Shown here: positions 1-64,000 of the stretch, piece by piece
How the letters are laid out: each line of letters starts with the position of its first letter
How positions within the stretch are numbered: position 1 is the first letter of the stretch
Assembly (NCBI GenBank): GCA_017547385.1
Contig: JAFYPU010000021.1
Span: 1 to 64,000 of the forward strand
Reading direction: 5' to 3'
Source: Bacteroidaceae bacterium
Lineage (GTDB): Bacteria; Bacteroidota; Bacteroidia; Bacteroidales; Bacteroidaceae
Length of the DNA: 64,000 bases
Notes under the pieces: model-generated
Database searches by the model: none
Told to the model about the DNA's origin: nothing
Seen by the model: the letters and a program-made list of their open reading frames with translations, nothing else
Program-made: the position numbers and the translations under genes

Positions 1-10
1 CTTGCAACTG

Positions 11-110
11 GAAGGTATTACCCGCTAATAGCAGGTAATAGCCGCTACTACCAACAATTAGCCGCCACTAACGGGTACTAACGGGTACTACCTGCTAGTA
101 GCGGCTAATT
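11..110. repeat. Ten-unit degenerate 10-bp tandem repeat
   Basis: Ten consecutive 10-bp units keep register without a gap, and nearly all end in TA (for example gcaggtaata, gccgctacta, acgggtacta twice, cctgctagta). Parts are also inverted: GGTAATAGC at 34-42 is complementary with one mismatch to GCTACTACC at 44-52. The array lies just beyond the 3' end of the Rep-like gene. Iteron-like initiator sites or an element end are possible; both are inference. The left edge of the window may cut the array. Confidence 0.75.
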
Positions 111-220
111 GCTATCTATATGTACTTTATCGGAGGCTTACGTTTTATTTAGATTATCCTCTATTATATCAATCAATTAGAGTGAAATACTATGTATTCA
201 TAGGGTGGTTTACTAATACC

Positions 221-1105
221 CTACGCTACAATATCAAGGACATCGAGTGTCTGTTTGCCTTTGACTGTTTGGAAGCGTAGCACTCTGTTGGAAAAGTCAA
301 GGAACAAACGCCAAAGGAAATCATCGTTGCAGAATAGCATTGGATTGTACTCTATACCCAAGTGTTGGAAATACTCTCGCAAGGTATCGCCATTGACACG
401 AACTTCTAAACGAAAAAGGTAGTTGGGGTTGCCATTTGCTTCTGCGATGTAGTGTTTGCCACTGTTGCTTTCGATTTCCCTTTTCTTGTTGTATGCAGAG
501 AGGCGTAAATCGCCATTCTTCTGCTGGACTATGAGGTTGTACTCCTTAATTCTGCGACAAGAACCAACGCCTATATACAAGATGTCTTCAAGGAGTTTAT
601 CCCTATCTGTTACCTTTGTGCCGTTTACAATGGGGATAAGATTTTCATCACGAATGGCACGAATTAGGCGTTTGGAGAGGTTTCGGGTATCATCAAAAGC
701 GAGGTCAAGGCGTGTAAGGTTGTGGAATTTCAAACCCAACATTCCCTCGATGTAATCAAGGTAAACGAGGCGATTGTGGGTGTTATAGTTGTAGTTGAGG
801 TATAGTTGCTTGTTGTCTATCTCAATCCATACAAACCCACTCATTTCGCCCTCTTTGTCTGCTTTCAATCCCCAACGCAATGTGCCAAAGCATTGCATAT
901 CGTAGTCGCTGTTGGTGGTGTTGCTTGTTCGTTCAAGATAGATGATTTTGTAGATGTAATTGTAATATTTGCCCTCTGTCCTTTCAAGGCGAAAATCCCA
1001 ATGTGGGAGTTCATAGATTTCGAGGGGTGTTTCCATTAGTTGATATAATGGAGAGTCTTCATAGAGTGTGTAGCATAGTTTTACTTTGTCAGCACTGATT
1101 TTCAT
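221..1105 (-). CDS. Replication initiation (Rep_trans-like) protein
   Basis: A protein of 294 residues resembling replication initiation factors of small plasmids and ssDNA phage-like elements. Visible family-like features are TRLDLAFDD near the middle, the AYNKKREIES segment with Tyr and basic residues, and YLFRLEVRVNG near the C-terminus. Such proteins nick or melt an origin to start replication of a small element. I chose ATG at 1105 rather than 1138, because AAACAGTATTA lies exactly 3 nt before this ATG and in the same place before the upstream gene. The start overlaps the 3' end of the NUMOD3-like gene by 17 nt, which suggests translational coupling. The region is much AT-richer than the chromosome further right. 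No integrase or mobilization gene is in view. The family call rests on motif resemblance only. Confidence 0.6.
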   Translation of the reverse strand: MKISADKVKLCYTLYEDSPLYQLMETPLEIYELPHWDFRLERTEGKYYNYIYKIIYLERTSNTTNSDYDMQCFGTLRWGLKADKEGEMSGFVWIEIDNKQLYLNYNYNTHNRLVYLDYIEGMLGLKFHNLTRLDLAFDDTRNLSKRLIRAIRDENLIPIVNGTKVTDRDKLLEDILYIGVGSCRRIKEYNLIVQQKNGDLRLSAYNKKREIESNSGKHYIAEANGNPNYLFRLEVRVNGDTLREYFQHLGIEYNPMLFCNDDFLWRLFLDFSNRVLRFQTVKGKQTLDVLDIVA

Positions 1106-1286
1106 TGTTAATACTGTTTTTAATCTCATTAGTTCCATCGTTTGGCTTATTGGGGATTGTTGCCCAATATGCTCTCATACCATCGCTGATGGCTTGCTTG
1201 TGGTTGTCTGTCAAACCACGCCCTTTGAGGGCTTGACTGATACGCTGTTTGGTATCATCATTCAATTCTCTAAATTGTCTTTTCAT
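1089..1286 (-). CDS. Small NUMOD3-like DNA-binding protein
   Basis: Sixty-five residues, strongly basic at the N-terminus. The centre (RISQALKGRGLTDNHKQAIS, followed by DGMRAYW) matches the NUMOD3 pattern 'IS.ALKG+...E..+.KIS...+..W'. That motif is a minor-groove or helix-turn-helix module usually found in GIY-YIG or HNH homing endonucleases; here no nuclease domain accompanies it. The gene overlaps the start of the Rep-like gene and is probably co-transcribed with it. It may act as a repressor or as an accessory DNA-binding factor for the initiator; both roles are inference. Confidence 0.6.
   Translation of the reverse strand: MKRQFRELNDDTKQRISQALKGRGLTDNHKQAISDGMRAYWATIPNKPNDGTNEIKNSINNENQC
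1109..1119 (-). promoter_or_regulatory. Shared leader motif AAACAGTATTA (copy 2)
   Basis: Second copy of the 11-mer, inside the NUMOD3-like coding region and 3 nt before ATG 1105. It supports that codon as the Rep-like start. Confidence 0.55.
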
Positions 1287-1289
1287 AAG

Positions 1290-1300
1290 TAATACTGTTT
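1290..1300 (-). promoter_or_regulatory. Shared leader motif AAACAGTATTA (copy 1)
   Basis: On the minus strand AAACAGTATTA ends 3 nt before the ATG of the NUMOD3-like gene. The identical 11-mer ends 3 nt before the Rep-like ATG at 1105. Identical sequence at identical spacing suggests a common translational or operator element. Confidence 0.55.
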
Positions 1301-1683
1301 ATATTATATATAAATAGTAGCATAAGTAGAAAAAGAGTAAATAGTAAGTAACTTTTTTTGAAAAATTATTTTTACCTGAAATGATAAACAGTTTTTTACC
1401 TATACTACTACTAAAATGATTTTTTGATAAGCGAAAGGGGTTACATACATAAAAACGCCCCACGAGGGGGCAAGGCTTAACACAAGACAAATTGGCAGAC
1501 ATTATAGGCCCACGACATTCTTTTTGGCATACTATAAATTACGGTACACTTTTTGCTCTTAAAACAATAGTGCCTCGGCATCCGTTTTGCTCAAAATCCA
1601 ATTCATGGATACAACGGCAGTTTTCAACTTATCTTTCTGACAAACAAGATGGCGGAGTTCCTTCCGTATAAAAGGAAGTAAAC
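1301..1683. other. AT-rich non-coding stretch
   Basis: I see no convincing gene here. It holds the hairpin above, a 12-mer GGCATCCGTTTT near 1574-1585 that is repeated inverted at 1849-1860, and unassigned AT-rich DNA. The minus-strand reading frame at 1299-1502 looks like chance. Confidence 0.5.
1451..1471 (-). terminator. GC-rich hairpin with T-run (minus)
   Basis: GCCCC-acga-GGGGGC forms a short strong hairpin; read on the minus strand it is followed by GTTTTT. It would stop minus-strand transcription arriving from about 1.5-1.8 kb. The same core CCCCACGAGGGGG recurs at 3277-3289 after the toxin gene. Confidence 0.5.
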
Positions 1684-1839
1684 ATGTTTAACTCTAATAT
1701 TGTTGATATGGGAATCAAACCAGGTCCAAAAAGAATAGCTGTTTCTACAGGAAAACCTGACCGTCGTCAAAGAGACAACAAGCAAACTCCAGGAAATACC
1801 CCTTCTTTGAAACCTCATATACATAAGAAAGGGGATTGA
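1684..1839 (+). CDS. Possible 51-residue basic small protein
   Basis: ATG at 1684 opens a 51-codon frame preceded by a purine-rich AAAAGGAAG. The product is hydrophilic and basic, rich in Lys, Arg, Pro and Gly, starting MFNSNIVDMGIKPGPKR and ending HIHKKGD. I recognise no family. It is bracketed by the inverted 12-mer GGCATCCGTTTT / AAAACGGATGCC, and its 3' end faces the terminator of the minus-strand RNA candidate. Chance is a real alternative. Confidence 0.25.
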   Translation: MFNSNIVDMGIKPGPKRIAVSTGKPDRRQRDNKQTPGNTPSLKPHIHKKGD

Positions 1840-1845
1840 CTACAT

Positions 1846-2015
1846 AAAAAAACGGATGCCCATATCAGACATCCGTGGAGTTAAGTTAAATATTCTTACT
1901 TCAACCTTGCTGCAACAAGGTTATAAGTCTTTTAAACGTCACCGCTAGTTTGGCACTGCTACGGTGACTTTATTATAACGACTGCATCTCCATTTTATTA
2001 TTGAGATTAGAATAA
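1846..2015 (-). ncRNA. Candidate structured small RNA
   Basis: Read on the minus strand from about 2015, this stretch has three ordered hairpins. The first is GTCACCG...CGGTGAC (about 1967 to 1937). The second is CCTTG-ttgcag-CAAGG (about 1920 to 1904). The third is ACGGATG...CATCCGT followed by seven T (1876 to 1846), a canonical terminator. A TATATTTG box lies upstream on the same strand (2029 to 2022), with TTTG only about 14 bp further up, so the promoter is suboptimal. No convincing ORF fits the transcript. The hairpin, short nexus-like stem and terminator layout recalls guide-type RNAs such as tracrRNA, but no nuclease or repeat array is near. Function unknown. Confidence 0.35.
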
Positions 2016-2172
2016 TTTCTGCAAATATAAATGCTAATCTAGCACAAAAGGTTGCTATTTTAGAATTTAAGGCATCTAGAACAAATGTTTAATAAAATCG
2101 CCAAACAATAGAACAACATCATAACTTATAGATATTTAGCAACCTAAATCCATCTTTTTAACCCTATTTTTG

Positions 2173-2202
2173 TTGAGAATATTGGTAAAGTTCATATATT
2201 TG
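2173..2202 (+). promoter_or_regulatory. Promoter of the toxin-antitoxin operon
   Basis: TATATTTG (2195-2202) preceded by TTG at 2173-2175 with a 19-bp spacer fits the Bacteroidetes consensus. It is 19 bp before the first ATG, giving a very short leader. Confidence 0.7.
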
Positions 2203-2221
2203 CAAATAAATTTCATTCACT

Positions 2222-2791
2222 ATGGCACGCATTAAATTAACTACAGATGAAATCTTGAAACTTAAAGCAGTTGCTCTATATGTGATAAATAAGTTTGAAG
2301 CAATAGACATTCTTCCCCTTTTCAAGATTATATATTTTGCAGATAGGGAACATTATGCTGTTTTTGGTCGCCGTATCATTAGTGATACATTTTGCGCATT
2401 AAAAAATGGCCCAGTACCTTCATTCCTATATGATGCGATAAAAGTGCTTAGTGGCGGATATACAAACTCTGACTTACAAATTATTTCGAATTCTTTACAA
2501 ATACCTGATAAAGAATTCTCTTATATAATTAGTGCCTTGGAAATGCCAGACTTAGATGAATTATCTATCTCTGACATCGAAATGTTAAACAAATCAATAT
2601 CAGAGAATGGTTCACTTCCTATACATACTCTGTCAAAAAAGTCTCATGACCTTGCTTGGCAAGAAGCTTGGAATAGGGCGCAAAATTCACCCATTGAACC
2701 AATACTAATGGCACGTGCAGCAGGAGCATCTGAGGCTACCATAGAATACATAAGAGAAAATGAGTTGTTTGACAAGACTGTAGAGGCATAA
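2222..2791 (+). CDS. Panacea-domain antitoxin (DUF4065-like)
   Basis: The 189-residue product carries the Panacea (SocA-like, DUF4065) signature from about residue 15 to 130: VALYVINKF, LPLFKIIYFADREHY near residue 35-50, and a KNGPVPSFLYDAIK segment near residue 60. Panacea is known as an antitoxin domain that pairs with many unrelated toxins. Its gene comes first in the operon, directly after a good promoter, and is followed 3 nt later by a PemK-like gene, the classical antitoxin-toxin order. The short C-terminal part (about 150-189) may be the partner-specific segment; this is inference. Confidence 0.8.
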   Translation: MARIKLTTDEILKLKAVALYVINKFEAIDILPLFKIIYFADREHYAVFGRRIISDTFCALKNGPVPSFLYDAIKVLSGGYTNSDLQIISNSLQIPDKEFSYIISALEMPDLDELSISDIEMLNKSISENGSLPIHTLSKKSHDLAWQEAWNRAQNSPIEPILMARAAGASEATIEYIRENELFDKTVEA

Positions 2792-2794
2792 AAA

Positions 2795-3262
2795 ATGGCT
2801 ACACTCGGAGACATAATATCTAATCAGTCAAAACAAAATCTTCTTTCCAATATTCAAAGGGGTGATATTATAAGAATGAAGATGACACCAAAAGAAGGTG
2901 TTAAACCCAAAAATGACGGCGAGGAAACTCGAAATAAATATTTTATAGTTCTTGGGAAAACCGAGGATGGAAAACTTGTCGGTTTTGTTCTAATAAATTC
3001 CAATATTAACAAACATCTATCAAGTGCATTAAGGGATTTGCATTATCCATTACACTTCTCAAAATACGCTTTTTTAGAGAAGAATCGCTTTGTTGATTGT
3101 GCCCAACTCAAAGAAATCACATTAGAAAACTTCTCTGACAGATATAAATGCCAATCATTTGGCAAGATTGACGAGGAAGACCTTCAACATATAACACAAG
3201 CTGTAATTTCATCACCAATTGAAACGCCAAAGCACCTAAAAAAATTCGGTCTTATAGAATAA
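2795..3262 (+). CDS. PemK/MazF-like toxin
   Basis: The 155-residue product has, after about 20 residues, RGDIIRMKM, then KYFIVLGKTEDGKLVGFVLI and NSNIN, which fit the beta-barrel start of PemK/MazF-like endoribonucleases (GDI..v, then '+..ivl' and 'l.t+in'). It lies 3 nt behind the Panacea gene and is probably co-transcribed with it. The expected action is translation-inhibiting RNA cleavage neutralised by the neighbour. The fold call is moderate because the family is divergent, and catalytic residues cannot be assigned by eye. Confidence 0.7.
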   Translation: MATLGDIISNQSKQNLLSNIQRGDIIRMKMTPKEGVKPKNDGEETRNKYFIVLGKTEDGKLVGFVLINSNINKHLSSALRDLHYPLHFSKYAFLEKNRFVDCAQLKEITLENFSDRYKCQSFGKIDEEDLQHITQAVISSPIETPKHLKKFGLIE

Positions 3263-3265
3263 CTC

Positions 3266-3303
3266 TTTGCACAACACCCCACGAGGGGGTGTAAGTGCAA
3301 TTT
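3266..3303 (+). terminator. Hairpin after the toxin gene
   Basis: TTTGCAC..CACCCC-acga-GGGGGTG..GTGCAA forms a two-part stem just past the toxin stop codon. No strong T-run follows, so termination is plausible rather than certain. Confidence 0.4.
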
Positions 3304-3520
3304 GCTATTTGGCACCATTACCAACCTTGTCAAAAGTCACCATATCGTAACCCTCTGCTCTCAAATAATGAACAAAATCTACCACCTTTAAAAAATCTTT
3401 CATAAAGTTGTTGGCTGTGCCGACAATTTCTTGCCACGGCAAAGCGCAAGCAAGCTCGCCTTTGCTCGTTTGGCTTAACGAAATTGTTCGATAATCTGTC
3501 ACAAATTTGCACTTCGAACA
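3304..3520. other. Intergenic stretch, no clear gene
   Basis: A minus-strand reading frame (3305-3565) of 86 codons covers this stretch, but it begins inside a terminator hairpin and matches no family I recognise. It could be a gene remnant. No attachment-site repeat is recognisable. Confidence 0.35.
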
Positions 3521-3556
3521 GCGGTTGCCGACTTCAGAGTTGGGCAACCGTTTTTG
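3521..3556 (+). terminator. Rho-independent terminator (plus)
   Basis: CGGTTGCC-gacttcagagtt-GGCAACCG is followed by TTTTT. No plus-strand gene directly precedes it apart from the toxin gene 260 bp upstream, so its original gene may have been displaced by the accessory element. Confidence 0.75.
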
Positions 3557-3572
3557 TATCCGCATGGACGGA

Positions 3573-3642
3573 AAATCTGCAGTGCTTGCAGAATTTTCTA
3601 AACGCCTTGCAGATTTTTCTAAACGCCTTGCAGATTTACGCT
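3573..3642. repeat. 21-bp unit array A
   Basis: Three 21-bp units at 3580, 3601 and 3622. The first has CAGTGCTTGCAG; the next two have AACGCCTTGCAG with a TTTTCTA-type linker. It lies between a terminator and the flippase promoter. Confidence 0.8.
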
Positions 3643-3712
3643 CAAAGCCATGCTGTTTTTCGCCACACCGTGCAGCGGTCGGTTCACTCGGTTCAGAATT
3701 GTCTGATAAGGG

Positions 3713-3743
3713 TTGTTACATTCGGGAAATGTGCTTATTTTTG
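3713..3743 (+). promoter_or_regulatory. Promoter of the flippase gene
   Basis: TATTTTTG at 3736-3743 with TTG at 3713-3715 and a 20-bp spacer. The predicted leader to the ATG at 3889 is about 140 nt. Confidence 0.6.
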
Positions 3744-3767
3744 CACCGAGAGTTAAACAATCCGTGT

Positions 3768-3830
3768 ACGTCGGTTCATCATTCCCTTTCGCCATGGGGA
3801 AGCATTTCGGATGAGTCGACGTATTTTTTT
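3768..3830 (+). terminator. Possible leader attenuator before the flippase
   Basis: ACGTCGGTTCATC (3768-3780) pairs with GATGAGTCGACGT (3810-3822) with two mismatches, and an ATTTTTTT run follows immediately. The loop holds a smaller TTCCC/GGGAA stem. It sits between the promoter and start codon of the flippase, so it could end transcription early unless bypassed. Confidence 0.5.
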
Positions 3831-3888
3831 GCAAACTTTTCGGAATAACACGTAATAAAAGCGAGAGGTTCGCGTATATATAATATAA

Positions 3889-5412
3889 ATGCATAGCAAC
3901 CATTCCGACATATCGCAACCCAACCCGAAGCATCGCCCTTCGGAAGGGGGAGCGCGAGCAGCCTCGCTGAAGCATGTGCTGAAGTACACCAGCATCTTCG
4001 GGAGCGTGCAAGTGCTCCAGCTCCTCATCTCCGTGGTGCGCGGCAAGTTCACAGCCGTGCTCATCGGCACTGGCGGCATGGGTCTGTCGGACCTCTATCA
4101 TCGTGCAGCCGAATTGGTGAGCAATGCCTCGAACCTGGGCATCGCCTTCAGTGCCGTGCGCCGTCTGGCCATGCTCCACGAGGCCGGGCAACGCGATGAA
4201 GCCGCGCACTATGTGGGCGTGGTGCGTTCGTGGATGCTTGTGGCTGCCACGTTAGGCGTGGTGCTATGCCTGCTGTGCGCTCCGTGGCTCAGCCGAATGG
4301 TGGCAGACACCCCTATAGGCCTTGCCGATTTTCACCTCCTCGCTCCCGTAGTGGCTCTGAGCATTGTGGCTGCCGGCGAAGTGGCCATCCTCAAAGGGGC
4401 ACAGCAATTGAGGGCTTTGGCCGTCAATGCCACATGGTCTGCCGTGGGAACTGTGGTTTTCACCTTGCCGCTCTATGCCCTCTATGGTCTGCACGGCATC
4501 GTGCCGGCCATGCTGGCCAATGCCGTGCTGCTGCTGCTGTTGCAGTTGCGTGTGTCGGCACGCCTTTATCCTTGGCGTATCGGTTTCGGCCGTGCTTTTG
4601 TGAGCGAAGGCAAACAACTGCTGCGTTTGGGAATGGCTTATGTGGTAGCCGGCGTGGTGGCATCGGGAGCCGAAATGCTTATCCGCTCTTTTCTTGTTGA
4701 GACGGCATCATTGGCCGAAGCCGGACTATACGCTGCCGGACTGACACTGACGGTGAGCTACGCACGTATGGTCTTCGTTGCCATGGATTCAGATTACTTC
4801 CCCCGTCTTTCAGCCACCACCGACCCGATCCAGATGAACCGCACCGTGAACCGACAAATCGACGTACTGGTGCTGATGATCGCGCCCTTTCTCATATTTT
4901 TCAGTCTGGCACTCACTTTCATCGTTCCCCTGCTCTACACTTCCGAGTTCCTGCAAGTGGTGCCGATGGTGCTGTGCGCGATATTCTACATGTTTTTCAA
5001 AGCCATCTACACTCCCCCCGCCTATCTGCCCCTGGCACGCGGACATGCTGCCACCTACATGGTGATGGAGCTGACCTATAACGTGATTTTTGCCACGCTG
5101 GTCATCGTGGGCTATCGTGCCGGCGGACTGCTCGGCGCAGGAGTGGCACTTTCGGTGGCCAACTTCATGGATTTGCTCCTCATCGGCACATTCTACAGCA
5201 AGCGCTACGGCTTCCGCTTCTCGGCTCACACAATGCGACGCTGCCTGTTGCAATTCATGCTGCTGCTCTGCGGAGTGGCAGCCGCTTGGAGTGAGCAGGC
5301 ATGGATGCATTGGGGTGTGGGCGGCACGGTGCTTCTCATCTCGTGCACAGCCTCCTTGCTGCTGCTGAAGCGTGAGGGAGGTTTCCAGTTCAACAGGAAG
5401 AAAACGGGATAG
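3889..5412 (+). CDS. Wzx-like oligosaccharide flippase
   Basis: The 507-residue polytopic membrane protein has about 12 predicted hydrophobic segments from residue 35 to the C-terminus. The N-terminal region (KYTSIFGSVQVLQLLIS, later TAVLIGTGGMGLSDLY) resembles O-antigen translocases of the MVF/MATE-like fold. These proteins move lipid-linked oligosaccharides across the inner membrane for polysaccharide or glycan assembly. The ATG at 3889 follows a short AT-rich stretch. No glycosyltransferase cluster surrounds it; the nearest glycan genes are fkp and a DPM1-like glycosyltransferase. It ends tail-to-tail with the Sir2 gene, and the 150 bp between them hold no gene. Confidence 0.85.
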   Translation: MHSNHSDISQPNPKHRPSEGGARAASLKHVLKYTSIFGSVQVLQLLISVVRGKFTAVLIGTGGMGLSDLYHRAAELVSNASNLGIAFSAVRRLAMLHEAGQRDEAAHYVGVVRSWMLVAATLGVVLCLLCAPWLSRMVADTPIGLADFHLLAPVVALSIVAAGEVAILKGAQQLRALAVNATWSAVGTVVFTLPLYALYGLHGIVPAMLANAVLLLLLQLRVSARLYPWRIGFGRAFVSEGKQLLRLGMAYVVAGVVASGAEMLIRSFLVETASLAEAGLYAAGLTLTVSYARMVFVAMDSDYFPRLSATTDPIQMNRTVNRQIDVLVLMIAPFLIFFSLALTFIVPLLYTSEFLQVVPMVLCAIFYMFFKAIYTPPAYLPLARGHAATYMVMELTYNVIFATLVIVGYRAGGLLGAGVALSVANFMDLLLIGTFYSKRYGFRFSAHTMRRCLLQFMLLLCGVAAAWSEQAWMHWGVGGTVLLISCTASLLLLKREGGFQFNRKKTG

Positions 5413-5565
5413 CCGTTTTCCTATCCTTAACCCGCGATTGCACATTTCCACATCGCTTTCACTTCGACGCTCGAGCACAAAAAAAGCGTTCGCTGCCTTT
5501 CGGTTCGAACACTTCACGCGAGCCATGTTTTTGCTCGCTGTATCTTTGTTTTTCGTTCCCCATTT

Positions 5566-6279
5566 TCAACCCTTCCACTCACGCAGCCTGCGCCACAGCT
5601 CGGCTACGCCACTTGAGGCCACATCGCGGATAATTTCCACACTGCGGTGTGTGGGCACGCTCACTTCCTTGGGGTCGATGAGGAACACCGGCGCGGCATC
5701 CGGAGCATAGTGCACCAATCCTGCGGCGGGATAGACCGCGAGCGAAGACCCGATAATGACAAATGCATCGGCACGCTCCACCTCTGCCACCGCCTTTTCG
5801 AGCATCGGCACCGCCTCGCCGAACCACACAATCCAAGGGCGCAACAGCGAGCCGTCGCCGGCACGTTCACCGTGCTTCACTTCCGGCTGTTCGGCATCGA
5901 GTGTGCGAATATGAAAAGGGTTGTCCGGATCGCGCGAAGAGCATACTTTCATCAGTTCGCCATGGAGATGAATGACGTGCGAGGAACCGGCACGCTCGTG
6001 CAAATCGTCCACGTTTTGCGTAATCACCGTCACGGAAAACTCACGCTCCATCTCGGCCAACAGTTCGTGCCCGCGATTGGGCCGAGCCGCCAAGAGCTGA
6101 CGGCGCAATCCGTTGTAGAAATCCGTGACCAGTTGCGGATTGGCTGCCCACCCCTCGGGCGTTGCCACAGCCTCCACGGGATATTTTTCCCACAAGCCGC
6201 CGGCATCGCGAAAAGTGCTGAATCCGCTTTCTGCACTCATTCCGGCACCTGTCAGCACCACAATTCTTTTTTTCTCCAT
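5566..6279 (-). CDS. cobB: NAD-dependent Sir2-family deacylase
   Basis: The 237-residue product is a single-domain sirtuin. It has the NAD-binding GAGMSAESGFSTFRDAGGLW near residue 11, TQNVDDLHERAG with HLHGEL (catalytic His) near residue 100-125, and IVWFGEAVP and GSSLAVYPAAGL further on. It removes acyl groups from lysines using NAD+. The four zinc-binding cysteines of classical sirtuins are not present: only one Cys is seen after HLHGELMKV. As far as I recall this is common in Bacteroidetes sirtuins. It is downstream of the agmatine genes (58 bp) and may share their transcript. Confidence 0.9.
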   Translation of the reverse strand: MEKKRIVVLTGAGMSAESGFSTFRDAGGLWEKYPVEAVATPEGWAANPQLVTDFYNGLRRQLLAARPNRGHELLAEMEREFSVTVITQNVDDLHERAGSSHVIHLHGELMKVCSSRDPDNPFHIRTLDAEQPEVKHGERAGDGSLLRPWIVWFGEAVPMLEKAVAEVERADAFVIIGSSLAVYPAAGLVHYAPDAAPVFLIDPKEVSVPTHRSVEIIRDVASSGVAELWRRLREWKG

Positions 6280-6336
6280 GCTTCTTCTGTTTTCATCATC
6301 GGCCGACAGAGATTTGGCGACCGACTTATCATCTTT

Positions 6337-7212
6337 CTAATCTCGGAAACGACGTTGCAAGTCGCCGAATTCCTCAATGCGACGGTCGCGCAGGAATGGC
6401 CACCAGCGGCGCACATTTTCGCAGCGTTGCATATCGATTTCGATCACGGCATTCTCCTCCTCGTCCTTGGGGGCACGGTGCAAGAACTCGCCTTGCGGCC
6501 CGGCCACAAAGCTGCTTCCCCAGAAGCGGATGCCGTTGGTCTGTCCCGACGGGTCGGGCTCAAATCCCGTGCGGTTCACCGCGATAACGGGCAAGCCGTT
6601 GGCCACGGCGTGTCCGCGCTGCACGGTGGTCCAAGCCTCACACTGACGCTCCTGCTCCTCAGGCGTATCGCTGCTCTCGAAGCCTATGGCCGTGGGGAAT
6701 ATGAGTAGGTCGGCTCCCGCAAGGGCCATGAGACGTGCGCCCTCGGGATACCATTGATCCCAACAAACCTGCACACCCAGACGCCCCACGCTGGTATCGA
6801 TGGGATGGAAGCCGAGGTCTCCGGGTGTGAAATAGAATTTTTCATAATAGGCCGGGTCGTCGGGAATGTGCATCTTGCGATATTTCCCGGCAATGCTACC
6901 ATCCTTTTCAAACACCACAGCCGTGTTGTGATAGAGTCCGGGCGCACGGCGTTCGAAGAGCGATGTTACCAACACGATGCCGTGTTCCTTGGCCAACGCA
7001 CCGTAAAACTCCGTGGAGCGTCCGGGAATGGGTTCGGCAAGGTTGAAGTTTTCCGTGCTCTCCACCTGACAAAAGTAAAGCGAGTTGTGCAGTTCCTGAA
7101 GCACCACAAGTTCGGCTCCACGGGCAGCCACATCTGCCACGTTGCGCGCCAGTTTTTGCATATTCTGTTCCACATCGGCGGAACACGTCTGCTGAATGAT
7201 ACCTACCTTCAT
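6337..7212 (-). CDS. aguB: N-carbamoylputrescine amidase
   Basis: A 291-residue nitrilase-superfamily enzyme. The catalytic triad is visible: Glu in LQELHN (about 41), Lys in KYRKMHIPDDP (about 113) and Cys in VCWDQWYPE (about 149). It hydrolyses N-carbamoylputrescine to putrescine, CO2 and ammonia. Agmatine deiminase lies directly upstream (52 bp), so the two genes form a complete agmatine-to-putrescine route. Length and motifs match the AguB family closely. Confidence 0.95.
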   Translation of the reverse strand: MKVGIIQQTCSADVEQNMQKLARNVADVAARGAELVVLQELHNSLYFCQVESTENFNLAEPIPGRSTEFYGALAKEHGIVLVTSLFERRAPGLYHNTAVVFEKDGSIAGKYRKMHIPDDPAYYEKFYFTPGDLGFHPIDTSVGRLGVQVCWDQWYPEGARLMALAGADLLIFPTAIGFESSDTPEEQERQCEAWTTVQRGHAVANGLPVIAVNRTGFEPDPSGQTNGIRFWGSSFVAGPQGEFLHRAPKDEEENAVIEIDMQRCENVRRWWPFLRDRRIEEFGDLQRRFRD

Positions 7213-7264
7213 ATATTATTCTTTATTGCGTTTCTTTGCTGAGGGTGTGTGTTTTCGTTTTCAC

Positions 7265-8404
7265 TTATGCCTTTTCCGCACTTCTCACCACACCGCGCGG
7301 ATATTGCATCGTGGCACAGTGGAGCGAACCATGCTGACGAATCAATGCACGGCAGTCGATGCCCACCAATTCGTACTTGGGAAAGGCCTTTGTAATGGCT
7401 TGGCGTGCCTGCTCGTCGGTTTCGGGGCAGCCATAAGTGGGATAGAGCACGGCTGTGTCCATCACAAGATAATTGGCATAGGTGGCCGGTAAGCGATCGG
7501 GACCGTCAAAAATGGCCGGGGCCATGGGCAGTGCCACCAAACGGTAAGGCTGATTGTCGGCAGTGCGGAACGATTGCAACTGCTGCTCCATGGAGCGCAG
7601 TGCCTCGTAGTGTTCGTCGTCTGCATCAGCGCACGAAACATAGAGAATGGTGTCCGACGGGCACAACCGCGCCAGCGTGTCGACGTGAGAGTCGGTGTCG
7701 TCGCCGGCCATGTAGCCGTGGTCGAGCCAAAGCACTCGGTCTGCCCCCAAACGCTCTCGCAGAATTTCCTCAATCTGTTCGCGATTGTACTGAGGGTTTC
7801 TATTGGGATTGAGCAGGCATTGCGACGTGGTGAGAAGCGTTCCGCGCCCGTCGCTCTCGATGCTGCCGCCTTCCAGTTCGAAGTCCAGACAGTCCACATA
7901 CGTTCCCTGCAGATACCCTTGCTCATAAAGGTGGCGCGTGATGGCATTGTCGTTTTCGGCTTCAAACTTACCTCCCCAGCCATTGAAGCGGAAATCGAGC
8001 AGTTCCGTTCCCTGCGGTCCCACGATGGAGAGGGGGGCATGGTCGCGCGCCCAGGTGTCGTCGGTGGGACATTCGGCCACCACGATGTTGGTCAGTGCAC
8101 GCTGCGGAAGCTTTTCAGTCAGGAGGCGACGCACTTCCTCGGGTTCGGGGGTAGCGATGAGGAGCGCAGTGCGTGTGGCGATGGCATGCGCCAGGCGCAG
8201 ATAGCATTCGTTGACCTCGTCAAGCATATCAGCCCAATCGGTGCCGGCATGCGGCCACGTGAGTTGCACACCGCTCTGTGGGAACCATTCGGCCACCATG
8301 CGGCGTTGGGAGGTTTCTATGTCCTCGGGCGATATAGATTGAAGGAAATAAGGATAATCGGTATGCCGTTGCAGATCGGCCGGTGTGTGTGTGTGAAGTG
8401 CCAT
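7265..8404 (-). CDS. aguA: Agmatine deiminase
   Basis: A 379-residue member of the peptidylarginine-deiminase-like family. Visible motifs are TWARDHAPLSIV near residue 120, NGWGGKF near 141, LEGGSIESDGRG near 175, GDDTDSHVDTLAR near 233, and the C-terminal GSLHCATMQYP with the nucleophilic cysteine. It converts agmatine to N-carbamoylputrescine. It is first in the aguA-aguB(-sir2) minus-strand run. I could not find a clear TAnnTTTG promoter in the 60 bp between its start and array B. Confidence 0.95.
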   Translation of the reverse strand: MALHTHTPADLQRHTDYPYFLQSISPEDIETSQRRMVAEWFPQSGVQLTWPHAGTDWADMLDEVNECYLRLAHAIATRTALLIATPEPEEVRRLLTEKLPQRALTNIVVAECPTDDTWARDHAPLSIVGPQGTELLDFRFNGWGGKFEAENDNAITRHLYEQGYLQGTYVDCLDFELEGGSIESDGRGTLLTTSQCLLNPNRNPQYNREQIEEILRERLGADRVLWLDHGYMAGDDTDSHVDTLARLCPSDTILYVSCADADDEHYEALRSMEQQLQSFRTADNQPYRLVALPMAPAIFDGPDRLPATYANYLVMDTAVLYPTYGCPETDEQARQAITKAFPKYELVGIDCRALIRQHGSLHCATMQYPRGVVRSAEKA

Positions 8405-8464
8405 ATCGGATGTTAATGTTTTCTTGTTCGAGTTTGATGAAAAGGAGCGGCATGTGCCGTTTTA

Positions 8465-8590
8465 TGCAAGCACTGCAGATTTACCGGCAAGGCTTGCCAC
8501 TTTTTTGGCAGTGCTTGCCAAAAAAGTGGCAAGGCCTGCCGGTTTTGCCGAGAAGCACCGAAAAAAGCCGACAATGCTTGCCGGCTTTTC
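8465..8590. repeat. 21-bp unit array B (six units)
   Basis: Six contiguous 21-bp units at 8465, 8486, 8507, 8528, 8549 and 8570. Units two to four begin GGCAAGGCTTGCC, GGCAGTGCTTGCC and GGCAAGGCCTGCC. The linkers ACTTTTTT and AAAAAAGT are complementary, so 8486-8510 pairs with 8515-8548 into a stem of about 25 bp around GTGCT. The array begins 8 nt after the stop codon of the nucleotidase gene. Confidence 0.9.
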
Positions 8591-8598
8591 AAACTGGC

Positions 8599-10293
8599 TC
8601 ACGGCTGCATCTCTGCCCATGAGGCATATTTGTGCTCGCCGATGACGATTTTTCGCTCGGCATCTGCCTTTCCGCCGATGGTCGGTTGGCTCATCAAATG
8701 TTGCACAAAGGCTTCGGTGGTGGTGGGCAGCGAAACGGTTTTCAACTCCTGTGCAGCGGGGAAAAGTTCCGGCAAATAGCCGTCGCCGCCGGTGGTGATG
8801 AAATCGTCGACCACGAGGATGTATGACGCGTCGGGCAACAGCCGGATGCGACGGCCAGAAGGTGCGGTGTGCCACAACGACTTCACATGAAGCGTTTCGG
8901 CCTTGTCGCATTCCACTTCCAAACCGCTTGTCTGCAACCAACCGTATTGTTTGTTGTGAAGCCCGAATTCCACCAGGGCTCGGAGCTGTTCACCGGTGAG
9001 TTTATAGACTCTCAAGACATTGCTGAAAGGCAACACTTCTCCCACATCGAGCACACGAACTGGGCCTTGCAAAATGCCGGCACGGATGCTGCCGTAATGG
9101 CTGGCACCTATCACCACCTCGTCGTGCGAGGCCGGAACGGCGCGGCGGTAGGCTGCCACATAGGCATCGCACACCAACGTGCCCACCTCGGACATGCGGT
9201 ATTTGTCATCGCGGTCGTGCGTCATTTCGGCCGTAGCCGTGGTGAGCTGCTTGCAAAGGGGTTGTCCGCCCATCACAAGCGTATGGTTCAGCAACGAGTC
9301 GATGGTAACCGAGAAAGCCTTGGCTTCTCCGCTCAAAGCCACATCGGGGCGCACGGGGCACAGTTCGGGAGTTACCGACAGTACCTGCATCCGTGCGGTG
9401 TCCACTTCAAATTTCAGCATTGAGATTTTGGTTCCCATGCACAGCCCTTGCACCACCGGCAGCCCATCGTTGATTTCGCCACAAACGGTTTGGTGCGTGT
9501 GCGAACTGATGAAGGCGTGCCACATCGGGTCGCGCAAGGCGGCAGCATGGGCTGAGTCCTCATCCACCCACACCGGCGTGCCTTGCTGCATGCCGGTGCC
9601 GATATGCGTCAGCAGCAAGCGGATGTCGGCCTTGCCCACGGGAAAATCGGGCAGGGCTTTCAGGCTGTCCAACACTTGGGGGTAGCGGCCGTCAAAAGTG
9701 AGGCCGGCAATGCGCGAACGGCTTGTCTGCTTGGGCGTGCTCGAAGTCAAAAGTCCGACAATGCCCACCGTGAGTTTCTTGTTGCCGATGGCTATTTCCT
9801 CCATGGTCCATGGTTGAGCGTAAGCGGGAGTGCCCCCTTCGGCAGTCCGCACGTTGGCACACACATAATCGATGTCCCAACCCTCGGGGCGCATCCCCGT
9901 GCTTTGCCACTTGTCGGCCAAAGCTGCCTGTCCGTCGTCAAATTCATGATTGCCCAGGGCTGAAATCCGAATGCCCAACCCGTTGAAGAACACAGGCATC
10001 ACACAGCCTTTGGTGGCTTTGTAGAAATAACTGCCTCCGAAGTTATCACCGGCCGAGAGCGTGAGATGATAGGGATAAACGGCTTTCAGCGAATCAAGCG
10101 TTTGCCACACGGCAGCCGCCCCCGGTATGCCCTTTCGCGCATCCGGCACAAAGGAAGCGTGGAAGTCGTTAATCGAAAACACGGCCACCGTTACGACATT
10201 TTCACGAGCGGTCTCGTTTCCCGATTGTGCACTGCGACAAGCTGCCGACAGCATGCACAACAATATCATGGGGATGTAAAAACGTTTGAACAT
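8599..10293 (-). CDS. 5'-nucleotidase/UshA-like lipoprotein
   Basis: The 564-residue product has a lipoprotein signal peptide (lipobox LSAAC, Cys about 19). An N-terminal calcineurin-like metallophosphatase domain shows SINDFHASF, LSAGDNFGGSY, GNHEFDDG, LLTHIG and SSHTHQ. A C-terminal 5'-nucleotidase domain (about 330-520) ends in VVDDFITTGGDGYLPEL. It should hydrolyse nucleotides or other phosphoesters outside the inner membrane. The gene follows fkp by 19 bp, so the two are probably one operon; the metabolic link is not obvious. Confidence 0.9.
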   Translation of the reverse strand: MFKRFYIPMILLCMLSAACRSAQSGNETARENVVTVAVFSINDFHASFVPDARKGIPGAAAVWQTLDSLKAVYPYHLTLSAGDNFGGSYFYKATKGCVMPVFFNGLGIRISALGNHEFDDGQAALADKWQSTGMRPEGWDIDYVCANVRTAEGGTPAYAQPWTMEEIAIGNKKLTVGIVGLLTSSTPKQTSRSRIAGLTFDGRYPQVLDSLKALPDFPVGKADIRLLLTHIGTGMQQGTPVWVDEDSAHAAALRDPMWHAFISSHTHQTVCGEINDGLPVVQGLCMGTKISMLKFEVDTARMQVLSVTPELCPVRPDVALSGEAKAFSVTIDSLLNHTLVMGGQPLCKQLTTATAEMTHDRDDKYRMSEVGTLVCDAYVAAYRRAVPASHDEVVIGASHYGSIRAGILQGPVRVLDVGEVLPFSNVLRVYKLTGEQLRALVEFGLHNKQYGWLQTSGLEVECDKAETLHVKSLWHTAPSGRRIRLLPDASYILVVDDFITTGGDGYLPELFPAAQELKTVSLPTTTEAFVQHLMSQPTIGGKADAERKIVIGEHKYASWAEMQP

Positions 10294-10312
10294 ATTGCTG
10301 ATGATTGTTGTC

Positions 10313-13177
10313 TTAACTGCGACTTATCTGCAAGCCTTTGTCGGAAATGCTCATCTCAACAAAGCGTGCGTTGGGAGCCAACGGATTTTCGGTCAGCATC
10401 TCCCGAATGCGCAAAGCGGCTTTCGGATCTTTCGCCACCATATACATAAAACCACCGCCACCGGCACCGGGCAGTTTGTAGCCCAGACAGAAATCGTCCA
10501 CGCGACGACAGAGTTCGTCCACCGCAGGCGGATTGGTTCCGCTGTCGAGTTGCTTGTTTTGCTCCCAAGTGCGCCGCACCAACCGACCGTATTCCGAAAA
10601 ATCGCCACGCTGCATCACTTCAAACAAAGTGCCGGCGTGCTGCTTCATTTCTCGAAGCAAAGACACGTGCTCGGTATTGTTGAGGAACATGCCGCGCACA
10701 ATTTCAGTGAGGATGTGCTTGGCGGTGCGCGTAATTCCCGTGTAGTAAAGCAAGTGACAAGGGCGCAATTCTGCATCCTTGAAGAGCGTGTCCGGCAACC
10801 AACGGGCCGAGGCTTCCTGTGCGAAGCCCGGTTCCGTGTGAAGCATTTTCACTCCGTGCAAAACGCCTCCGTATTGGTCCTGCCAGCCTCCGCCCGTGGT
10901 GAGAAGCTGTTCCAACACCAGCGTGCGGCTGCAGATTTCGTTTTTGTCCCATCCGAGTCCGCAGAAGTCCGACACAGCTCCCAGCACAGTGGCTGCCAAA
11001 ATGCTGCTGGTGCCCAGGCCCGATCCGGCCGGCACAGCCGAAAGCAGCGTAACCTCGATGCCGGCTCCGAAATGCGCGAGCTGTTCTTCCAGCGTGGCAT
11101 AAGAATGCGCCGAATACTCCGGCAAGAAACCGGCCAACGCCAACGCGGCTTTGGGAATGGAGAAAGGCGAACCTACCTTGTTGAAGCGTCGCAGCTCGTC
11201 GTAGGTGGAAATTCGCTCAATGGCTCCCAAATCAATGGAACGGCAAATAATCGCTCGCTCGTGCGACGGCTTGACATAGACCTGCAAGGGCGGGAGGCCG
11301 TTCAGCTCGATGGCAACATTGACAACGCTTCCGCCCATCAACAGACTGTAGGGCGGCGTGTCGGTCCAGCCTCCGGCCAAATCAATGCGCACCGGACTGC
11401 GTCCCCAAACGATTTGGTCGGTATGTGTCGTCATTCGCGGTTCACAACGATGGCGCAGCGCATTTTCTGTCAGGCCTTCACGCAACAGTCCAAAGGCCTT
11501 GGCTGCTTCAGCCTCGGATTCGTCTTGCGCTGTGGGCACAGCAGGAATTTGCAAACGGTGATATTCCGAACGGAACATGGCATCGTGAATGCGCGTCATC
11601 AGCGGTGCCGTTTCGGGGAGCACTGCCGGCAACGGCAAAGCACCTGCCGAAAAACGTGCGGCCATGTCCTTGAGATTTACTTGGTAGAAAACACTTTTCG
11701 GCCAGTTGCGAGCAATGGCGGGATAGTTCTCGCAAGCGTAGGCCTCGCGCTGCCGAACGAGCCGACCGAGGTTGGCGCACGCGGCAATGCCGTCGGCCGA
11801 GAGACGCTGCAGTGCACGCCATTCATCAGCCATGGCCGCATCGGGTGCATCGCTCAGATACCACTGCAACCAACGTCCCAGCGTTTCGACATCGGGCAGA
11901 ACAGCAAAGAGTGGCGCAGCCTGAATGTCGGCAGCCCCATCGAGGTCGTCCACTGTCAGTCCGCGCAGTTGCAACCACTGCGTCAACGGTTGGCTAAGGT
12001 ATTCGGTGCTTTCGTCAAGCGGCGCACCGCGAAACGCATCGCAGTAGCCATAAGGCCGAAGCACATATTGGGTTTCGCCAATGGGCGTAATGTCCACGCA
12101 TTGCCCTTCGGCAAGATGTATGTCCCATTGATTGACGGGCACGCCGGTAATCACATTGCGCGAAGTGTATTGCCATGTTTCGGGTACGCAAGAATTTTCA
12201 ATCCAGACGTATTCATTGGTATCACCGGGCCGGCTCTGCACACGGGCATTCTGTGTGAAAACCGACGGATGGTGCTTCACTTCTTTCTGAATGATGAGCC
12301 GCTGATCCTTCACGCGGTTCTGAATGGACATGGTGGAAGTTAGCAGTTCGGAAGTGGTTCCGAAATGATAGAACTCGCCGCCGGGCAGTGGCAAAATAGC
12401 TACCGAAAGGTCGGAAAGCACTTCATCGGGGTGCGAAGGGTTCGTACCGAGGGCGCATCCGAATTCAGAATAAAGGTCATAGGCTTTGATACCCTCGCCC
12501 GAGCCTCCACATTTCTGCACAAGGCGTTCCACGGCACGATCGGAGAGCAACCACACGCCGATGTCCATTAGCGAGAAGTGTGTCTGCATGTAGCGTGCCT
12601 GTTCCTCGGTGGAGGGTTTTTGCAACATAAAGTCGAGGCAATCCGGACTTTGGCGGTTCATCATGAAAACGCCGTGGTGCGAATTCTGTTCGGGATCTCC
12701 CCACAGCCCATAGCACACCACATCGACCTCCGGCACTTCCTGCAAAGGCTCGGTGGCTCGCAGCAACACATCGCCCGAAGCGATGAGCGTGTGGAGCGAA
12801 GCGGGAGCTTTCTGCATGATGGTTTCGTAAAGCGGCATCTGAAGGGCGAGCAAATCCTGCCCGATGCGCTGTCCGCGCTCCCAACGGAACACCGGCACCG
12901 GTGTGAGCACTTTTCCGCCCGTGGCATAGGCCGGAAGGCGACGGCTCTGCCCACCGGCGTGCAGCAGGATGCGCTTCTCGCGCGACAGCCATTCGGAAAA
13001 TGACAAATCGGCAGCCTCGCTTCGGTGGCACTCACCCAAAAGCCATGCCGTGCCACCGCCCGAACCTATCTTGCGACCGGCAGGGTCGGAAGTGCAGAAA
13101 TACTCGGTACGGTCAGCACCTGTGATTGCGTGAAAGCCATCCACGGTGTTGGGTGGCAGGGAAAGAAGCTTCTTCAT
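10313..13177 (-). CDS. fkp: Bifunctional fucokinase/GDP-fucose pyrophosphorylase
   Basis: The 954-residue product matches the Bacteroides Fkp layout. The N-terminal half is a GDP-fucose pyrophosphorylase (LLHAGGQSRRLP, GGKVLTPVPVFRWERGQRIG). The C-terminal half is a GHMP kinase (GGWTDTPPY, ATP-binding PAGSGLGTSSI, C-terminal LPGAGGGGF). It salvages L-fucose to GDP-L-fucose for fucosylation of surface glycans and glycoproteins. The open frame runs 91 codons further upstream, but I place the start at ATG 13177 (MKKLLSLPPN, as in known Fkp) because the -7 box at 13244-13237 lies inside that extension. It is probably co-transcribed with the nucleotidase lipoprotein gene. Confidence 0.95.
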   Translation of the reverse strand: MKKLLSLPPNTVDGFHAITGADRTEYFCTSDPAGRKIGSGGGTAWLLGECHRSEAADLSFSEWLSREKRILLHAGGQSRRLPAYATGGKVLTPVPVFRWERGQRIGQDLLALQMPLYETIMQKAPASLHTLIASGDVLLRATEPLQEVPEVDVVCYGLWGDPEQNSHHGVFMMNRQSPDCLDFMLQKPSTEEQARYMQTHFSLMDIGVWLLSDRAVERLVQKCGGSGEGIKAYDLYSEFGCALGTNPSHPDEVLSDLSVAILPLPGGEFYHFGTTSELLTSTMSIQNRVKDQRLIIQKEVKHHPSVFTQNARVQSRPGDTNEYVWIENSCVPETWQYTSRNVITGVPVNQWDIHLAEGQCVDITPIGETQYVLRPYGYCDAFRGAPLDESTEYLSQPLTQWLQLRGLTVDDLDGAADIQAAPLFAVLPDVETLGRWLQWYLSDAPDAAMADEWRALQRLSADGIAACANLGRLVRQREAYACENYPAIARNWPKSVFYQVNLKDMAARFSAGALPLPAVLPETAPLMTRIHDAMFRSEYHRLQIPAVPTAQDESEAEAAKAFGLLREGLTENALRHRCEPRMTTHTDQIVWGRSPVRIDLAGGWTDTPPYSLLMGGSVVNVAIELNGLPPLQVYVKPSHERAIICRSIDLGAIERISTYDELRRFNKVGSPFSIPKAALALAGFLPEYSAHSYATLEEQLAHFGAGIEVTLLSAVPAGSGLGTSSILAATVLGAVSDFCGLGWDKNEICSRTLVLEQLLTTGGGWQDQYGGVLHGVKMLHTEPGFAQEASARWLPDTLFKDAELRPCHLLYYTGITRTAKHILTEIVRGMFLNNTEHVSLLREMKQHAGTLFEVMQRGDFSEYGRLVRRTWEQNKQLDSGTNPPAVDELCRRVDDFCLGYKLPGAGGGGFMYMVAKDPKAALRIREMLTENPLAPNARFVEMSISDKGLQISRS

Positions 13178-13236
13178 GCTTTTTTGATTTTTATCGAAAG
13201 ATGATAGCGGGAGGCGGAATGCGTCCTCTTTTCGGG

Positions 13237-13244
13237 CAAAGATA
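13237..13244 (-). promoter_or_regulatory. Promoter (-7 box) of fkp
   Basis: TATCTTTG on the minus strand, preceded by GCCTTTCAC, about 60 bp before ATG 13177. The CCTT..CAC/CGC lead-in is shared with other boxes here (19047, 27522, 62716). No clear -33 TTG. Confidence 0.6.
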
Positions 13245-13424
13245 GTGAAAGGCGAGCGGAAAGTTTGGAAATGAGCTTGCGAAATTTCCAAAAACTTGCC
13301 CGAGCCGCTGCCTATTTTGCAGAAAGGATGTGTTTCATCGAAAACCCGTTGTAAAAATAAGAGCAAAGCCACACCGGTTTCTCCGAAAGCAGCTGCGTTT
13401 TTCAGAGGGGATTGCGGAAAGAGT

Positions 13425-13508
13425 GGCACGGCCTGCCACAAAAGTGGCAAGCCTTACCACAAAAGTGGCAGTGCTTGCCACTTTTCTTGAAATGCCTTGT
13501 CAAAAACG
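13425..13508. repeat. 21-bp unit array C
   Basis: Four 21-bp units at 13425, 13446, 13467 and 13488. Cores are GGCACGGCCTGCC, GGCAAGCCTTACC, GGCAGTGCTTGCC and TGAAATGCCTTGTC; linkers are ACAAAAGT or ACTTTTCT. It lies between the acyltransferase end and the fkp promoter. The surrounding 13178-13679 stretch holds no other gene. Confidence 0.88.
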
Positions 13509-13596
13509 GCCGAAGCACAACCGAAATTTCACCAAGGCCCGACATAAGTTTAACACGCCGCTTTCGACTTCTTAAACGGCCTTTGCATGAACGCAA

Positions 13597-13654
13597 CTGC
13601 CGTGCCCGATGTCGGGCATGAGGGCTTCGACATCGGGCGCGGCAGTTTGTTTTT
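13597..13654 (+). terminator. Large hairpin with T-run, no gene before it
   Basis: CTGCCGTGCCCGATGTCG pairs with CGACATCGGGCGCGGCAG (one mismatch), followed by TTTGTTTTT on the plus strand. It lies just past the 3' end of the minus-strand plsC-like gene, yet its T-run points the other way and no plus-strand gene precedes it. Confidence 0.55.
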
Positions 13655-13679
13655 CACACACGGCACAACGGCCGGCGAA

Positions 13680-14438
13680 CTATTGGTCCGTGTTCTTCAC
13701 ATAACCTTGGTGATGCTCGGGCAAGGCTTCCATGATAACGCGATAGGCCTCGTCCATCGTGGCCTTCACACCCAGGCTTCCGCTCTCTGTGGGCACAATG
13801 GGCTTGTGTATCACCAGACGCATGGGGTGGCGGTTCACAAAATTGAAACCGGCCATGCGCGTGAGCACATCAAAGGAGCCGTCGATGGTCATGGGCACCA
13901 CGGGCAAGCCGATGTCGTCTGCCAATTGGAAAGCCCCCTTGCGGAACAGCCCCATGTGCCCGGTGAAGGTGCGACTGCCCTCGGGGAAGACCACCAACGA
14001 AGTGCCGTTTTTCAGCGTGCGGCGTGCGCTGTCGATGGTGTGCTGTATGGCTTTCGGGCCCGACTTGTCTACAAAGATGAAACCGGCTTTCTCGCAAGCG
14101 TAACCCACGAGAGGAATTTTGCGCAGCGACTTCTTCATCATCCACTTGAAGTTGCGATGCAGATAACCGTATATCAGAAAAATATCCATCGGGCCCTGAT
14201 GATTGGCCACGAAGACATAGCTCTGTCCGGGCTGCAGGTGCTCACGTCCCTCCACCTTGACCGGCAGCAACAACACGTTGCAGAAAATCTTCGACCAAAT
14301 GCGGCCGGGCCAATACCCCCAGAAATGGGCACTGAACAGCATGCAGCCCACGCTGGTCGTGATGGCCGCCAATGCGGTGGCTATAAGGAGAATGGGGAGT
14401 GCGATGAAAAGTTGATAGACTTTGTAAAGGATTTTCAT
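13680..14438 (-). CDS. plsC: 1-acyl-glycerol-3-phosphate acyltransferase
   Basis: A 252-residue LPLAT-family protein. One or two N-terminal hydrophobic segments (about 5-45) are followed by the catalytic HX4D motif in ANHQGPMD (about 80), the substrate-binding FPEGSRT (about 152) and VVPMTIDGS. It acylates lysophosphatidic acid or a related lysolipid at the inner membrane. It is the last gene of the minus-strand run that begins with the glycosyltransferase at 18.9 kb; an 84-bp gap separates it from the metallophosphoesterase. Confidence 0.88.
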   Translation of the reverse strand: MKILYKVYQLFIALPILLIATALAAITTSVGCMLFSAHFWGYWPGRIWSKIFCNVLLLPVKVEGREHLQPGQSYVFVANHQGPMDIFLIYGYLHRNFKWMMKKSLRKIPLVGYACEKAGFIFVDKSGPKAIQHTIDSARRTLKNGTSLVVFPEGSRTFTGHMGLFRKGAFQLADDIGLPVVPMTIDGSFDVLTRMAGFNFVNRHPMRLVIHKPIVPTESGSLGVKATMDEAYRVIMEALPEHHQGYVKNTDQ

Positions 14439-14522
14439 GACAACTATCTTTAAGTTGGTTAATGCTATGTTAATTCTTGCCGAAAGCTTATATGATTTTC
14501 CGCTTTCGAGGCTCGTTTACGT

Positions 14523-15686
14523 TCATACATCGGCACATTCCAGCGTGATGAGGTTGATTTCGGGCCAAGCCCCCAACCGGAACGGCAACATCACTTCGCC
14601 CACGCCCAAACTCACGTGCAGCACTTGTCCTTGCGCCGTGTAGGTTCCGCCCCACTCCGGATAAAACCATGCTGCCGGAGAGAAACTGCCCAGCTGCAAC
14701 TGCATGCCGTGCGTATGCCCCGAGAGCGTCAGCGGAATGTTGGTATCGGGCACCACACGCCGCCGCCAATGCGACGGGTCGTGCGAGAGCAACACCTTGA
14801 AGCATTCGTCCGACAGCCCCTCCTGCGCTTGCGGCAGGTCGCCCAAGGCCGGAAACGGTGGACGCCCGTCGTTCTCCACTCCCACAATGGCCAGACTGTC
14901 GCCCAAACGACGCAACAACTTGTGCTCGTTGAGCAGAAGTTTCCACCCCATATCGCGTTGCAGCTCTTGCAGGCGGTTCACATTCTCCTGTCGCGCGGCG
15001 TCGCTCGGCCAGGCATGATAGGTGAGATAATCGTGGTTGCCCATCACCGAAACCACACCGTCGGGAGCACGGAAATGGGAGAGGATGTTCTTAAATTCCT
15101 CCAACTCCTCAGCGCGAGTGTTTACCAAATCGCCCGTAAACACCACGAGGTCAGGATGGGCGGCATTCACCATATCAACAATGCGCTTCACCAAATCGGC
15201 CTTGCCGCTCAACGTTCCGAGATGGAAGTCGGAGATTTGCGCAATGCGATAACCATGAAAGGGCTTCGGCAGTTGAGCGAACTTATATGCCACGGGCTTC
15301 ACCACAACATGCCGGTAACCCTGCGTAAATCCATAGACCATAGAGACAAAACACACGGCCGAAAGCACGCCACCCATTGCCAACAAATCGCGACGCACCC
15401 ACAAACGACGCATCGGGACACGGAGCAACACAAAAAGGCTCAGCAGCAATTCTGAAAAGCCCAGTGTGAGTGTGCAGGTCAGGACAAATGTGAGCCGGTA
15501 AGCCGCATCGGGAGTGGTGCGCTCGCTCACGGCCATCAGACACAGGGCGATGAAAAGCAAAAGGTTGGGAAGAAAAAACAAGAAACGCCCGAACCATCCC
15601 ACCCGAGGCTTCAACAAAAATCGGTTCAGCACCCAGGCCGGGAAGAAAAGCAGAAGTAACAATGGGAGCAGGATGCGCAAAATCAT
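14523..15686 (-). CDS. Membrane-anchored metallophosphoesterase
   Basis: 387 residues. Four hydrophobic segments fill about residues 1-120, then a calcineurin-like phosphoesterase domain follows with ISDFHLG, FTGDLVN, GNHDYL, LLSHDPSHW and LSGHTHGMQ, the complete metal-binding set. Architecture and length match YkuE/YaeI-like phosphodiesterases, some of which act on lipid A precursors or other membrane lipids. The substrate is not predictable here. It lies 58 bp downstream of the MetH-activation gene and 84 bp upstream of plsC. Confidence 0.88.
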   Translation of the reverse strand: MILRILLPLLLLLFFPAWVLNRFLLKPRVGWFGRFLFFLPNLLLFIALCLMAVSERTTPDAAYRLTFVLTCTLTLGFSELLLSLFVLLRVPMRRLWVRRDLLAMGGVLSAVCFVSMVYGFTQGYRHVVVKPVAYKFAQLPKPFHGYRIAQISDFHLGTLSGKADLVKRIVDMVNAAHPDLVVFTGDLVNTRAEELEEFKNILSHFRAPDGVVSVMGNHDYLTYHAWPSDAARQENVNRLQELQRDMGWKLLLNEHKLLRRLGDSLAIVGVENDGRPPFPALGDLPQAQEGLSDECFKVLLSHDPSHWRRRVVPDTNIPLTLSGHTHGMQLQLGSFSPAAWFYPEWGGTYTAQGQVLHVSLGVGEVMLPFRLGAWPEINLITLECADV

Positions 15687-15744
15687 GGGAGCATCATGGA
15701 TTTATAGGATTCAACATTAGTTTTTCATTCTGTGCCACCGGCTT

Positions 15745-16674
15745 TCAGTCCTTCAGGTGGCGTGTGAGATACTTGCGGAGCACATTTTCGGGCAAGCCGC
15801 GCCGACGGGCATAGTCGGAAAATTGGTCCTCGCCAATGCGTCCCACAGAGAAATGGCGTGCCTCCCGGTGCGACAGCATCAAACCGCTGACCGCCGCGTG
15901 GGGCTGCATCATTCCGTGCTCGGTGAGGCGAATTCCGATGGAGCCGATATCGAGAATTTCATCCAGCAGGAAGTTAAAACTCAAGTCGGGCAGCGAAGGA
16001 TAACCCACGGCAGGCCGAAGTCCGCGATAGGCTTCCGTAAAGAGCGCATCGGTTGACAGATTTTCCTGCATCGCATATCCCCACCATCGGCACCGCACTT
16101 CGCGATGCAGACATTCGGCCGCGGCTTCAGCCAATCGGTCGCTCAATGTCTGCCGCAGCATGCGCTGATATGGGTCAGCCTCGGAGGCTTCTGCAGAGTC
16201 GAGAACTGAAGTGGCAAAAAGCCCGACAAACTTTTCAGGCTCGGCAGCATAATCCTTTCCCCCACCCTGCGGACTCACAAAATCGGACAAGCAATGGCAG
16301 AACCCATCGGAACTGTCAGGACACTGCTGTCGCAAAAACGGCAAACGCTTCTCCGTTTTTCCATCCCCAAGAAGCACCCACACATCGTCCTCACAACTGC
16401 GTGCCGGCAGCAAGGCAAATTTTGCGCACGCTTTCAAGGATTCGCCATGCTCATTCAGCCAACGCCGCGCCTCGTCATACAAGCGTGCGGCCTCGGCTGC
16501 CTCGTTTCTGTCGGCCTCGGAAAAACTGTTCAACCACTGCGCCCGACATGCCGGACAGGGATGCAGTTTTGCCACATCTGCCAACCGACTTTTCAAGCCC
16601 CACGCATGAAAGAAGTAGAGCCAGTTGATATAAGGCACAAGGCTTGCCGAAACGTATTCTTGCGACACAAACAT
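15745..16674 (-). CDS. Stand-alone MetH activation-domain protein
   Basis: 309 residues resembling only the C-terminal AdoMet-binding reactivation domain of cobalamin-dependent methionine synthase. Visible pieces are NWLYFFHAWGL near the start, DRLAEAAAECLH, RPAVGYPSLPD (AdoMet-site-like RPAxGYP), IGIRLTEHGMM and FSVGRIGEDQFSDYARRRG at the end. This domain helps return oxidised cob(II)alamin to methylcobalamin. The methyltransferase and cobalamin modules are not adjacent, so the partner would be elsewhere. ATG 16674 is preferred over TTG 16680. The central segment (about 90-160) is unlike textbook MetH and rich in Cys and Asp. Confidence 0.8.
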   Translation of the reverse strand: MFVSQEYVSASLVPYINWLYFFHAWGLKSRLADVAKLHPCPACRAQWLNSFSEADRNEAAEAARLYDEARRWLNEHGESLKACAKFALLPARSCEDDVWVLLGDGKTEKRLPFLRQQCPDSSDGFCHCLSDFVSPQGGGKDYAAEPEKFVGLFATSVLDSAEASEADPYQRMLRQTLSDRLAEAAAECLHREVRCRWWGYAMQENLSTDALFTEAYRGLRPAVGYPSLPDLSFNFLLDEILDIGSIGIRLTEHGMMQPHAAVSGLMLSHREARHFSVGRIGEDQFSDYARRRGLPENVLRKYLTRHLKD

Positions 16675-16711
16675 GGGCAAAAGCTTTGTATCAAATTCTC
16701 AAGTCCATCGG

Positions 16712-18052
16712 CTAATGGCAGAAGCTGACGGCCTCCCCTCGGAAATGGGAGTCAACAATTCGGCCTTCGTCATAGAGCAAACGGCCGTTGCAATAGGTTT
16801 TCTCAACCGCCCATCTGAAGGTGTGCCCCTCCATCGGGCTCCATCCGCAACGGCTTTCGATGCGATTGGGTGTGAGTTTCCACGAACGGCGACGCACCAA
16901 CACCATGTCGGCCTTGCCGCCCACACGCAAGAAACCGCGCTCCTCAATGCCGAAGATGCGCGCCGGATTGTGGCACATCAGGCGCACCACATCCGTAAGC
17001 CCGAGCACCCCTTCGTCCACCAAGCCCAGCATGGCCGGCAACGAGAATTGAATCATCGGCATGCCGGACACAGCCGTGGCCGCACCGCCTTGCTTTTCGC
17101 GCAACAAATGGGGGGCATGGTCAGTGCCGATGGCTGAAATTCTGCCATCGGTCAGAGCGCGTCGGAGAGCCTCACGGTCGGCTGCCGTCTTGATGGCGGG
17201 GTTGCACTTGATGCGTGCGCCCTTTTGCGCATAGTCAGCATCGGTGTAAAGCAAGTGCGGCACACACACTTCGGCAGTGATGCGTGCATCGGCATCGGCG
17301 GAGAAGAGTTCCAATTCGCGAGCCGTGGATACATGCGCCACATGCAGCTTTGCTCCATACTCGGTGGCCAGTTTCACAGCCAAGGCCGTGGAGTTGTAAC
17401 ATGCCTCTTCCGAGCGTATGCGAGCATGGTGGTTCACACCGGGTTCGGTGCCAAGTTCTGCCGTGAGCCTTGCCATGTTGGCATTGATGATGTCGGTATC
17501 TTCACAGTGCGTCATGATGGGCATCTGCACGGTTTTGAAAATCTCACGCAGGGCTTCCTCCTTGTCCACCAGCATGTTGCCGGTAGACGAGCCCATGAAG
17601 AGTTTCACGCCAGGCACTTTACGGGGATCAATGGTGCGAAGCAGATGTACGTTGTCGGCTGTAGCACCGATGAAAAAGCCGTGGTTGACGCAACACTTGC
17701 GCGCTGCGATTTCCCACTTCGCCTCCAAGGCTTCGGCCGTTGTGGTTTGCGGCACGGTGTTGGGCATGTCGAGCACCGTGGTAACACCGCCGGCAGCCGC
17801 CGCCCGACTTTCGGTTTCCATGTCGGCCTTGTGGGTGAGTCCCGGCTCGCGGAAGTGAACGTGTTCATCAATGACTCCGGGCAGCAAGAAGCATCCCGAA
17901 GCATCCACAACGATGTCGGCCGGCGTTGAAGGCACAGCCTCTGTTCCTTCAATGATTTCCGCAATGCGGTCGTTGTCGATAAGCACCGCCCCGACGAAGG
18001 TTCGATTTTCGTTGACAATCGTAGCGTTTTTTATCAGCTTTCTGCGATACAT
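16712..18052 (-). CDS. pyrC: Dihydroorotase
   Basis: A 446-residue class I-type dihydroorotase of the amidohydrolase superfamily. Metal ligands are in DEHVHFREPG (about 58), THCED (about 180), VAHVST (about 237) and GTDHAPH (about 310); the loop GVKLFMGSSTG carries the bridging Lys. It closes carbamoyl-aspartate to dihydroorotate in pyrimidine synthesis; pyrE lies 23 kb away in this window. I start at ATG 18052 (MYRRKLIKN); the 11-codon extension to 18085 runs into a palindromic stretch. Confidence 0.93.
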   Translation of the reverse strand: MYRRKLIKNATIVNENRTFVGAVLIDNDRIAEIIEGTEAVPSTPADIVVDASGCFLLPGVIDEHVHFREPGLTHKADMETESRAAAAGGVTTVLDMPNTVPQTTTAEALEAKWEIAARKCCVNHGFFIGATADNVHLLRTIDPRKVPGVKLFMGSSTGNMLVDKEEALREIFKTVQMPIMTHCEDTDIINANMARLTAELGTEPGVNHHARIRSEEACYNSTALAVKLATEYGAKLHVAHVSTARELELFSADADARITAEVCVPHLLYTDADYAQKGARIKCNPAIKTAADREALRRALTDGRISAIGTDHAPHLLREKQGGAATAVSGMPMIQFSLPAMLGLVDEGVLGLTDVVRLMCHNPARIFGIEERGFLRVGGKADMVLVRRRSWKLTPNRIESRCGWSPMEGHTFRWAVEKTYCNGRLLYDEGRIVDSHFRGEAVSFCH

Positions 18053-18105
18053 GGCAATGATGTTTTGTGTGCCGCACGGCACCACACATTATTATATAAT
18101 ATATA

Positions 18106-18132
18106 CGCGCGTCCACACAAGGAAGACGCGCG
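18106..18132 (-). terminator. Hairpin between GT2 and pyrC
   Basis: CGCGCGTC-cacacaaggaa-GACGCGCG with an AT-only tract (TATATATTATATAATA) on its pyrC side. It could stop minus-strand transcripts from the glycosyltransferase gene, or structure the pyrC leader. Confidence 0.4.
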
Positions 18133-18157
18133 ATAAGCAAATCTGTTTTGAAGAACC

Positions 18158-18187
18158 GGCACAGCACTCCCCGAGGGGCGGCGTGCC
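18158..18187 (-). terminator. Second hairpin after GT2
   Basis: GGCAC...CCCC-ga-GGGG...GTGCC just past the glycosyltransferase stop codon. No T-run on either side, so its role is uncertain. Confidence 0.35.
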
Positions 18188-18195
18188 TCGCACAC

Positions 18196-18939
18196 TTATC
18201 GGCGCGGCTTGATTTTTCCTGTCAGGGCCGCCCAACGCAAGCGAATGACGCCGAAGAGTGCTTCGCTGAAGATACCGCCGCTCATCTTGCTCGTGCCGAG
18301 TTCTCTGTTCACAAAGATGACGGGCACTTCCTTGATGCGGAAACCCAACTTATAGGCGGTAAACTTCATTTCAATCTGGAAAGCGTATCCTTTGAAGCGC
18401 ACGGCATCCAGGTCGATGGTTTCGAGCACCTGACGACGGTAGCACTTAAATCCGGCCGTGGTATCGCAGATAGGCACACCGGTGATGAAACGAACGTACT
18501 TCGAGGCGAAATAACTCATAAGCACACGTCCCATCGGCCAGTTCACCACGTTGACACCGCTCACATAGCGTGAACCAATTGACACGTCATATCCTTCGTC
18601 GGCACAAGCCGCATAGAGGCGTGGCAGGTCGGCCGGTGCATGACTGAAGTCGGCATCCATTTCAAACACAAAGTCGTAGCCGTGTTCCACCGCCCACTTA
18701 AAGCCGGCGATGTAGGCCGTTCCGAGTCCCAGTTTTCCCTTGCGTTGCACAAGAAAAAGGCGGTCGCCCTCTGTCTCCATCAACCCCTTGACAATGTCCG
18801 CCGTACCGTCGGGCGAACCATCGTCGATGATAAGGATGTGGAAGCACTTGTCGAGCGCAAACACGGCTCGGATGATGTTCTCGATGTTTTCTTTTTCATT
18901 GTACGTGGGAATAATCACCACGCTGTCGCTCTTATGCAT
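18196..18939 (-). CDS. DPM1-like polyprenol-phosphate glycosyltransferase
   Basis: A 247-residue family GT2 enzyme with the GT-A fold. It shows VVIIPTYNEKENI at the N-terminus, IIDDGSPDGT (about 38), LGLGTAYIAGFKWA and EMDADFSHAPADLP, the metal-binding DxD-like site, and later GSRYVSG. These match polyprenol monophosphomannose synthases. It would load a sugar onto undecaprenyl phosphate for surface glycan assembly. No C-terminal TM pair is present, as in soluble DPM1. It heads the minus-strand run to plsC and is preceded by two promoter-like copies. Confidence 0.9.
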   Translation of the reverse strand: MHKSDSVVIIPTYNEKENIENIIRAVFALDKCFHILIIDDGSPDGTADIVKGLMETEGDRLFLVQRKGKLGLGTAYIAGFKWAVEHGYDFVFEMDADFSHAPADLPRLYAACADEGYDVSIGSRYVSGVNVVNWPMGRVLMSYFASKYVRFITGVPICDTTAGFKCYRRQVLETIDLDAVRFKGYAFQIEMKFTAYKLGFRIKEVPVIFVNRELGTSKMSGGIFSEALFGVIRLRWAALTGKIKPRR

Positions 18940-19046
18940 AAGCTATCTGTTTGTTCGAATTTTCAGAAACGGGTGGCCATCGCCGATGCCTTGACAAGGA
19001 AAAGCGTCCGCCGAACTGCACAACGGGCATCTCCCTTTTGGCGAAG

Positions 19047-19054
19047 CAAAGATA
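19047..19054 (-). promoter_or_regulatory. Promoter-like -7 box, proximal copy
   Basis: TATCTTTG on the minus strand in front of the glycosyltransferase gene, within TTGGCGAAGCAAAGATA (plus-strand reading, 19038-19054). The same 17-mer occurs at 19123-19139. Confidence 0.55.
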
Positions 19055-19131
19055 GCGAAAGGCGAGCGCAGAACAAAGGACGAAACACGTTCCGTGCTTT
19101 CTCTGCCGAGCCGCATCCTATCTTGGCGAAG

Positions 19132-19139
19132 CAAAGATA
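19132..19139 (-). promoter_or_regulatory. Promoter-like -7 box, distal copy
   Basis: Second TATCTTTG inside the exact 17-bp repeat, 85 bp from the first. Two start sites, or a duplicated promoter fragment, are possible. The rest of 18940-19281 holds no gene; a CTGACA-ga-CTGTCAG palindrome (19238-19252) is the only other structure seen. Confidence 0.5.
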
Positions 19140-19281
19140 AAGTTTTGAGCGCAAAACTCCAAATCCAAACACCCGGTGAATGATGTTGCGCTTTTCAATC
19201 GACCTTCGGGCATAACAAAACCGCTATATTGATGCAGCTGACAGACTGTCAGAAAAACGGGCTTTTGGCGTACAAAAATTT

Positions 19282-19344
19282 ACACGGCGTTTAGAAATTT
19301 ATACAGTGCTTGTAGAAATTTCTAAACGCCGTGTAGATTTCAGC
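19282..19344. repeat. 21-bp unit array D (long palindrome)
   Basis: Three 21-bp units at 19282, 19303 and 19324. The first and third form a perfect 19-bp inverted repeat (ACACGGCGTTTAGAAATTT with its complement) around a CAGTGCTTG-containing loop. Nearly identical to array J, including the AAAAATTTAC lead-in and GCGGAAAGCCT tail. It sits 18 nt beyond the GH92 stop codon. Confidence 0.92.
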
Positions 19345-19362
19345 GGAAAGCCTGCGATGTTT

Positions 19363-21684
19363 TCAGGGATGCTTCCCCATCTTCAGTTCCACCACACCGC
19401 CACGCATCAGCTCCTCGTGCGTGAAGAAAAGATGCTTCAAGCGACGACCATTCAGCGTGGCCGATTTCACATATTTGGCTTCGCGCCCGTTGCCCTTGGT
19501 GCGGAGGGTGAAGGTGCGCCCTCCCGGCAGACGCAGGGTGCATTCGGCAAACAGCGGACGGCCGATGGAGTAAACCGGACGCCCCGGACAAACCTGATAA
19601 AAGCCCATAGCGTTGAGCAGATACCATGCTGACATCTGTCCACAGTCTTCATTGCCGCACAGCCCGTCTGGAGCATTCCGATAGAGCGTGAGCAGAATTT
19701 CGTTGACCACCTCCTGCGTGCGATGCGGAGCACCGGCATAGTTATAGAGGTACGCCACGTGATGGCAAGGTTCGTTGCCATGTGCGTATTGGCCTATCAG
19801 ACCACTAATATCTGAGGAGACAACCTCACCCGTCAGATGGGAAGAGGCAGCAAACAGTTCGTCGAGCCGCCGCACAAACTTCCGTTCACCGCCCATCAGA
19901 GCGATGAGTCCCTCGATGTCGTGCGGCACAAACCATGTCCACTGCCAGGCATTGCCCTCGCAATAGTCATCCACGCGGTGCTCGGAACGGAACGGATCGA
20001 ACGGTGTGCGCCAACTCCCATCAGCCTTGCGACCACGCATAAATCCCGTTTTGAAATCGTAATATCCTCGATACGAACGCGCCATTTCATCATAGACGCG
20101 CACACCGGCCGTATCGCCCACAGCCTCAGCCATTCGGGCGATGCACCAATCATCGTAGGCATATTCCAGCGCCTTGGCCACACTCTCACGGGCACTGTCG
20201 CAAGCAATAAATCCGTCGCGCCAGCGCATGCGACGCTCGTCCGGCATCACCTCACGCACCTTGTGCCGCGGCACACAAGCGGCAATGCCCGAAGTGTCGG
20301 CACGTGAGAGCTTGACACAGGCTTCGTAAGCTGCCGACACATCGAAGTTCTTTTCACCCTTGGCCAAGGCATCTGCGCAGAGCGAAGCAAAATGATAGCC
20401 CACCATGCAGCCGGTGTAATTGGCGGCACAGTCCCACTTCGGCACCATTCCACCCTCACGCCCCTTGCGCAACAGGCAACGCAGATAGGCCGCATTTTGC
20501 TCGGGAGCGATGATGGAATAGAGCGGATGCAGGGCACGGAACGTGTCCCACAGCGAAAATATGGTGTAATCGGGAGTAGCCGCATCGCCATGGTGCACCT
20601 GCAAGTCCATGCCGCGATAACGCCCGTCGGCATCGCTAAACAGCGACGGAGCAATGTGGGCATGATAGAGCGCGGTGTAAAACTGCGTGCACAGGTCGCG
20701 AGGAGCAAATTCATCTGTGCCACCGGCCACCGGCTTGACGCTGACAGCGGAAAGCACATCGTTCCAAGCCGTACGGGCCTCGCGCCGCACACGGTCGAAA
20801 TCCCAATGGGGCAATTCGGCACGCAGGTTGCCGAGTGCCCCTTTGTGGTCCACAGCCGACACAGCCGTGCGCACCATCACCTGCTCGCCCTCTGCGGTGG
20901 CAAACTGCAACAGCAACTTGCAGCGCACATAAGGGCGACCATTGCGCAAGGCGGTATCACGCCGCAACGTATAGGAGAAAGGTTTTGAAAATTCGGCCAC
21001 AAAAAACAGTTCCCTGTCGTAAGCCCACCACAAGCTTCGGCGGTAAGCCCGCACGGTGGTGGCATTCACGACCTCCACCTCCACATCTTTCAACCGTTGG
21101 TCCTGAATGCCATAGTCGGCATCCAAAATAAACCCTGCCTCGCGCGAAGCCGGGAAAGTGTAACGATGAAGAGCCGCACGCGGTGTTGCCGTGAGTTCGG
21201 CCAGCACTCCGTAACGTTGCAGACGCACGGCATAATATCCCGGCTCAGCCCACTCCTCCTCGTGCGTGAAGGCCGAAGCATACGGCATCACATCGGGCGA
21301 CGGATGGTCGGTGCGAAACCCTGTGTGCTGGCGGCCCACGGTGGGCATCAGCAGGAAGTCGCCCAAGTCCGCACAGCCTGTGCCCGACAACCGCGTGTGC
21401 GCAAAACCATTGATGGTGCTGTCGGAATAATGATAACCCGAACAGGCATCCCAACCGTTGCGACGCGTGTCGGGTCCCGGCTGTATCATGCCATGCGGCA
21501 CCACGGCAGCCGGATGCGTATGCCCATGTCCACCCGTCCCGATAAAGGGATTGACAAACGAGGCGGGGTCGGACAAACCTTGGTCAACGGTTTCGGCTTC
21601 GGCAGAAGCAACTTTCATCATTGCCAGAAGCACAAACAGCACTTTCAGACAGCATAAGAGAGAGGGCGAATGCAATGTTTTCAT
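19363..21684 (-). CDS. GH92 family alpha-mannosidase
   Basis: A 773-residue exported glycosidase: signal peptide about 1-27, then VNPFIGTGGHGHTHPAA and PHGMIQPGPDT, the hallmark N-terminal GH92 motifs. The catalytic (alpha/alpha)6 domain follows with PDYTIFSLWDTFR, GNAWQWTWFVPHD and GNEDCGQMSAWY, which carries family acidic residues. GH92 enzymes are Ca-dependent exo-alpha-mannosidases acting on N-glycans or mannan. It stands alone, without SusC/D genes. I start at ATG 21684 (MKTLHSPSLL), just past the promoter at 21712-21705; the longer frame would start upstream of that -7 box. Confidence 0.93.
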   Translation of the reverse strand: MKTLHSPSLLCCLKVLFVLLAMMKVASAEAETVDQGLSDPASFVNPFIGTGGHGHTHPAAVVPHGMIQPGPDTRRNGWDACSGYHYSDSTINGFAHTRLSGTGCADLGDFLLMPTVGRQHTGFRTDHPSPDVMPYASAFTHEEEWAEPGYYAVRLQRYGVLAELTATPRAALHRYTFPASREAGFILDADYGIQDQRLKDVEVEVVNATTVRAYRRSLWWAYDRELFFVAEFSKPFSYTLRRDTALRNGRPYVRCKLLLQFATAEGEQVMVRTAVSAVDHKGALGNLRAELPHWDFDRVRREARTAWNDVLSAVSVKPVAGGTDEFAPRDLCTQFYTALYHAHIAPSLFSDADGRYRGMDLQVHHGDAATPDYTIFSLWDTFRALHPLYSIIAPEQNAAYLRCLLRKGREGGMVPKWDCAANYTGCMVGYHFASLCADALAKGEKNFDVSAAYEACVKLSRADTSGIAACVPRHKVREVMPDERRMRWRDGFIACDSARESVAKALEYAYDDWCIARMAEAVGDTAGVRVYDEMARSYRGYYDFKTGFMRGRKADGSWRTPFDPFRSEHRVDDYCEGNAWQWTWFVPHDIEGLIALMGGERKFVRRLDELFAASSHLTGEVVSSDISGLIGQYAHGNEPCHHVAYLYNYAGAPHRTQEVVNEILLTLYRNAPDGLCGNEDCGQMSAWYLLNAMGFYQVCPGRPVYSIGRPLFAECTLRLPGGRTFTLRTKGNGREAKYVKSATLNGRRLKHLFFTHEELMRGGVVELKMGKHP

Positions 21685-21704
21685 AGCAGAATTGTGTTTG
21701 AATG

Positions 21705-21735
21705 CAAATATAAAGCAGTTTCGGCGCATCACCAA
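21705..21735 (-). promoter_or_regulatory. Promoter of the GH92 gene
   Basis: TATATTTG on the minus strand (21712-21705) with TTG at 21735-21733, spacer 20 bp, about 20 bp before ATG 21684. Confidence 0.7.
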
Positions 21736-21772
21736 GCCCCACAAGAAATTCCCAACTCCTCACAGACCTTCC

Positions 21773-21835
21773 GGCAAGGCTTGGCAGAAAAGTGGCAGGC
21801 CTTGACAAAATTGTGTCAAGCCGAGGAAAAACAAG
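21773..21835. repeat. 21-bp unit array E
   Basis: Three more degenerate 21-bp units at 21773, 21794 and 21815, with cores GGCAAGGCTTGGC, GGCAGGCCTTGAC and GTCAAGCCGAGG. It lies between the amidase terminator and the GH92 promoter. Confidence 0.75.
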
Positions 21836-21867
21836 CAAAAACCCTCCACATCCTGCCGAAAACACAC

Positions 21868-21902
21868 AAAAAGCCCCGAACACCTATGCAGGTGTTCGGG
21901 GC
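21868..21902 (-). terminator. Terminator of the amidase operon
   Basis: GCCCCGAACACC-tatgca-GGTGTTCGGGGC, followed on the minus strand by TTTTT, 33 nt beyond the amidase stop codon. Confidence 0.9.
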
Positions 21903-21934
21903 AGCACCACAAACAAGTTCAAAAGGCATCGGGA

Positions 21935-22396
21935 CTATTCCTGACGCACCGGCCGCAAACCGGCATACTCCGTCGCGGCATCAAAGCAGTTACAAGCCTT
22001 GATGCGCTCCCACGCATCCACACGGCCATTGCGATTGCGATCGGGCGAGATGTAGCGATGACCCAGGATGTGCGCTCCGGGATAACGTGTCAGCAACACA
22101 CGCAACTGCGTTTGCAGGGCGCTGCGCTGAGCACACGTCCGGTTGTCCACTGCACGCCCTTGCGAATCGATGCCACCGATGTAGGCCACATGCACCGCGT
22201 GCTCGTTGTGTCCCGCAACGCCGTTGGCAATAAAAATATCGTCGAGTAACTTCACGATGCGCCCTGTGGGGCAAATCACATAATGGTAGCCGGGAGCACT
22301 CCATCCGCGGCGACGGAATGCGGCTTGCAGTTGCTCGATGGTGGTGTGCTGAGGGGTGGCTGTGCAATGCACAAAAATGTTTTTAATCGTTCTCAT
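21935..22396 (-). CDS. N-acetylmuramoyl-L-alanine amidase (amidase_2)
   Basis: A 153-residue single-domain amidase of the T7-lysozyme/PGRP fold. Zinc and catalytic residues are visible in IFVHCTATP (His), GWSAPGYHYVI (His) and HILGHRYISPDRN (His, with Asp/Arg nearby). It cleaves the MurNAc-L-Ala bond. No signal peptide is seen, which fits phage-type endolysins and the cytosolic-looking copies common in Bacteroidales. I start at ATG 22396 (MRTIKNIFVHC); the 18-codon extension has no support. DUF4248 ends 50 bp upstream on the same strand. Confidence 0.88.
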   Translation of the reverse strand: MRTIKNIFVHCTATPQHTTIEQLQAAFRRRGWSAPGYHYVICPTGRIVKLLDDIFIANGVAGHNEHAVHVAYIGGIDSQGRAVDNRTCAQRSALQTQLRVLLTRYPGAHILGHRYISPDRNRNGRVDAWERIKACNCFDAATEYAGLRPVRQE

Positions 22397-22446
22397 GATA
22401 GTTCTGTAAGGGGTTTTTGAATGTTGAAAGAAAGGCTGAGGAAATC

Positions 22447-22785
22447 TCAACCGAAATAGAAATCAAGGATACGCGCTTGGCGAAGTGTGAAATAGTGCGT
22501 CCGAACTTTGTAGCCGGCGCGCGCCAATTCGCCACGCAACTGCGGATCACCTTTGATGGCACGCCGCAAATGCTGAAGTGCGCTCCGGCCACTGGCCGAA
22601 GGGAAATAAGCTTGCGCCAACTCGCGTTTCAGAAACGCCCGTCGCGACCGCGACCTCTTTACAGAAGTCTGCGCACCCAACGAAGCCTTACCGCTTTCGC
22701 CCGAGTGCCTCCCGTGCTTTCCGGCATCGTCTGCCGTTTTTGCCCATTGGGACAGGAATTTGTTCAACATAGTTTTCTCATTCAT
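22447..22785 (-). CDS. DUF4248 family protein
   Basis: 112 residues. The C-terminal half (FLKRELAQAYFPSASG, then LQHLRRAI, LARAGY and FTLRQARILDFYFG) matches the DUF4248 pattern of a short helical domain with 'KRELA.lYFP' and a final 'f.Pr+v.li...G'. The N-terminal half is basic and low-complexity. DUF4248 proteins accompany amidases and phage-derived genes in Bacteroidales; the role is unknown. I start at ATG 22785 because the promoter at 22928-22921 lies at the start of the longer frame. Confidence 0.8.
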   Translation of the reverse strand: MNEKTMLNKFLSQWAKTADDAGKHGRHSGESGKASLGAQTSVKRSRSRRAFLKRELAQAYFPSASGRSALQHLRRAIKGDPQLRGELARAGYKVRTHYFTLRQARILDFYFG

Positions 22786-22920
22786 TAAGTTAGGTATTAA
22801 AATAACAACTCGCGCAGCAGAAGTTTTCTGCCGCAATGCCCATTTTTTAACGTCCACTTTCCGACACGCCTCAAAAAGTTTCTGTATTTTTGGCCGGGCT
22901 TCAGCTCCCTCTGACGGGCA

Positions 22921-22950
22921 CAAAGATACATATTTCTGTAATTCTGCAAA
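22921..22950 (-). promoter_or_regulatory. Promoter of DUF4248-amidase operon
   Basis: TATCTTTG (22928-22921, minus) with TTTG at 22950-22947, spacer 18 bp. It lies in the divergent gap before the S24 repressor gene, so the repressor could control it. Confidence 0.65.
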
Positions 22951-22986
22951 ATCGTCAAATCTTTTTCAACCTACACACCTCCTATC

Positions 22987-23658
22987 ATGGAATCCACCAA
23001 AGACATCTCCAGACGCTTTATTAAGGCTTACGAACTTCTGCAAGAACAAGGAAAAGTTGCAGATAAAAAGGACTTTGCTTCAAAAATGGGCATCAGCGCC
23101 TCGCTCCTCACCGAAATATCCAAAGAGCGGAGCAACGTGGGTGCCAGAACGCTTCAAAAAACTGTACAACTCTTTGGGGTTTCAAGCGAATGGCTGCTCA
23201 CAGGTAACGGTGAGCCATGGAGCAACGGCGAGAGCGGTTCGACCAAAAGCCTGGTGGCTGCCGCCGGCGGCATTCCCCTCATCCCGGTGGATGCCATGGC
23301 CGGTTTTGGGCGAGGCGAAGCCACAGTGCTTGACAGCGAATGCGAGCATTATTATGTGCCGGCCTTCCGAAGTGCCGATTTCCTCATCACCGTGAGCGGC
23401 GACTCCATGGCTCCGCATTTTCTGAGCGGCGACATCGTTGCCTGCAAGCATCTGCCGCTTTCCGACCTCTTTTTCCAATGGGGCAAGACCTATGTCATCG
23501 ACACCGAACAAGGCGCGCTCATCAAGCGTGTCGGCAAGGGTAGCCACGAAAACAGCATTACGCTCATTTCCGACAACCCCGCCTACGAACCGTTCGAGAT
23601 GGCACGCAGCGGCATACGCCACATAGCTCTCGTGTTAGGCATCATCCGCAATGAGTGA
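22987..23658 (+). CDS. S24/LexA-like repressor
   Basis: 223 residues. An N-terminal helix-turn-helix domain (about 8-72, KKDFASKMGISASLLTEISK) is followed by a peptidase S24 domain. Nucleophile Ser140 is in VSGDSMAPHF and general base Lys180 in GALIKRV. An Ala93-Gly94 pair lies about 47 residues before the serine, where self-cleavage occurs in the family. This is the layout of LexA- and CI-like repressors that inactivate themselves on DNA damage. It is divergent from DUF4248-amidase and overlaps the next gene by 8 nt. It may control the amidase operon; this is inference. Confidence 0.88.
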   Translation: MESTKDISRRFIKAYELLQEQGKVADKKDFASKMGISASLLTEISKERSNVGARTLQKTVQLFGVSSEWLLTGNGEPWSNGESGSTKSLVAAAGGIPLIPVDAMAGFGRGEATVLDSECEHYYVPAFRSADFLITVSGDSMAPHFLSGDIVACKHLPLSDLFFQWGKTYVIDTEQGALIKRVGKGSHENSITLISDNPAYEPFEMARSGIRHIALVLGIIRNE

Positions 23659-24649
23659 AGCACGGCATAACTCCGAACAGCGTATGAAGCGAAAAGCCTT
23701 CGGCATACAATATATTATAATAGGCGTAGCCGCACTCCTGACATTTATCACCGTTGGCGTGGTGGGCGGCGCCATGTTTCTGCTCGACTTTGCCCTGACT
23801 CCCGAAAGCCGAGGCAAGAATGAGGATGCCTCTTGGCAGTTTATGTACGAACGCTACGAAGGGATGAAAGCCTGGCACGACAGTCTGACGGCTTGCCACG
23901 CATTGCGCGATACCTTTATCTGCGTCCCTGATGACACCGTGCGATTGCATGCCTACTACGTGAAAGCCGCCCGCCCCACCCGACGCACGGCAGTGTTGGT
24001 GCACGGATATACCGATAATGCGGTGCGGATAATGATGCTGGGCAGAATGTATGAGCGCGACCTGGGGATGAACATCCTTGTGCCGGATCTGCGTTTTGCC
24101 GGCCAAAGCGGCGGCAGCCACATACAGATGGGGTGGTTCGACAGGCACGACGTGCGCCGCTGGCTCGATGTGGTGCCCACACTCTTTGGTGATTCGGCCA
24201 CGATTGTGGTGCACGGCATTTCGATGGGAGCCGCCACCAGCATGATGCTCTCGGGCGACACACTTCCGTCTCGCGTCCGAACTTTTGTGGAAGACTGCGG
24301 TTACACCTCGGTGTGGGAGCAATTTTCCAAGGAATTGAAGGAGCAATTCGGGCTTCCCGCTTTCCCATTGCTACACACGGCTTCTGCCCTCTGCCAATGG
24401 AGATACGGTTGGAACTTCGGCGAGGCCTCATCGCTCGAACAAGTGAAGAAATGCCGCCTCCCCATGCTGTTCATCCACGGAAGCGATGACAAGTTCGTAC
24501 CCACGGAGATGGTTTACACGCTCCACCGTGCCAAGTCCGGCACAAAGGATTTGTGGATTGCCCCGAAGAGCCTGCATGCCATGAGCTACCACGACCATCC
24601 ACAGGAATACACCGAAAAAATACGGGCATGGGTGGACCGATACTTATAA
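23651..24649 (+). CDS. Membrane-anchored alpha/beta hydrolase
   Basis: 332 residues: one N-terminal TM segment (about 18-45), then an alpha/beta hydrolase domain with oxyanion VLVHGYTDN, nucleophile elbow VVHGISMGAATS, acid FIHGSDDKFVP and a late His in SLHAMSYHDHP. It resembles YqkD-type or S33-like hydrolases. Substrate unknown. It overlaps the S24 gene by 8 nt, so the two are translationally linked although functionally unlike. Confidence 0.85.
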   Translation: MSEARHNSEQRMKRKAFGIQYIIIGVAALLTFITVGVVGGAMFLLDFALTPESRGKNEDASWQFMYERYEGMKAWHDSLTACHALRDTFICVPDDTVRLHAYYVKAARPTRRTAVLVHGYTDNAVRIMMLGRMYERDLGMNILVPDLRFAGQSGGSHIQMGWFDRHDVRRWLDVVPTLFGDSATIVVHGISMGAATSMMLSGDTLPSRVRTFVEDCGYTSVWEQFSKELKEQFGLPAFPLLHTASALCQWRYGWNFGEASSLEQVKKCRLPMLFIHGSDDKFVPTEMVYTLHRAKSGTKDLWIAPKSLHAMSYHDHPQEYTEKIRAWVDRYL

Positions 24650-24704
24650 TCCCGTCTTCTGACATCATCTTCAGTTTATGAAAAATCAATATACCTATCA
24701 CATC

Positions 24705-27236
24705 ATGAAAAACATCCTAACAAAAACATGCAGATGCCTCGCTTGGCTCTGCCTGATGCTGCTGTGTGCACCGACACTGCACGCCGACGTGCTGCCACTC
24801 ATCCCTTATCCCTCGCATGTGGAACGCCACACCGGCACACTGCAAGTGCAGACACTCAAGCACATCACCTACACATCAGACGACACCCGACAACTGGCCA
24901 AAGGCTTTGCCGATGAGCTGAAAACCACTTCCGGCATTTCGTTGCGCGTGGTGAAAGACGCGGAAAAGTTTGCCCAAAACTCCATCCGCTTGTTGGCCGA
25001 TGCCCAACAGCCCAAAGAGGGATACACCCTTGACATCGACAGCCACGGTGTGCGCATCGGAGCCTCTGCACGCGCCGGCCACTTCTACGCCTTGCAAACC
25101 CTGCGCCAGCTCCTGCCTCCCGAAATCTACGGACACGCCCCGGCATCCGCTGCCAAGTGGGCACTGCCCTGCGTGAGCATCACCGATGCCCCGGCCATGG
25201 AGCACCGCGGCTTCATGCTCGACGTGGTGCGCCACTTCTTCACCGTAGAGGAAGTGAAACGCGCACTCGACATCATGGCCTCCTACAAACTAAACCGCCT
25301 GCACTGGCACCTCACCGACGACCAGGGATGGCGCATCTTCATCCCCGAATACCCACGCCTCACCTCGGTGGGCAGCATCCGCAAGGCCTCACTCACCAAC
25401 CGCGGCAGCAGCCCCTACTTTTATGACGACACCGAATATGGCCGCGGCATGTGGTACACCCCCGAACAACTGCGCGAAGTGGCCGATTATGCAAAGCAAC
25501 TGAACATTGAAATCATCCCCGAGGTGGATTTGCCCGGGCACATGGTGGCTGCCGTTACGGCCTATCCTGAGTTCAGCTGCGACTCCACCAAACGCTACGA
25601 GGTGCGCGTGGCTGCCGGCGTCTCGGAAGACGTGCTCAACATCGGCGACGACAAGGTGGTGAACTTCTTGAAGTGTGTGCTGGGACACGTGGCCGAAGCC
25701 ATCCCCGGCCGCTACATTCACATCGGCGGCGACGAATGCCCCACGGATGTCTGGAAAAACAATCCCGACTGCCTGCGCCGAGTGCGCGAAAAGGGCTTGG
25801 CCGGCATCGAAGAGCTGCAAGCGTGGCTTGTTGAGGAACTGGGCACTTATCTCAAGGAAGAATACGGCCGCGACATCGTGGTGTGGGACGAGCTGCTCGC
25901 ACATTGGCGACCGGAGTTCAAGACCCGACCTTTGCTCATGGCATGGCGCGGTCTGAAATATACCCGCGAAGCTGCCGACAAGGGCTTCCGCTGCATTGCC
26001 GTGCCGAGCTATCCGCTCTACCTCGACCTGATGCAAGTGCACGTGCAGAATGCCGACATCGAAGAGGGTTACCAAGGCGGCTACGGCGATGAGCACGTCA
26101 ACACACTCGAACAGGTGTATGCCGTCAATCCCGTGGCCGAACTCGAAGGTCGCGAGGATTTCTGCGTGGGCACACAGGCCAATCTTTGGACCGAGTCGTG
26201 CTGCAACTTCCGTCAGGCGCAATATCAGATGCTGCCCCGCCTCATCGGTCTGAGCGAAGTGGCCTGGCTTCCGGCAGCCAAGAAGAGCTGGCCCGACTTC
26301 CTGCGCCGCCTGCAACATCACGACGAGAAACTCGATGCCGCCGGCCGCGTTTATGCCAAGCACTATTTCGAACCGACCCGGCACACTGCCGCCGAAACCG
26401 CATGCCGTGAAGCCCGTCACATCATTGCTGCGGCACAACCCGGCACCCCGGGACACCCTGCAGCCGAGGTGTTGGAGCAACTCAAAACTGCCCTCTCCGA
26501 CGTGGAGACTGCCGGTAGCCCCACGACAGCCGCCACCACGGCACTCCAAGCAGTCCTCCGCCAATACAAGAGTGCCCCCGTGGCCTTTCCGGAAGCCGGG
26601 CACGCCTATCGCATCCGCTCTGCCGCCACCTACTACAAGGCACTCTATCTCGGCTCCACCCTTTATGAAAAGCAAGGAGCACTCCGCTTTCATTACACCC
26701 CCCAGAACGAGCCGGAAGAGTTGTGGCTGTTTCACCGCCAAGCAGACGGCACCTTTGTCATCGAGAACTACATGACCGGCCGCCGCATCCGGATGGGCGA
26801 AAAGGGAACAAACCTTTATGCCGAATGCTCCGACGGAACACCGCTGCACATCTGCCCGGCCACGCAGCCCACAAAGCAATACGACTACAAGCCCGGCGTG
26901 CTCTGTCTCGGCCGGGACGGACTTTACCTCTACGGTCGCTCCACCGGCGCAGTGGTGGCAGGCGACAACCCTGCCCTTTGCCATCCCGGCACATGGTATG
27001 TGGAGGAATGCACAGACTTCACACAATGGCTCCGCTCGCTCTGCGACAAATGCGAACGCCTGAACGAAAAAGCCATGACGGGCGAAGCCGGAACCCTCAC
27101 CCTCGACAAAGCCAGACAACTGCAAGAGGAGGTCATCCAGCCGGCACGCGCCCTTCTGAAAAAGCACACCATCGATACCGACACCTATCGTCGATTTGTG
27201 CAGAAGTATTTCCTCTTAACCGGCGAAGCAAAATAA
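24705..27236 (+). CDS. GH20 beta-N-acetylhexosaminidase
   Basis: About 843 residues with a signal peptide (MKNILTKTCRCLAWL onward, cleavage near HAD). The GH20b N-terminal domain is at about 30-150. The (beta/alpha)8 catalytic domain starts at EHRGFMLDVVRHF, with HWHLTDDQGWR and the catalytic Asp-Glu pair in IHIGGDECPTD. The C-terminal 250 residues form an extra region (RIRSAATYYKALYLGS...) that may bind glycans. It removes terminal GlcNAc or GalNAc from host or bacterial glycans. An in-frame ATG at 24678 would add nine residues; I prefer 24705 because the signal peptide then starts properly. Confidence 0.92.
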   Translation: MKNILTKTCRCLAWLCLMLLCAPTLHADVLPLIPYPSHVERHTGTLQVQTLKHITYTSDDTRQLAKGFADELKTTSGISLRVVKDAEKFAQNSIRLLADAQQPKEGYTLDIDSHGVRIGASARAGHFYALQTLRQLLPPEIYGHAPASAAKWALPCVSITDAPAMEHRGFMLDVVRHFFTVEEVKRALDIMASYKLNRLHWHLTDDQGWRIFIPEYPRLTSVGSIRKASLTNRGSSPYFYDDTEYGRGMWYTPEQLREVADYAKQLNIEIIPEVDLPGHMVAAVTAYPEFSCDSTKRYEVRVAAGVSEDVLNIGDDKVVNFLKCVLGHVAEAIPGRYIHIGGDECPTDVWKNNPDCLRRVREKGLAGIEELQAWLVEELGTYLKEEYGRDIVVWDELLAHWRPEFKTRPLLMAWRGLKYTREAADKGFRCIAVPSYPLYLDLMQVHVQNADIEEGYQGGYGDEHVNTLEQVYAVNPVAELEGREDFCVGTQANLWTESCCNFRQAQYQMLPRLIGLSEVAWLPAAKKSWPDFLRRLQHHDEKLDAAGRVYAKHYFEPTRHTAAETACREARHIIAAAQPGTPGHPAAEVLEQLKTALSDVETAGSPTTAATTALQAVLRQYKSAPVAFPEAGHAYRIRSAATYYKALYLGSTLYEKQGALRFHYTPQNEPEELWLFHRQADGTFVIENYMTGRRIRMGEKGTNLYAECSDGTPLHICPATQPTKQYDYKPGVLCLGRDGLYLYGRSTGAVVAGDNPALCHPGTWYVEECTDFTQWLRSLCDKCERLNEKAMTGEAGTLTLDKARQLQEEVIQPARALLKKHTIDTDTYRRFVQKYFLLTGEAK

Positions 27237-27278
27237 CACCGACCTGACACTTTCGGATTTTCCCGAAAGCACCGACAC

Positions 27279-27327
27279 AACGCAAGGCTGCGATGACACA
27301 CACCGAGTCATCGCAGCCTTGCGTTTT
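27279..27327 (+). terminator. Terminator of the GH20 gene
   Basis: AACGCAAGGCTGCGATGAC pairs with GTCATCGCAGCCTTGCGTT, a perfect 19-bp stem followed by TTCTTCT. A smaller CTTTCGG/CCGAAAG hairpin precedes it. Confidence 0.9.
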
Positions 27328-27370
27328 CTTCTACTGAAACAAGAAAACAGAACGCATTTCCGACAAAACC

Positions 27371-27454
27371 GGCAAGGCTTGCCACTTTTTTGGCAGTGCT
27401 TGCCGATTTTTTGGCAAGGCCTGCCGGTAATTCTGCAAGGCGTATGGATTTCTC
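27371..27454. repeat. 21-bp unit array F
   Basis: Four 21-bp units at 27371, 27392, 27413 and 27434. Cores are GGCAAGGCTTGCC, GGCAGTGCTTGCC, GGCAAGGCCTGCC and TGCAAGGCGTATGG. The first unit is identical to the second unit of array B. It lies between the GH20 terminator and the next promoter. Confidence 0.9.
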
Positions 27455-27498
27455 AGATACCGCTGTGCGTGTACGCGCAATAAAAAACAAATATTCTT

Positions 27499-27529
27499 TT
27501 TGCCTTGCACGTGCCTTGCACTATCTTTG
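27499..27529 (+). promoter_or_regulatory. Promoter of the PstS-like gene
   Basis: TATCTTTG (27522-27529) with TTTG at 27499-27502 and a 19-bp spacer; CCTTGCAC directly precedes the -7 box, as at 62716. Confidence 0.8.
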
Positions 27530-27553
27530 TGCCGGATAAAAACTACAAAAACG

Positions 27554-28498
27554 ATGAAGACAAAACACTTGCTCCTTTTGATGCTTTGCATGTGGCTGTG
27601 CCTTGCATGCGGTAAGAAACGTGCCGGAACAGCGGCCGACTGGCTGAAAGCCGACGATGTGCACGTGGCCATCGATGAAACTTTCCGTCCACTGATGGAA
27701 GCCGAACTCGAAGTCTTTGCCGCGCGTCATCCCGAGGCGGCGCTCTATCCGCAATATGTCAGTGAGAACGAAGCCATTCGCCTTTTGGTTTCCGACAGCC
27801 TGCGTTGCTGCGTGGCCACCCGAAAGCTGTCGGAAAAGGAACTGCGCATGGTGGAGGCCAACAGGCTGCGCGCCCGCCACACACGCATTGCCTATGATGC
27901 CTTTGCGCTTATCACCCACAAAGCAAACCCTGACACAGCCATCACCTTGGACGAGATTCGCGGCATCGTGAGCGGGAAAATCACTCGTTGGGAGCAGCTC
28001 TCACGTTCCACACGCAAGGGAGAATTGAGCTTGGTGTTCGACAATGAGGGTTCCAGTACCGTACGATATATGACCGACTCACTCAATGGCGGTCAGCCCC
28101 TCAAGGGAAATGTCTTTGCGCAGGGAAGCAACGAGAAAGTGATTGAGCTGGTGAAGCAAGACCCCGACATCATCGGAGTGGTGGGAGCTGATTGGCTGAA
28201 ACAGAAAGGCGACTCTGCGCTGCATAGTTTCCGCAACCTCGACTTCAATGTGATGCTGGTGAGCCGCTTCTCGGGTGTTCAAGGAATGTATTTCCGCCCT
28301 TATCAATACTATATCGCCACGGGCGAATATCCTTTGGTGCGTGATGTCTATGCCATCACCACCGATCCTCGCACCAAGTCGCAAGTCAAGAACTTCTACT
28401 TTTTCTTGTCGGGACAGGTCGGCCAATTGGTGATATGCAACAACTCACAAATGCTACCCGTGATGCCGGTGCAAGTGAAGAGCGTGGCCAACAATTGA
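27554..28498 (+). CDS. PstS-like substrate-binding lipoprotein
   Basis: A 314-residue lipoprotein (lipobox LCLACGKK) with a type 2 periplasmic-binding fold of the phosphate-binding kind: AFALITHKANPD, TLDEIRGIVSGKITRWEQL and the phosphate-loop-like FDNEGSSTVRYMTD. No PstCAB transporter genes follow, so it is more likely an auxiliary phosphate- or anion-binding protein than an ABC component. A TPR protein follows with its own promoter, a pairing I have seen in other Bacteroidales. I start at ATG 27554, since the promoter is at 27522-27529, inside the 18-codon extension. Confidence 0.8.
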   Translation: MKTKHLLLLMLCMWLCLACGKKRAGTAADWLKADDVHVAIDETFRPLMEAELEVFAARHPEAALYPQYVSENEAIRLLVSDSLRCCVATRKLSEKELRMVEANRLRARHTRIAYDAFALITHKANPDTAITLDEIRGIVSGKITRWEQLSRSTRKGELSLVFDNEGSSTVRYMTDSLNGGQPLKGNVFAQGSNEKVIELVKQDPDIIGVVGADWLKQKGDSALHSFRNLDFNVMLVSRFSGVQGMYFRPYQYYIATGEYPLVRDVYAITTDPRTKSQVKNFYFFLSGQVGQLVICNNSQMLPVMPVQVKSVANN

Positions 28499-28540
28499 TA
28501 AGACCCTTTTGCATGCTTTAGGTAAGTTTCGCAAAAAACT

Positions 28541-28573
28541 TTTGGGCAGTACGCATATAAATTCTTACATTTG
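28541..28573 (+). promoter_or_regulatory. Promoter of the TPR gene
   Basis: TACATTTG (28566-28573) with TTTG at 28541-28544, spacer 21 bp. Confidence 0.75.
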
Positions 28574-28651
28574 CACGTTTTCGTGTCTGCACTATGATCG
28601 TTGCATGGTGCGGCCGTATGATTGAGAAATAACAATTAAAAGAATAAAAGC

Positions 28652-30085
28652 ATGAAGAAAAACCTGTTTATCGCGTTCATGATGTGCGCCCTTTTCTTTG
28701 TGGGTGGCACAAAAGCCGTAGCGCAAGAAGCTGCAGGCTTGAGTGAAGATTTGCTCCTTTTGGCCAACACCGTGGTGGACCAGAACCTTTCTGACCCCGA
28801 CGCAGCCAACAAGACATTCACCAAGTTGTATCGTAAAATCCGTAAAAACAAGGAACAGCTCCTGGCTGTCGGAAAGTTCTTCAAGGAAAAGAACGTTTAT
28901 GCTTGCGCCCGTATCTGTGCAGAAGAGGCTTATAAGTTGGCTCCGCAGGATATCCCCGTACTCATGTTCAATGGTGAAATCTGCATGATGCGTAAGGATT
29001 ATGGTGCTGCCGGCCAAAAGTTTGACGAAGCACTGTTTGTTGATTCCACCAACATTGAAGCACTTCGCCTCAATGCGCGCGTATATAAATATGTGAACCC
29101 CCACGTAGCTCTCGAGATGCTGGAACGCCTCAAGAGAGTGGAGCCGGAAAATGCTTCTGCCGACAAGGAAATCGGTGATATCAACTACAACTTGGGCGAA
29201 TCTAAGGCTGCCGTAAAAGCTTACAACGGCTATTTCAAGAACACAAAGCCTGCCGACCTCGACATCCGCTCAATGGAAAACTACACCATCGCTCTGTTCT
29301 CAACAAAGGGATACCAAAAGGGACGTGATGTGTTGAAAGTTGTGATGCCGCTCACTGAGAAGAACTTGGTGTTCGACCGCATGAACTTCTTCTGTGCTTA
29401 CGAAAACTACGAACTTCCCGAAGCTGCTGAAGCTTTGAAGTATCTCACAGAGAAGCGTTATGCCGACTCTCTTTACATCTATCTGGACTATGCTGAAGCT
29501 GCCGGCTTTATGGAAACTCAGGGCGACATGGTGGCAGCAGCCGACTTCTTGGCTGAGGGTTTGAAGCGCGACTCCAGCAAATTAGCCGGATGGAAGAAAC
29601 TCGTGGAGTTGTATCAAGGCAATAAGAACTTCACTGCTGCCATTCCCGCTTATAAAACTTTCTTGGAACTGAACAAGGCCAACAACCGTGCCACAGATAC
29701 TTTGCAGTTGGGTGTGATTTATTATAACGCTTCACAAACCGACTCTGTGAACAAAGCAGATCACGTGAAGAACGGTGCCGAAATGTTTGCAGCCGTTGAA
29801 CGTCAAGCTCCCAAGAGCTATCTCGGTCCCCTGTGGCGTGCTCGCATCCTGAATGTCTCCAACGATCCGTTGGATGACGTGAAAGGTGCTTACGAGGTGG
29901 TATTGCAGCGCACTGAAGGCAACGAGAAGGCCAACGCCGAGCGTGTGGAAGCATTCGCTTACCTTTCATTCTATTACCTGAAGAAAGACAACGAAGCTGA
30001 ATCACTTCGCTACGCAGAGGAAGTGCTCAAGATTGATCCCAACCACGGAATGGCCAAGCAAATCAAGGCTGTGTTGAGCAAATAA
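28652..30085 (+). CDS. Exported TPR-repeat protein
   Basis: 477 residues: signal peptide about 1-25 (cleavage after VAQ), then several tetratricopeptide-like helix pairs (ACARICAEEAYKLAPQDIPV, YGAAGQKFDEALFVDSTNIE, ESLRYAEEVLKIDPNHGMA near the end). TPR solenoids hold protein complexes together; here it is probably periplasmic or outer-membrane associated. Codons strongly favour T-ending and other preferred choices compared with neighbours, suggesting high expression. The PstS-like gene precedes it and a clear terminator follows. Confidence 0.85.
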   Translation: MKKNLFIAFMMCALFFVGGTKAVAQEAAGLSEDLLLLANTVVDQNLSDPDAANKTFTKLYRKIRKNKEQLLAVGKFFKEKNVYACARICAEEAYKLAPQDIPVLMFNGEICMMRKDYGAAGQKFDEALFVDSTNIEALRLNARVYKYVNPHVALEMLERLKRVEPENASADKEIGDINYNLGESKAAVKAYNGYFKNTKPADLDIRSMENYTIALFSTKGYQKGRDVLKVVMPLTEKNLVFDRMNFFCAYENYELPEAAEALKYLTEKRYADSLYIYLDYAEAAGFMETQGDMVAAADFLAEGLKRDSSKLAGWKKLVELYQGNKNFTAAIPAYKTFLELNKANNRATDTLQLGVIYYNASQTDSVNKADHVKNGAEMFAAVERQAPKSYLGPLWRARILNVSNDPLDDVKGAYEVVLQRTEGNEKANAERVEAFAYLSFYYLKKDNEAESLRYAEEVLKIDPNHGMAKQIKAVLSK

Positions 30086-30115
30086 TTTCATTCGGACACT
30101 ACGTTACCAAATAAG

Positions 30116-30157
30116 CATCAAGCCGCAGGAACTTTTTCCTGCGGCTTGATGTGTTTA
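30116..30157 (+). terminator. Terminator of the TPR gene
   Basis: CATCAAGCCGCAGG-aactttttcct-type loop with its exact complement, followed by TGTTT. The remainder of 30086-30394 holds only this and the next promoter. Confidence 0.85.
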
Positions 30158-30298
30158 GATGGGTGCAACAAAGATGTATTGGAGTCGGCATTGCGTGGTG
30201 AATTCTTAGGTATTACAGCGTCGCCTATCTGTTTTGAGTGATTTTATTTCTTTCTGCTTCCGACGGGCATAGAATACCTTAATAAAATTATAAATCTT

Positions 30299-30329
30299 TT
30301 TGCAAAGTAGAGTGGAATGTTTACCTTTG
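30299..30329 (+). promoter_or_regulatory. Promoter of the GH109-like gene
   Basis: TACCTTTG (30322-30329) with TTTG at 30299-30302 and a 19-bp spacer; leader about 60 nt. Confidence 0.8.
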
Positions 30330-30394
30330 TGCAGAGGTTTTGTGCCTTGTCGTGTAGAAACACCAATCATTTATTAACATTATAAATCAGTATT

Positions 30395-32044
30395 ATGAAA
30401 AAGATGAACAAAGTTTTGGCTTTTGCTTTGGTCGCTTTGCTTTCGTTCAGCACTGTTGGCGCATGGGCACAGTCACTTTCTCCCAACACCAAATGGCACT
30501 GGGAAAAAGGAACCATTGTGATTGATTCGCCTGCACGTCCTGCCGGTCAACAACACGCTCTCGGCTTGAAGGTAGATCCCATCAAGACTGTTCGCGTAGC
30601 TTTCGTTGGTCTCGGCATGCGTGGTGAGTGGGCTGTTTTGCGTTTTGCTCACATTCCCGGTGTTGAAATTGTTGCACTTTGCGACTACGAAAAGCCCCGT
30701 GCAGAGCGTTTCCAGAAGTACCTCCGCGAAGCCGGTCTTGCTCCTGCCGATGTTTACTATGGCGAAAAGGGTTACGAAGAAGTTTGTAAGCGTCCAGATG
30801 TAGACCTCGTTTACATCGCTACCGACTGGAACCACCACTATCCCGTGGCCAAGTTTGCGATGGAAAATGGTAAGCACGCTGCCATCGAAGTACCCTCTGC
30901 AATGAACCTTGATCAGTGCTGGAGCCTCATCAACCTTTCTGAGAAATTGCGTCTCCACTGCTTCATCCTCGAAAACTGCTGCTACGACGAGTACGAAATG
31001 ACTGCCCTCGCTATGAAGCAAGACGGTTTGTTCGGTGAAATCATCCGTGCTGAAGGTGCTTACATCCACGGTCTCGAATGGTTCTGGGATTCATACTGGA
31101 CCGACCCCAACGACAACGACGTTGACAACCTCCACTGGCGTATGAAGTACAACAAGGAAAATCGTGGTGACGTTTATGCCACTCACGGCCTTGGTCCCGT
31201 GGCACAGTGCCTCGATATCCACCGTGGTGACCGCTTCACCACCCTTACAGCTATGGACACTGAAAGCTTCGTAGGTAAGGAATGGGTAGAAAACAAAACA
31301 GGTAGAGAATGTAAGGAGTTCCGTAATGGTGACCACACCACTACCCTCATGCGTACAGCTAACGGTAAGGTTGTAGAAATCCAGCACAACGTGATGACTC
31401 CCCAGCCCTATAACCGTTTGTTCAAGTTGACCGGAACCAAGGGTTATGCCACTAAGTATCCTCAGCCCGAATTGGCTCTCTCCGGCGACGCTCTCAAGGG
31501 CACAGATGCTCCTCAGATGGACAACCTCAATGCTCACGGATTTATGCCTGCCGCACAGCGTGAAGCACTCATGAAGAAGTATTATCACCCCATCCTTGCC
31601 AAGTACATCGAAAAGGGACGCAAGATGGGTCATGGTGGTATGGACTTCGTGATGGACTCTCGCTTGGTTTACTGCTTGCAAAATGGTCTTCCCCTCGACA
31701 TGGACGTTTACGACTTGGCTGAATGGTGCTCTCTCGCAGAACTCGGTGCTATTTCTATGGACAACAACTGCGCTGCAGTTGCATTCCCCGACTTCACTCG
31801 TGGTCACTGGAATGACGTGAAGGGTTACAAGCACGCTTTTGCTACTCCCGAAGCAGAACAAGCTACTGAAGCTGCTGCCGAGGCTTACACTGCCGCTCAG
31901 AAGGCTGCTGTGGCTAAGTATAAGCTTTGGGACCTCTATGACGCAGTTCAGAAGGCTGAAGGCAAGCAGAAGGATAAGGCCCTCAAGGCTTATATCAAGG
32001 CTGTGAAGAAAGCCAAAGCTGAAATCCTCAAAGCTACAAAGTAA
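30395..32044 (+). CDS. GH109-like Gfo/Idh/MocA oxidoreductase
   Basis: 549 residues: signal peptide about 1-25, Rossmann domain with RVAFVGLGMRGEWAVLRFAH, DLVYIATDWNHHYPVA and the conserved Glu-Val-Pro in HAAIEVPSA, then a GFO_IDH_MocA C-terminal domain. The family includes NAD-dependent alpha-N-acetylgalactosaminidases that act by oxidation-elimination. The last 65 residues are an Ala/Lys-rich, probably helical tail (about 485-549), which is unusual. Codon choice suggests high expression. It is monocistronic, with its own promoter and a strong terminator. Confidence 0.85.
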   Translation: MKKMNKVLAFALVALLSFSTVGAWAQSLSPNTKWHWEKGTIVIDSPARPAGQQHALGLKVDPIKTVRVAFVGLGMRGEWAVLRFAHIPGVEIVALCDYEKPRAERFQKYLREAGLAPADVYYGEKGYEEVCKRPDVDLVYIATDWNHHYPVAKFAMENGKHAAIEVPSAMNLDQCWSLINLSEKLRLHCFILENCCYDEYEMTALAMKQDGLFGEIIRAEGAYIHGLEWFWDSYWTDPNDNDVDNLHWRMKYNKENRGDVYATHGLGPVAQCLDIHRGDRFTTLTAMDTESFVGKEWVENKTGRECKEFRNGDHTTTLMRTANGKVVEIQHNVMTPQPYNRLFKLTGTKGYATKYPQPELALSGDALKGTDAPQMDNLNAHGFMPAAQREALMKKYYHPILAKYIEKGRKMGHGGMDFVMDSRLVYCLQNGLPLDMDVYDLAEWCSLAELGAISMDNNCAAVAFPDFTRGHWNDVKGYKHAFATPEAEQATEAAAEAYTAAQKAAVAKYKLWDLYDAVQKAEGKQKDKALKAYIKAVKKAKAEILKATK

Positions 32045-32080
32045 GAAGCAATTTGCACACTTGATGCAATAAATCATATA

Positions 32081-32121
32081 GAGGGTAGCCCATCCATGAA
32101 TTTTGGGCTACCCTCTTTTTT
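32081..32121 (+). terminator. Terminator of the GH109-like gene
   Basis: GAGGGTAGCCC...GGGCTACCCTC followed by TTTTTT, about 37 nt past the stop codon. Confidence 0.92.
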
Positions 32122-32174
32122 ATCCCCACACAAACTCAATCCTATCAGCGTTTCTTTTCTTGTTCAGTAAAGAA

Positions 32175-32227
32175 ACAAAAAAGCAGAGGCCGAGTCAAAA
32201 ATTCATACTTTGACTCGGCCTCTGCTT
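32175..32227 (-). terminator. Terminator of spoT
   Basis: AAGCAGAGGCCGAGTCAAA pairs with its complement to form a 19-bp stem; the minus strand then runs into TTTTTTG. Confidence 0.9.
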
Positions 32228-32244
32228 TATCCTTTCTGTAAACT

Positions 32245-34491
32245 TCAATCCACGCGGACAGCTTTCGTCACTTGCTCGATCTGTTTCAGCGAATCACACA
32301 CGGCTTTCACATCTTCGGTGTCATAAACCGAGATATCAATGCTACCCTCGAAGATACCGTCATTGGTTTCGAGCGTGATGCGTTTGATAACAAATGCATT
32401 CTGCTTGTGAAGCACGTCAGCGATGGAATAGAGTACGCCTCGGCTGTCGATACCCTTGATATAGATTTTGGTATCAAACAACATGCTCTTGTGCATATCC
32501 CAATCGACTGCCAGGATATTGTTGCCGTAACGCGTCTTATGCTTGGTGGCCGTTTCGCAATTTCGCTTGTGTATCTCCAAGGTTTTATCGTCCATGATAC
32601 AACCCATCACATCATCACCCGGAATGGGATGACAGCAGGGAGCCACCACACACTTAGCCATTGTCTCTTCGTTCAGCACCAACACCTTTTTGCGGTTCAG
32701 GTTCTTCACAAATTCAATGGCATCGTTCGCTACGCCACTCTCTTTTCGACCGATAAACGGGAAGAGTTTGCGCCATCCGCTTTTCTTTTTACCTTTCAGC
32801 ACATCAATGTCAGCATCTCCCAATTGCACCTTTCCCTCTCCGATGGCCAAGAACAAATCAGCCGGAGCGAGGAAATGATGAGCATGGGTAAGCTTTGAGA
32901 ACACTGCCGCTGTGGCTTCGAAACCCTTTCCGGTAAGGAAAGTGCGCAACTCCTCTTCTCCTCTACGTTGCTTCTCACGACGTTCGCGGCGCAGGATGGC
33001 TTCTATCTTGCACTTCGCTTTTGCCGTCATGGCAAAGCCGAGCCATTCGGGCTGCACACGCTGCGTGCGCGACGTGAGTATCTCCACCTGATCACCGCCT
33101 TTGAGGCGATAACTCAGCGGCACAAGGCGATGATTTACCTTGGCACCGATGCAATGGCTTCCCAAGAAAGAGTGAATAGAGAATGCAAAGTCAAGAGCCG
33201 TAGAACCCGAAGGCATGGTTTTGAGTTCGCCTTTGGGAGTGAAGACCTGTATTTCGGATGTAAACAGATTGAGCTTGATCGTATCCAAAAGGTCAAGCGT
33301 ATCAGGCTGTGGGTCGTCCAAAATTTCACGGATGGAGTCCAGCCAACGGTTCAACTCGTTTTCGTCGTATGCCGCTCCCGCGTCCTTATACTTCCAATGC
33401 GCTGCCAAACCTTGCTCGGCAATGTCGTCCATTCGTTCAGAGCGTATCTGCACTTCAATCCAGGCACCCGAAGAAAGCATAAACGTTTCGTGCAAGGCCT
33501 GATACCCATTCGCCTTGGGCTGTGTGAGCCAATCGCGCCGACGGCCGGGGTGTTTTTTGAATATCTGCGACAATGCCGCATCAATGATGTAAGCCTCATC
33601 GATTTCCTGCTCGATGTTGCGCGGTTTGAAAACCACACGCATGGCCAAGAGATCATAGATTTCGTCGAATGGGATGTGCTTTTTCTGCATCTTCGACCAA
33701 ATGCTGTAAGGACTCTTCACACGTGAGGTAAGTCGATAACTGATGCCGCGTGAATCAAGTTGGGAACGAATGAGGGGAGTGATGCTTTCAATGATTTTTT
33801 CGCGCTCTTTTTCCGAATGCGAAAGCTTCTCCAAAATGCTTTCATACTCCTCCGGATGCTGATAACGGAACGACAGGTTTTCCAGTTCGGTTTTGATTTT
33901 ATTCAAGCCCAAACGGTCGGCCAACGGCGCGAAGATGTAAAATGTTTCGCCGGCAATTTTGTATTGCTTGCTGGGAAGCATGCTGGCGAGGGTTCGCATG
34001 TTGTGCAAGCGGTCAGCAATTTTGATAAGTATGACACGGATGTCATCACTCATGGTCAGGAGGAGTTTTTTGAAAGTCTCCGCCTGCAACGATGCACGAT
34101 CACCGAAGATGCCGCCCGAAATCTTTGTCAAGCCCTCAACAATGTTGGCCACTTTCGGTCCGAAGAGATTGGAAAGATCCTCATTGGTGTAATCCGTATC
34201 CTCTTCCACATCATGCAAAAGGGCAGCACAGATGGAGGTTGAACCCAGTCCGATTTCCTCACACGTGATTTGCGCCACGGCAATGGGATGCAGGATGTAG
34301 GGTTCTCCAGAAAGGCGACGCACCCCTTTGTGTGCTTGTTTGGCAAAGTTAAAAGCTTTTGTGATGACATCCACCTTACGCCGATGATTAGACGCAAGGT
34401 ATGTATTCTTTAGCTTCTCAAAAGCCGCACTGATCAATTCCTCATCTTTTATTTCCTGAGGTGTAAGCTGTTTGTTGGGCTTGTCTGTCAT
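32245..34491 (-). CDS. spoT: RelA/SpoT family (p)ppGpp synthetase/hydrolase
   Basis: 748 residues with the complete long RSH layout. The HD hydrolase domain has HPIAVAQI and LLHDVEEDTD; the synthetase has RVKSPYSIWSKMQKK and ANGYQALH; the TGS domain is VFTPKGELKTMPSGSTALDF; a Cys/His-containing middle (VAPCCHPIPGDD) and a C-terminal ACT domain (GIDSRGVLYSIADVLHK) follow. It sets alarmone levels in starvation. I start at ATG 34491 (MTDKPNKQ); the 39-codon extension has no family resemblance. It closes the parA-parB-DUF5683-mltD-spoT run. Confidence 0.95.
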   Translation of the reverse strand: MTDKPNKQLTPQEIKDEELISAAFEKLKNTYLASNHRRKVDVITKAFNFAKQAHKGVRRLSGEPYILHPIAVAQITCEEIGLGSTSICAALLHDVEEDTDYTNEDLSNLFGPKVANIVEGLTKISGGIFGDRASLQAETFKKLLLTMSDDIRVILIKIADRLHNMRTLASMLPSKQYKIAGETFYIFAPLADRLGLNKIKTELENLSFRYQHPEEYESILEKLSHSEKEREKIIESITPLIRSQLDSRGISYRLTSRVKSPYSIWSKMQKKHIPFDEIYDLLAMRVVFKPRNIEQEIDEAYIIDAALSQIFKKHPGRRRDWLTQPKANGYQALHETFMLSSGAWIEVQIRSERMDDIAEQGLAAHWKYKDAGAAYDENELNRWLDSIREILDDPQPDTLDLLDTIKLNLFTSEIQVFTPKGELKTMPSGSTALDFAFSIHSFLGSHCIGAKVNHRLVPLSYRLKGGDQVEILTSRTQRVQPEWLGFAMTAKAKCKIEAILRRERREKQRRGEEELRTFLTGKGFEATAAVFSKLTHAHHFLAPADLFLAIGEGKVQLGDADIDVLKGKKKSGWRKLFPFIGRKESGVANDAIEFVKNLNRKKVLVLNEETMAKCVVAPCCHPIPGDDVMGCIMDDKTLEIHKRNCETATKHKTRYGNNILAVDWDMHKSMLFDTKIYIKGIDSRGVLYSIADVLHKQNAFVIKRITLETNDGIFEGSIDISVYDTEDVKAVCDSLKQIEQVTKAVRVD

Positions 34492-34627
34492 AAGTTTGTC
34501 CTCCTTGATAAGAAACGGATGGAATGCCGGCACACATTTCGCAGTACCGGTATCATCACCTTTCAAAACTGAGAATGAAAGCCGGCTCCCCTCGCTAAAA
34601 ATCAACAAGGGGGCAACCTTTCATTTA

Positions 34628-35992
34628 TTACTTGACACGGATTTTCTTTCCGGCTCGGATGTTATTTCCTTTTAGACCGTTGAGCTTACGGAGTTTGCTC
34701 ACACTTGTGCCATGACGACGTGCAATTTCGCTCAAGGTATCTCCCTGACGCACCGTTACGCTTTTGGCCTTGCGACTGCTTCTTTCATCATCGCGTCTGC
34801 CGCGTCTGCCACGTGAAGCACTGCGATCGTTGTTGCGCGAACCATTGCGCGGAGCTTGACGCACAGAAGAGGCGCCCGGCTCGGCCACTTGCACCACAGC
34901 ACGGCGCGTAAAGAGCGAGTCGGCACGATAATTATAAATGGAATCGCCCCAATCCACAAAAGCCAAAATGGTTTCCTGCGGCAAACGAATGGTGCACGGA
35001 CGTTGCGCACCGGGGATAAGACCGGTGCGATATTGGGGATTCAATGCCTTGACAGCTTTGTAATCAATTCCGCACAAATCGGCAATCTGCGAGAAATGCA
35101 GATTGCGGTTCACCACCACAGTGTCCGTACTGACGGGATGACTTGTAATCATCGGGCAGATGTTGTGCTCACAATAATAATTCATGATGTAATTTGCCGC
35201 AATAAAAGCAGGAACATATCCACGCGTTTCCTTTGGCAGATAAGGATAGATGGCCCAATAGTCCTTTGCACCGGCACGATGCATCGCCTTGTTCACGTTT
35301 CCGGGACCGCAATTGTAAGCAGCAATCACCAAAGTCCAGTCGCCATAGATATTATAAAGGTCTTTCAAATACTTGGCGGCAGCAAACGACGACTTGATGG
35401 GGTCGCGTCTGTCATCGATGAGACTGTTCACCTCAAGGCCATAACGTTTTCCTGTGGCCACCATGAACTGCCAAAGACCGGCCGCCCCCACTCTGCTCGT
35501 GGCTGTGGGGTCGAGAGCCGACTCAATGACGGGAAGATACTTCAGTTCCAATGGTACACCATAATAGTCGAGAGCTTCTTCGAAAATGGGAATATAAAGA
35601 TTGCAAGCTCCGAGCATATAGGCAACAGAACGTCTGAGACGACCGCTATATTGGTCGATAAATCGCCGCACAATGCTGTTATAGGGAAATTCCATCACAG
35701 CCGGAATGCGCTGCAAGCGTTCCTGATAAACCTCGGGAGCAAAAGTGGGATTGTAGTCGGGATTTTCGCAAGTACTGTCAGGACGGAGATAGTTCTGCGC
35801 GTGCCATTCCATCAACAAAGAGTCAACATTGTAAGTCATACTCTCCGGCAAATCCACTCCTCCATCATCAAGCACAACAGTGTCCTCGGGCATCACCTCC
35901 ACACCCTCGTCGTCCACTTCTATCACTTCTTGCGCCGAAACGGCAGTTGCCGTAACAAAACAGGCTGAAAGGAATATAAAAAATTTTCTCAT
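34628..35992 (-). CDS. mltD: MltD-like lytic murein transglycosylase with LysM
   Basis: 454 residues: signal peptide about 1-20, acidic linker to about 50, then an SLT domain with catalytic Glu in PVIESALDPTATS, followed by GLWQFMVATGKRYGL and VIAAYNCGPGNVNKAM. A LysM-like region (about 300-350) and a C-terminal LysM (VTVRQGDTLSEIARRHGTSV) bind glycan strands. The low-complexity linker rich in Arg, Ser and Asp (about 375-405) is unusual. It cleaves peptidoglycan to 1,6-anhydro-muropeptides. It follows DUF5683 by 9 bp. Confidence 0.92.
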   Translation of the reverse strand: MRKFFIFLSACFVTATAVSAQEVIEVDDEGVEVMPEDTVVLDDGGVDLPESMTYNVDSLLMEWHAQNYLRPDSTCENPDYNPTFAPEVYQERLQRIPAVMEFPYNSIVRRFIDQYSGRLRRSVAYMLGACNLYIPIFEEALDYYGVPLELKYLPVIESALDPTATSRVGAAGLWQFMVATGKRYGLEVNSLIDDRRDPIKSSFAAAKYLKDLYNIYGDWTLVIAAYNCGPGNVNKAMHRAGAKDYWAIYPYLPKETRGYVPAFIAANYIMNYYCEHNICPMITSHPVSTDTVVVNRNLHFSQIADLCGIDYKAVKALNPQYRTGLIPGAQRPCTIRLPQETILAFVDWGDSIYNYRADSLFTRRAVVQVAEPGASSVRQAPRNGSRNNDRSASRGRRGRRDDERSSRKAKSVTVRQGDTLSEIARRHGTSVSKLRKLNGLKGNNIRAGKKIRVK

Positions 35993-36001
35993 AATGCTGA
36001 T

Positions 36002-36757
36002 TTAAAAATTGAGGGAGCAGCCCACGCCATAGGCTCTTGTGGGCATTGTTCCTTGGTTTTCGAATGTTGTGGGTGCCACTTTCATGCTCAGATCCGGCGA
36101 GATGTCAAACTCTGAAAGCTGTGCATCGACATAAGCATCGATGACCGAAAGCAAATAGACACCGATAAAGCAAAACGCACTCAGGTCGCGATAACGGCGA
36201 TAGTAGTTCTTTTTGTTCTTAAACACCGTCTTGAAGTGTTCCTCACGCCCTGTGATGTCATAACGAGGTGGGAGCATTCCCATATAGCTTTGGGTGCGCG
36301 GGTCGTCATCCATGATGTCGAGATATGCCTGCGAATAGTCGCGATACATCTGTTGGTTCCACATGAGGGCATAAGTGCAACCCAAAAATCCTCCATACAC
36401 AATGGGGATTTTCCAATACTTGCGGTTGTAGATCTGCCCCGCACCGGGAAGCACAAGCGAGAGCCAGAGTGCTCGTTGAGGGTCGGGCACAAAACGCTCC
36501 TTGGGAAACTCAGACGGAACATCGGTCTGTAGGAGCGAATCGGCTGCCGACATGGGACGTTGCAAAGCGCGCAGCGCACTGTCGTTGCGGGCCACGATGC
36601 CGGTATCGGCTTTCTCTTGATAATCAGCCGAGATAAAAAGGCTGTCAACAGGCGTCGGGATGCTGTCCGCCGCCTGTGCCGATGCCTTGCCACCCACATT
36701 CACCCATGCGATGAGCAAGAACACGAAAGAGAAAGCCGTCCGCCACAATTGCTTCAT
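36002..36757 (-). CDS. DUF5683 family membrane protein
   Basis: 251 residues: signal peptide about 1-28, a polar stretch rich in Ser, Asp and Ala, then two hydrophobic regions. ALWLSLVLPGAGQIYNRKYWKIPIVYG is the DUF5683 hallmark; CFIGVYLLSVIDAYVDAQL comes later. Function is not established, but the family is typically placed between parB and mltD in Bacteroidetes. ATG 36757 overlaps the parB stop codon (ATGA), implying coupled translation. Confidence 0.88.
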   Translation of the reverse strand: MKQLWRTAFSFVFLLIAWVNVGGKASAQAADSIPTPVDSLFISADYQEKADTGIVARNDSALRALQRPMSAADSLLQTDVPSEFPKERFVPDPQRALWLSLVLPGAGQIYNRKYWKIPIVYGGFLGCTYALMWNQQMYRDYSQAYLDIMDDDPRTQSYMGMLPPRYDITGREEHFKTVFKNKKNYYRRYRDLSAFCFIGVYLLSVIDAYVDAQLSEFDISPDLSMKVAPTTFENQGTMPTRAYGVGCSLNF

Positions 36758-37650
36758 CGTCTCATCTTGTCGAATAAAGCCACGATGCGTTCCAAATCCT
36801 CTTCCGAATTGAACGGAATGCTGATTTTTCCTTTTCCACCGGCCGTGCAAGTCATTTGCACCTTGCTGCGGAAAAAGTCGGACAGACGCTCTCTGAGCAC
36901 ATTGTATTCCTCGGGAAGTCGTGAAGCCGACTTGCCGCCCAACTGCTTGCGACCGCTCTTCACCACCTCACCGCTGTTGATGGCTTTCACCATTTCCTCA
37001 ACCTGACGCACGGAGTAACCGTTTTCTTGTATTTCTCCGAAGAGTTTCACCTGCATCGAGGGTTGATTGAGTCCCAGGAGTGCTCGTGCATGTCCTTGGT
37101 CCACTTGTCGATTCTGCAAGGCCACTTGCACCTGTGCCGGCAGTTTGAGCAAACGCAGGTAGTTGGCAATGGTGGCACGCTTCTTACCCACTTTCTCACT
37201 GAGTTGATCCTGTGTGAGGTCGTATTTCTCAATCAGGTTCTGATAAGCCAGGGCTATTTCGATGGCATTGAGGTCTTCACGCTGTATGTTTTCGACCAAG
37301 GCCATCTGCATCACGTTCTCATCATCGGCCGTGCGGATGTAGGCGGGTATCGTTTTGAGACCTGCCATCTGCGAGGCACGCCAACGACGCTCACCGGCAA
37401 TGATTTGATAAGTGCCGTCATCCATTTTTCGCAGGGTGATGGGCTGAATGATGCCAATCTCGCGAATGCTGTCAGCCAATTCCGAAAGTGCCTCGGCATC
37501 AAATTCGCGACGAGGCTGGTTGGGGTTGGCCTTTATCTTTTCTATGGAAATTTCGTTGATGGAGGATGAACCGCCGGTATGCACATCTTCGGTGGAAATC
37601 AGCGCATCCAATCCGCGTCCCAAGGCGGGGAACTTCTTTTGTACTGCCAT
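36754..37650 (-). CDS. parB: Chromosome partitioning protein ParB
   Basis: 298 residues. The N-terminal ParB/Srx domain (IKANPNQPRREFD, then IIQPITLR, IIAGERRWRAS and the CTP-binding VENIQREDLNAIEIA) is followed by the helix-turn-helix (LSEKVGKKRATIANYLRLLKL) and a C-terminal dimerisation part. It loads at parS and works with ParA in origin segregation. I did not find a convincing parS palindrome in this window. It overlaps DUF5683 by 4 nt and follows parA by 12 bp. Confidence 0.97.
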   Translation of the reverse strand: MAVQKKFPALGRGLDALISTEDVHTGGSSSINEISIEKIKANPNQPRREFDAEALSELADSIREIGIIQPITLRKMDDGTYQIIAGERRWRASQMAGLKTIPAYIRTADDENVMQMALVENIQREDLNAIEIALAYQNLIEKYDLTQDQLSEKVGKKRATIANYLRLLKLPAQVQVALQNRQVDQGHARALLGLNQPSMQVKLFGEIQENGYSVRQVEEMVKAINSGEVVKSGRKQLGGKSASRLPEEYNVLRERLSDFFRSKVQMTCTAGGKGKISIPFNSEEDLERIVALFDKMRR

Positions 37651-37662
37651 GTGTCTGTTGCT

Positions 37663-38427
37663 TTATTGGTTCTTCATGATGATCTCCTTGGCCAAGGCGA
37701 GATGGTTCTTGGCACCGGTCGACATGGCATCGTAGAGAATCACCGGGAGTCCGTGGCTCGGTGCTTCGGAGAGTTTCACGTTGCGCTGAATGACGGTTTT
37801 GAACACCAGCTCTTGGAAGTGGCGTTTCACCTCTTCGTAGATTTGATTGGCCAAACGCAGACGCGAATCATACATCGTGAGCAGGAAGCCCTCCAGTTCG
37901 AGTTCCGGATTCAGTTTCTGCTTAATGATTTTAATGGTGCTCAAGAGCTTGGATATTCCCTCCAAAGCGAAGTATTCGCACTGCACAGGAATAATCACCG
38001 AGTTGGCAGCCGTGAGTGCATTCACTGTGATGAGTCCCAACGAGGGCGAGCAGTCGATAAGGATGTAATCGTATTCCGATTTCAGCGGTTCGAGGATGGA
38101 TTTTATCACAAACTCTCTGCGCTCCAGATTAAGCATTTCCACTTCCGCACCCACCAAGTTGATGTGCGACGGAATGATGTCAAGGCGGTCGATGTCGGTG
38201 GTATAGATAGCTTCACGCACATCGGCCTTATCGATGATGCATTCGTAGATGGAACAATCCACCTTGCCAATATCCACACCCAATCCCGACGAAGCATTGG
38301 CCTGCGGGTCGGCATCGATCAGCAATACTTTTTTCTCTAATGTGGCCAGCGAGGCCGCCAAGTTCATTGAGGTGGTGGTTTTTCCCACACCTCCTTTTTG
38401 GTTTGCAAGTGCTATGATTTTGCCCAT
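37663..38427 (-). CDS. parA: Chromosome partitioning ATPase ParA (Soj)
   Basis: A 254-residue deviant Walker ATPase: IIALANQKGGVGKTTTSMNL at the N-terminus with the signature lysine, VLLIDADPQANAS, and LIDCSPSLGLIT. It partners ParB. Its start faces surE across a 405-bp divergent region with promoters in both directions and array G. Confidence 0.97.
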   Translation of the reverse strand: MGKIIALANQKGGVGKTTTSMNLAASLATLEKKVLLIDADPQANASSGLGVDIGKVDCSIYECIIDKADVREAIYTTDIDRLDIIPSHINLVGAEVEMLNLERREFVIKSILEPLKSEYDYILIDCSPSLGLITVNALTAANSVIIPVQCEYFALEGISKLLSTIKIIKQKLNPELELEGFLLTMYDSRLRLANQIYEEVKRHFQELVFKTVIQRNVKLSEAPSHGLPVILYDAMSTGAKNHLALAKEIIMKNQ

Positions 38428-38523
38428 TGTTCTTATTTTTTGAGCGAGCAGAGTGCTTTATCCTGCGAGCAATGCCGCACCTGCCGAAACGCATTCCGGC
38501 GAGTGCACACTCCACCCATTTTG

Positions 38524-38531
38524 CAAAGGTA
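38524..38531 (-). promoter_or_regulatory. Promoter (-7 box) of the parA operon
   Basis: TACCTTTG on the minus strand, about 97 bp before the parA start. No good -33 element seen. Confidence 0.5.
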
Positions 38532-38572
38532 ACAATTTTTCCGTTATCCCGTAGGCATTAAAGTTTTTTTCG

Positions 38573-38580
38573 TACTTTTG
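38573..38580 (+). promoter_or_regulatory. Promoter (-7 box) of surE
   Basis: TACTTTTG on the plus strand. Transcription from here would carry array G in a 250-nt leader before surE. Confidence 0.5.
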
Positions 38581-38676
38581 CGCAAAGCCGCCGAGGCCTC
38601 AAACGGACTCCCCGACGGCATCCGACAAGCAGAAAGCGGCATCTCGGGAATGCCTGCCCCGGCGACCAAAAACCGG

Positions 38677-38760
38677 AAGTGCTTGCACGCAAAATCCGCA
38701 AGGCGTTTAGAAATTTCTGCAGTGCTTGCAAAAAATTCTGCAGTGCTTGTAAATTTTTGT
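38677..38760. repeat. 21-bp unit array G
   Basis: Four 21-bp units at 38677, 38698, 38719 and 38740. Cores are AAGTGCTTGCAC, GCAAGGCGTTTAG, GCAGTGCTTGCA and GCAGTGCTTGTA. Its right flank, read on the minus strand, has GGAAAAACGGGCTTT and TACAAAAATTTAC, the same left flank as array D. Confidence 0.9.
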
Positions 38761-38832
38761 ACGTCGAAAGCCCGTTTTTCCGACAAAACGTAAGCCACAG
38801 CCGCTGCCATTCCGAAACATCCAGCACACATC

Positions 38833-39600
38833 ATGCAAGAAGAAAGACCCTACATCCTTATTTCCAACGACGATGGTTACACTGCCCCGGGCATCAACTA
38901 CCTCATCGACACGCTGATGCCCATGGCCGACATCATTGTTGTTGCCCCCGACTCCCCACGTTCGGGAGCCGGCTGTTGCATCACCCCCAACGTGCCCCTC
39001 ACCTGCAAACTCATGCACCGCGAGCCGGGGCTTGAGGTGTATGCTTGTTCGGGCACGCCGGTCGACTGCGTAAAAGTGGCTCTGAACCGCTTTGTCCGCC
39101 GTCGCCCCGACCTCATCATCGGAGGCATCAACCACGGCGATAATTCCTCCGTCAACGCACACTATTCGGGCACTATGGGTGTGGCCACCGAAGGGGCGTT
39201 GCAGGGCTATCGTTCCATCGCTTTCTCGCTCTGCAACCATAGTTTGCGAGCCGACTTCACACCTTTGCACGACTATCTCCTGAAATTCACGGAATATGCA
39301 CTCACCAACGAGTTACCCCCTTTCAGTTGTCTGAACATCAACTTCCCGCTCTGCGAAAGCTTCAAAGGAGTGCGCGTGTGCCGCATGGCGCACAGCCGAT
39401 GGCAAAACGAGTTGGAGGAACGCGAACACCCTCACGGCCGACCCTACTTCTGGTTGGTGGGCGACTGTGCCGAACTCGAACCGGAGGCTACCGACACCGA
39501 CCGCTGGGCTTTGGCCAACGGCTATGTGGCGGTTACGCCCGTCAACCTAGACCTTACGCACTACGGCTTACGCGATAAGTTGAACTTCGACGCACTCTGA
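38833..39600 (+). CDS. surE: 5'/3'-nucleotidase SurE
   Basis: 255 residues with SurE metal and active-site motifs: ILISNDDGYTAPGI, VVAPDSPRSGAG, CSGTPVDCVKVAL and GINHGDNSSVNAHYSGTMG. It removes phosphate from nucleoside monophosphates, often in stationary phase. It is followed 62 bp later by lpxB, a pairing seen in other Bacteroidales. Confidence 0.95.
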   Translation: MQEERPYILISNDDGYTAPGINYLIDTLMPMADIIVVAPDSPRSGAGCCITPNVPLTCKLMHREPGLEVYACSGTPVDCVKVALNRFVRRRPDLIIGGINHGDNSSVNAHYSGTMGVATEGALQGYRSIAFSLCNHSLRADFTPLHDYLLKFTEYALTNELPPFSCLNINFPLCESFKGVRVCRMAHSRWQNELEEREHPHGRPYFWLVGDCAELEPEATDTDRWALANGYVAVTPVNLDLTHYGLRDKLNFDAL

Positions 39601-39662
39601 ACATCACCCGGCGAGACTCTGATTTTGCAACCACCGAAACCATTTACCACCAACGGGACTGT

Positions 39663-40826
39663 ATGAAATACTTCCTCATTGCCGGCGAAGCCAGCGGCGA
39701 CCTGCATGCCGCTCATCTCATGGCGGCTCTCCGCCGCAAAGACCCCGAAGCCTCATTTCGCTTCTACGGAGGCGACCACATGAGTGCCGTCGGTGGCATG
39801 CGCCTGCGCCACTACCGCCATTTGGCCTACATGGGTTTCATCCCCGTGTTGCTGCATCTGCCCCAAATCCTGAGAGGCATGGTACGCTGCAAGCACGACA
39901 TCGAAGCCTGGCAACCGGATGTGGTGGTGCTTGTGGATTATCCGGGATTTAATTTAAACATTGCCAAGTTTGTCAGCCGCAAACGTCTCTGCCCCGTCTA
40001 TTACTACATCTCGCCCAAAATATGGGCCTGGAAGGAGCACCGAATTCACAGCATACGTCGCTACGTTACGCGACTCTATTCCATACTTCCTTTCGAAGTG
40101 GACTTTTTCGAGCGAAAGCACGGCTATAAAATCTGCTATGTGGGCAACCCCACCGTGGACGAAGTCTGCGCATTCCGCCAAAACCATCACGAGACACGCG
40201 AAAGCTTCTCTCTGGCTGCCGGCATCGACCCCGACCGCCCCATCATAGCCCTGCTAGCAGGCAGTCGCAGGCAGGAAATCAAGGACAACCTGCTCCGTAT
40301 GTGCCAAGCAGCTGCTCCGTTTGCAGAAAAGGGTTACCAACTCGTGCTGGCAGGAGCACCGTCCATCCCGAACGATTACTACGCAACGCTGCTCGCCCGT
40401 CTACCCGACGGAACGGCACGCCCCACCCTTGTGAACGGCATGACCTATCGTCTGTTGGCACAGGCCGAAGCCGCCCTTGTTACGAGCGGAACCGCCACAC
40501 TGGAGACCGCACTTTTCGGTGTGCCGCAGGTGGTTTGCTACTACACTGCGTGCGGACGCTTGGTGTCTTGGCTGCGCCGCCGACTGCTCAAGGTGCGATA
40601 CATCAGCCTTGTCAATCTGGTGTGCGACGCCCCCGTCGTTCCTGAACTCGTGGCCGATGGCATGACAGTGCCTGCCGTGCGCTCCGCCCTGGGTGGCATT
40701 TTGCACGGAGGCTCCGAGCGAGAAGCCATGCTCGAAGGATACCGACAAATGACGCAACGCCTCGGAACACCCGGTGCCCCCGAACGCGCCGCCGCCGACA
40801 TGGTGCAGCACCTCCAAGACTCATAA
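39663..40826 (+). CDS. lpxB: Lipid-A-disaccharide synthase
   Basis: A 387-residue GT19 enzyme: FLIAGEASGDLHAAHLM at the N-terminus, YYISPKIWAWKEHRI, LPFEVDFFE, NPTVDE, LLAGSRRQEIKDNL and TSGTATLETALFGVPQVVCY. It joins UDP-2,3-diacylglucosamine and lipid X on the cytoplasmic face of the inner membrane for lipid A synthesis. It is probably co-transcribed with surE and pyrE. Confidence 0.95.
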   Translation: MKYFLIAGEASGDLHAAHLMAALRRKDPEASFRFYGGDHMSAVGGMRLRHYRHLAYMGFIPVLLHLPQILRGMVRCKHDIEAWQPDVVVLVDYPGFNLNIAKFVSRKRLCPVYYYISPKIWAWKEHRIHSIRRYVTRLYSILPFEVDFFERKHGYKICYVGNPTVDEVCAFRQNHHETRESFSLAAGIDPDRPIIALLAGSRRQEIKDNLLRMCQAAAPFAEKGYQLVLAGAPSIPNDYYATLLARLPDGTARPTLVNGMTYRLLAQAEAALVTSGTATLETALFGVPQVVCYYTACGRLVSWLRRRLLKVRYISLVNLVCDAPVVPELVADGMTVPAVRSALGGILHGGSEREAMLEGYRQMTQRLGTPGAPERAAADMVQHLQDS

Positions 40827-40874
40827 ATAATTCTCACAAGTCATCAAAATTCTCAACACTTAAATAACAATCTC

Positions 40875-41504
40875 ATGAACACACTCGAAAAGATTTTCGC
40901 AGCAAAGTTGCTGAACGTGAAAGCCATCAAGTTGCAACCCGAAGCCCCCTTCACTTGGGCCAGCGGTTGGAAGTCGCCTTTCTATTGCGACAACCGTAAG
41001 ACACTCGCCTTCCCCAATCTTCGCGGTTTCGTGAAGCTCGAACTGAGCCGCATCATTGCAGAGAAATATCCCGAGGCCGAAGCTGTGGCCGGCGTGGCCA
41101 CCGGTGCCATCGCACAGGGCGCACTCGTAGCCGAGGAGTTGGGACTTCCCTTTGCCTATGTTCGCTCCAAGGCAAAGGATCACGGAATGACCAACCTCAT
41201 TGAGGGAGATTTGCAACCCGGCATGAAAGTTGTGGTGGTGGAAGACCTGATTTCCACAGGCGGAAGCAGCCTGAAGGCCGTCGAGGCTCTGAGAGCTCAC
41301 GGATGCGAGGTCATCGGCATGGTGGCCAGCTACACTTACGGCTTCCCCGTGGCCGAAGAGGCTTTCGCCGCTTCCAAAGTTGAACTCACCACGCTGACCA
41401 ACTACGAAGCCGTGGTGGAAGTGGCACTCAGCACCGGTTACATCAAGGAAGAGCACGTGCCCATGCTGGCAGAGTGGCGCAAAGACCCTGCACACTGGGG
41501 ATAA
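40875..41504 (+). CDS. pyrE: Orotate phosphoribosyltransferase
   Basis: 209 residues. The PRPP-binding motif VVVVEDLISTGGSS, the dimer loop segment SKAKDHGMTN and FTWASGWKSPFYCDNR near the start identify OPRTase. It makes OMP from orotate and PRPP; the pathway's dihydroorotase is at 17-18 kb. A clear terminator follows 20 nt after the stop. Confidence 0.95.
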   Translation: MNTLEKIFAAKLLNVKAIKLQPEAPFTWASGWKSPFYCDNRKTLAFPNLRGFVKLELSRIIAEKYPEAEAVAGVATGAIAQGALVAEELGLPFAYVRSKAKDHGMTNLIEGDLQPGMKVVVVEDLISTGGSSLKAVEALRAHGCEVIGMVASYTYGFPVAEEAFAASKVELTTLTNYEAVVEVALSTGYIKEEHVPMLAEWRKDPAHWG

Positions 41505-41524
41505 ACGTCAGAAAGCATTTCACA

Positions 41525-41564
41525 GCCTCTCCATGGCACACCGGTGCGGTGGAGAGGCTTTTTT
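41525..41564 (+). terminator. Terminator after pyrE
   Basis: GCCTCTCC...GGAGAGGC followed by TTTTTT. Confidence 0.88.
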
Positions 41565-41611
41565 CATCATCGCACAACCCATTCACACCATCACCCGTCT
41601 CACCCACTGAC

Positions 41612-44104
41612 ATGCCTACCGCTTCAGCCAAATACGTCGACGTGCTTTTGCCGCTGGCCATGCCGGCCCCGCTCACCTATGTGCTGCCCTCATCGTTGGC
41701 CGCCGAGGTGGCCGTGGGCTGCCGTGTGGTGGTACCGTTGGGAAAGCGCAAGCAATATGCCGGTCTGGTGGTCAGACTGCACAACGAAGCACCTGCGGGA
41801 AGCTATGACGTGCGGCCCATCGTCGAGGTGGTCGACACAACACCGTTGCTCCTGCCCGAGCAATGGAAACTGTGGGAGTGGATTTCTTTATATTATATAT
41901 GTACACCCGGCGAAGTGATGAAGGCTGCCCTGCCGGCAGGCTTGAAACTCGAAAGCGAGATGTGCGTATCGCGGGCTGCCGACTTCGACCCCTCCACCCC
42001 ACTGACCAAGGCCGAGCAAAGCCTCCTCGATTTGTTGCCGCCCGATGGCGATATCGGGATGGCCGATTTGCAGCGAAAAGCCGGCATCGGCAACATTCTG
42101 CGCACGGTGCACCAATTGTTGGAAAAGGGATGCATCACCGTGAAAGAGCACATCGAACGCTCTTTCCGCCCACGCACCGAACAGCACGTGCGACTCACGG
42201 AAACTTATTTTGATGAAGAAAAGCTCAACACGCTTTTCGCCGAACTCAAACGAGCCCCCCGACAGGCAGAAATGCTGACGCTGTATCTCGACTTGGCTTC
42301 GGCAGCCACCGCCTTGCGACTCAAAAACGCCCGACTGCTGGCTGAGGTTTCGCAAAAGCAACTCACAACTGCCGGCGGCTCATCTGCCACCCTCGCAGCC
42401 TTAGTGAAACGCGGTGCACTGGAGTGTTACGCCTACGAAGTGGCTCGACTGCGCTCACGGCAAGCCGCTCCGCAGCTGCAACAGCACACACTGAACCCGG
42501 CACAGCAACAGGCACTCACAGAAATCCGCTCCGCATGGCGCGAAAAGGATGTCTGCCTGCTGCACGGTGTTACGTCGAGCGGCAAGACCGAAGTCTACAT
42601 TCACCTCATCCGGGAAGCACTGTCGCGCGGCGAGCATGTGCTTTTCCTTGTGCCGGAGATAGCCCTCACCACCCAACTCACCACCCGTTTGGAACGTGTG
42701 TTCGGCAACAAGATGGGCGTCTACCACAGCAAGTTTCCCGATGCCGAGCGCGTGGAAATCTATCGCCGACAACTCACTCCCGAGGCCTATCCGCTGATGC
42801 TCGGCGTGCGCTCGTCGCTACTGCTTCCGCACCAACACCTGGGCCTCATCATCGTGGACGAGGAGCACGAAGCCTCCTACAAGCAGCAAGAGCCGGCCCC
42901 CCGATACAATGCCCGCGATGCCGCCATGATGCTGGCACGTTTCTGCGGCGCAAAAGTGCTGCTCGGCACCGCCACCCCCGGCATCGAGACCTATCACAAT
43001 GCGCTCTGCGGCAAGTTCGGGTTGGTGCAATTGAACTCCCGACACGGCGATGTGCAGTTGCCGGAAATCTTCATCGAGGACGTGAAAGAGCTGAGGCGCA
43101 AGAAGTTAATGAAAACACCCTTTTCGCCCCGCCTCACCCGGGAGATACGCACCGCGCTGCAGGAGGGCGGACAGGTGATCCTCTTCCAGAACCGCCGCGG
43201 ATATGCTCCGATGCTCGAATGCCGCGCCTGCGGATGGACACCGCGCTGCACAAAATGCGACGTGAGCCTCACCTATCACCACCGCCTGAACCGCATGGTG
43301 TGCCACTACTGCGGAGAGGCCTACGATGTGCCGAAACAATGTCCGGCTTGCGAAGAAACCCATCTCAGGGACATCGGCTATGGCACGGAAAAGATTGAAG
43401 CCGCCGTCCAGGCCTGTTTCCCCGAAGCCCGCACCGCACGCATGGACCTCGACACCACACGTTCGCGTTCGGCCTACGAGCGCATCATCGCCGACTTCCA
43501 AGGCGGAGAGACCAACCTGCTCATCGGCACACAGATGGTCACAAAGGGGCTCGACTTCGACCGCGTGCGCGTGGTGGGAGTGCTCAATGCCGACCAGCTG
43601 CTGAGCAAGCCCGACTTCAGAGCCTCGGAGCGCGCCTTTCAGATGCTCACCCAGGTGGCAGGACGCGCCGGACGGCGCGGACGGCGCGGCACGGTGATTC
43701 TTCAGACACGCCAACCCGAAAATCCCGTCATCCGGCAAGTGGTGAGCGGCGACTATCGCAGCATGTTCGATGACCAGGTGGAAGAACGCGAGATGTTTCG
43801 CTATCCGCCCTTCTGCCGCATGATTGAAATCCATCTGCGCCACCGCGATGAAGCCGTGGTGGAACAAGCGGCACGAACCTTGGCATCATTGCTCGCCCCC
43901 CACTTCCCCAACTCCCTGCTCGGCCCCGACCGCCCGGCCGTGGGACGCGTCCAACTGCGACACCTGCGCAAAATCGTCATCAAGGTCATGCCCAACCTCC
44001 CCACCGCAGGCGTGCGCCGCACCCTGCTGGCCGCTCGTGCCGCCCTGCTGTCGGAACCAAAGATGAAGAGTCTGGACGTCTTCTTCGATGCCGACCCCGT
44101 TTAA
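41612..44104 (+). CDS. priA: Primosomal replication helicase PriA
   Basis: 830 residues with an N-terminal 3'-DNA-binding domain, Walker A GVTSSGKTEVY, Walker B IVDEEHEASYK, and the zinc site CRACGWTPRCTKC plus CHYCGEAYDVPKQCPAC. Helicase C motifs include TQMVTKGLDFDRV and QVAGRAGRRG. It restarts stalled forks. The frame is open for 46 codons upstream, through the pyrE terminator, so I place the start at ATG 41612 (MPTASAKYVDVLLP). Confidence 0.95.
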   Translation: MPTASAKYVDVLLPLAMPAPLTYVLPSSLAAEVAVGCRVVVPLGKRKQYAGLVVRLHNEAPAGSYDVRPIVEVVDTTPLLLPEQWKLWEWISLYYICTPGEVMKAALPAGLKLESEMCVSRAADFDPSTPLTKAEQSLLDLLPPDGDIGMADLQRKAGIGNILRTVHQLLEKGCITVKEHIERSFRPRTEQHVRLTETYFDEEKLNTLFAELKRAPRQAEMLTLYLDLASAATALRLKNARLLAEVSQKQLTTAGGSSATLAALVKRGALECYAYEVARLRSRQAAPQLQQHTLNPAQQQALTEIRSAWREKDVCLLHGVTSSGKTEVYIHLIREALSRGEHVLFLVPEIALTTQLTTRLERVFGNKMGVYHSKFPDAERVEIYRRQLTPEAYPLMLGVRSSLLLPHQHLGLIIVDEEHEASYKQQEPAPRYNARDAAMMLARFCGAKVLLGTATPGIETYHNALCGKFGLVQLNSRHGDVQLPEIFIEDVKELRRKKLMKTPFSPRLTREIRTALQEGGQVILFQNRRGYAPMLECRACGWTPRCTKCDVSLTYHHRLNRMVCHYCGEAYDVPKQCPACEETHLRDIGYGTEKIEAAVQACFPEARTARMDLDTTRSRSAYERIIADFQGGETNLLIGTQMVTKGLDFDRVRVVGVLNADQLLSKPDFRASERAFQMLTQVAGRAGRRGRRGTVILQTRQPENPVIRQVVSGDYRSMFDDQVEEREMFRYPPFCRMIEIHLRHRDEAVVEQAARTLASLLAPHFPNSLLGPDRPAVGRVQLRHLRKIVIKVMPNLPTAGVRRTLLAARAALLSEPKMKSLDVFFDADPV

Positions 44105-44165
44105 TCACCCTCGTTCAGCCGCTTCTTCAGGCAGTCCTCAGAAACACACTCACCGCACACAAAAC

Positions 44166-44210
44166 AAAGTGCCTCCGCTTCCAAAGTGATGCAGAGGCAC
44201 TTTATTTTTG
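44166..44210 (+). terminator. Terminator of priA
   Basis: AAAGTGCCTC...GAGGCACTTT followed by ATTTTTG. Confidence 0.9.
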
Positions 44211-44231
44211 TTTATAGTGCTCAAAAAGTAT

Positions 44232-44336
44232 ATCCCAAGGCTTGCAATATATATTTCATGCCTTGCAATATTTATCTCATGACTTGCAATATATATTGCA
44301 AGCCTTGCAACATAGTTTTCAAGCACTGTCGAAGAA
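44232..44336. repeat. 21-bp unit array H (AT-rich variant)
   Basis: Five 21-bp units at 44232, 44253, 44274, 44295 and 44316. The core is (C)ATGCCTTGCAA, CAAGGCTTGCAA or ATGACTTGCAA with linkers such as TATATATTT. It sits between the priA terminator and the glyS promoter; the 44105-44527 stretch holds no gene. Confidence 0.88.
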
Positions 44337-44466
44337 GTTTCGCAGCATTCCCGAAAAGTTGGCTGTGCCTCCCGATTTCTTTGCCAACCATCACCGTCCA
44401 CAACCGTGCGCGCAGCGATTCGGCACATGCGTTTCACACTTTTTTGCTCCGAAAGCCAAGTCTTGT

Positions 44467-44497
44467 TTTGCCTATCCCACATTTTGCCGTAACTTTG
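44467..44497 (+). promoter_or_regulatory. Promoter of glyS
   Basis: TAACTTTG (44490-44497) with TTTG at 44467-44470, spacer 19 bp, about 30 bp before ATG 44528. This decides the start. Confidence 0.8.
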
Positions 44498-44527
44498 AAG
44501 CCGCAAACAATAACACATTATAATATT

Positions 44528-46069
44528 ATGGCTCAAGAAGACGTTTTCAAAAAAATTGTTTCCCATTGCAAAGAATACGGTTTCGTATTCCCCAGTAGCG
44601 ACATCTACGACGGTCTCGGCGCAGTGTACGACTACGGACAGAATGGTGTGGAACTCAAAAACAACATCAAACAATACTGGTGGCAATCCATGGTGCTCCT
44701 CCACGAGAACATCGTGGGACTGGACAGCGCCGTGTTCATGCACCCCACCGTTTGGAAAGCCTCGGGCCACGTCGACGCATTCAACGACCCCCTCATCGAC
44801 AACCGCGACTCGAAGAAGCGTTACCGCGCCGACGTTCTCATTGAAGACCAAATAGGCAAGTACGAAGAGAAAATCGAGAAAGAAATCGCCAAAGCACGCA
44901 AGCGTTTCGGCGAAGCCTTCGACGAAGCCCAATTCCGCAGCACCAACCCCCGCGTGTTGGAGAACGAAGCCAAGAAAAGCGCACTGCACGAACGCTTCGC
45001 AAAGGCAATGGGCGAGATGAACCTCGACGAACTCAAGCAAATCATCCTGGACGAAGAAATAGCCTGCCCCATCAGCGGCACACGCAACTGGACAGACGTG
45101 CGTCAGTTCAACCTCATGTTTAAGACCGAAGTGGGTTCCACCGCCGATGGCGCCTCCACCATCTACCTGCGCCCCGAAACCGCGCAAGGCATCTTCGTGA
45201 ACTACCTCAACGTGCAGAAAACCGGCCGCATGAAGATTCCGTTCGGCATCGCCCAAATCGGAAAAGCCTTCCGCAACGAAATCGTAGCCCGACAGTTCAT
45301 CTTCCGCATGCGAGAGTTCGAGCAGATGGAAATGCAATACTTCGTGAAACCCGGCACCGAGCTTCAGTGGTTCGAACAATGGAAGCAGACACGCATGGCT
45401 TGGCACCAGGCACTCGGCTTCGGCGCAGAGAACTATCGCTTCCACGACCACGAAAAGCTGGCGCACTATGCCAACGCCGCCAGCGACGTGGAATTCCGCA
45501 TGCCCTTCGGTTTCAAAGAAGTGGAAGGCATCCACAGCCGCACAGACTTCGACCTGTCGCAACACGCCAAGTTCTCAGGACGCAAAATCGAGTATTTCGA
45601 TCCCGACATCAACGAGAGCTACACTCCCTACGTTATCGAGACAAGTATCGGAGTGGACCGCATGTTCCTCAGCGTGCTCTGCCACGCCTACCAAGAGGAG
45701 AAGCTCGAAGGCGGCGACACCCGCGTGGTGCTCAAGCTGCCCGCAGCACTCGCCCCCACCAAGCTGGCCATCATGCCGCTCGTGAAGAAAGAAGGCCTGC
45801 CCGAGAAGGCACGCGAAATCATGGACGAACTGAAATTCCACTTCAACTGCAAGTATGACGAGAAGGACTCCATCGGCAAGCGCTATCGTCGTCAGGATGC
45901 CGTCGGCACACCCTTCTGCATCACCATCGACCACGAAACACTCAACGATGGCTGCGTAACCCTCCGCGACCGCGACACCATGCAGCAGGAACGCGTTCCC
46001 GTGAGTGAACTCCGCGCTCGTCTGGAAGACAAAGTGAGCATCACCTCCCTCCTGAAGAAGCTCTGTTAA
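44528..46069 (+). CDS. glyS: Glycyl-tRNA synthetase
   Basis: A 513-residue class II synthetase of the single-chain (alpha2) type. Motif 2 region is RNEIVARQFIFRMREFEQMEMQ in two adjoining pieces, motif 3 is SIGVDRMFLSVL, and RPETAQGIFVN and the C-terminal anticodon-binding domain (VVLKLPAALAPTKLAIMPL onward) are present. It charges tRNA-Gly. The frame extends far upstream through array H and the promoter; MAQEDVFKKIV at 44528 is the real start. The FKBP-like lipoprotein gene follows 12 bp later. Confidence 0.95.
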   Translation: MAQEDVFKKIVSHCKEYGFVFPSSDIYDGLGAVYDYGQNGVELKNNIKQYWWQSMVLLHENIVGLDSAVFMHPTVWKASGHVDAFNDPLIDNRDSKKRYRADVLIEDQIGKYEEKIEKEIAKARKRFGEAFDEAQFRSTNPRVLENEAKKSALHERFAKAMGEMNLDELKQIILDEEIACPISGTRNWTDVRQFNLMFKTEVGSTADGASTIYLRPETAQGIFVNYLNVQKTGRMKIPFGIAQIGKAFRNEIVARQFIFRMREFEQMEMQYFVKPGTELQWFEQWKQTRMAWHQALGFGAENYRFHDHEKLAHYANAASDVEFRMPFGFKEVEGIHSRTDFDLSQHAKFSGRKIEYFDPDINESYTPYVIETSIGVDRMFLSVLCHAYQEEKLEGGDTRVVLKLPAALAPTKLAIMPLVKKEGLPEKAREIMDELKFHFNCKYDEKDSIGKRYRRQDAVGTPFCITIDHETLNDGCVTLRDRDTMQQERVPVSELRARLEDKVSITSLLKKLC

Positions 46070-46081
46070 TCTGAATACGGC

Positions 46082-46738
46082 ATGAAACATTTCCTCCTGC
46101 TTCTCTCCCTCCTCATGACGGGCCTCAGCCTGTTCACCGCGTGTGAAGAATATGAGGAAACAGACCCCGAATACGCCAACTGGCAGGCACGCAACGCCGC
46201 CTACTTTCAGCAGCAACTCTCCGAGGCCAAAGCCGCCATTGCCCAAGCACAAGCCACACATGGCGAAGCCTGGGAGGAGCATTGCCCGTGGCGCGTGTTC
46301 CGCAACTACTCGTCCTCGCCCAACCCCGACGTGGCGTTGAAATCCACCGACAGCATCTGCGTGAAAATCGTGGAGCGCAGCGGGAACGTGCAAGTGCCCA
46401 TCGCCACCGACTCCGTGCGAGTGAACTTCCTGGGCCGGCTCATGCCGAAACTCTCCGGCGAGGATGGCACCATCTTCTCCCACTCCGGTGTGAGCAATCG
46501 TCCCGAGGACATCTTCTCCGACGCCCTCGGCGCGCCTGCCAAGTTTGCCGTGACGGGCACCGTAGCCGGTTTCGCCACCGCGCTGCAACACATGCCGCTC
46601 GGCGACCGCTGGCTCATCATCATCCCCCAAGAGTTGGGATACAAGGCACAAGCCATCGACAAGTGCCCCGCCTATTCCACCCTCATCTATGAGGTGCAGC
46701 TCAAGAGCATACACCCTGTGGGAACGAGCGTGGAGTAA
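46082..46738 (+). CDS. FKBP-like peptidyl-prolyl isomerase lipoprotein
   Basis: 218 residues: lipoprotein signal (LFTACEEYEE, Cys about 21), a helical Ala/Gln-rich spacer (about 40-65), then an FKBP-like domain. VRVNFLGRLM, FSDALGAPAKFAVTG and VAGFATALQHMPLGDRW, then IIIPQELGYKA and STLIYEVQLKSI, match FKBP strands. It likely assists folding in the periplasm. Probably an operon with glyS. Confidence 0.85.
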   Translation: MKHFLLLLSLLMTGLSLFTACEEYEETDPEYANWQARNAAYFQQQLSEAKAAIAQAQATHGEAWEEHCPWRVFRNYSSSPNPDVALKSTDSICVKIVERSGNVQVPIATDSVRVNFLGRLMPKLSGEDGTIFSHSGVSNRPEDIFSDALGAPAKFAVTGTVAGFATALQHMPLGDRWLIIIPQELGYKAQAIDKCPAYSTLIYEVQLKSIHPVGTSVE

Positions 46739-46772
46739 GAAAAAGTAAACGCCTATACATATAATAATATAA

Positions 46773-46812
46773 AGACACCGGCAAGGCTAATCAACAGCCC
46801 TTGTCGGTGTCT
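46773..46812 (+). terminator. Terminator after the FKBP gene
   Basis: AGACACCGGCAAGGC pairs with GCCCTTGTCGGTGTCT with two imperfections. T-run absent on the plus strand. Confidence 0.55.
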
Positions 46813-46966
46813 GTGCATAAAGTCCTGCTATCGCGGAGGAGAGGCTAGCATATCCCATCTCCGACCTTAAGACCCATACATCCATCTTTAAAATCCTCAA
46901 AAGCACTCTTCCCAATCCCGGAAGAACAAAAAATCCCTTTAAGAGCGTTATATTGTCTAAAAAAAC

Positions 46967-46974
46967 TATCTTTG
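46967..46974 (+). promoter_or_regulatory. Promoter (-7 box) of the GTPase operon
   Basis: TATCTTTG on the plus strand, then a leader of about 330 nt to ATG 47306. No ideal -33 element; the upstream 46813-46966 stretch shows no gene. Confidence 0.5.
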
Positions 46975-47305
46975 CAACGTCCGCAAGCGATGCGGATCTT
47001 CAGAGAAGCGTTTTTGCTTATCCTTGAAACGAAATCGGCAAAATTTCATCAGCAAGAGGATAAAGACAATGTAACGCTCATTCTGCTTGTATGCATTAGG
47101 AATGGTTTCAGACCGTTTCTTTTTGTGCATATATGCCAGCGTGGGATGATTGTTCTTCTGTCCGCATCTTGCATAGGTGTTTGCCGATACCTGTTTCAGT
47201 GCGAACGAAACAACAAGCTCACGCTTTTTTTGTTTCTCCTCTGATCCTGGGATATCCAATCGCCAAACTGAAGTTTTTACTCATTTTCAAAAAACTTCAA
47301 AACTC
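46975..47305 (+). other. Long untranslated leader or remnant
   Basis: Frames on both strands (46972-47244 plus, 46966-47259 minus) are open here but look like chance, and the plus frame begins at the promoter itself. The stretch could be a regulatory leader of the GTPase operon or part of the island boundary. I see no strong hairpin. Confidence 0.35.
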
Positions 47306-48337
47306 ATGGGAAACACCAATTACCTAAAAGTCTTATCATTTGCCTTTTGGCTGGCATTGATGATTGGAAGCTGCTATCTTACCGTGGAAAGCCTTGATTT
47401 ATTAACCGGATGGCCTGTATTCATTTTGTGGATACTTTCATTGGCCTGTTTTACCTTGGCCTCCATCGGCACGAAACTCATTTGCGACAGCCTCAACACC
47501 GCACTCTTTATCACAGGGCGAGGAATGAAACTCACGCTCGGCATCATCTTCCTCCTTGTGTTCTGGCTTATCTTTTCCTTTCCCACCAATACGCACACAC
47601 TCTTCTATGACTCTGCCATTAAAAACATTCTGACAGAAGACATTGCTGAGACCAAAGAAGCCTTAAGCAAATTAGCAAACACAGACAGCCGCGTAGAACA
47701 ATTAGAGAACGAGAAATTAGCCAAAGCCACAGAGTTAAGTACTATTATCGAGAACTATGTAGCAGAGGTAAACAACCCACAAAACTTAGGGCATGGAAAT
47801 AAAGCCGAAAAGCACTTGGCAGAATTCAATGCCAAGCTTGTGCCTCTTGGATGCAAAATAAAGGCTGAATCCCTGAAGCCTTACCCCACAAAGAAGAGTC
47901 AATTGCGAGATTACACAGAGCGCATGACCACAAAATTAGTCAGCATAGCAGGAACTGCCATTGCCAATTATTACAATCCCAAAATTGCAGCAACAAAAGA
48001 CTCTAAGAAGACTAAACAATTCACTGACAATATCAACTTACTGAGCAGACTCGAAAAACATTTGGCAGACAATCCGGCCTGCGATGAACCGACACGTAAA
48101 ACGGAGCAATTGCTATCCAAATGCTACAATCAGATTTACACAAATACCACACCCCCCGACAGCCGTTTTTATGGCGAAACAAAGACTGAGCGCGTGCGCA
48201 GTGTTATCCAACTTGTCAAAGATTTCTTTACCGGAAACATCCCCGGCAATCGCGACCTCACTTACTTTATCATCATTGCCCTCATCATTGACATCGCCGG
48301 ATTTATCTTCTTTTTTTACGCAACCAAACAACCATAA
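47306..48337 (+). CDS. Four-TM protein of the GTPase operon
   Basis: 343 residues, no recognised family. Three TM segments lie near the N-terminus (about 7-29, 33-55, 74-92) and one at the C-terminus (about 319-340). Between them is a 220-residue soluble, mostly helical region with a heptad-like start (ALSKLANTDSRVEQLENEKL). If the N-terminus is inside, the soluble part is periplasmic. It is the first gene of a five-gene, AT-richer operon, 17 bp before the GTPase gene. I start at ATG 47306 (MGNTNYLKVL), since the upstream extension lacks any support. It could be a sensor, channel or anchor; no function is shown. Confidence 0.8.
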   Translation: MGNTNYLKVLSFAFWLALMIGSCYLTVESLDLLTGWPVFILWILSLACFTLASIGTKLICDSLNTALFITGRGMKLTLGIIFLLVFWLIFSFPTNTHTLFYDSAIKNILTEDIAETKEALSKLANTDSRVEQLENEKLAKATELSTIIENYVAEVNNPQNLGHGNKAEKHLAEFNAKLVPLGCKIKAESLKPYPTKKSQLRDYTERMTTKLVSIAGTAIANYYNPKIAATKDSKKTKQFTDNINLLSRLEKHLADNPACDEPTRKTEQLLSKCYNQIYTNTTPPDSRFYGETKTERVRSVIQLVKDFFTGNIPGNRDLTYFIIIALIIDIAGFIFFFYATKQP

Positions 48338-48354
48338 TCAAAACCGATACCACT

Positions 48355-49200
48355 ATGTCTCCTAACACAAACACACAAAACATTCAGCAACAATCACAAA
48401 TAACCATTGCTGATCAAGAAGCACCCATCGTCATCTTGTTTGGTGCTCCGGCTTCCGGAAAAACATGCATCTTAGTGCGTTTGCTTCGTTATCTCAACCA
48501 AGAAACCAACCTCCAATGGGAACCTGATGCAACATTCCGCTCTGTTACCATAGACCCTATTTACGGAACTGTATGCGAAAAGTTCAAAAGTGATGTAAAC
48601 GCCAGCACTACACCGGTCGCAACTCCACCGGATTTTTATTTGTTGGCAAAAGTTCGCGATAACTATGGAAAAACTTTATTCCAAATCCTCGAAGCTCCGG
48701 GAGAACTTTATTTCCCTACAGACGACCTCAAGAACAATGCCCAAAACTTCAACCCTCATTCATTTTCCTATCCCTATGCTCACAGCATCATCAATGCGCC
48801 CAACAGAAAGATTTGGTGCTTCATGATAGAGCCAAATTGGGAAACACCTTCCATACGTGCCGCTTACGTTGACCGTATCAAAGCGATGAAGATGCACATG
48901 TCTCCCACAGACAAGGTTATTTTAATCTGCAACAAGTGCGACGAAATGCCGGCACTCATTTTGGGAAAAGGAGTCCCCAACACTTCATTGTTTCAACAGG
49001 AAATGCAAAATCAACACCCTGGTCTTTTCACTCCATTCATCAATCAACACCCCATTACTCGCCTCTTCCGCAAATACAATTGCAGTTTTGTTGCATTCTC
49101 ATCAGGCACATTTTTTAACGATGGCACTTACACACAAAGTGCCTCAGAATATCCAAAAACATTGTTACAAACCCTTTTAAGAGCCGTACGAGGTTATTAA
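48355..49200 (+). CDS. TRAFAC-like small GTPase
   Basis: A 281-residue P-loop protein: G1 GAPASGKT (residues 30-37), a G3-like LEAPGE (about 112-117, in place of DxxG), G4 NKCD (193-196) and a G5-like AFSSG (247-251). The order and spacing fit a GTPase of the TRAFAC class, close in style to the 'double-GTPase' and conflict-system GTPases. No TM segment, so it is cytosolic. Genes start 17 bp after and 1 bp before their neighbours, so it is a core operon member. The altered G3 might mean slow or partner-dependent hydrolysis (inference). Confidence 0.85.
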   Translation: MSPNTNTQNIQQQSQITIADQEAPIVILFGAPASGKTCILVRLLRYLNQETNLQWEPDATFRSVTIDPIYGTVCEKFKSDVNASTTPVATPPDFYLLAKVRDNYGKTLFQILEAPGELYFPTDDLKNNAQNFNPHSFSYPYAHSIINAPNRKIWCFMIEPNWETPSIRAAYVDRIKAMKMHMSPTDKVILICNKCDEMPALILGKGVPNTSLFQQEMQNQHPGLFTPFINQHPITRLFRKYNCSFVAFSSGTFFNDGTYTQSASEYPKTLLQTLLRAVRGY

Positions 49201-49201
49201 C

Positions 49202-50809
49202 ATGACAAACAGCATAAACATTGTTCTCTTTGGCAATCCGCATGGGATGGGTCAGATAGGGGGTGAGAATACATTGTATTATCAAAATACCTTCTACAAG
49301 ACCTATACCAAGGAAATGCCACGTAAAAAATTCCTCATCAGTAGGCTGCCGGACAACACGGCAGTCTACACTTTGGTGGAGTACGACTTGATAGCAGGAA
49401 AGCGTCCCGGAGGTTTCTTCGGTATGGAACTGCGAGTGGAAGGGGCTTTTCACCAACAAACGGAAGAACTCATAAAATTCTTTGAAGAGGAGTATGTAAA
49501 ACATGTCGAAGGGAACATCCTTCTGAACACAAAAGACAATGGTGGCCGATACTGCATCAACAACTTCTCAGAAAGAGAAGATGTTTGGCAAGCCTTGTTG
49601 AGAGATTTTCAAGTATATGTGGATACACACTTCACGCTTGATGATTCCGTATTGCGGCGGTTACTATATGGTAACAGCACTTGGGAAAAAGTAATAGAGC
49701 CGGGCGAAATCGTTCTAAATGTTCAGGAACAAGACTCAATAAGCAACTACAAAACACGCTTCAGTGACTTAAAAGAAGAAAGCGACAAACTCATTGCTCA
49801 GAGACAATCAGAGAAAGGCATAAGAACTCTTGCTGAAATCGACAACAAATTAAGAGGTATTACAGATCATCTTAACGAACTCCAAAACGAGCTTCAAAAC
49901 AAAGATACAACTATTCCCGAAGTAAAAGTCCTCATCAGTAGTATCGAGTTTCAAGTAGGGATGATTTCTTCAGTCCTTAATACATCAAAAGGTAAGGATG
50001 AGGTAAAAGATTCCATGGTAGATGGGAAGGATGTAGTTTCAGGCCCTTCCTTAATAAAGCACTTTCCATCTCTTCCCATTCGTATCCCCTTAAATAATAT
50101 ATTGTGTGGAGTTCTCGGTTTTGCTATTGCATGGTTCCTCTTCGGGGTAATGGAACTCGGAAAAGGAGACAGCGAAAGTGGAAAATCTGGTCCTCACGAT
50201 GAAATCCCCAAGTCTTTGTGTGAATACTATGACAGCACAAATTTAGTGCAATCTTTCAAAAACTTAAAGGAAAGAATTCAATCTGCCACAAAGAACTCAG
50301 AATATGATAAAATCCGTTCTATTATTATAGAAGTTGATACAACAACTGGATGGGCTTACTCCGCATCAGTTAAAAGTGCTCTCTATGAAGCTGCAGGCCG
50401 AGCATTAATACATGAAAAAAGCACGGATGACTCTACTACAGCAGACACAGAGACTCATGCCAGTTTTGAAGGCAGTGAAGGAGATACATATACTTCACCA
50501 TACTCTTTATACAAAATCTCGAGAGTTTATTATAACAGTGAGGACAAGCGCATTTATGTTGAAATTAAAGACGATAAAGGCCAAACTACAAGTCCGATAG
50601 AAAATAAACTTTGGCTTCATGTTTACAAACCCAATAAAAATAATTACGAACCTTTTAACCATAGTAATCCCTCATCATGTGGTGCAAATCAAAATTACGG
50701 CACATACAAGTTTGAATTAGTCGATAAAACTAATGACACAATTATAGATTCTCTTACTTGTTATTACAGTAATTCATGGATAAATCTCGTTTCATATCAA
50801 TCTTATTAG
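49202..50809 (+). CDS. Single-TM adaptor 1 of the GTPase operon
   Basis: 535 residues with a modular layout. The N-terminal domain (about 1-165) has INIVLFGNPHGMG, AVYTLVEYD, GKRPGGFFGMELRVEGAF and IKFFEEEYV. A coiled coil follows (about 180-232). One TM segment is at about 298-317 (NILCGVLGFAIAWFLFGVM). The C-terminal part is about 215 residues and beta-rich towards the end. The N-terminal pattern 'YT..../.FFG.EL.../..FFE' recurs in the last gene of the operon, so the two look paralogous. With N-domain inside, the C-domain would be periplasmic. No known family recognised; resemblance to GTPase-associated (GAP1-type) N-domains is a guess. Confidence 0.75.
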   Translation: MTNSINIVLFGNPHGMGQIGGENTLYYQNTFYKTYTKEMPRKKFLISRLPDNTAVYTLVEYDLIAGKRPGGFFGMELRVEGAFHQQTEELIKFFEEEYVKHVEGNILLNTKDNGGRYCINNFSEREDVWQALLRDFQVYVDTHFTLDDSVLRRLLYGNSTWEKVIEPGEIVLNVQEQDSISNYKTRFSDLKEESDKLIAQRQSEKGIRTLAEIDNKLRGITDHLNELQNELQNKDTTIPEVKVLISSIEFQVGMISSVLNTSKGKDEVKDSMVDGKDVVSGPSLIKHFPSLPIRIPLNNILCGVLGFAIAWFLFGVMELGKGDSESGKSGPHDEIPKSLCEYYDSTNLVQSFKNLKERIQSATKNSEYDKIRSIIIEVDTTTGWAYSASVKSALYEAAGRALIHEKSTDDSTTADTETHASFEGSEGDTYTSPYSLYKISRVYYNSEDKRIYVEIKDDKGQTTSPIENKLWLHVYKPNKNNYEPFNHSNPSSCGANQNYGTYKFELVDKTNDTIIDSLTCYYSNSWINLVSYQSY

Positions 50810-51342
50810 CAATCTTCCTAACATGGGGTTGCGAAAGCAAGCCTAACAAGCCGTTTGACCCGAATGCCGTTGACAGTTTGGCGGAAGCCGAGGAGGATTA
50901 TCCGGATGAGGATATTACGCCTGATGAAGCGGACGATTGCTTCAAAATTCCCTATGTTGAAACTTCAGGAGGCTTAAAAATCATTCCTGTCAGGGTGAAC
51001 GGCATGCCGCTGGATATGATTTACGATACCGGGGCCACAGAGACCATGCTTTCGCTCACCGAGGCGCAATATCTTTACAGCAAAGGCTTGCTCACAGAGG
51101 ACGATTTCATCGAGACGCAAAGCATGCAGATGGCCGACGGAAGCATCACAGAAGGTTTGCGAATACGGATTAAGCGTTTGGAGGTGGGAACAGGTGAAAA
51201 TAGTTTCTACATTGAAAACATCACTGCCACCGTTAGCGGAACTCATAATAGCATGTTATTATTGGGACAAAACGTCATGCAATACTTCCGTTCTATATCA
51301 ATCGATACAGAAGAGGAAATCATAAAATTCTACGAAAAGTAA
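50776..51342 (+). CDS. Retropepsin-like lipoprotein
   Basis: 188 residues: lipoprotein signal (LTWGCESK, Cys19), an acidic linker (about 36-54), then a clan AA aspartic protease-like domain with MIYDTGATETMLS (Asp84), QSMQMADG and the C-terminal LLLGQNVMQYF (the ILG-like strand). Only one active-site DTGA is present, so it would work as a dimer, as retropepsins do. It is located in the periplasm, bound to a membrane. It overlaps the previous gene by 34 nt, a sign of tight coupling. It could process the periplasmic parts of its neighbours or act as an effector; both are inference. Confidence 0.85.
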   Translation: MDKSRFISILLAIFLTWGCESKPNKPFDPNAVDSLAEAEEDYPDEDITPDEADDCFKIPYVETSGGLKIIPVRVNGMPLDMIYDTGATETMLSLTEAQYLYSKGLLTEDDFIETQSMQMADGSITEGLRIRIKRLEVGTGENSFYIENITATVSGTHNSMLLLGQNVMQYFRSISIDTEEEIIKFYEK

Positions 51343-51348
51343 CCATTT

Positions 51349-52701
51349 ATGCTGTTCAACTTTTACGTCTTCACCTGTGCCGGTGAAAAGTTTGACATGT
51401 ACCCCATAGATAGGTGCAAAGAGTTCCTTTCCGTCTATGCCCAAGAGACATCGACGGGGAGTGCCATCCGCATTCATCGTCATCAAGATTTGTGCTATCA
51501 CATCTACACCCGAAAAATTCAGAAAACAGCCGATGCTCCCGTCATAGGCTTTGCCTTAGTGTTCAACAATGCTTATTGCAAGGACGACTATTCCCGGATA
51601 TTTCATCTCTTTGAGGATATATATTCGTGGATGGCAACATGGAAACGTTTTATTCAATTGGACAACAATGGTCGATTAAATTTCACATTTCAAAAGTTGT
51701 CGGAGAAGCAGACGGAAATATCCCAAATTAAACAACGTTTGCAGGACACCATCGATCAAGCCTTTTCCAAAAGTTTCGCAACACTCCCTGCACCTACATA
51801 CAACGGGAATATTTATCATCTGAATCTTTTGGAAAACACCGTTCAACCCCTCGGGACTCTGCTACAGTACTATGATAAGATCCGTATTACAGACAATCCT
51901 ATACCCACCGAGTTGGAAGTTGCCGGTGAACTCCTAAGGTTAAAGACTGAAGAGTACAAGAAACTGACTGAAGCATACAAACAACTGCAGAAAGAAAAAA
52001 CACAGCAAACTCGCGCTGCCTGGCTTCTGTTCTTGCTTATAATTTGTCTCATAGGTGGGGGCATTCTTTGGCAAAGAAACAAAAGAAACTCAGGAGAAAT
52101 CCAGAGTCTAAACAGCACTTTGGTTCAAAGAGACAGTATCATTGCAAAAAGACGAGAAACTATCGGCGTGTTGCGAGATTCCGTGCAAGGGTGTTTGCAA
52201 AGCATTGAACATTTACGCAGTTCGCTAACCTCCATGACAAACATCAATTTCCCGTTGGGTGCTCCTAGTACAGATAATACAAGTAGCGACAATAGTTACA
52301 TTATGTGGCTTTATGCCAACAATCCGGTGAAATTACAGTCTTTCAAAGTCAGACCTGCTAATTCCAATAGCTTTACGCTAAGTCTTTACAATAGTTCCGA
52401 TGAACTGATAGCCTCTTCATCGGTTTCTGCAAGCGGCGGAAGTTGGTTGACCGTGGATGTAAGCAGTGCCGGTTGGATTTTGCAGTCCGGCTACTATTAC
52501 ATCCGTATTTCTTCTCCCAACGGAAACAGTCTTTGTTGGCATAGTTCAAACGATGAAGAGTTCAGGAGATATTCCCGTGGCCCATTACGCATCACGGGCT
52601 GCTGTTCTTACGATAGTCGAAACAATAGTGATGCCAAAAGCAAACACGGATATTATCAATACTTCTACGACATTCGTTATTCCCTCTACGCCGGCAACTG
52701 A
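51349..52701 (+). CDS. Single-TM adaptor 2 of the GTPase operon
   Basis: 450 residues with the same plan as the 535-residue protein. The N-domain (about 1-140) has HIYTRKI, APVIGFALVFNNAY and IFHLFEDIY. A helical stretch (about 190-220), one TM segment (about 223-241), a coiled coil (about 246-297) and a beta-rich C-domain (about 315-450) follow. LQSFKVRPANSNSFTLSLYN and SGYYYIRISSPNGNSLCWH suggest a jelly-roll-like, possibly glycan- or ligand-binding fold. It starts 6 bp after the retropepsin gene. No family recognised. Confidence 0.75.
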   Translation: MLFNFYVFTCAGEKFDMYPIDRCKEFLSVYAQETSTGSAIRIHRHQDLCYHIYTRKIQKTADAPVIGFALVFNNAYCKDDYSRIFHLFEDIYSWMATWKRFIQLDNNGRLNFTFQKLSEKQTEISQIKQRLQDTIDQAFSKSFATLPAPTYNGNIYHLNLLENTVQPLGTLLQYYDKIRITDNPIPTELEVAGELLRLKTEEYKKLTEAYKQLQKEKTQQTRAAWLLFLLIICLIGGGILWQRNKRNSGEIQSLNSTLVQRDSIIAKRRETIGVLRDSVQGCLQSIEHLRSSLTSMTNINFPLGAPSTDNTSSDNSYIMWLYANNPVKLQSFKVRPANSNSFTLSLYNSSDELIASSSVSASGGSWLTVDVSSAGWILQSGYYYIRISSPNGNSLCWHSSNDEEFRRYSRGPLRITGCCSYDSRNNSDAKSKHGYYQYFYDIRYSLYAGN

Positions 52702-52730
52702 CTTCTGAGGCCGCTCAAGTGTTCGAAGCG

Positions 52731-52770
52731 CAAGGCGCGATGCTCTCCTTTCACGGAACATCGCGCCTTG
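52731..52770. terminator. Bidirectional terminator between convergent genes
   Basis: CAAGGCGCGATG...CATCGCGCCTTG, a perfect 12-bp stem between the GTPase operon and the GH20 gene. Confidence 0.8.
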
Positions 52771-52802
52771 TTGCATATAAGAACTTTTTCAGTGCTTTCC
52801 CA

Positions 52803-54992
52803 TCACCATGCCTGCGATCCGCAAATGCCTCGCCGCAGTTGATCGGCTTGCACATAGGGCAGGCGGCGAGCAAAGTCGGACCACGAACGGACGGACTGCG
52901 GCGTCCAAGCCACTTCGGCCAGTGCCAAAGCGCGCGGATAGGCTTGATAGTGCACGCGCTCGGCGGAGTTGATGCATTCGCTCCACAGGGTGCCGGCCAC
53001 ACCGGCCAGGTTGGTTTTCTCAAAATCATTGCCCATTCCCCAAGCAGGGTCGAGCGAATAGGTGCGCTGCAAGGGGTTGATGGGCATGCCCCAGTTCACT
53101 TCGGGCATGTCGCCGGCAGCCATCGGATAGTCGAAGTAGCAGTATTCACCGGGGCACAGCATGATGCGTGCGCCGTTGCTCTGCGCGGCGCGGATGGCCG
53201 CCTCGGTGAGTCCGTGTCGCCAGGCAAAGGTGATACACCCGGGTTGGATTTCGCGGAAGTCGGTTTCGTACCAGAACATCGGCGTTTTTCCATGCACGGT
53301 GCGCAGGGTGTCGATGACGCGGTCGAAGAGGTATTTCTGCAAATGGTGGTTGTCGTCGCGCACATCGCGGTCGATGCCGAGGCTGCGCTTCAGGGCTTTG
53401 CACTTGTCGCACTCTGTCCATGCTGCCAAGGGAGGCATACCGGCTTCGTCGCCGCCCAGATGCACGTAGGGTGAAGGGAAGATGTCAGCCAATTCGGCAA
53501 AGACTTTTCCGAGAAACTCGTAAACAAACGGTTCGCCCGGACAGAGCAATTCGTTGGACACCCCGCAAGTGGTGCGAATGGGCACGTGCTTGCCGCCACA
53601 GGTGAGTTGCGGATAGCAGTGGATGGCCGCGACCTCGTGACCGGGCAGTTCGATTTCGGGAATCAGTTGCACGTGATAGCGGGCGGCAAAGGCCACCAGC
53701 TCGCGCATCTCTGCTTGTGTGTAATAGCCGCTGATGGGCATCTGCATGTCGTCCATGCCTACACGCGCCGTGCCCTGCTCCACAAGGCGTGGGAAGGCTT
53801 TTATCTCAATGCGCCACGCCTGGTCGTCCACCAGATGCAGGTGCAGGGCGTTGTACTTGTAGCGCGCCATCTCTGCGATGAATGCTTTCAGGTCGTCCAC
53901 GGGGCGGAAGATGCGTGCGGGGTCAACCATAAGTTCGCGCAAGCCCAGGCGCGGCCCGTCGACCACAGCCATCTGCGGAATGGAGGCGCAACGCCCCACG
54001 GGCGTGGAGGCCATCACCTGGTCGAGAGTCATGAGCCCGTAGAACACTCCGGCGGCACTGCCTCCGCGAATGCAGATCTCGTCTGCGCTGACCGACAAGC
54101 GATATGCCTCGCTCTCCAGTCCGGACTGCAAGAGCAGGCGTATCCTTGCCCCCTTCGCTCCCGTCTGCACACGGGCCTCGGTGCGCTGCTCCAGGATGCG
54201 GAGGCAGTGGGTGCGTTCATTGTTCAGCTCGGGCGCAGCTTCGATGCTGATTTTCCGATCGAAGCAAAAACCCTCACCACCGGTGAGCGTGAGCAGTGCC
54301 GGTTGTGGAATGACCACCGGCATCACCACTTCGGGCAAGGTCTCCGTTCTGTCCCCGAAGAAACATTTCCAACCCTCGGCAGCGCGATAGGCACGTTCCG
54401 AGCCACGGGGCACTTCCAGACGGACGCGCCGCAGGTCTATCCCCTCAAACGCTGTCGGGGCACAAACCGGAGGAACGGCACTTCCCACACGGACACGCCG
54501 CAGAGAGGTGAGACGCGAAAAAGCAAAATCGCCGATGCGTTGCAGACTGTCTGCCGGCAGATTGATTTCCGTGAGACGCGCACATCCGGAGAATGCCGCC
54601 GTTCCCACTTCGCACACCGTGGGAGGAATGCGAAGCTCGCCTTGCAAACTGTCGCAGGCGAAGAATGCTTGCCGACCGATGCTCTTCAATTGTTCGGGTA
54701 GCACCACGGACTGCAGTCGATGCCGACTGTGCAAAGCGTTGTCGGGGATATGCGCCACACGAGCTGCCGAAAGGTCGAGCCGGGCGAGCTGCCAGCACAA
54801 GTCGCGCAACTGCCGGAAATCGGAATTGCCGCGCGTGGTCAATTGCCCCGTGAGCCGCACTTCGCGCACAGCGGCTTTGGCTTTGGGCGAACAGAGCGTG
54901 ATATGAGTGGTGTCGATGCGTTGGGCCGAGAGTGGCAGGACCACACCGCCGAGACTTATCAGAAATAGAGCGGAAAGGAAGTTTGTTTTCAT
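52803..54992 (-). CDS. LRR (BspA-type)-GH20 beta-hexosaminidase fusion
   Basis: 729 residues: signal peptide about 1-23, then BspA-type leucine-rich repeats (about 65-205: LQSVVLPEQLKSIGRQAFFA, GTAAFSGCARLTEINLP, IGDFAFSRLTSLRRVRV). A GH20b domain (about 225-340) and a GH20 catalytic domain with HLHLVDDQAWR and the Asp-Glu pair in VHLGGDEAGMP follow. GH20 enzymes release terminal GlcNAc/GalNAc; the LRR part probably adds protein or surface binding. The fusion is unusual. A second GH20 without LRR is at 24.7 kb. Start ATG 54992 gives a proper signal peptide. Confidence 0.9.
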   Translation of the reverse strand: MKTNFLSALFLISLGGVVLPLSAQRIDTTHITLCSPKAKAAVREVRLTGQLTTRGNSDFRQLRDLCWQLARLDLSAARVAHIPDNALHSRHRLQSVVLPEQLKSIGRQAFFACDSLQGELRIPPTVCEVGTAAFSGCARLTEINLPADSLQRIGDFAFSRLTSLRRVRVGSAVPPVCAPTAFEGIDLRRVRLEVPRGSERAYRAAEGWKCFFGDRTETLPEVVMPVVIPQPALLTLTGGEGFCFDRKISIEAAPELNNERTHCLRILEQRTEARVQTGAKGARIRLLLQSGLESEAYRLSVSADEICIRGGSAAGVFYGLMTLDQVMASTPVGRCASIPQMAVVDGPRLGLRELMVDPARIFRPVDDLKAFIAEMARYKYNALHLHLVDDQAWRIEIKAFPRLVEQGTARVGMDDMQMPISGYYTQAEMRELVAFAARYHVQLIPEIELPGHEVAAIHCYPQLTCGGKHVPIRTTCGVSNELLCPGEPFVYEFLGKVFAELADIFPSPYVHLGGDEAGMPPLAAWTECDKCKALKRSLGIDRDVRDDNHHLQKYLFDRVIDTLRTVHGKTPMFWYETDFREIQPGCITFAWRHGLTEAAIRAAQSNGARIMLCPGEYCYFDYPMAAGDMPEVNWGMPINPLQRTYSLDPAWGMGNDFEKTNLAGVAGTLWSECINSAERVHYQAYPRALALAEVAWTPQSVRSWSDFARRLPYVQADQLRRGICGSQAW

Positions 54993-55055
54993 ACGTCCTT
55001 GATTGATTTCTACTTACACTTTGTCAGAAAAACCTCCTCCGGGGAAGCAAAAATT

Positions 55056-55118
55056 TACAAGCACTGCAGATTTTTTTGCAGTGCTTGCAGAAAATTCTGC
55101 AAGGCGTGCGCAGAATCG
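55056..55118. repeat. 21-bp unit array I
   Basis: Three 21-bp units at 55056, 55077 and 55098 with cores ACAAGCACTGCAG, GCAGTGCTTGCAG and GCAAGGCGTGCGC. AGCAAAAATTTAC leads in, as at arrays D and J. A lone TCTGCAGTGCTTGCAGATTT lies at 55181-55200. Confidence 0.88.
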
Positions 55119-55223
55119 GGAGAAGCCCACAGGGCTTTTCACGTTATGCCGAGCCGAAGCTGAATTTGGTAAAACAAAATTCTGCAGTGCTTGCAGATTT
55201 CCCCACAAAGGAGGCCGGATTTT

Positions 55224-55646
55224 TCATTGCATGGCATTCATGATGACCTGCTGCAGTTTGGGCTGCCACTGCACCACATAGGGTTGCAGTTCCTGCGTGC
55301 TGACCACTGAGAACTTCTTCATCTTCTTACCCACCGGGGTTTCATAAAAACGGTTGATGGCTTTCAAATCCTCCACGGTGAAGTATTTTTTGTAGACCGG
55401 CATCACGGACGGAATGAAATCCTCACGAAAACTTTTCGTCACGGCAGCCACCACCTTCTGCAATTGGGATTCGGGCAGTCCGCCCTGCATGCGGAGCGTT
55501 GATATCATCGTTCCGGAAAAGGTCTGTTCGACACCGGAATTTTCAAGAAACAGCTCCATCTCATGCTGATACTCCTTGGGGTTTTCAACTTGTGCTTGCA
55601 CGGTGAGCGCAAAGGCTGCCAACAAAACGAACAATGCTTTTTTCAT
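55224..55646 (-). CDS. DUF2059 family exported protein
   Basis: 140 residues: signal peptide about 1-20, then a DUF2059-like helical domain (FIPSVMPVYKKYFTVEDLKA, INRFYETPVGKKMKKF). Function unknown. I start at ATG 55646 (MKKALFVLL), three codons inside the longest frame. Confidence 0.85.
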   Translation of the reverse strand: MKKALFVLLAAFALTVQAQVENPKEYQHEMELFLENSGVEQTFSGTMISTLRMQGGLPESQLQKVVAAVTKSFREDFIPSVMPVYKKYFTVEDLKAINRFYETPVGKKMKKFSVVSTQELQPYVVQWQPKLQQVIMNAMQ

Positions 55647-55776
55647 AATCGACAAAGGTTTTTAAGAGTTTACGAAAAGGTTAGCGCAGCCCCACTCCAC
55701 CCCTACCGAAAACGGAAAATGCGGCCGGAGATGCAGGCTGACGGTTTCAAAGTTACGGTTTTCGCAGAGAAATAAT

Positions 55777-55784
55777 TACTTTTG
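55777..55784 (+). promoter_or_regulatory. Promoter (-7 box) of ahcY
   Basis: TACTTTTG on the plus strand, 64 bp before ATG 55849; no clear TTG. Confidence 0.55.
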
Positions 55785-55848
55785 CACCATAAATATATTA
55801 ATAATATACGCCCACGCGTGCGTATCCATCTCCTAAACACACAAAACG

Positions 55849-57264
55849 ATGCAAGAAATTTTCTCATCGCTGCCCTACAAAGTGGCAGACATCTCACAAG
55901 CCGACTTCGGGCGCAAAGAAATTGAAATTGCCGAACACGAAATGCCGGGACTCATGGCCCTGCGCGAAAAATATGCCGCCGAACAACCGCTGCGCGGCGC
56001 ACGCATCATGGGCTCCCTGCACATGACCATCCAGACGGCAGTGCTGATCGAGACCCTGCGAGCCCTGGGCGCCGAAGTGCGTTGGTGCTCATGCAACATC
56101 TATTCCACACAAGACCATGCCGCAGCCGCCATGGCCGCCGCAGGAGTGGGCGTTTTTGCCTGGAAGGGCGAAAGTCTGGAAGACTATTGGTGGTGCACAC
56201 TGCAAGCCATGAACTTCCCCGGCGGACAACTCCCGAACCTCATCGTCGACGATGGAGGCGACGCCACACTGATGATACACCTCGGAGCACAGGCCGAAAA
56301 AGATGCCTCCGTGCTCGACACCCCCTCGGGTAGCGGAGACGAAGCCGCACTCAAAGACTTGTTGAAACAGGTCCTCGCGGCCGACAACACACGTTGGCAG
56401 CGCAGTGCCGCAGAACTGCGCGGCGTGAGTGAGGAAACCACCACCGGCGTTCACCGCTTGTATCAGATGATGGAGCGCGGCGAACTGCTTTTCCCCGCCT
56501 TCAATGTCAACGACTCCGTTACGAAGTCGAAATTCGACAACCTCTACGGCTGCCGCGAGAGCCTGGCCGACGGCATCAAGCGTGCCACCGATGTGATGAT
56601 TGCCGGCAAGGTGTGCGTCGTGGCAGGCTATGGAGAAGTGGGCAAAGGCTGTGCACAGAGCATGCGCTCTTATGGTGCAAGAGTCATCGTTACGGAGATT
56701 GACCCCATCTGCGCTTTGCAAGCTGCCATGGAGGGCTTCGAGGTTCTCACAATGGAAGAGGCAGCACCGCTGGGCAATATCTTCGTCACCACAACCGGCA
56801 ACATCGATGTCATCACCACCGAGCACATGGCTGCCATGCCCGACCAGGCAATTGTGTGCAACATCGGACATTTCGACAGTGAGATTCAGGTGGAAGCCCT
56901 CAAGCATTTGCCCGGCATCAAGTGCACCAACATCAAACCGCAAGTGGACAGTTACCAATTTGCCGACGGCCACCGCATCACGCTGCTCGCCGACGGCCGC
57001 CTTGTCAACTTGGGCTGCGCCACCGGCCACCCCTCGTTCGTGATGTCAAACTCCTTCACCAACCAGACGCTGGCGCAAATCGAACTTTTCACAAAGCCTT
57101 ACGAAATCGGTGTATACCGTCTGCCGAAACACTTGGACGAGGAAGTGGCTCGCCTCCACCTTGCCCGAATCGGCGTGCACCTCACAAAACTTTCGCAAGC
57201 GCAGGCCGACTACATCGGTGTGCCCGTGGAAGGTCCTTACAAGCCCGAACATTATCGCTATTAG
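55849..57264 (+). CDS. ahcY: Adenosylhomocysteinase
   Basis: 471 residues: substrate domain ([39 protein letters not shown]), NAD-binding [17 protein letters not shown], and the C-terminal [16 protein letters not shown]...YKPEHYRY that closes the NAD site. It hydrolyses S-adenosylhomocysteine to adenosine and homocysteine. The adenosine and homocysteine steps connect it with methionine recycling, which the MetH activation protein at 16 kb also serves. Confidence 0.97.
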
Positions 57265-57285
57265 TATTCCGAAACCCACAAACAC

Positions 57286-59865
57286 ATGGAAAACGTTTCG
57301 CAAAACAAGCCTGCCCGTCTGCAGAGCCTGCTGAAAAAATGCCTCCCCGATGCCCTGGTGTTGCTCGTGTTCTTAGGCATCAGCTTCGCCTATTTCATGA
57401 CACCCCTCTCGCAAGGCATGGTGTTGGGCGGGCACGACACAATCGCCTCCATCGGACAGGGACAAGAGCAACTGCAATACAGAGCCGAGCACGGTGAGAC
57501 CACACGATGGACCAACGCCTTGTTCAGCGGCATGCCTACTTATCAGATTGCTCCCAGCTACGAGTCGACTTCTCTGCTCTCGTGGCTCGAAAAGGTGTAT
57601 CGCCTCGGCACAGATGGACCTCTGAGCTACATTTTTCTGTACCTCTTGGGCTTCTACATCCTGATGCGTGCCTTTAATTTCAAACCCTATCTGGCTGCCT
57701 TGGGAGCCATTGTATGGGCCTTCTCATCCTACTTTTTCATCATCATCGCCGCAGGCCACATCTGGAAAGTGCTGACCCTGGCTTTCATCCCGCCGACCAT
57801 CGCCGGCCTCGTGCTGTGTTACCGCGGCCGCCTGCTGTGGGGAGGTGTTACGACGGCACTCTTCACAGCCTTGCAAGTGCTCTCCAACCACGTGCAAATG
57901 ACCTATTATTTCCTCTTCGTGATGCTCTTCATCGTGCTGGCTTATGGCGTGGATGCAGTGTTGAAGAAGAAATTTGCAGCCTTTGCCCGCGCCACCGGCG
58001 TGGCACTGCTGGCGGGTCTGATCGGCGTGGCAGCGAATCTGCCCAGCCTCTATCACACTTACCAATATAGCAAGGAATCCATGCGCGGTAAAGCCGAACT
58101 CACACCTCTGCCCTCGGAACGTCGGGGCGGCGCGGCCACCGACGGACTTGAGCGCGACTACATCACACAATGGAGCTATGGTGTCGGCGAAACAATGACG
58201 CTGATGATTCCCGGCTATTACGGCGGCGGCTCGGGCGAGCGCATGCTCGACAATCCCAAGGCCGAAAAATCAAGCACCTATCTGAGCGATGCCGGCAGCC
58301 TTGAAAGCCAAATCGGCCGCGGTTTCCCGGGTTGGGCGCAGTATTGGGGCGAACAGCCCATGACTGTGGGCCCCGTGTATGTGGGTGCGCTGGTTTGCTT
58401 CTTGTTTGTGCTGGGTTTGTTCTTCGTGCGCGGACCGCTGAAGTGGGCTTTGTTGCTTTCCACCATGCTCTCTCTGCTTTTTGCATGGGGCAAGAACACC
58501 ATGGCCATCACGGATTTCTTCATCGACTTCCTGCCCATGTACAGCAAGTTCCGCACCGTGTCATCGGCCCTGGTCATTGCAGAATTCACCATGCCGTTGC
58601 TGGCCATGCTCTGCCTGGCTAAAATCGTGCAGAAGCCCGACGAATTGTGGCAAACGCGTCACGGACGCATCGGCTTGGGAGTGAGCACAGCCTGCACCGC
58701 AGGTCTGTGTTTGCTGTTGAGCCTTGTGCCGAGCCTGGCCGGCAGTTTCGTGGCTTCGGTCGAGGAGGAAGGTTTCACGTATCTGAGTCAGTATTTCCCC
58801 CACTTCCGCAGCGGTGTGGTGGAAGTGCGCCAAGCCATTCTCAGTGGCGATGCCCTGCGTTCGTTCTTCATCATAGCCCTTTCGCTGGTGCTGATATGGC
58901 TCTATGTGCGCCGTCGCATCAAGGCTTCAGTGCTTTGCGTTGCACTGACGGTGATTTGCCTTATCGACATGTGGGGCGTCAACAAACGCTACCTCAACGA
59001 CGAGAGTTTCTCAGACCCCGTGGCACAACTTCAAGGCTTTGACAAGACCGCTGCCGATGAGCAAATTCTGCGAGACAAGGGTCTGTCGCATCGTGTGCTG
59101 AACCTGTCGCAAGGCAACCCCTTCAACGAAACTTCCAACCGCACTTCATACTGGCACAAGAGCATCGGCGGATATAATGCGGCCAAGTTGCATCGTTATC
59201 AAGACCTCATCGATCGCCACCTGAACCAAGAGGTGCAATCCCTGGCCCAAGCCATCAATGCCCATCAGGGAGACCTGAAAGCTGCCAACGCAGACAGCCT
59301 TTTGCCCTGCCTGAACATGCTCAACATGAAGTATGTCATCATCGGTGGCGGTGGTGAGACGGCAGCATTGCAAAACCCGGCAGCCAACGGCAACGGTTGG
59401 TTTGTTTCCGAACTCAAAATGGCGAAAAACGCCGATGAGGAGATGGCCGGTCTGACCGGGCTCGACACGAAGCGCACCGCCGTGGCCGATGTCCGCTTTG
59501 AGACGGCACTATCAGGAACAGCTCTCGACAGCGGCACAGTGGCACTGACAAAATATCTGCCCAATGAGTTGCACTACGACATTGCCTCTCCCAAAGGCGG
59601 CGTGGCCGTTTTCTCTGAAATCTACTACCCCGGCTGGACTGCCACCATCGACGGCAAGGAAGCAGAAGTGGCACGCGTGAATTATGTGTTGCGTGCACTG
59701 AAAATTCCGGCAGGAGCGCACAAGGTGGTCATGACTTTCCGCCCCTCCAGCATCACGACGACCGAAGCCATCGCCTACACAGCCATCGGCCTCATCATTC
59801 TCGGCATGCTGACAGTGCTGCTGAAAGAATGCGGAGTGTTCCGCCGCAAACAGACCAAGGAATAA
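57286..59865 (+). CDS. YfhO-family membrane protein
   Basis: 859 residues, about 12 TM segments (from about 22-40 onward, GPLSYIFLYLLGFYILMRAF, SSYFFIIIAAGHIWKVLTLA, VQMTYYFLFVMLFIVLAYG) and a C-terminal soluble domain (LPNELHYDIASPKGGVAVFS, YPGWTATIDGKEA). This is the YfhO layout, related to GT-C glycosyltransferases that act on lipoteichoic-acid-like or other surface glycans. The acceptor is unknown in Bacteroidetes. It follows ahcY by 21 bp, possibly the same operon. Confidence 0.9.
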   Translation: MENVSQNKPARLQSLLKKCLPDALVLLVFLGISFAYFMTPLSQGMVLGGHDTIASIGQGQEQLQYRAEHGETTRWTNALFSGMPTYQIAPSYESTSLLSWLEKVYRLGTDGPLSYIFLYLLGFYILMRAFNFKPYLAALGAIVWAFSSYFFIIIAAGHIWKVLTLAFIPPTIAGLVLCYRGRLLWGGVTTALFTALQVLSNHVQMTYYFLFVMLFIVLAYGVDAVLKKKFAAFARATGVALLAGLIGVAANLPSLYHTYQYSKESMRGKAELTPLPSERRGGAATDGLERDYITQWSYGVGETMTLMIPGYYGGGSGERMLDNPKAEKSSTYLSDAGSLESQIGRGFPGWAQYWGEQPMTVGPVYVGALVCFLFVLGLFFVRGPLKWALLLSTMLSLLFAWGKNTMAITDFFIDFLPMYSKFRTVSSALVIAEFTMPLLAMLCLAKIVQKPDELWQTRHGRIGLGVSTACTAGLCLLLSLVPSLAGSFVASVEEEGFTYLSQYFPHFRSGVVEVRQAILSGDALRSFFIIALSLVLIWLYVRRRIKASVLCVALTVICLIDMWGVNKRYLNDESFSDPVAQLQGFDKTAADEQILRDKGLSHRVLNLSQGNPFNETSNRTSYWHKSIGGYNAAKLHRYQDLIDRHLNQEVQSLAQAINAHQGDLKAANADSLLPCLNMLNMKYVIIGGGGETAALQNPAANGNGWFVSELKMAKNADEEMAGLTGLDTKRTAVADVRFETALSGTALDSGTVALTKYLPNELHYDIASPKGGVAVFSEIYYPGWTATIDGKEAEVARVNYVLRALKIPAGAHKVVMTFRPSSITTTEAIAYTAIGLIILGMLTVLLKECGVFRRKQTKE

Positions 59866-59898
59866 CATTCACGTGCCCTTTGGCAGCATATTCATAAA

Positions 59899-59949
59899 CA
59901 GCAAGCGGGTCTCTCAACCATTGGGAGACCCGCTTGCTGCGTATAAGAG
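59899..59949. terminator. Terminator after yfhO-like gene
   Basis: CAGCAAGCGGGTCTC...GAGACCCGCTTGCTG, 15-bp stem between convergent genes; no long T-run. Confidence 0.75.
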
Positions 59950-60001
59950 AAAAACTCCTGACACTTTGCTTGAAAATCGGCCGACGGGAGAGCAAAAATT
60001 T

Positions 60002-60064
60002 ACTCGGCGTTTAGAGATTTCTGCAGTGCTTTTAGAAATTTCTAAACGCCGAGTAGATTTTCGC
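60002..60064. repeat. 21-bp unit array J (long palindrome)
   Basis: Three 21-bp units at 60002, 60023 and 60044. ACTCGGCGTTTAGAGATTT pairs with AAATTTCTAAACGCCGAGT (one mismatch), loop holding CAGTGCTTT. Differs from array D at only a few positions and shares its flanks. Confidence 0.92.
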
Positions 60065-60078
60065 GGAAAGCCTTCGGA

Positions 60079-60765
60079 CTATTTCCTACCAAAGTCTGCC
60101 GGCACTTCACCCCACTCCTTTGTTTCCCACTTCAGAAGCGGCGTGTCATAAGTGTGTGTGCGCAACCAATGCTCCGCACGCTCAATGAGTCGGAACAACT
60201 CTTCGGTTTTCGGTGTGCGTTCCAACTTGGTTTTACACTGTTTCTTCTTCACCCAAAGCAGGGCATTGCGGCTGTCGGAATAGATGGCCAATTTTGCCCC
60301 ACGCTGTTCAATGAGTGCCAACGCATGAACGATGGCCAGAAACTCACCGATGTTGTTCGTGCCATGCACCGGTCCGTAATGAAAAATCTCTTGCCCCGTG
60401 GCCAGATAGACACCGCGATATTCCATCGGGCCGGGATTGCCCGAACAGGCAGCATCGACAGCCAAAGCATCGGCCCGCACGCAAAGCGGCAACGGCAGCA
60501 CGGTGTCGTTGCGATAAGTGGGGGGTGCCTGCACCGCACCGGCAGTGGCAGCCGCGGCTTTCGCATCCGAGGCAGATGCTGCGCGACGCTTCACATAGAG
60601 GTGCGCCGGCGAATGATAGGCCTCCTCGGCTTCAGCGCGGCTGTCGAACGATTTATACACAGCCCCCTCGACACCTTTCACCTGACGCTCGCAATCGCGC
60701 CACGTCTCGTAAATGCCCGGCTCCACACCGTGCCACACCACGTAATACTTGTTCTTTTTCGCCAT
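60079..60765 (-). CDS. rnhA: Ribonuclease H with RNA-binding domain
   Basis: 228 residues: an N-terminal viroplasmin/RHBD module (KYYVVWHGVEPGIYETWRDC, AEAEEAYH), a linker rich in Ala, then an RNase HI domain with catalytic residues in AVDAACSGNPGP, NNIGEFLAIVHAL, IYSDSRNAL and the terminal VPADFGRK. It degrades RNA in RNA-DNA hybrids. I start at ATG 60765 (MAKKNKYYVV); the 19-codon extension overlaps a terminator. Confidence 0.92.
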   Translation of the reverse strand: MAKKNKYYVVWHGVEPGIYETWRDCERQVKGVEGAVYKSFDSRAEAEEAYHSPAHLYVKRRAASASDAKAAAATAGAVQAPPTYRNDTVLPLPLCVRADALAVDAACSGNPGPMEYRGVYLATGQEIFHYGPVHGTNNIGEFLAIVHALALIEQRGAKLAIYSDSRNALLWVKKKQCKTKLERTPKTEELFRLIERAEHWLRTHTYDTPLLKWETKEWGEVPADFGRK

Positions 60766-60774
60766 GACTCGTCG

Positions 60775-60813
60775 GAAAAAAGAAAGTCCTGCAGGACCAA
60801 GGTCCCACAGGAC
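60775..60813 (-). terminator. Terminator of argS
   Basis: GTCCTG...CAGGAC around inner GGACC/GGTCC, then TTTCTTTTTTCC on the minus strand. Confidence 0.85.
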
Positions 60814-60872
60814 GCATATCATCGGGAAATGCGGTTTCGTCAGGTCCGAAACCTCTTTCGTTTCTTAACTCC

Positions 60873-62687
60873 TTACATGCGCTCGGGCATCTCGATACCG
60901 AGAAGTCCCATGCCGAGACGCACGATTTTTGCCACGTTCTTCGAAAGCACCAGACGGAAGGCGCGCTTGTCCTCATCCTCTTCGCGAAGAATGCTGAAGT
61001 CGTGGTAGAATTGGTTATACTCTTTCACGAGTTCGTAGCAGTAGTTGGCAATTCCGCTCGGCGAATAATCTACACCGGCCTGGCGCACCACGGCTGCGAA
61101 ATCGGCCAGATGCTGCACGATTTCCTCTTCCTTGGTGCTCAGAGCCACGTCGGAAGGAAGTTCGGCAGGCACTTGGATACCTGCATCCTCAGCCTTGCGA
61201 AGGATGGAACGGATGCGTGCATACGTATACTGGATGAACGGGCCTGTATTTCCGTTGAAGTCGATGCTCTCTTCGGGGTTGAAAAGCATATTCTTGCGGG
61301 CGTCAACCTTCAACAGGAAGTACTTCAACGCACCAAGCCCGACGATGCGTGCCACCTCGGCTTTTTCTTCTTCGGACATGTCGTCAAATTTTCCGGACTC
61401 GTCCGCCGTTGTGCGAGCCTGGAGCACCATTTCTGCAATCAGCTCGTCGGCATCGACCACTGTACCCTCGCGGCTCTTCATCTTGCCGTTGGGGAGTTCC
61501 ACCATACCATAAGAGAAGTGCACCAAGTCCTTGCCCCATGAGAAACCAAGCGCGTCAAGAAGTATGGACAGCACCTGGAAATGATAGTTCTGCTCGTTGC
61601 CGACCACGTACACCATCTTGTTGATGGGGAAATCCTGGAAGCGAAGTTTCGCAGTGCCTATGTCTTGCGTCATATACACGCTGGTGCCATCAGAACGCAG
61701 GAGCAATTTTTCGTCAAGGCCTTTCGACGTGAGGTCAGCCCACACGCTGCCATCCGGACGGCGATAGAAAAGTCCTTTCTGCAATCCCTCAACCACTTTC
61801 TCCTTTCCTTCGAGATAGGTGTCGCTTTCGTAATAAATCTTGTCGAAGCCCACGCCCAGCGCCTTGTATGTGGCATCAAAGCCCTCGTACACCCATTCGT
61901 TCATCTTGCGCCAGAGATTTCGCACTTCGGGGTCATTGTGTTCCCACTTCACGAGCATTTCGCGAGCCTCGCACATCAAGGGAGCCTCACGCTTGGCACG
62001 TTCTTCGGCTTCCTCTGCCAACATTCCTTCTTGCACGAATTGTGCTGCCAAGTCCTTTACCTGCGCACGGTAATGCTTGTCGAATTCCACGTAATAGTCT
62101 CCCACAAGATGGTCTCCCTTTTTGCCGGAACCGGCAGGCGTCTCTCCGTTTCCGTACTTGAGCCAAGCGAGCATGGACTTGCAGATGTGAATTCCGCGGT
62201 CGTTCACAATGTTTGTCTTAACGACTTTAGCACCATTGGCCTCGGCTATCTGCGAAACAGCCCAGCCCAGCAAATTGTTGCGAACGTGTCCGAGATGCAG
62301 CGGCTTGTTTGTGTTGGGCGATGAATACTCCACCATGACGAGCGGAGACTTTTCCGTAACGGGCACAAAGCCATAGCGCTCGTCTGCATCGATTTCGGCG
62401 AGCAGCTCCACCCATTTGGAAGGAGCTATCACGAGGTTCAAAAATCCTTTGACCACGTTGAAATCTGCCACAAGGCCTGTTTCTTTCAGATAAGCACCGA
62501 TTTCAGCGGCCGTCTCCTCAGGTTTCTTTTTGGAGACGCGGAGCAGAGGGAACACCACCAAGGTGAGGTGGCCTTCAAACTCCTTTTTGGTTTTCTGGAG
62601 CTGGATTTGTGCCTCAGGCACTTCCTGTCCGTAGAGTTCTGCAAGTGCCGCAACCACGGCGGCAGTGAGTTGGTTTTCTATTTTCAT
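60873..62687 (-). CDS. argS: Arginyl-tRNA synthetase
   Basis: A 604-residue class I synthetase: N-terminal Add-1 domain, HIGH-type SSPNTNKPLHLGHVRNN, KMSKS-like GKMKSREGT, and a C-terminal DALR anticodon-binding domain with PSGIANYCYELVKEYNQFYH. It charges tRNA-Arg. It has its own promoter and terminator. Confidence 0.97.
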   Translation of the reverse strand: MKIENQLTAAVVAALAELYGQEVPEAQIQLQKTKKEFEGHLTLVVFPLLRVSKKKPEETAAEIGAYLKETGLVADFNVVKGFLNLVIAPSKWVELLAEIDADERYGFVPVTEKSPLVMVEYSSPNTNKPLHLGHVRNNLLGWAVSQIAEANGAKVVKTNIVNDRGIHICKSMLAWLKYGNGETPAGSGKKGDHLVGDYYVEFDKHYRAQVKDLAAQFVQEGMLAEEAEERAKREAPLMCEAREMLVKWEHNDPEVRNLWRKMNEWVYEGFDATYKALGVGFDKIYYESDTYLEGKEKVVEGLQKGLFYRRPDGSVWADLTSKGLDEKLLLRSDGTSVYMTQDIGTAKLRFQDFPINKMVYVVGNEQNYHFQVLSILLDALGFSWGKDLVHFSYGMVELPNGKMKSREGTVVDADELIAEMVLQARTTADESGKFDDMSEEEKAEVARIVGLGALKYFLLKVDARKNMLFNPEESIDFNGNTGPFIQYTYARIRSILRKAEDAGIQVPAELPSDVALSTKEEEIVQHLADFAAVVRQAGVDYSPSGIANYCYELVKEYNQFYHDFSILREEDEDKRAFRLVLSKNVAKIVRLGMGLLGIEMPERM

Positions 62688-62715
62688 ACTGTTCTTATTT
62701 CTTTCTAAAGGAATG

Positions 62716-62746
62716 CAAAGTTAGTGCAAGGCTAGTGGAGAGCCAA
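62716..62746 (-). promoter_or_regulatory. Promoter of argS
   Basis: TAACTTTG (62723-62716, minus) with TTG at 62746-62744, spacer 20 bp; CCTTGCAC directly precedes the -7 box, as at 27522. Confidence 0.78.
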
Positions 62747-62776
62747 GGAAAAGTTGGCTTTTTATCCCCGTTGGTT

Positions 62777-64000
62777 TTACGCTTCCACCACTTCGCCTTT
62801 GAGTGTTGCAGGTCCGGCTTCGGTGATGCGCACTCGCACGGTCTGTCCCGGGCGATGCGTGCCGCGGTCGATAATCACCACTTTGTTTTGTTCGGTACGC
62901 CCGAAGAGTTGTTCGCGCGAGCGTTTTGAAGTTCCTTCAAGCAACACATCGTATTCGCGACCCAAGCAGCGCTTTGCTGCCTCCGCGCTGAGTTCGTTTT
63001 GCAGGGCGATGAGTTCTTCCAGACGGCGCACTTTCACTTCCTCGGGCACATCGTCGGGCAGGTGCTGGGAGGCATAAGTTCCGGGACGCTCACTATACTT
63101 GAACATAAAGGACGAATCGTATCCGCACTCGCGCATCAACGAAAGCGAGAGGGCGTGATCTTCTTCCGTCTCCGAGCAATAGCCGGCAAAGATATCGGTG
63201 CTCAAACCGCAATCGGGCACGATGCGACGTATGGCAGCAACGCGGTCGAGATACCACTCGCGCGTGTATTTTCGGTTCATGAGTTTCAGAATGCGATCGG
63301 AGCCACTCTGCACCGGCAGGTGGATGTGGCGGCAAACGTTGGGTTCTTCGGCGATGACGCGCAGTGTTTCGTCGCTCATATCCTTGGGATGACTGGTGGT
63401 GAAGCGCACTCGCATGCCCGGCACCGCACGAGCCACAAGTCGCAGCAAGGCCGGGAAAGCCACTTCTTCGCCCTCGGCGTTTTCAGCCCCGGCATTCGGA
63501 CGACGCAGATAGGAGTTCACGTTTTGCCCGAGCAGGGTTACTTCCTTGTATCCACGCGCTTCCAGGTCCTTCACTTCGGCCAAGATGCTTTCCACATCGC
63601 GACTGCGCTCACGTCCTCGGGTGTAAGGAACGATGCAATAGTGGCAGAAATTGTTGCAACCGCGCATGATGCTCACGAAACCCGACAGGCGGTTTCCATG
63701 AACGCGCTCGGGCACCACATCACGGTAAGTCTCCGTGGTCGACAATTCGGTGTTGATGGCCTTGTGTCCCAATTCGGCTTGCGCCACCAGGTCGGGCAGC
63801 GACAAGTAAGCATCGGGACCGGCCACAAGGTCGGCATGGTGCTCCGTGAGCAGGCGTTCCTTCACGCGCTCTGCCATGCAGCCCAACACACCTATGATAA
63901 AGCGACGCTTGCGGCGCATGGCGTGAAGTGCCTCAAGGCGATGCACGATTTTCTGTTCGGCATTGTCGCGCACGGAACAAGTGTTGAGAAACACGGCATC
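62777..64000 (-). CDS. miaB: tRNA methylthiotransferase MiaB (N-terminus cut)
   Basis: At least 407 residues are in view; the start and first cluster cysteine lie beyond the right edge. Present are VFLNTCSVRDNAEQK, VLGCMAERV (UPF0004 cysteines), the radical-SAM triad in GCNNFCHYCIVPYTRG, TLLGQNVNSY, SDIFAGYCSETEEDH, and a C-terminal TRAM domain (GQTVRVRITEAGPATLKGE). It adds 2-methylthio to i6A37 of tRNAs with two Fe-S clusters. Confidence 0.95.
   Translation of the reverse strand, partial: DAVFLNTCSVRDNAEQKIVHRLEALHAMRRKRRFIIGVLGCMAERVKERLLTEHHADLVAGPDAYLSLPDLVAQAELGHKAINTELSTTETYRDVVPERVHGNRLSGFVSIMRGCNNFCHYCIVPYTRGRERSRDVESILAEVKDLEARGYKEVTLLGQNVNSYLRRPNAGAENAEGEEVAFPALLRLVARAVPGMRVRFTTSHPKDMSDETLRVIAEEPNVCRHIHLPVQSGSDRILKLMNRKYTREWYLDRVAAIRRIVPDCGLSTDIFAGYCSETEEDHALSLSLMRECGYDSSFMFKYSERPGTYASQHLPDDVPEEVKVRRLEELIALQNELSAEAAKRCLGREYDVLLEGTSKRSREQLFGRTEQNKVVIIDRGTHRPGQTVRVRITEAGPATLKGEVVEA

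What the first reader, a model, noticed from the sequence alone, without database searches (positions are those of the whole stretch)
47306..52701. Five-gene GTPase, membrane and aspartic-protease operon: candidate new system
Overlapping or nearly touching genes encode a four-TM protein, a TRAFAC-like GTPase (GAPASGKT, NKCD), a single-TM modular protein, a retropepsin-like lipoprotein (DTGA) and a second single-TM modular protein. A cytosolic GTPase plus three membrane or surface parts suggests signalling across the inner membrane, possibly conflict or surveillance. The AT-rich block sits between housekeeping genes and is closed by a terminator. No standard defence family is evident. Known work describes GTPase-centred conflict systems with associated N-domains, but I cannot assign this operon to one.
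Basis: partly seen in the sequence, partly recalled or inferred. Interest (0 to 1): 0.85.

Follow-up and report, generated by a model that had tools for sequence, protein, structure and literature searches.

The report
Mobile gut-bacterial GTPase envelope operon
Some gut bacteria carry this movable set of five neighbouring genes, which looks like an alarm built into the cell envelope: a molecular switch inside the cell, two membrane receptors whose outer parts change very fast, and a protein-cutting enzyme outside; it resembles known bacterial conflict systems but is not one of the described ones, and its function is untested.

Summary
Window 47306-52701 carries five co-directional, touching genes: A (4 TM), B (TRAFAC GTPase), C, D (aspartic-protease lipoprotein) and E. 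The set is a conserved, sporadic system of Bacteroidales. In 81 loci found through B, A precedes B in 80, A-B-N-domain protein is kept in 79, and D follows an N-domain protein in 59. C and E are paralogues: shared N-domain (hhalign E 3.6e-19), stalk, one TM, and an external part less conserved than the N-domain in 137 of 143 comparisons. D keeps DTG/DSG in 54 of 55. A close relative carries other genes at the same site; one contig carries the operon beside recombinase-like genes. B is closest to DO-GTPase2 of predicted conflict systems (profile E 2.6e-7, 192 columns), but no GAP1 or GASH was found. Four of 77 loci have a ZorA/ZorB-like pair beside the operon; D homologues also follow ZorB in two ZorAB-like loci. 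Best reading: an envelope surveillance/defence system in which variable receptors signal through a GTPase and a periplasmic protease acts. Defence is inferred, not shown. New variant of a known kind; no structure could be predicted.

The parts
47306..48337 (+). gene A: 343 aa, 4 TM; three N-terminal TM, a loop of about 230 aa predicted periplasmic, one C-terminal TM
   Evidence: hydropathy 9-27, 38-56, 67-85, 321-339; in 66 members with four segments (of 69 of 335-365 aa) mean K+R is 1.5 / 0.2 / 3.2 for N-tail, loop 1, loop 2 and 1.9 for the C-tail; no Pfam family
48355..49200 (+). gene B: 281-aa TRAFAC GTPase nearest to DO-GTPase2
   Evidence: hhalign of 58 homologues to a DO-GTPase2 profile of 10 proteins: prob 93.4, E 2.6e-7, 192 columns; a profile of ordinary GTPases of the own genome aligns over 25 P-loop columns, E 2.7e-4
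48442..48465 (+). Walker A / G1 GAPASGKT of B
   Evidence: sequence; G35 and K36 invariant in 58 homologues
48688..48705 (+). Walker B with glutamate, LEAPGE, of B
   Evidence: LE[AGST]PGE in 58 of 58 aligned homologues
48931..48942 (+). G4 NKCD of B
   Evidence: NKxD in 50, HKxD in 7, NQVD in 1 of 58 homologues
49202..50809 (+). gene C: N-domain, coiled-coil-like stalk, one TM, variable external part of about 218 aa
50776..51342 (+). gene D: clan AA (retropepsin-like) aspartic protease, probable lipoprotein
   Evidence: PF13975 46.0 bits against cut-off 28.2; lipobox-like pattern in 51 and DTG/DSG in 54 of 55 proteins (window plus 54 of 61 hits, those of 165-200 aa)
51025..51036 (+). catalytic DTGA of D
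   Evidence: sequence; DTGC 39, DTGA 12, DSGC 3, DTAA 1 of 55
51349..52701 (+). gene E: paralogue of C; N-domain, stalk, TM, variable external part of about 209 aa
52015..52071 (+). TM segment of E (residues 223-241)
   Evidence: hydropathy; positive residues before rather than after the TM in 54 against 2 of 61
52731..52770 (.). hairpin after E (15-nt arms, 93% complementary), no T-run
46813..52804 (.). replaceable block: in a close relative (G008) these 6.0 kb are replaced by 1.8 kb with two small ORFs that match none of the A-E profiles
   Evidence: L182 against window, flanks 84-88% identical; profiles

Best explanation
A horizontally moving envelope-surveillance system of Bacteroidales, most likely directed against phages or other invaders. 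Shown: a conserved five-gene cassette; a GTPase related to DO-GTPase2; two paralogous single-span proteins whose N-domains (predicted cytosolic) are conserved and whose predicted periplasmic parts diverge fastest; a protease lipoprotein that keeps its catalytic motif; sporadic presence, replacement at one site, and recombinase-like genes beside it in a few loci. Inferred: C and E are the sensors; an event at the envelope touches their external parts; the change passes through TM and stalk to the N-domains, which bind and switch B; active B acts back on the membrane through A (scaffold or permeability effector), and the periplasmic protease D is either the effector or the step that releases it by cutting C, E or A. 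Where ZorAB-like motors or a secreted nuclease are present they add power or a second effector.
For: Order conserved in 79-80 of 81 loci, median gaps 24, 5, 2 and 3 nt. C and E N-domains homologous, hhalign prob 99.2, E 3.6e-19. In 97 pairs of loci with B identity of 62% or more, medians are B 69, A 74, D 63, N-domains 47, stalks 32, external parts 25 against 21 for shuffled external parts; the external part is below the N-domain in 137 of 143 comparisons and within the shuffled range (95th percentile) in 95 of 143; e.g. L042/L045 B 87, A 86, C N-domain 81, C external 25, E external 21. B to DO-GTPase2 E 2.6e-7 over 192 columns. ZorA/ZorB-like pair beside the operon in 4 of 77 loci, upstream of A in L022, L025, L080 and downstream of E in L035; the ZorB-like protein's only PDB match is 8vvn_B, E 3.5e-5, from the type I Zorya ZorAB structure. 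D homologue directly after ZorB in L194 and L199. A secreted SNase, the only SNase found in G411, G560 and G645, lies in the loci L195, L194 and L022. Present in 5 of 37 genomes of the genus, own included, 4 strong (own included) of 295 in the order. Site replacement in G008. Operon beside two tyrosine-recombinase-like genes in L217; a relative of one lies about 300 nt upstream of A also in L072.
Against: No experiment. All loci were found through B, so co-occurrence is conditional on B. 22 of 81 loci lack D (7 of them cut by the contig end within 170 nt); L063 has B alone. ZorAB is beside the operon in only 4 of 77 loci and not in the window. PADLOC matches among 102 nearest flanking ORFs exist but have no background control; Pfam of these flanks shows mostly assorted housekeeping genes. 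Some close pairs keep the external part (L014/L015 C external 83%, L085/L090 E external 74%). DO-GTPase2 itself matches ordinary GTPases more strongly (E 6.7e-12) than B matches DO-GTPase2, and the best PDB matches of the B profile are SRP54/FtsY over the P-loop region (E 1.1e-4), so the branch assignment is moderate. No fold is known for the N-domain; a contact between N-domain and GTPase is untested.
Confidence: 0.55

Rival explanations
1. An accessory envelope-sensing or stress-response module with no role against invaders: the external parts of C and E bind cell-wall, glycan or host-derived ligands, and the GTPase with protease D adjusts envelope maintenance.
For: Big_2, Big-like and SH3_3 matches in one or two external parts each; flanks mostly housekeeping; ligand diversity could also drive variation.
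Against: Sporadic presence and site replacement, recombinase-like neighbours in L217, L072 and L038 and ZorAB-like pairs fit a conflict module better.
Confidence: 0.25
2. A device of competition between Bacteroidales (contact-dependent attack, or immunity against a neighbour's envelope attack), with C and E external parts as recognition modules.
For: Hypervariable predicted periplasmic modules, extra tandem E-like genes in L042 and L053, mobility.
Against: No toxin family passes a cut-off for the five window proteins in Pfam or NCBIfam; no secretion gene was recognised in the cassette.
Confidence: 0.1
3. A divergent member of the GAP1-type DO-GTPase systems of Kaur et al. 2020, C being an unrecognised GAP1.
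For: B relates to DO-GTPase2; eLife passages describe TM-bearing GAP1 proteins with external domains; C has HGxPxG and GRxGxYF motifs that by eye recall GAP1-N1.
Against: hhalign C N-domain to GAP1-N1 E 0.21, pooled with cousins E 0.24; 0 of 2607 ORFs match GAP1-N1 or GASH profiles at E 0.01; no Pfam GAP1 match for the window proteins, 44 C N-domains or 48 E N-domains (25 of 26 families shown).
Confidence: 0.1

Closest known systems
DO-GTPase / GAP1 GTPase-centred conflict systems (Kaur et al. 2020, PMC7159879; passages seen)
   Same: TRAFAC GTPase with Walker B glutamate; membrane-linked partners with external domains; a switch next to variable parts
   Different: no GAP1-N and no GASH found; in the window a single GTPase; instead a pair of paralogous single-span N-domain proteins, a 4-TM protein and a retropepsin-like lipoprotein
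Zorya (ZorA/ZorB; PMC11890865, passages seen)
   Same: a ZorAB-like pair sits beside the operon in 4 of 77 loci; envelope location
   Different: absent from the window operon and from 73 of 77 loci; other Zorya components not tested
TIGR02281 / PF13975 clan AA aspartic proteases
   Same: D has the PF13975 match and the DTGA motif
   Different: D scores below the TIGR02281 cut-off (37.1 against 57.95 bits) and is a probable lipoprotein of this cassette
Cousin operons in other Bacteroidota (L114, L216, found here)
   Same: 4-TM protein, DO-GTPase2-type GTPase and a long protein after it in the same order; B family to cousin GTPases hhalign E 1e-7 over 235 columns
   Different: GTPase has a long extra N-terminal part; L114 has a subtilase with a TM instead of D; homology of the 4-TM and C-position proteins not established

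Membership tests
DO-GTPase / GAP1 conflict systems | TRAFAC GTPase with conserved Walker B glutamate | tested here: met
   LE[AGST]PGE in 58 of 58; profile match to DO-GTPase2 E 2.6e-7
DO-GTPase / GAP1 conflict systems | Pfam DO-GTPase1/2 model over its cut-off | tested here: not met
   window B against PF19993: 12.4 bits, E 0.13, cut-off 27; of five B proteins three match at E up to 1, best 0.032
DO-GTPase / GAP1 conflict systems | GAP1 protein (GAP1-N1 or -N2) | tested here: not met
   0 of 2607 ORFs of the 84 loci match a GAP1-N1 profile at E 0.01; hhalign E 0.21; no Pfam GAP1 match among 92 N-domains (one of 26 families not shown)
DO-GTPase / GAP1 conflict systems | GASH protein (N1 type) | tested here: not met
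   0 of 2607 ORFs match a GASH profile at E 0.01
DO-GTPase / GAP1 conflict systems | FNIII-repeat protein (N2 type) | tested here: inconclusive
   not among the 25 of 70 Pfam families shown for 95 external parts
DO-GTPase / GAP1 conflict systems | two paralogous GTPases (38% of the published systems) | tested here: not met
   one in the window operon; a second B in 5 of 81 loci (L017, L086 in tandem; L048, L061, L079)
Zorya | ZorA and ZorB | tested here: not met
   none of the five window genes; pair in 4 of 77 loci
Zorya | ZorC/ZorD or ZorE effectors | not tested
   no profile for them was run on the loci as a set
Clan AA retropepsin-like aspartic protease | DTG catalytic motif | tested here: met
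   DTGA in the window; DTG/DSG in 54 of 55
Clan AA retropepsin-like aspartic protease | family model over cut-off | tested here: met
   PF13975 46.0 against 28.2 bits, PF13650 37.4 against 24.3; TIGR02281 not over its cut-off
Longin / SNARE-like proteins (for C and E) | longin domain at the N-terminus | tested here: inconclusive
   hhalign of the E N-domain with Ykt6 scores 12.2, 60 column shuffles mean 12.2, sd 2.5: no support; fold not predictable, structure tool switched off
PADLOC-DB 2.0.0 systems | convincing component model match | tested here: not met
   B: mad8 E 0.0011 over residues 11-50, Csx3 0.0046, PtuA 0.04; E: LmuB 0.0011; A, C, D none at E up to 1

The most novel reading that the evidence does not exclude
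A distinct kind of envelope-spanning innate immunity in Bacteroidales: paired, rapidly diversifying single-span receptors that switch a DO-GTPase2-type GTPase through a shared, possibly longin-like, cytosolic domain, and whose output is a periplasmic aspartic protease, with ZorAB-type motors and secreted nucleases as exchangeable modules of the same network.
Probability: 0.3. Interest if true: 0.87.

Novelty: new variant of a known kind. Interest (0 to 1): 0.68.

Why it matters
How a cytosolic GTPase of a predicted conflict system could read an event outside the inner membrane is open. This cassette offers a compact, testable version: two diversifying receptors, one GTPase, one polytopic membrane protein and one periplasmic protease. 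It is present in named strains (Bacteroides luti DSM 26991, Parabacteroides distasonis NM39_I3, Hallella mizrahii LKV-178-WT-2A, Xylanibacter rodentium PROD), so deletion and phage challenge are possible. That D homologues and secreted nucleases also occur in ZorAB-like loci suggests a shared set of periplasmic effectors in the phylum.

Tried and rejected
Longin/SNARE reading of C and E: suggested by the apparent order of strands and helices (by eye) and by weak C9orf72-like matches (3 of 48 E N-domains, best E 0.0099; 1 of 44 C N-domains, E 0.024); a profile comparison with Ykt6 gave a score equal to the shuffled mean. Kept only as a lead.

GAP1-N1 identity of C: motif resemblance by eye, no profile support. 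A first hint of a link between C and the C-position protein of L114 (prob 61, E 8e-5) vanished when a second cousin, L216, was added (E 0.19), so it is not claimed. Homology of A with the 4-TM protein of the cousins: not detected.

Controls for B: the ordinary-GTPase profile came from the 12 loci; one protein is in it twice, and the ORFs picked in L149 and L150 look like wrong frames. DO-GTPase2 against that profile gives E 6.7e-12 over 163 columns, stronger than B against DO-GTPase2.

Plasmids and phages: no match to a B homologue (L013) in 72,556 plasmid and 50,697 phage records at E 1e-3. IMG/VR gave one contig of 39 candidate stretches, which reads by eye like an integrative element.

tRNA-linked insertion: 8 of 60 loci scanned contain a tRNA gene and the window none; not a general rule. 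No direct repeat was found in the two end stretches searched singly.

Defence-neighbour test: of 119 nearest flanking ORFs (130 aa or more) 106 were of at most 700 aa, 4 of these were left out by hand, and 102 were scanned; 124 PADLOC models matched at least one at 1e-10, among them PDC-S01 in 3 and ZorB1 in 2 ORFs (25 models shown). Without a background set this is inconclusive.

ZorA-like protein of L022: no PDB match at 0.01; its identity rests on its pairing with the ZorB-like gene and on reading by eye.

Some notebook lines were superseded: entry 1 says D is missing in all four genus relatives (it is present in L010 and L011); entry 5 says the SNase of G646 is on another contig (not checked).
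Full report
Observation. A is 343 aa with four hydrophobic segments; B is a 281-aa P-loop protein with GAPASGKT, LEAPGE and NKCD; C (535 aa) and E (450 aa) have one TM each; D (188 aa) is a retropepsin-like protease (PF13975, 46.0 bits) with a lipobox-like start and DTGA. The block has 0.39-0.44 GC in 1-kb windows against 0.48-0.62 around it. After E there is a hairpin with 15-nt arms and no T-run. No Pfam or NCBIfam model passes its cut-off for A, B, C or E, and PADLOC gives nothing under E 0.001.

It is a conserved system. In the genus, 5 of 37 genomes including the window's own carry B (61 genomes searched; none of the 24 from other families of the order). The own genome shows it twice because the first 12 kb of contig C31 equal window 40341-52340 letter for letter, probably an assembly duplicate. 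A scan of the one-genome-per-species collection with a B alignment found 105 relatives, of which the tool kept 80 loci; 76 titles name Bacteroidales taxa or Bacteroidetes, 4 name Clostridiales, Opitutales, Lachnospiraceae and Roseburia on contigs of 4-10 kb (possible mis-binning). With profiles grown from five seeds (one for D), 84 loci were read, 81 after removing three that repeat genus loci (L042 and L043 among the 81 are identical where they overlap). A lies directly before B in 80 of 81, A-B(-B)-N-domain protein is kept in 79 of 81, and an N-domain protein is followed by D in 59 of 81; median gaps are 24, 5, 2 and 3 nt. D is missing in 22, 7 of them cut by the contig end within 170 nt; L063 has B alone. 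All loci were found through B, so B almost always comes with A and an N-domain protein; the converse was not tested. It is rare in wider draws: 4 strong matches (own included; 4 further weak ones cover only the P-loop region) of 295 in the order, and 1 strong (own; 1 weak) of 296 in the phylum.

What the parts are. B: Walker B carries glutamate in 58 of 58 aligned homologues. Profile-profile comparison with ten DO-GTPase2 proteins taken from GAP1-N1 systems (L112, L113 and eight plasmid loci) gives probability 93.4 and E 2.6e-7 over 192 columns; DO-GTPase1 gives E 1.2e-4 over 45 columns, and a profile of ordinary GTPases of the own genome E 2.7e-4 over 25 P-loop columns. Against this reading: Pfam DO-GTPase2 is below its cut-off for the window protein, a DO-GTPase2 profile finds only 11 of the loci's ORFs at E 0.01, best 3.8e-4, DO-GTPase2 itself is nearer to ordinary GTPases (E 6.7e-12), and the B profile's best PDB matches are SRP54 and FtsY around the P-loop (E 1.1e-4). 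The relation to the predicted conflict GTPases of Kaur et al. (PMC7159879; passages seen) is moderate and concerns the GTPase only.

C and E: their first 160-172 residues are homologous (A8 against A9, probability 99.2, E 3.6e-19), which makes them paralogues. The N-domain has no convincing Pfam match (92 sequences, best E 0.0065) and no PDB sequence match under E 0.1. Positive residues lie before the TM more often than after it (C 39 against 11 of 70; E 54 against 2 of 61), so the N-domain should be cytosolic and the C-terminal part periplasmic. The external part changes fastest: over 97 pairs of loci with B identity of 62% or more, median identities are B 69, A 74, D 63, N-domains 47, stalks 32, external parts 25, against 21 for shuffled external parts; the external part is below the N-domain in 137 of 143 comparisons and within the shuffled range in 95 of 143. 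C and E were paired by order, which mispairs a few loci with extra genes. Pairs that keep the external part also occur (L014/L015, 83%). Mean column identity over 95 external parts of C and E together is 7% (not directly comparable with the 30 and 35% of the separate N-domain sets); Big_2 and MORN match two members each, Big-like and SH3_3 one each, and coiled-coil families up to four. L042 and L053 carry extra tandem E-like genes.

D: DTG or DSG is kept in 54 of 55 and a lipobox-like pattern is found in 51 of 55. A: in 66 members with four clear segments (of 69) the charge pattern fits cytosolic ends and a periplasmic loop of about 230 aa.

Mobility. G008, nearest by the upstream FKBP-type gene (91% identity, next best 50%), has flanks 84-88% identical to the window but lacks the operon: window 46813-52804 corresponds to 1.8 kb with two small ORFs that match none of the A-E profiles (G008 is 81% complete and had no B match). 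Among flanks of 77 loci, families outside the operon-linked extras recur in at most 4 loci. L217, an IMG/VR contig, has the whole operon beside two tyrosine-recombinase-like genes; a 66% identical relative of one lies about 300 nt upstream of A in L072, and a relative of the other downstream in L038. A B homologue was not found in the plasmid and phage collections.

Links to other envelope systems. In 4 of 77 loci a ZorA/ZorB-like pair is next to the cassette, ending 11-40 nt upstream of A in L022, L025 and L080 (ZorA cut by the contig end in L025), and overlapping the end of E in L035. The ZorB-like protein's only PDB match at 0.01 is 8vvn_B (E 3.5e-5), which a paper's table gives as type I Zorya ZorAB of Shewanella ANA-3 (PMC11890865, passages seen). 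ZorB-like genes occur in 10 of 277 Bacteroidales genomes; of eight neighbourhoods read, none has A, B, C or E, four have a tubulin-like gene and a protein of about 1100 aa before ZorA, and two have a D homologue after ZorB (L194, E 1.5e-40; L199, E 1.2e-37). Pfam Tubulin_2 passes its cut-off only in G411 of ten genomes searched. In nine genomes searched for SNase, four have one copy each; in G411, G560 and G645 it lies in the loci L195, L194 and L022, in G646 outside L025. D thus belongs to a set of secreted hydrolases that accompany such loci (aspartic protease, trypsin-like, nuclease; a subtilase in L114), which favours an effector role.

How it most likely works. Shown: the architecture, its conservation, its mobility and its variable external parts. 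Inferred: external parts of C and E sense an event at the envelope; the N-domains relay it to B; B acts through A; D executes or releases the response in the periplasm. Arms-race-like variation, mobility and the ZorAB link make invader defence the likeliest purpose (about 0.55), an accessory envelope sensor the main rival (0.25).

What is known. I found no description of this cassette in the paper searches (open-licence PMC library only; listings). It fails the GAP1 and GASH tests and is not filed as a member of those systems; it works like them in that a TRAFAC GTPase stands between variable parts and an output. It is therefore rated a new variant of a known kind. Limits: no structure could be predicted, no experiment exists, and the defence-neighbourhood test lacks a control.

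Noticed in passing
L114 (G218) and L216 (G771): Cousin operons in other Bacteroidota: 4-TM protein, DO-GTPase2-type GTPase with a long extra N-terminal part, a long protein after it and further TM proteins, in L114 with a subtilase (PF00082, 4.5e-46); L216 is followed by a reverse-transcriptase-like ORF (14492-15493, by eye).
   Followed up: partly
L193, L195, L198, L199: A ZorAB-like system with a tubulin-like protein and a protein of about 1100 aa before ZorA, followed by secreted proteins that are trypsin-like (L193, L195), D-like (L199) or SNase (L195); possibly a separate undescribed system.
   Followed up: partly
L199:9140-9886: One secreted protein joins an N-terminal part that looks like a degenerate SNase (by eye; PF00565 found nothing in G529) to a D-type aspartic protease.
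   Followed up: no
L139 (Aliivibrio salmonicida plasmid pVSAL840): A GAP1-N1 DO-GTPase system with an IS30 transposase gene between its parts lies beside annotated RADAR genes rdrA/rdrB.
   Followed up: no
window 51349-52698, residues 325-393 of E: Weak match of E's external part to the T9SS sorting domain (TIGR04183, E 0.0051, 16.8 bits against cut-off 23); probably a shared beta-sandwich pattern.
   Followed up: no
window 221-3262: Replication-initiation-like ORF on the minus strand (221-1138) and a SocA/Panacea-like pair at 2222-3262, by eye; possible mobile-element remnants.
   Followed up: no
window 21935-23658: Amidase-, HU- and S24/CI-repressor-like ORFs side by side, by eye a phage-remnant-like cluster.
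   Followed up: no
L182:4275-6067: A close relative carries two small ORFs (a lipoprotein-like one and a TM protein) at the site of the operon; the site may be a hot spot for exchange.
   Followed up: partly
G000 contig C31: Its first 12 kb are 100% identical to window 40341-52340; it starts inside gene E. The rest of the contig was not compared.
   Followed up: partly
L080:8990-9703 (-): TIR-domain-like ORF close to an operon with ZorAB, by eye.
   Followed up: no
downstream of E in L017, L031, L039, L040, L046, L060: A recurrent secreted protein family next to the operon in 6 of 77 loci, and a secreted coiled-coil-like protein between C and D in 7; possible extra parts of the system.
   Followed up: no
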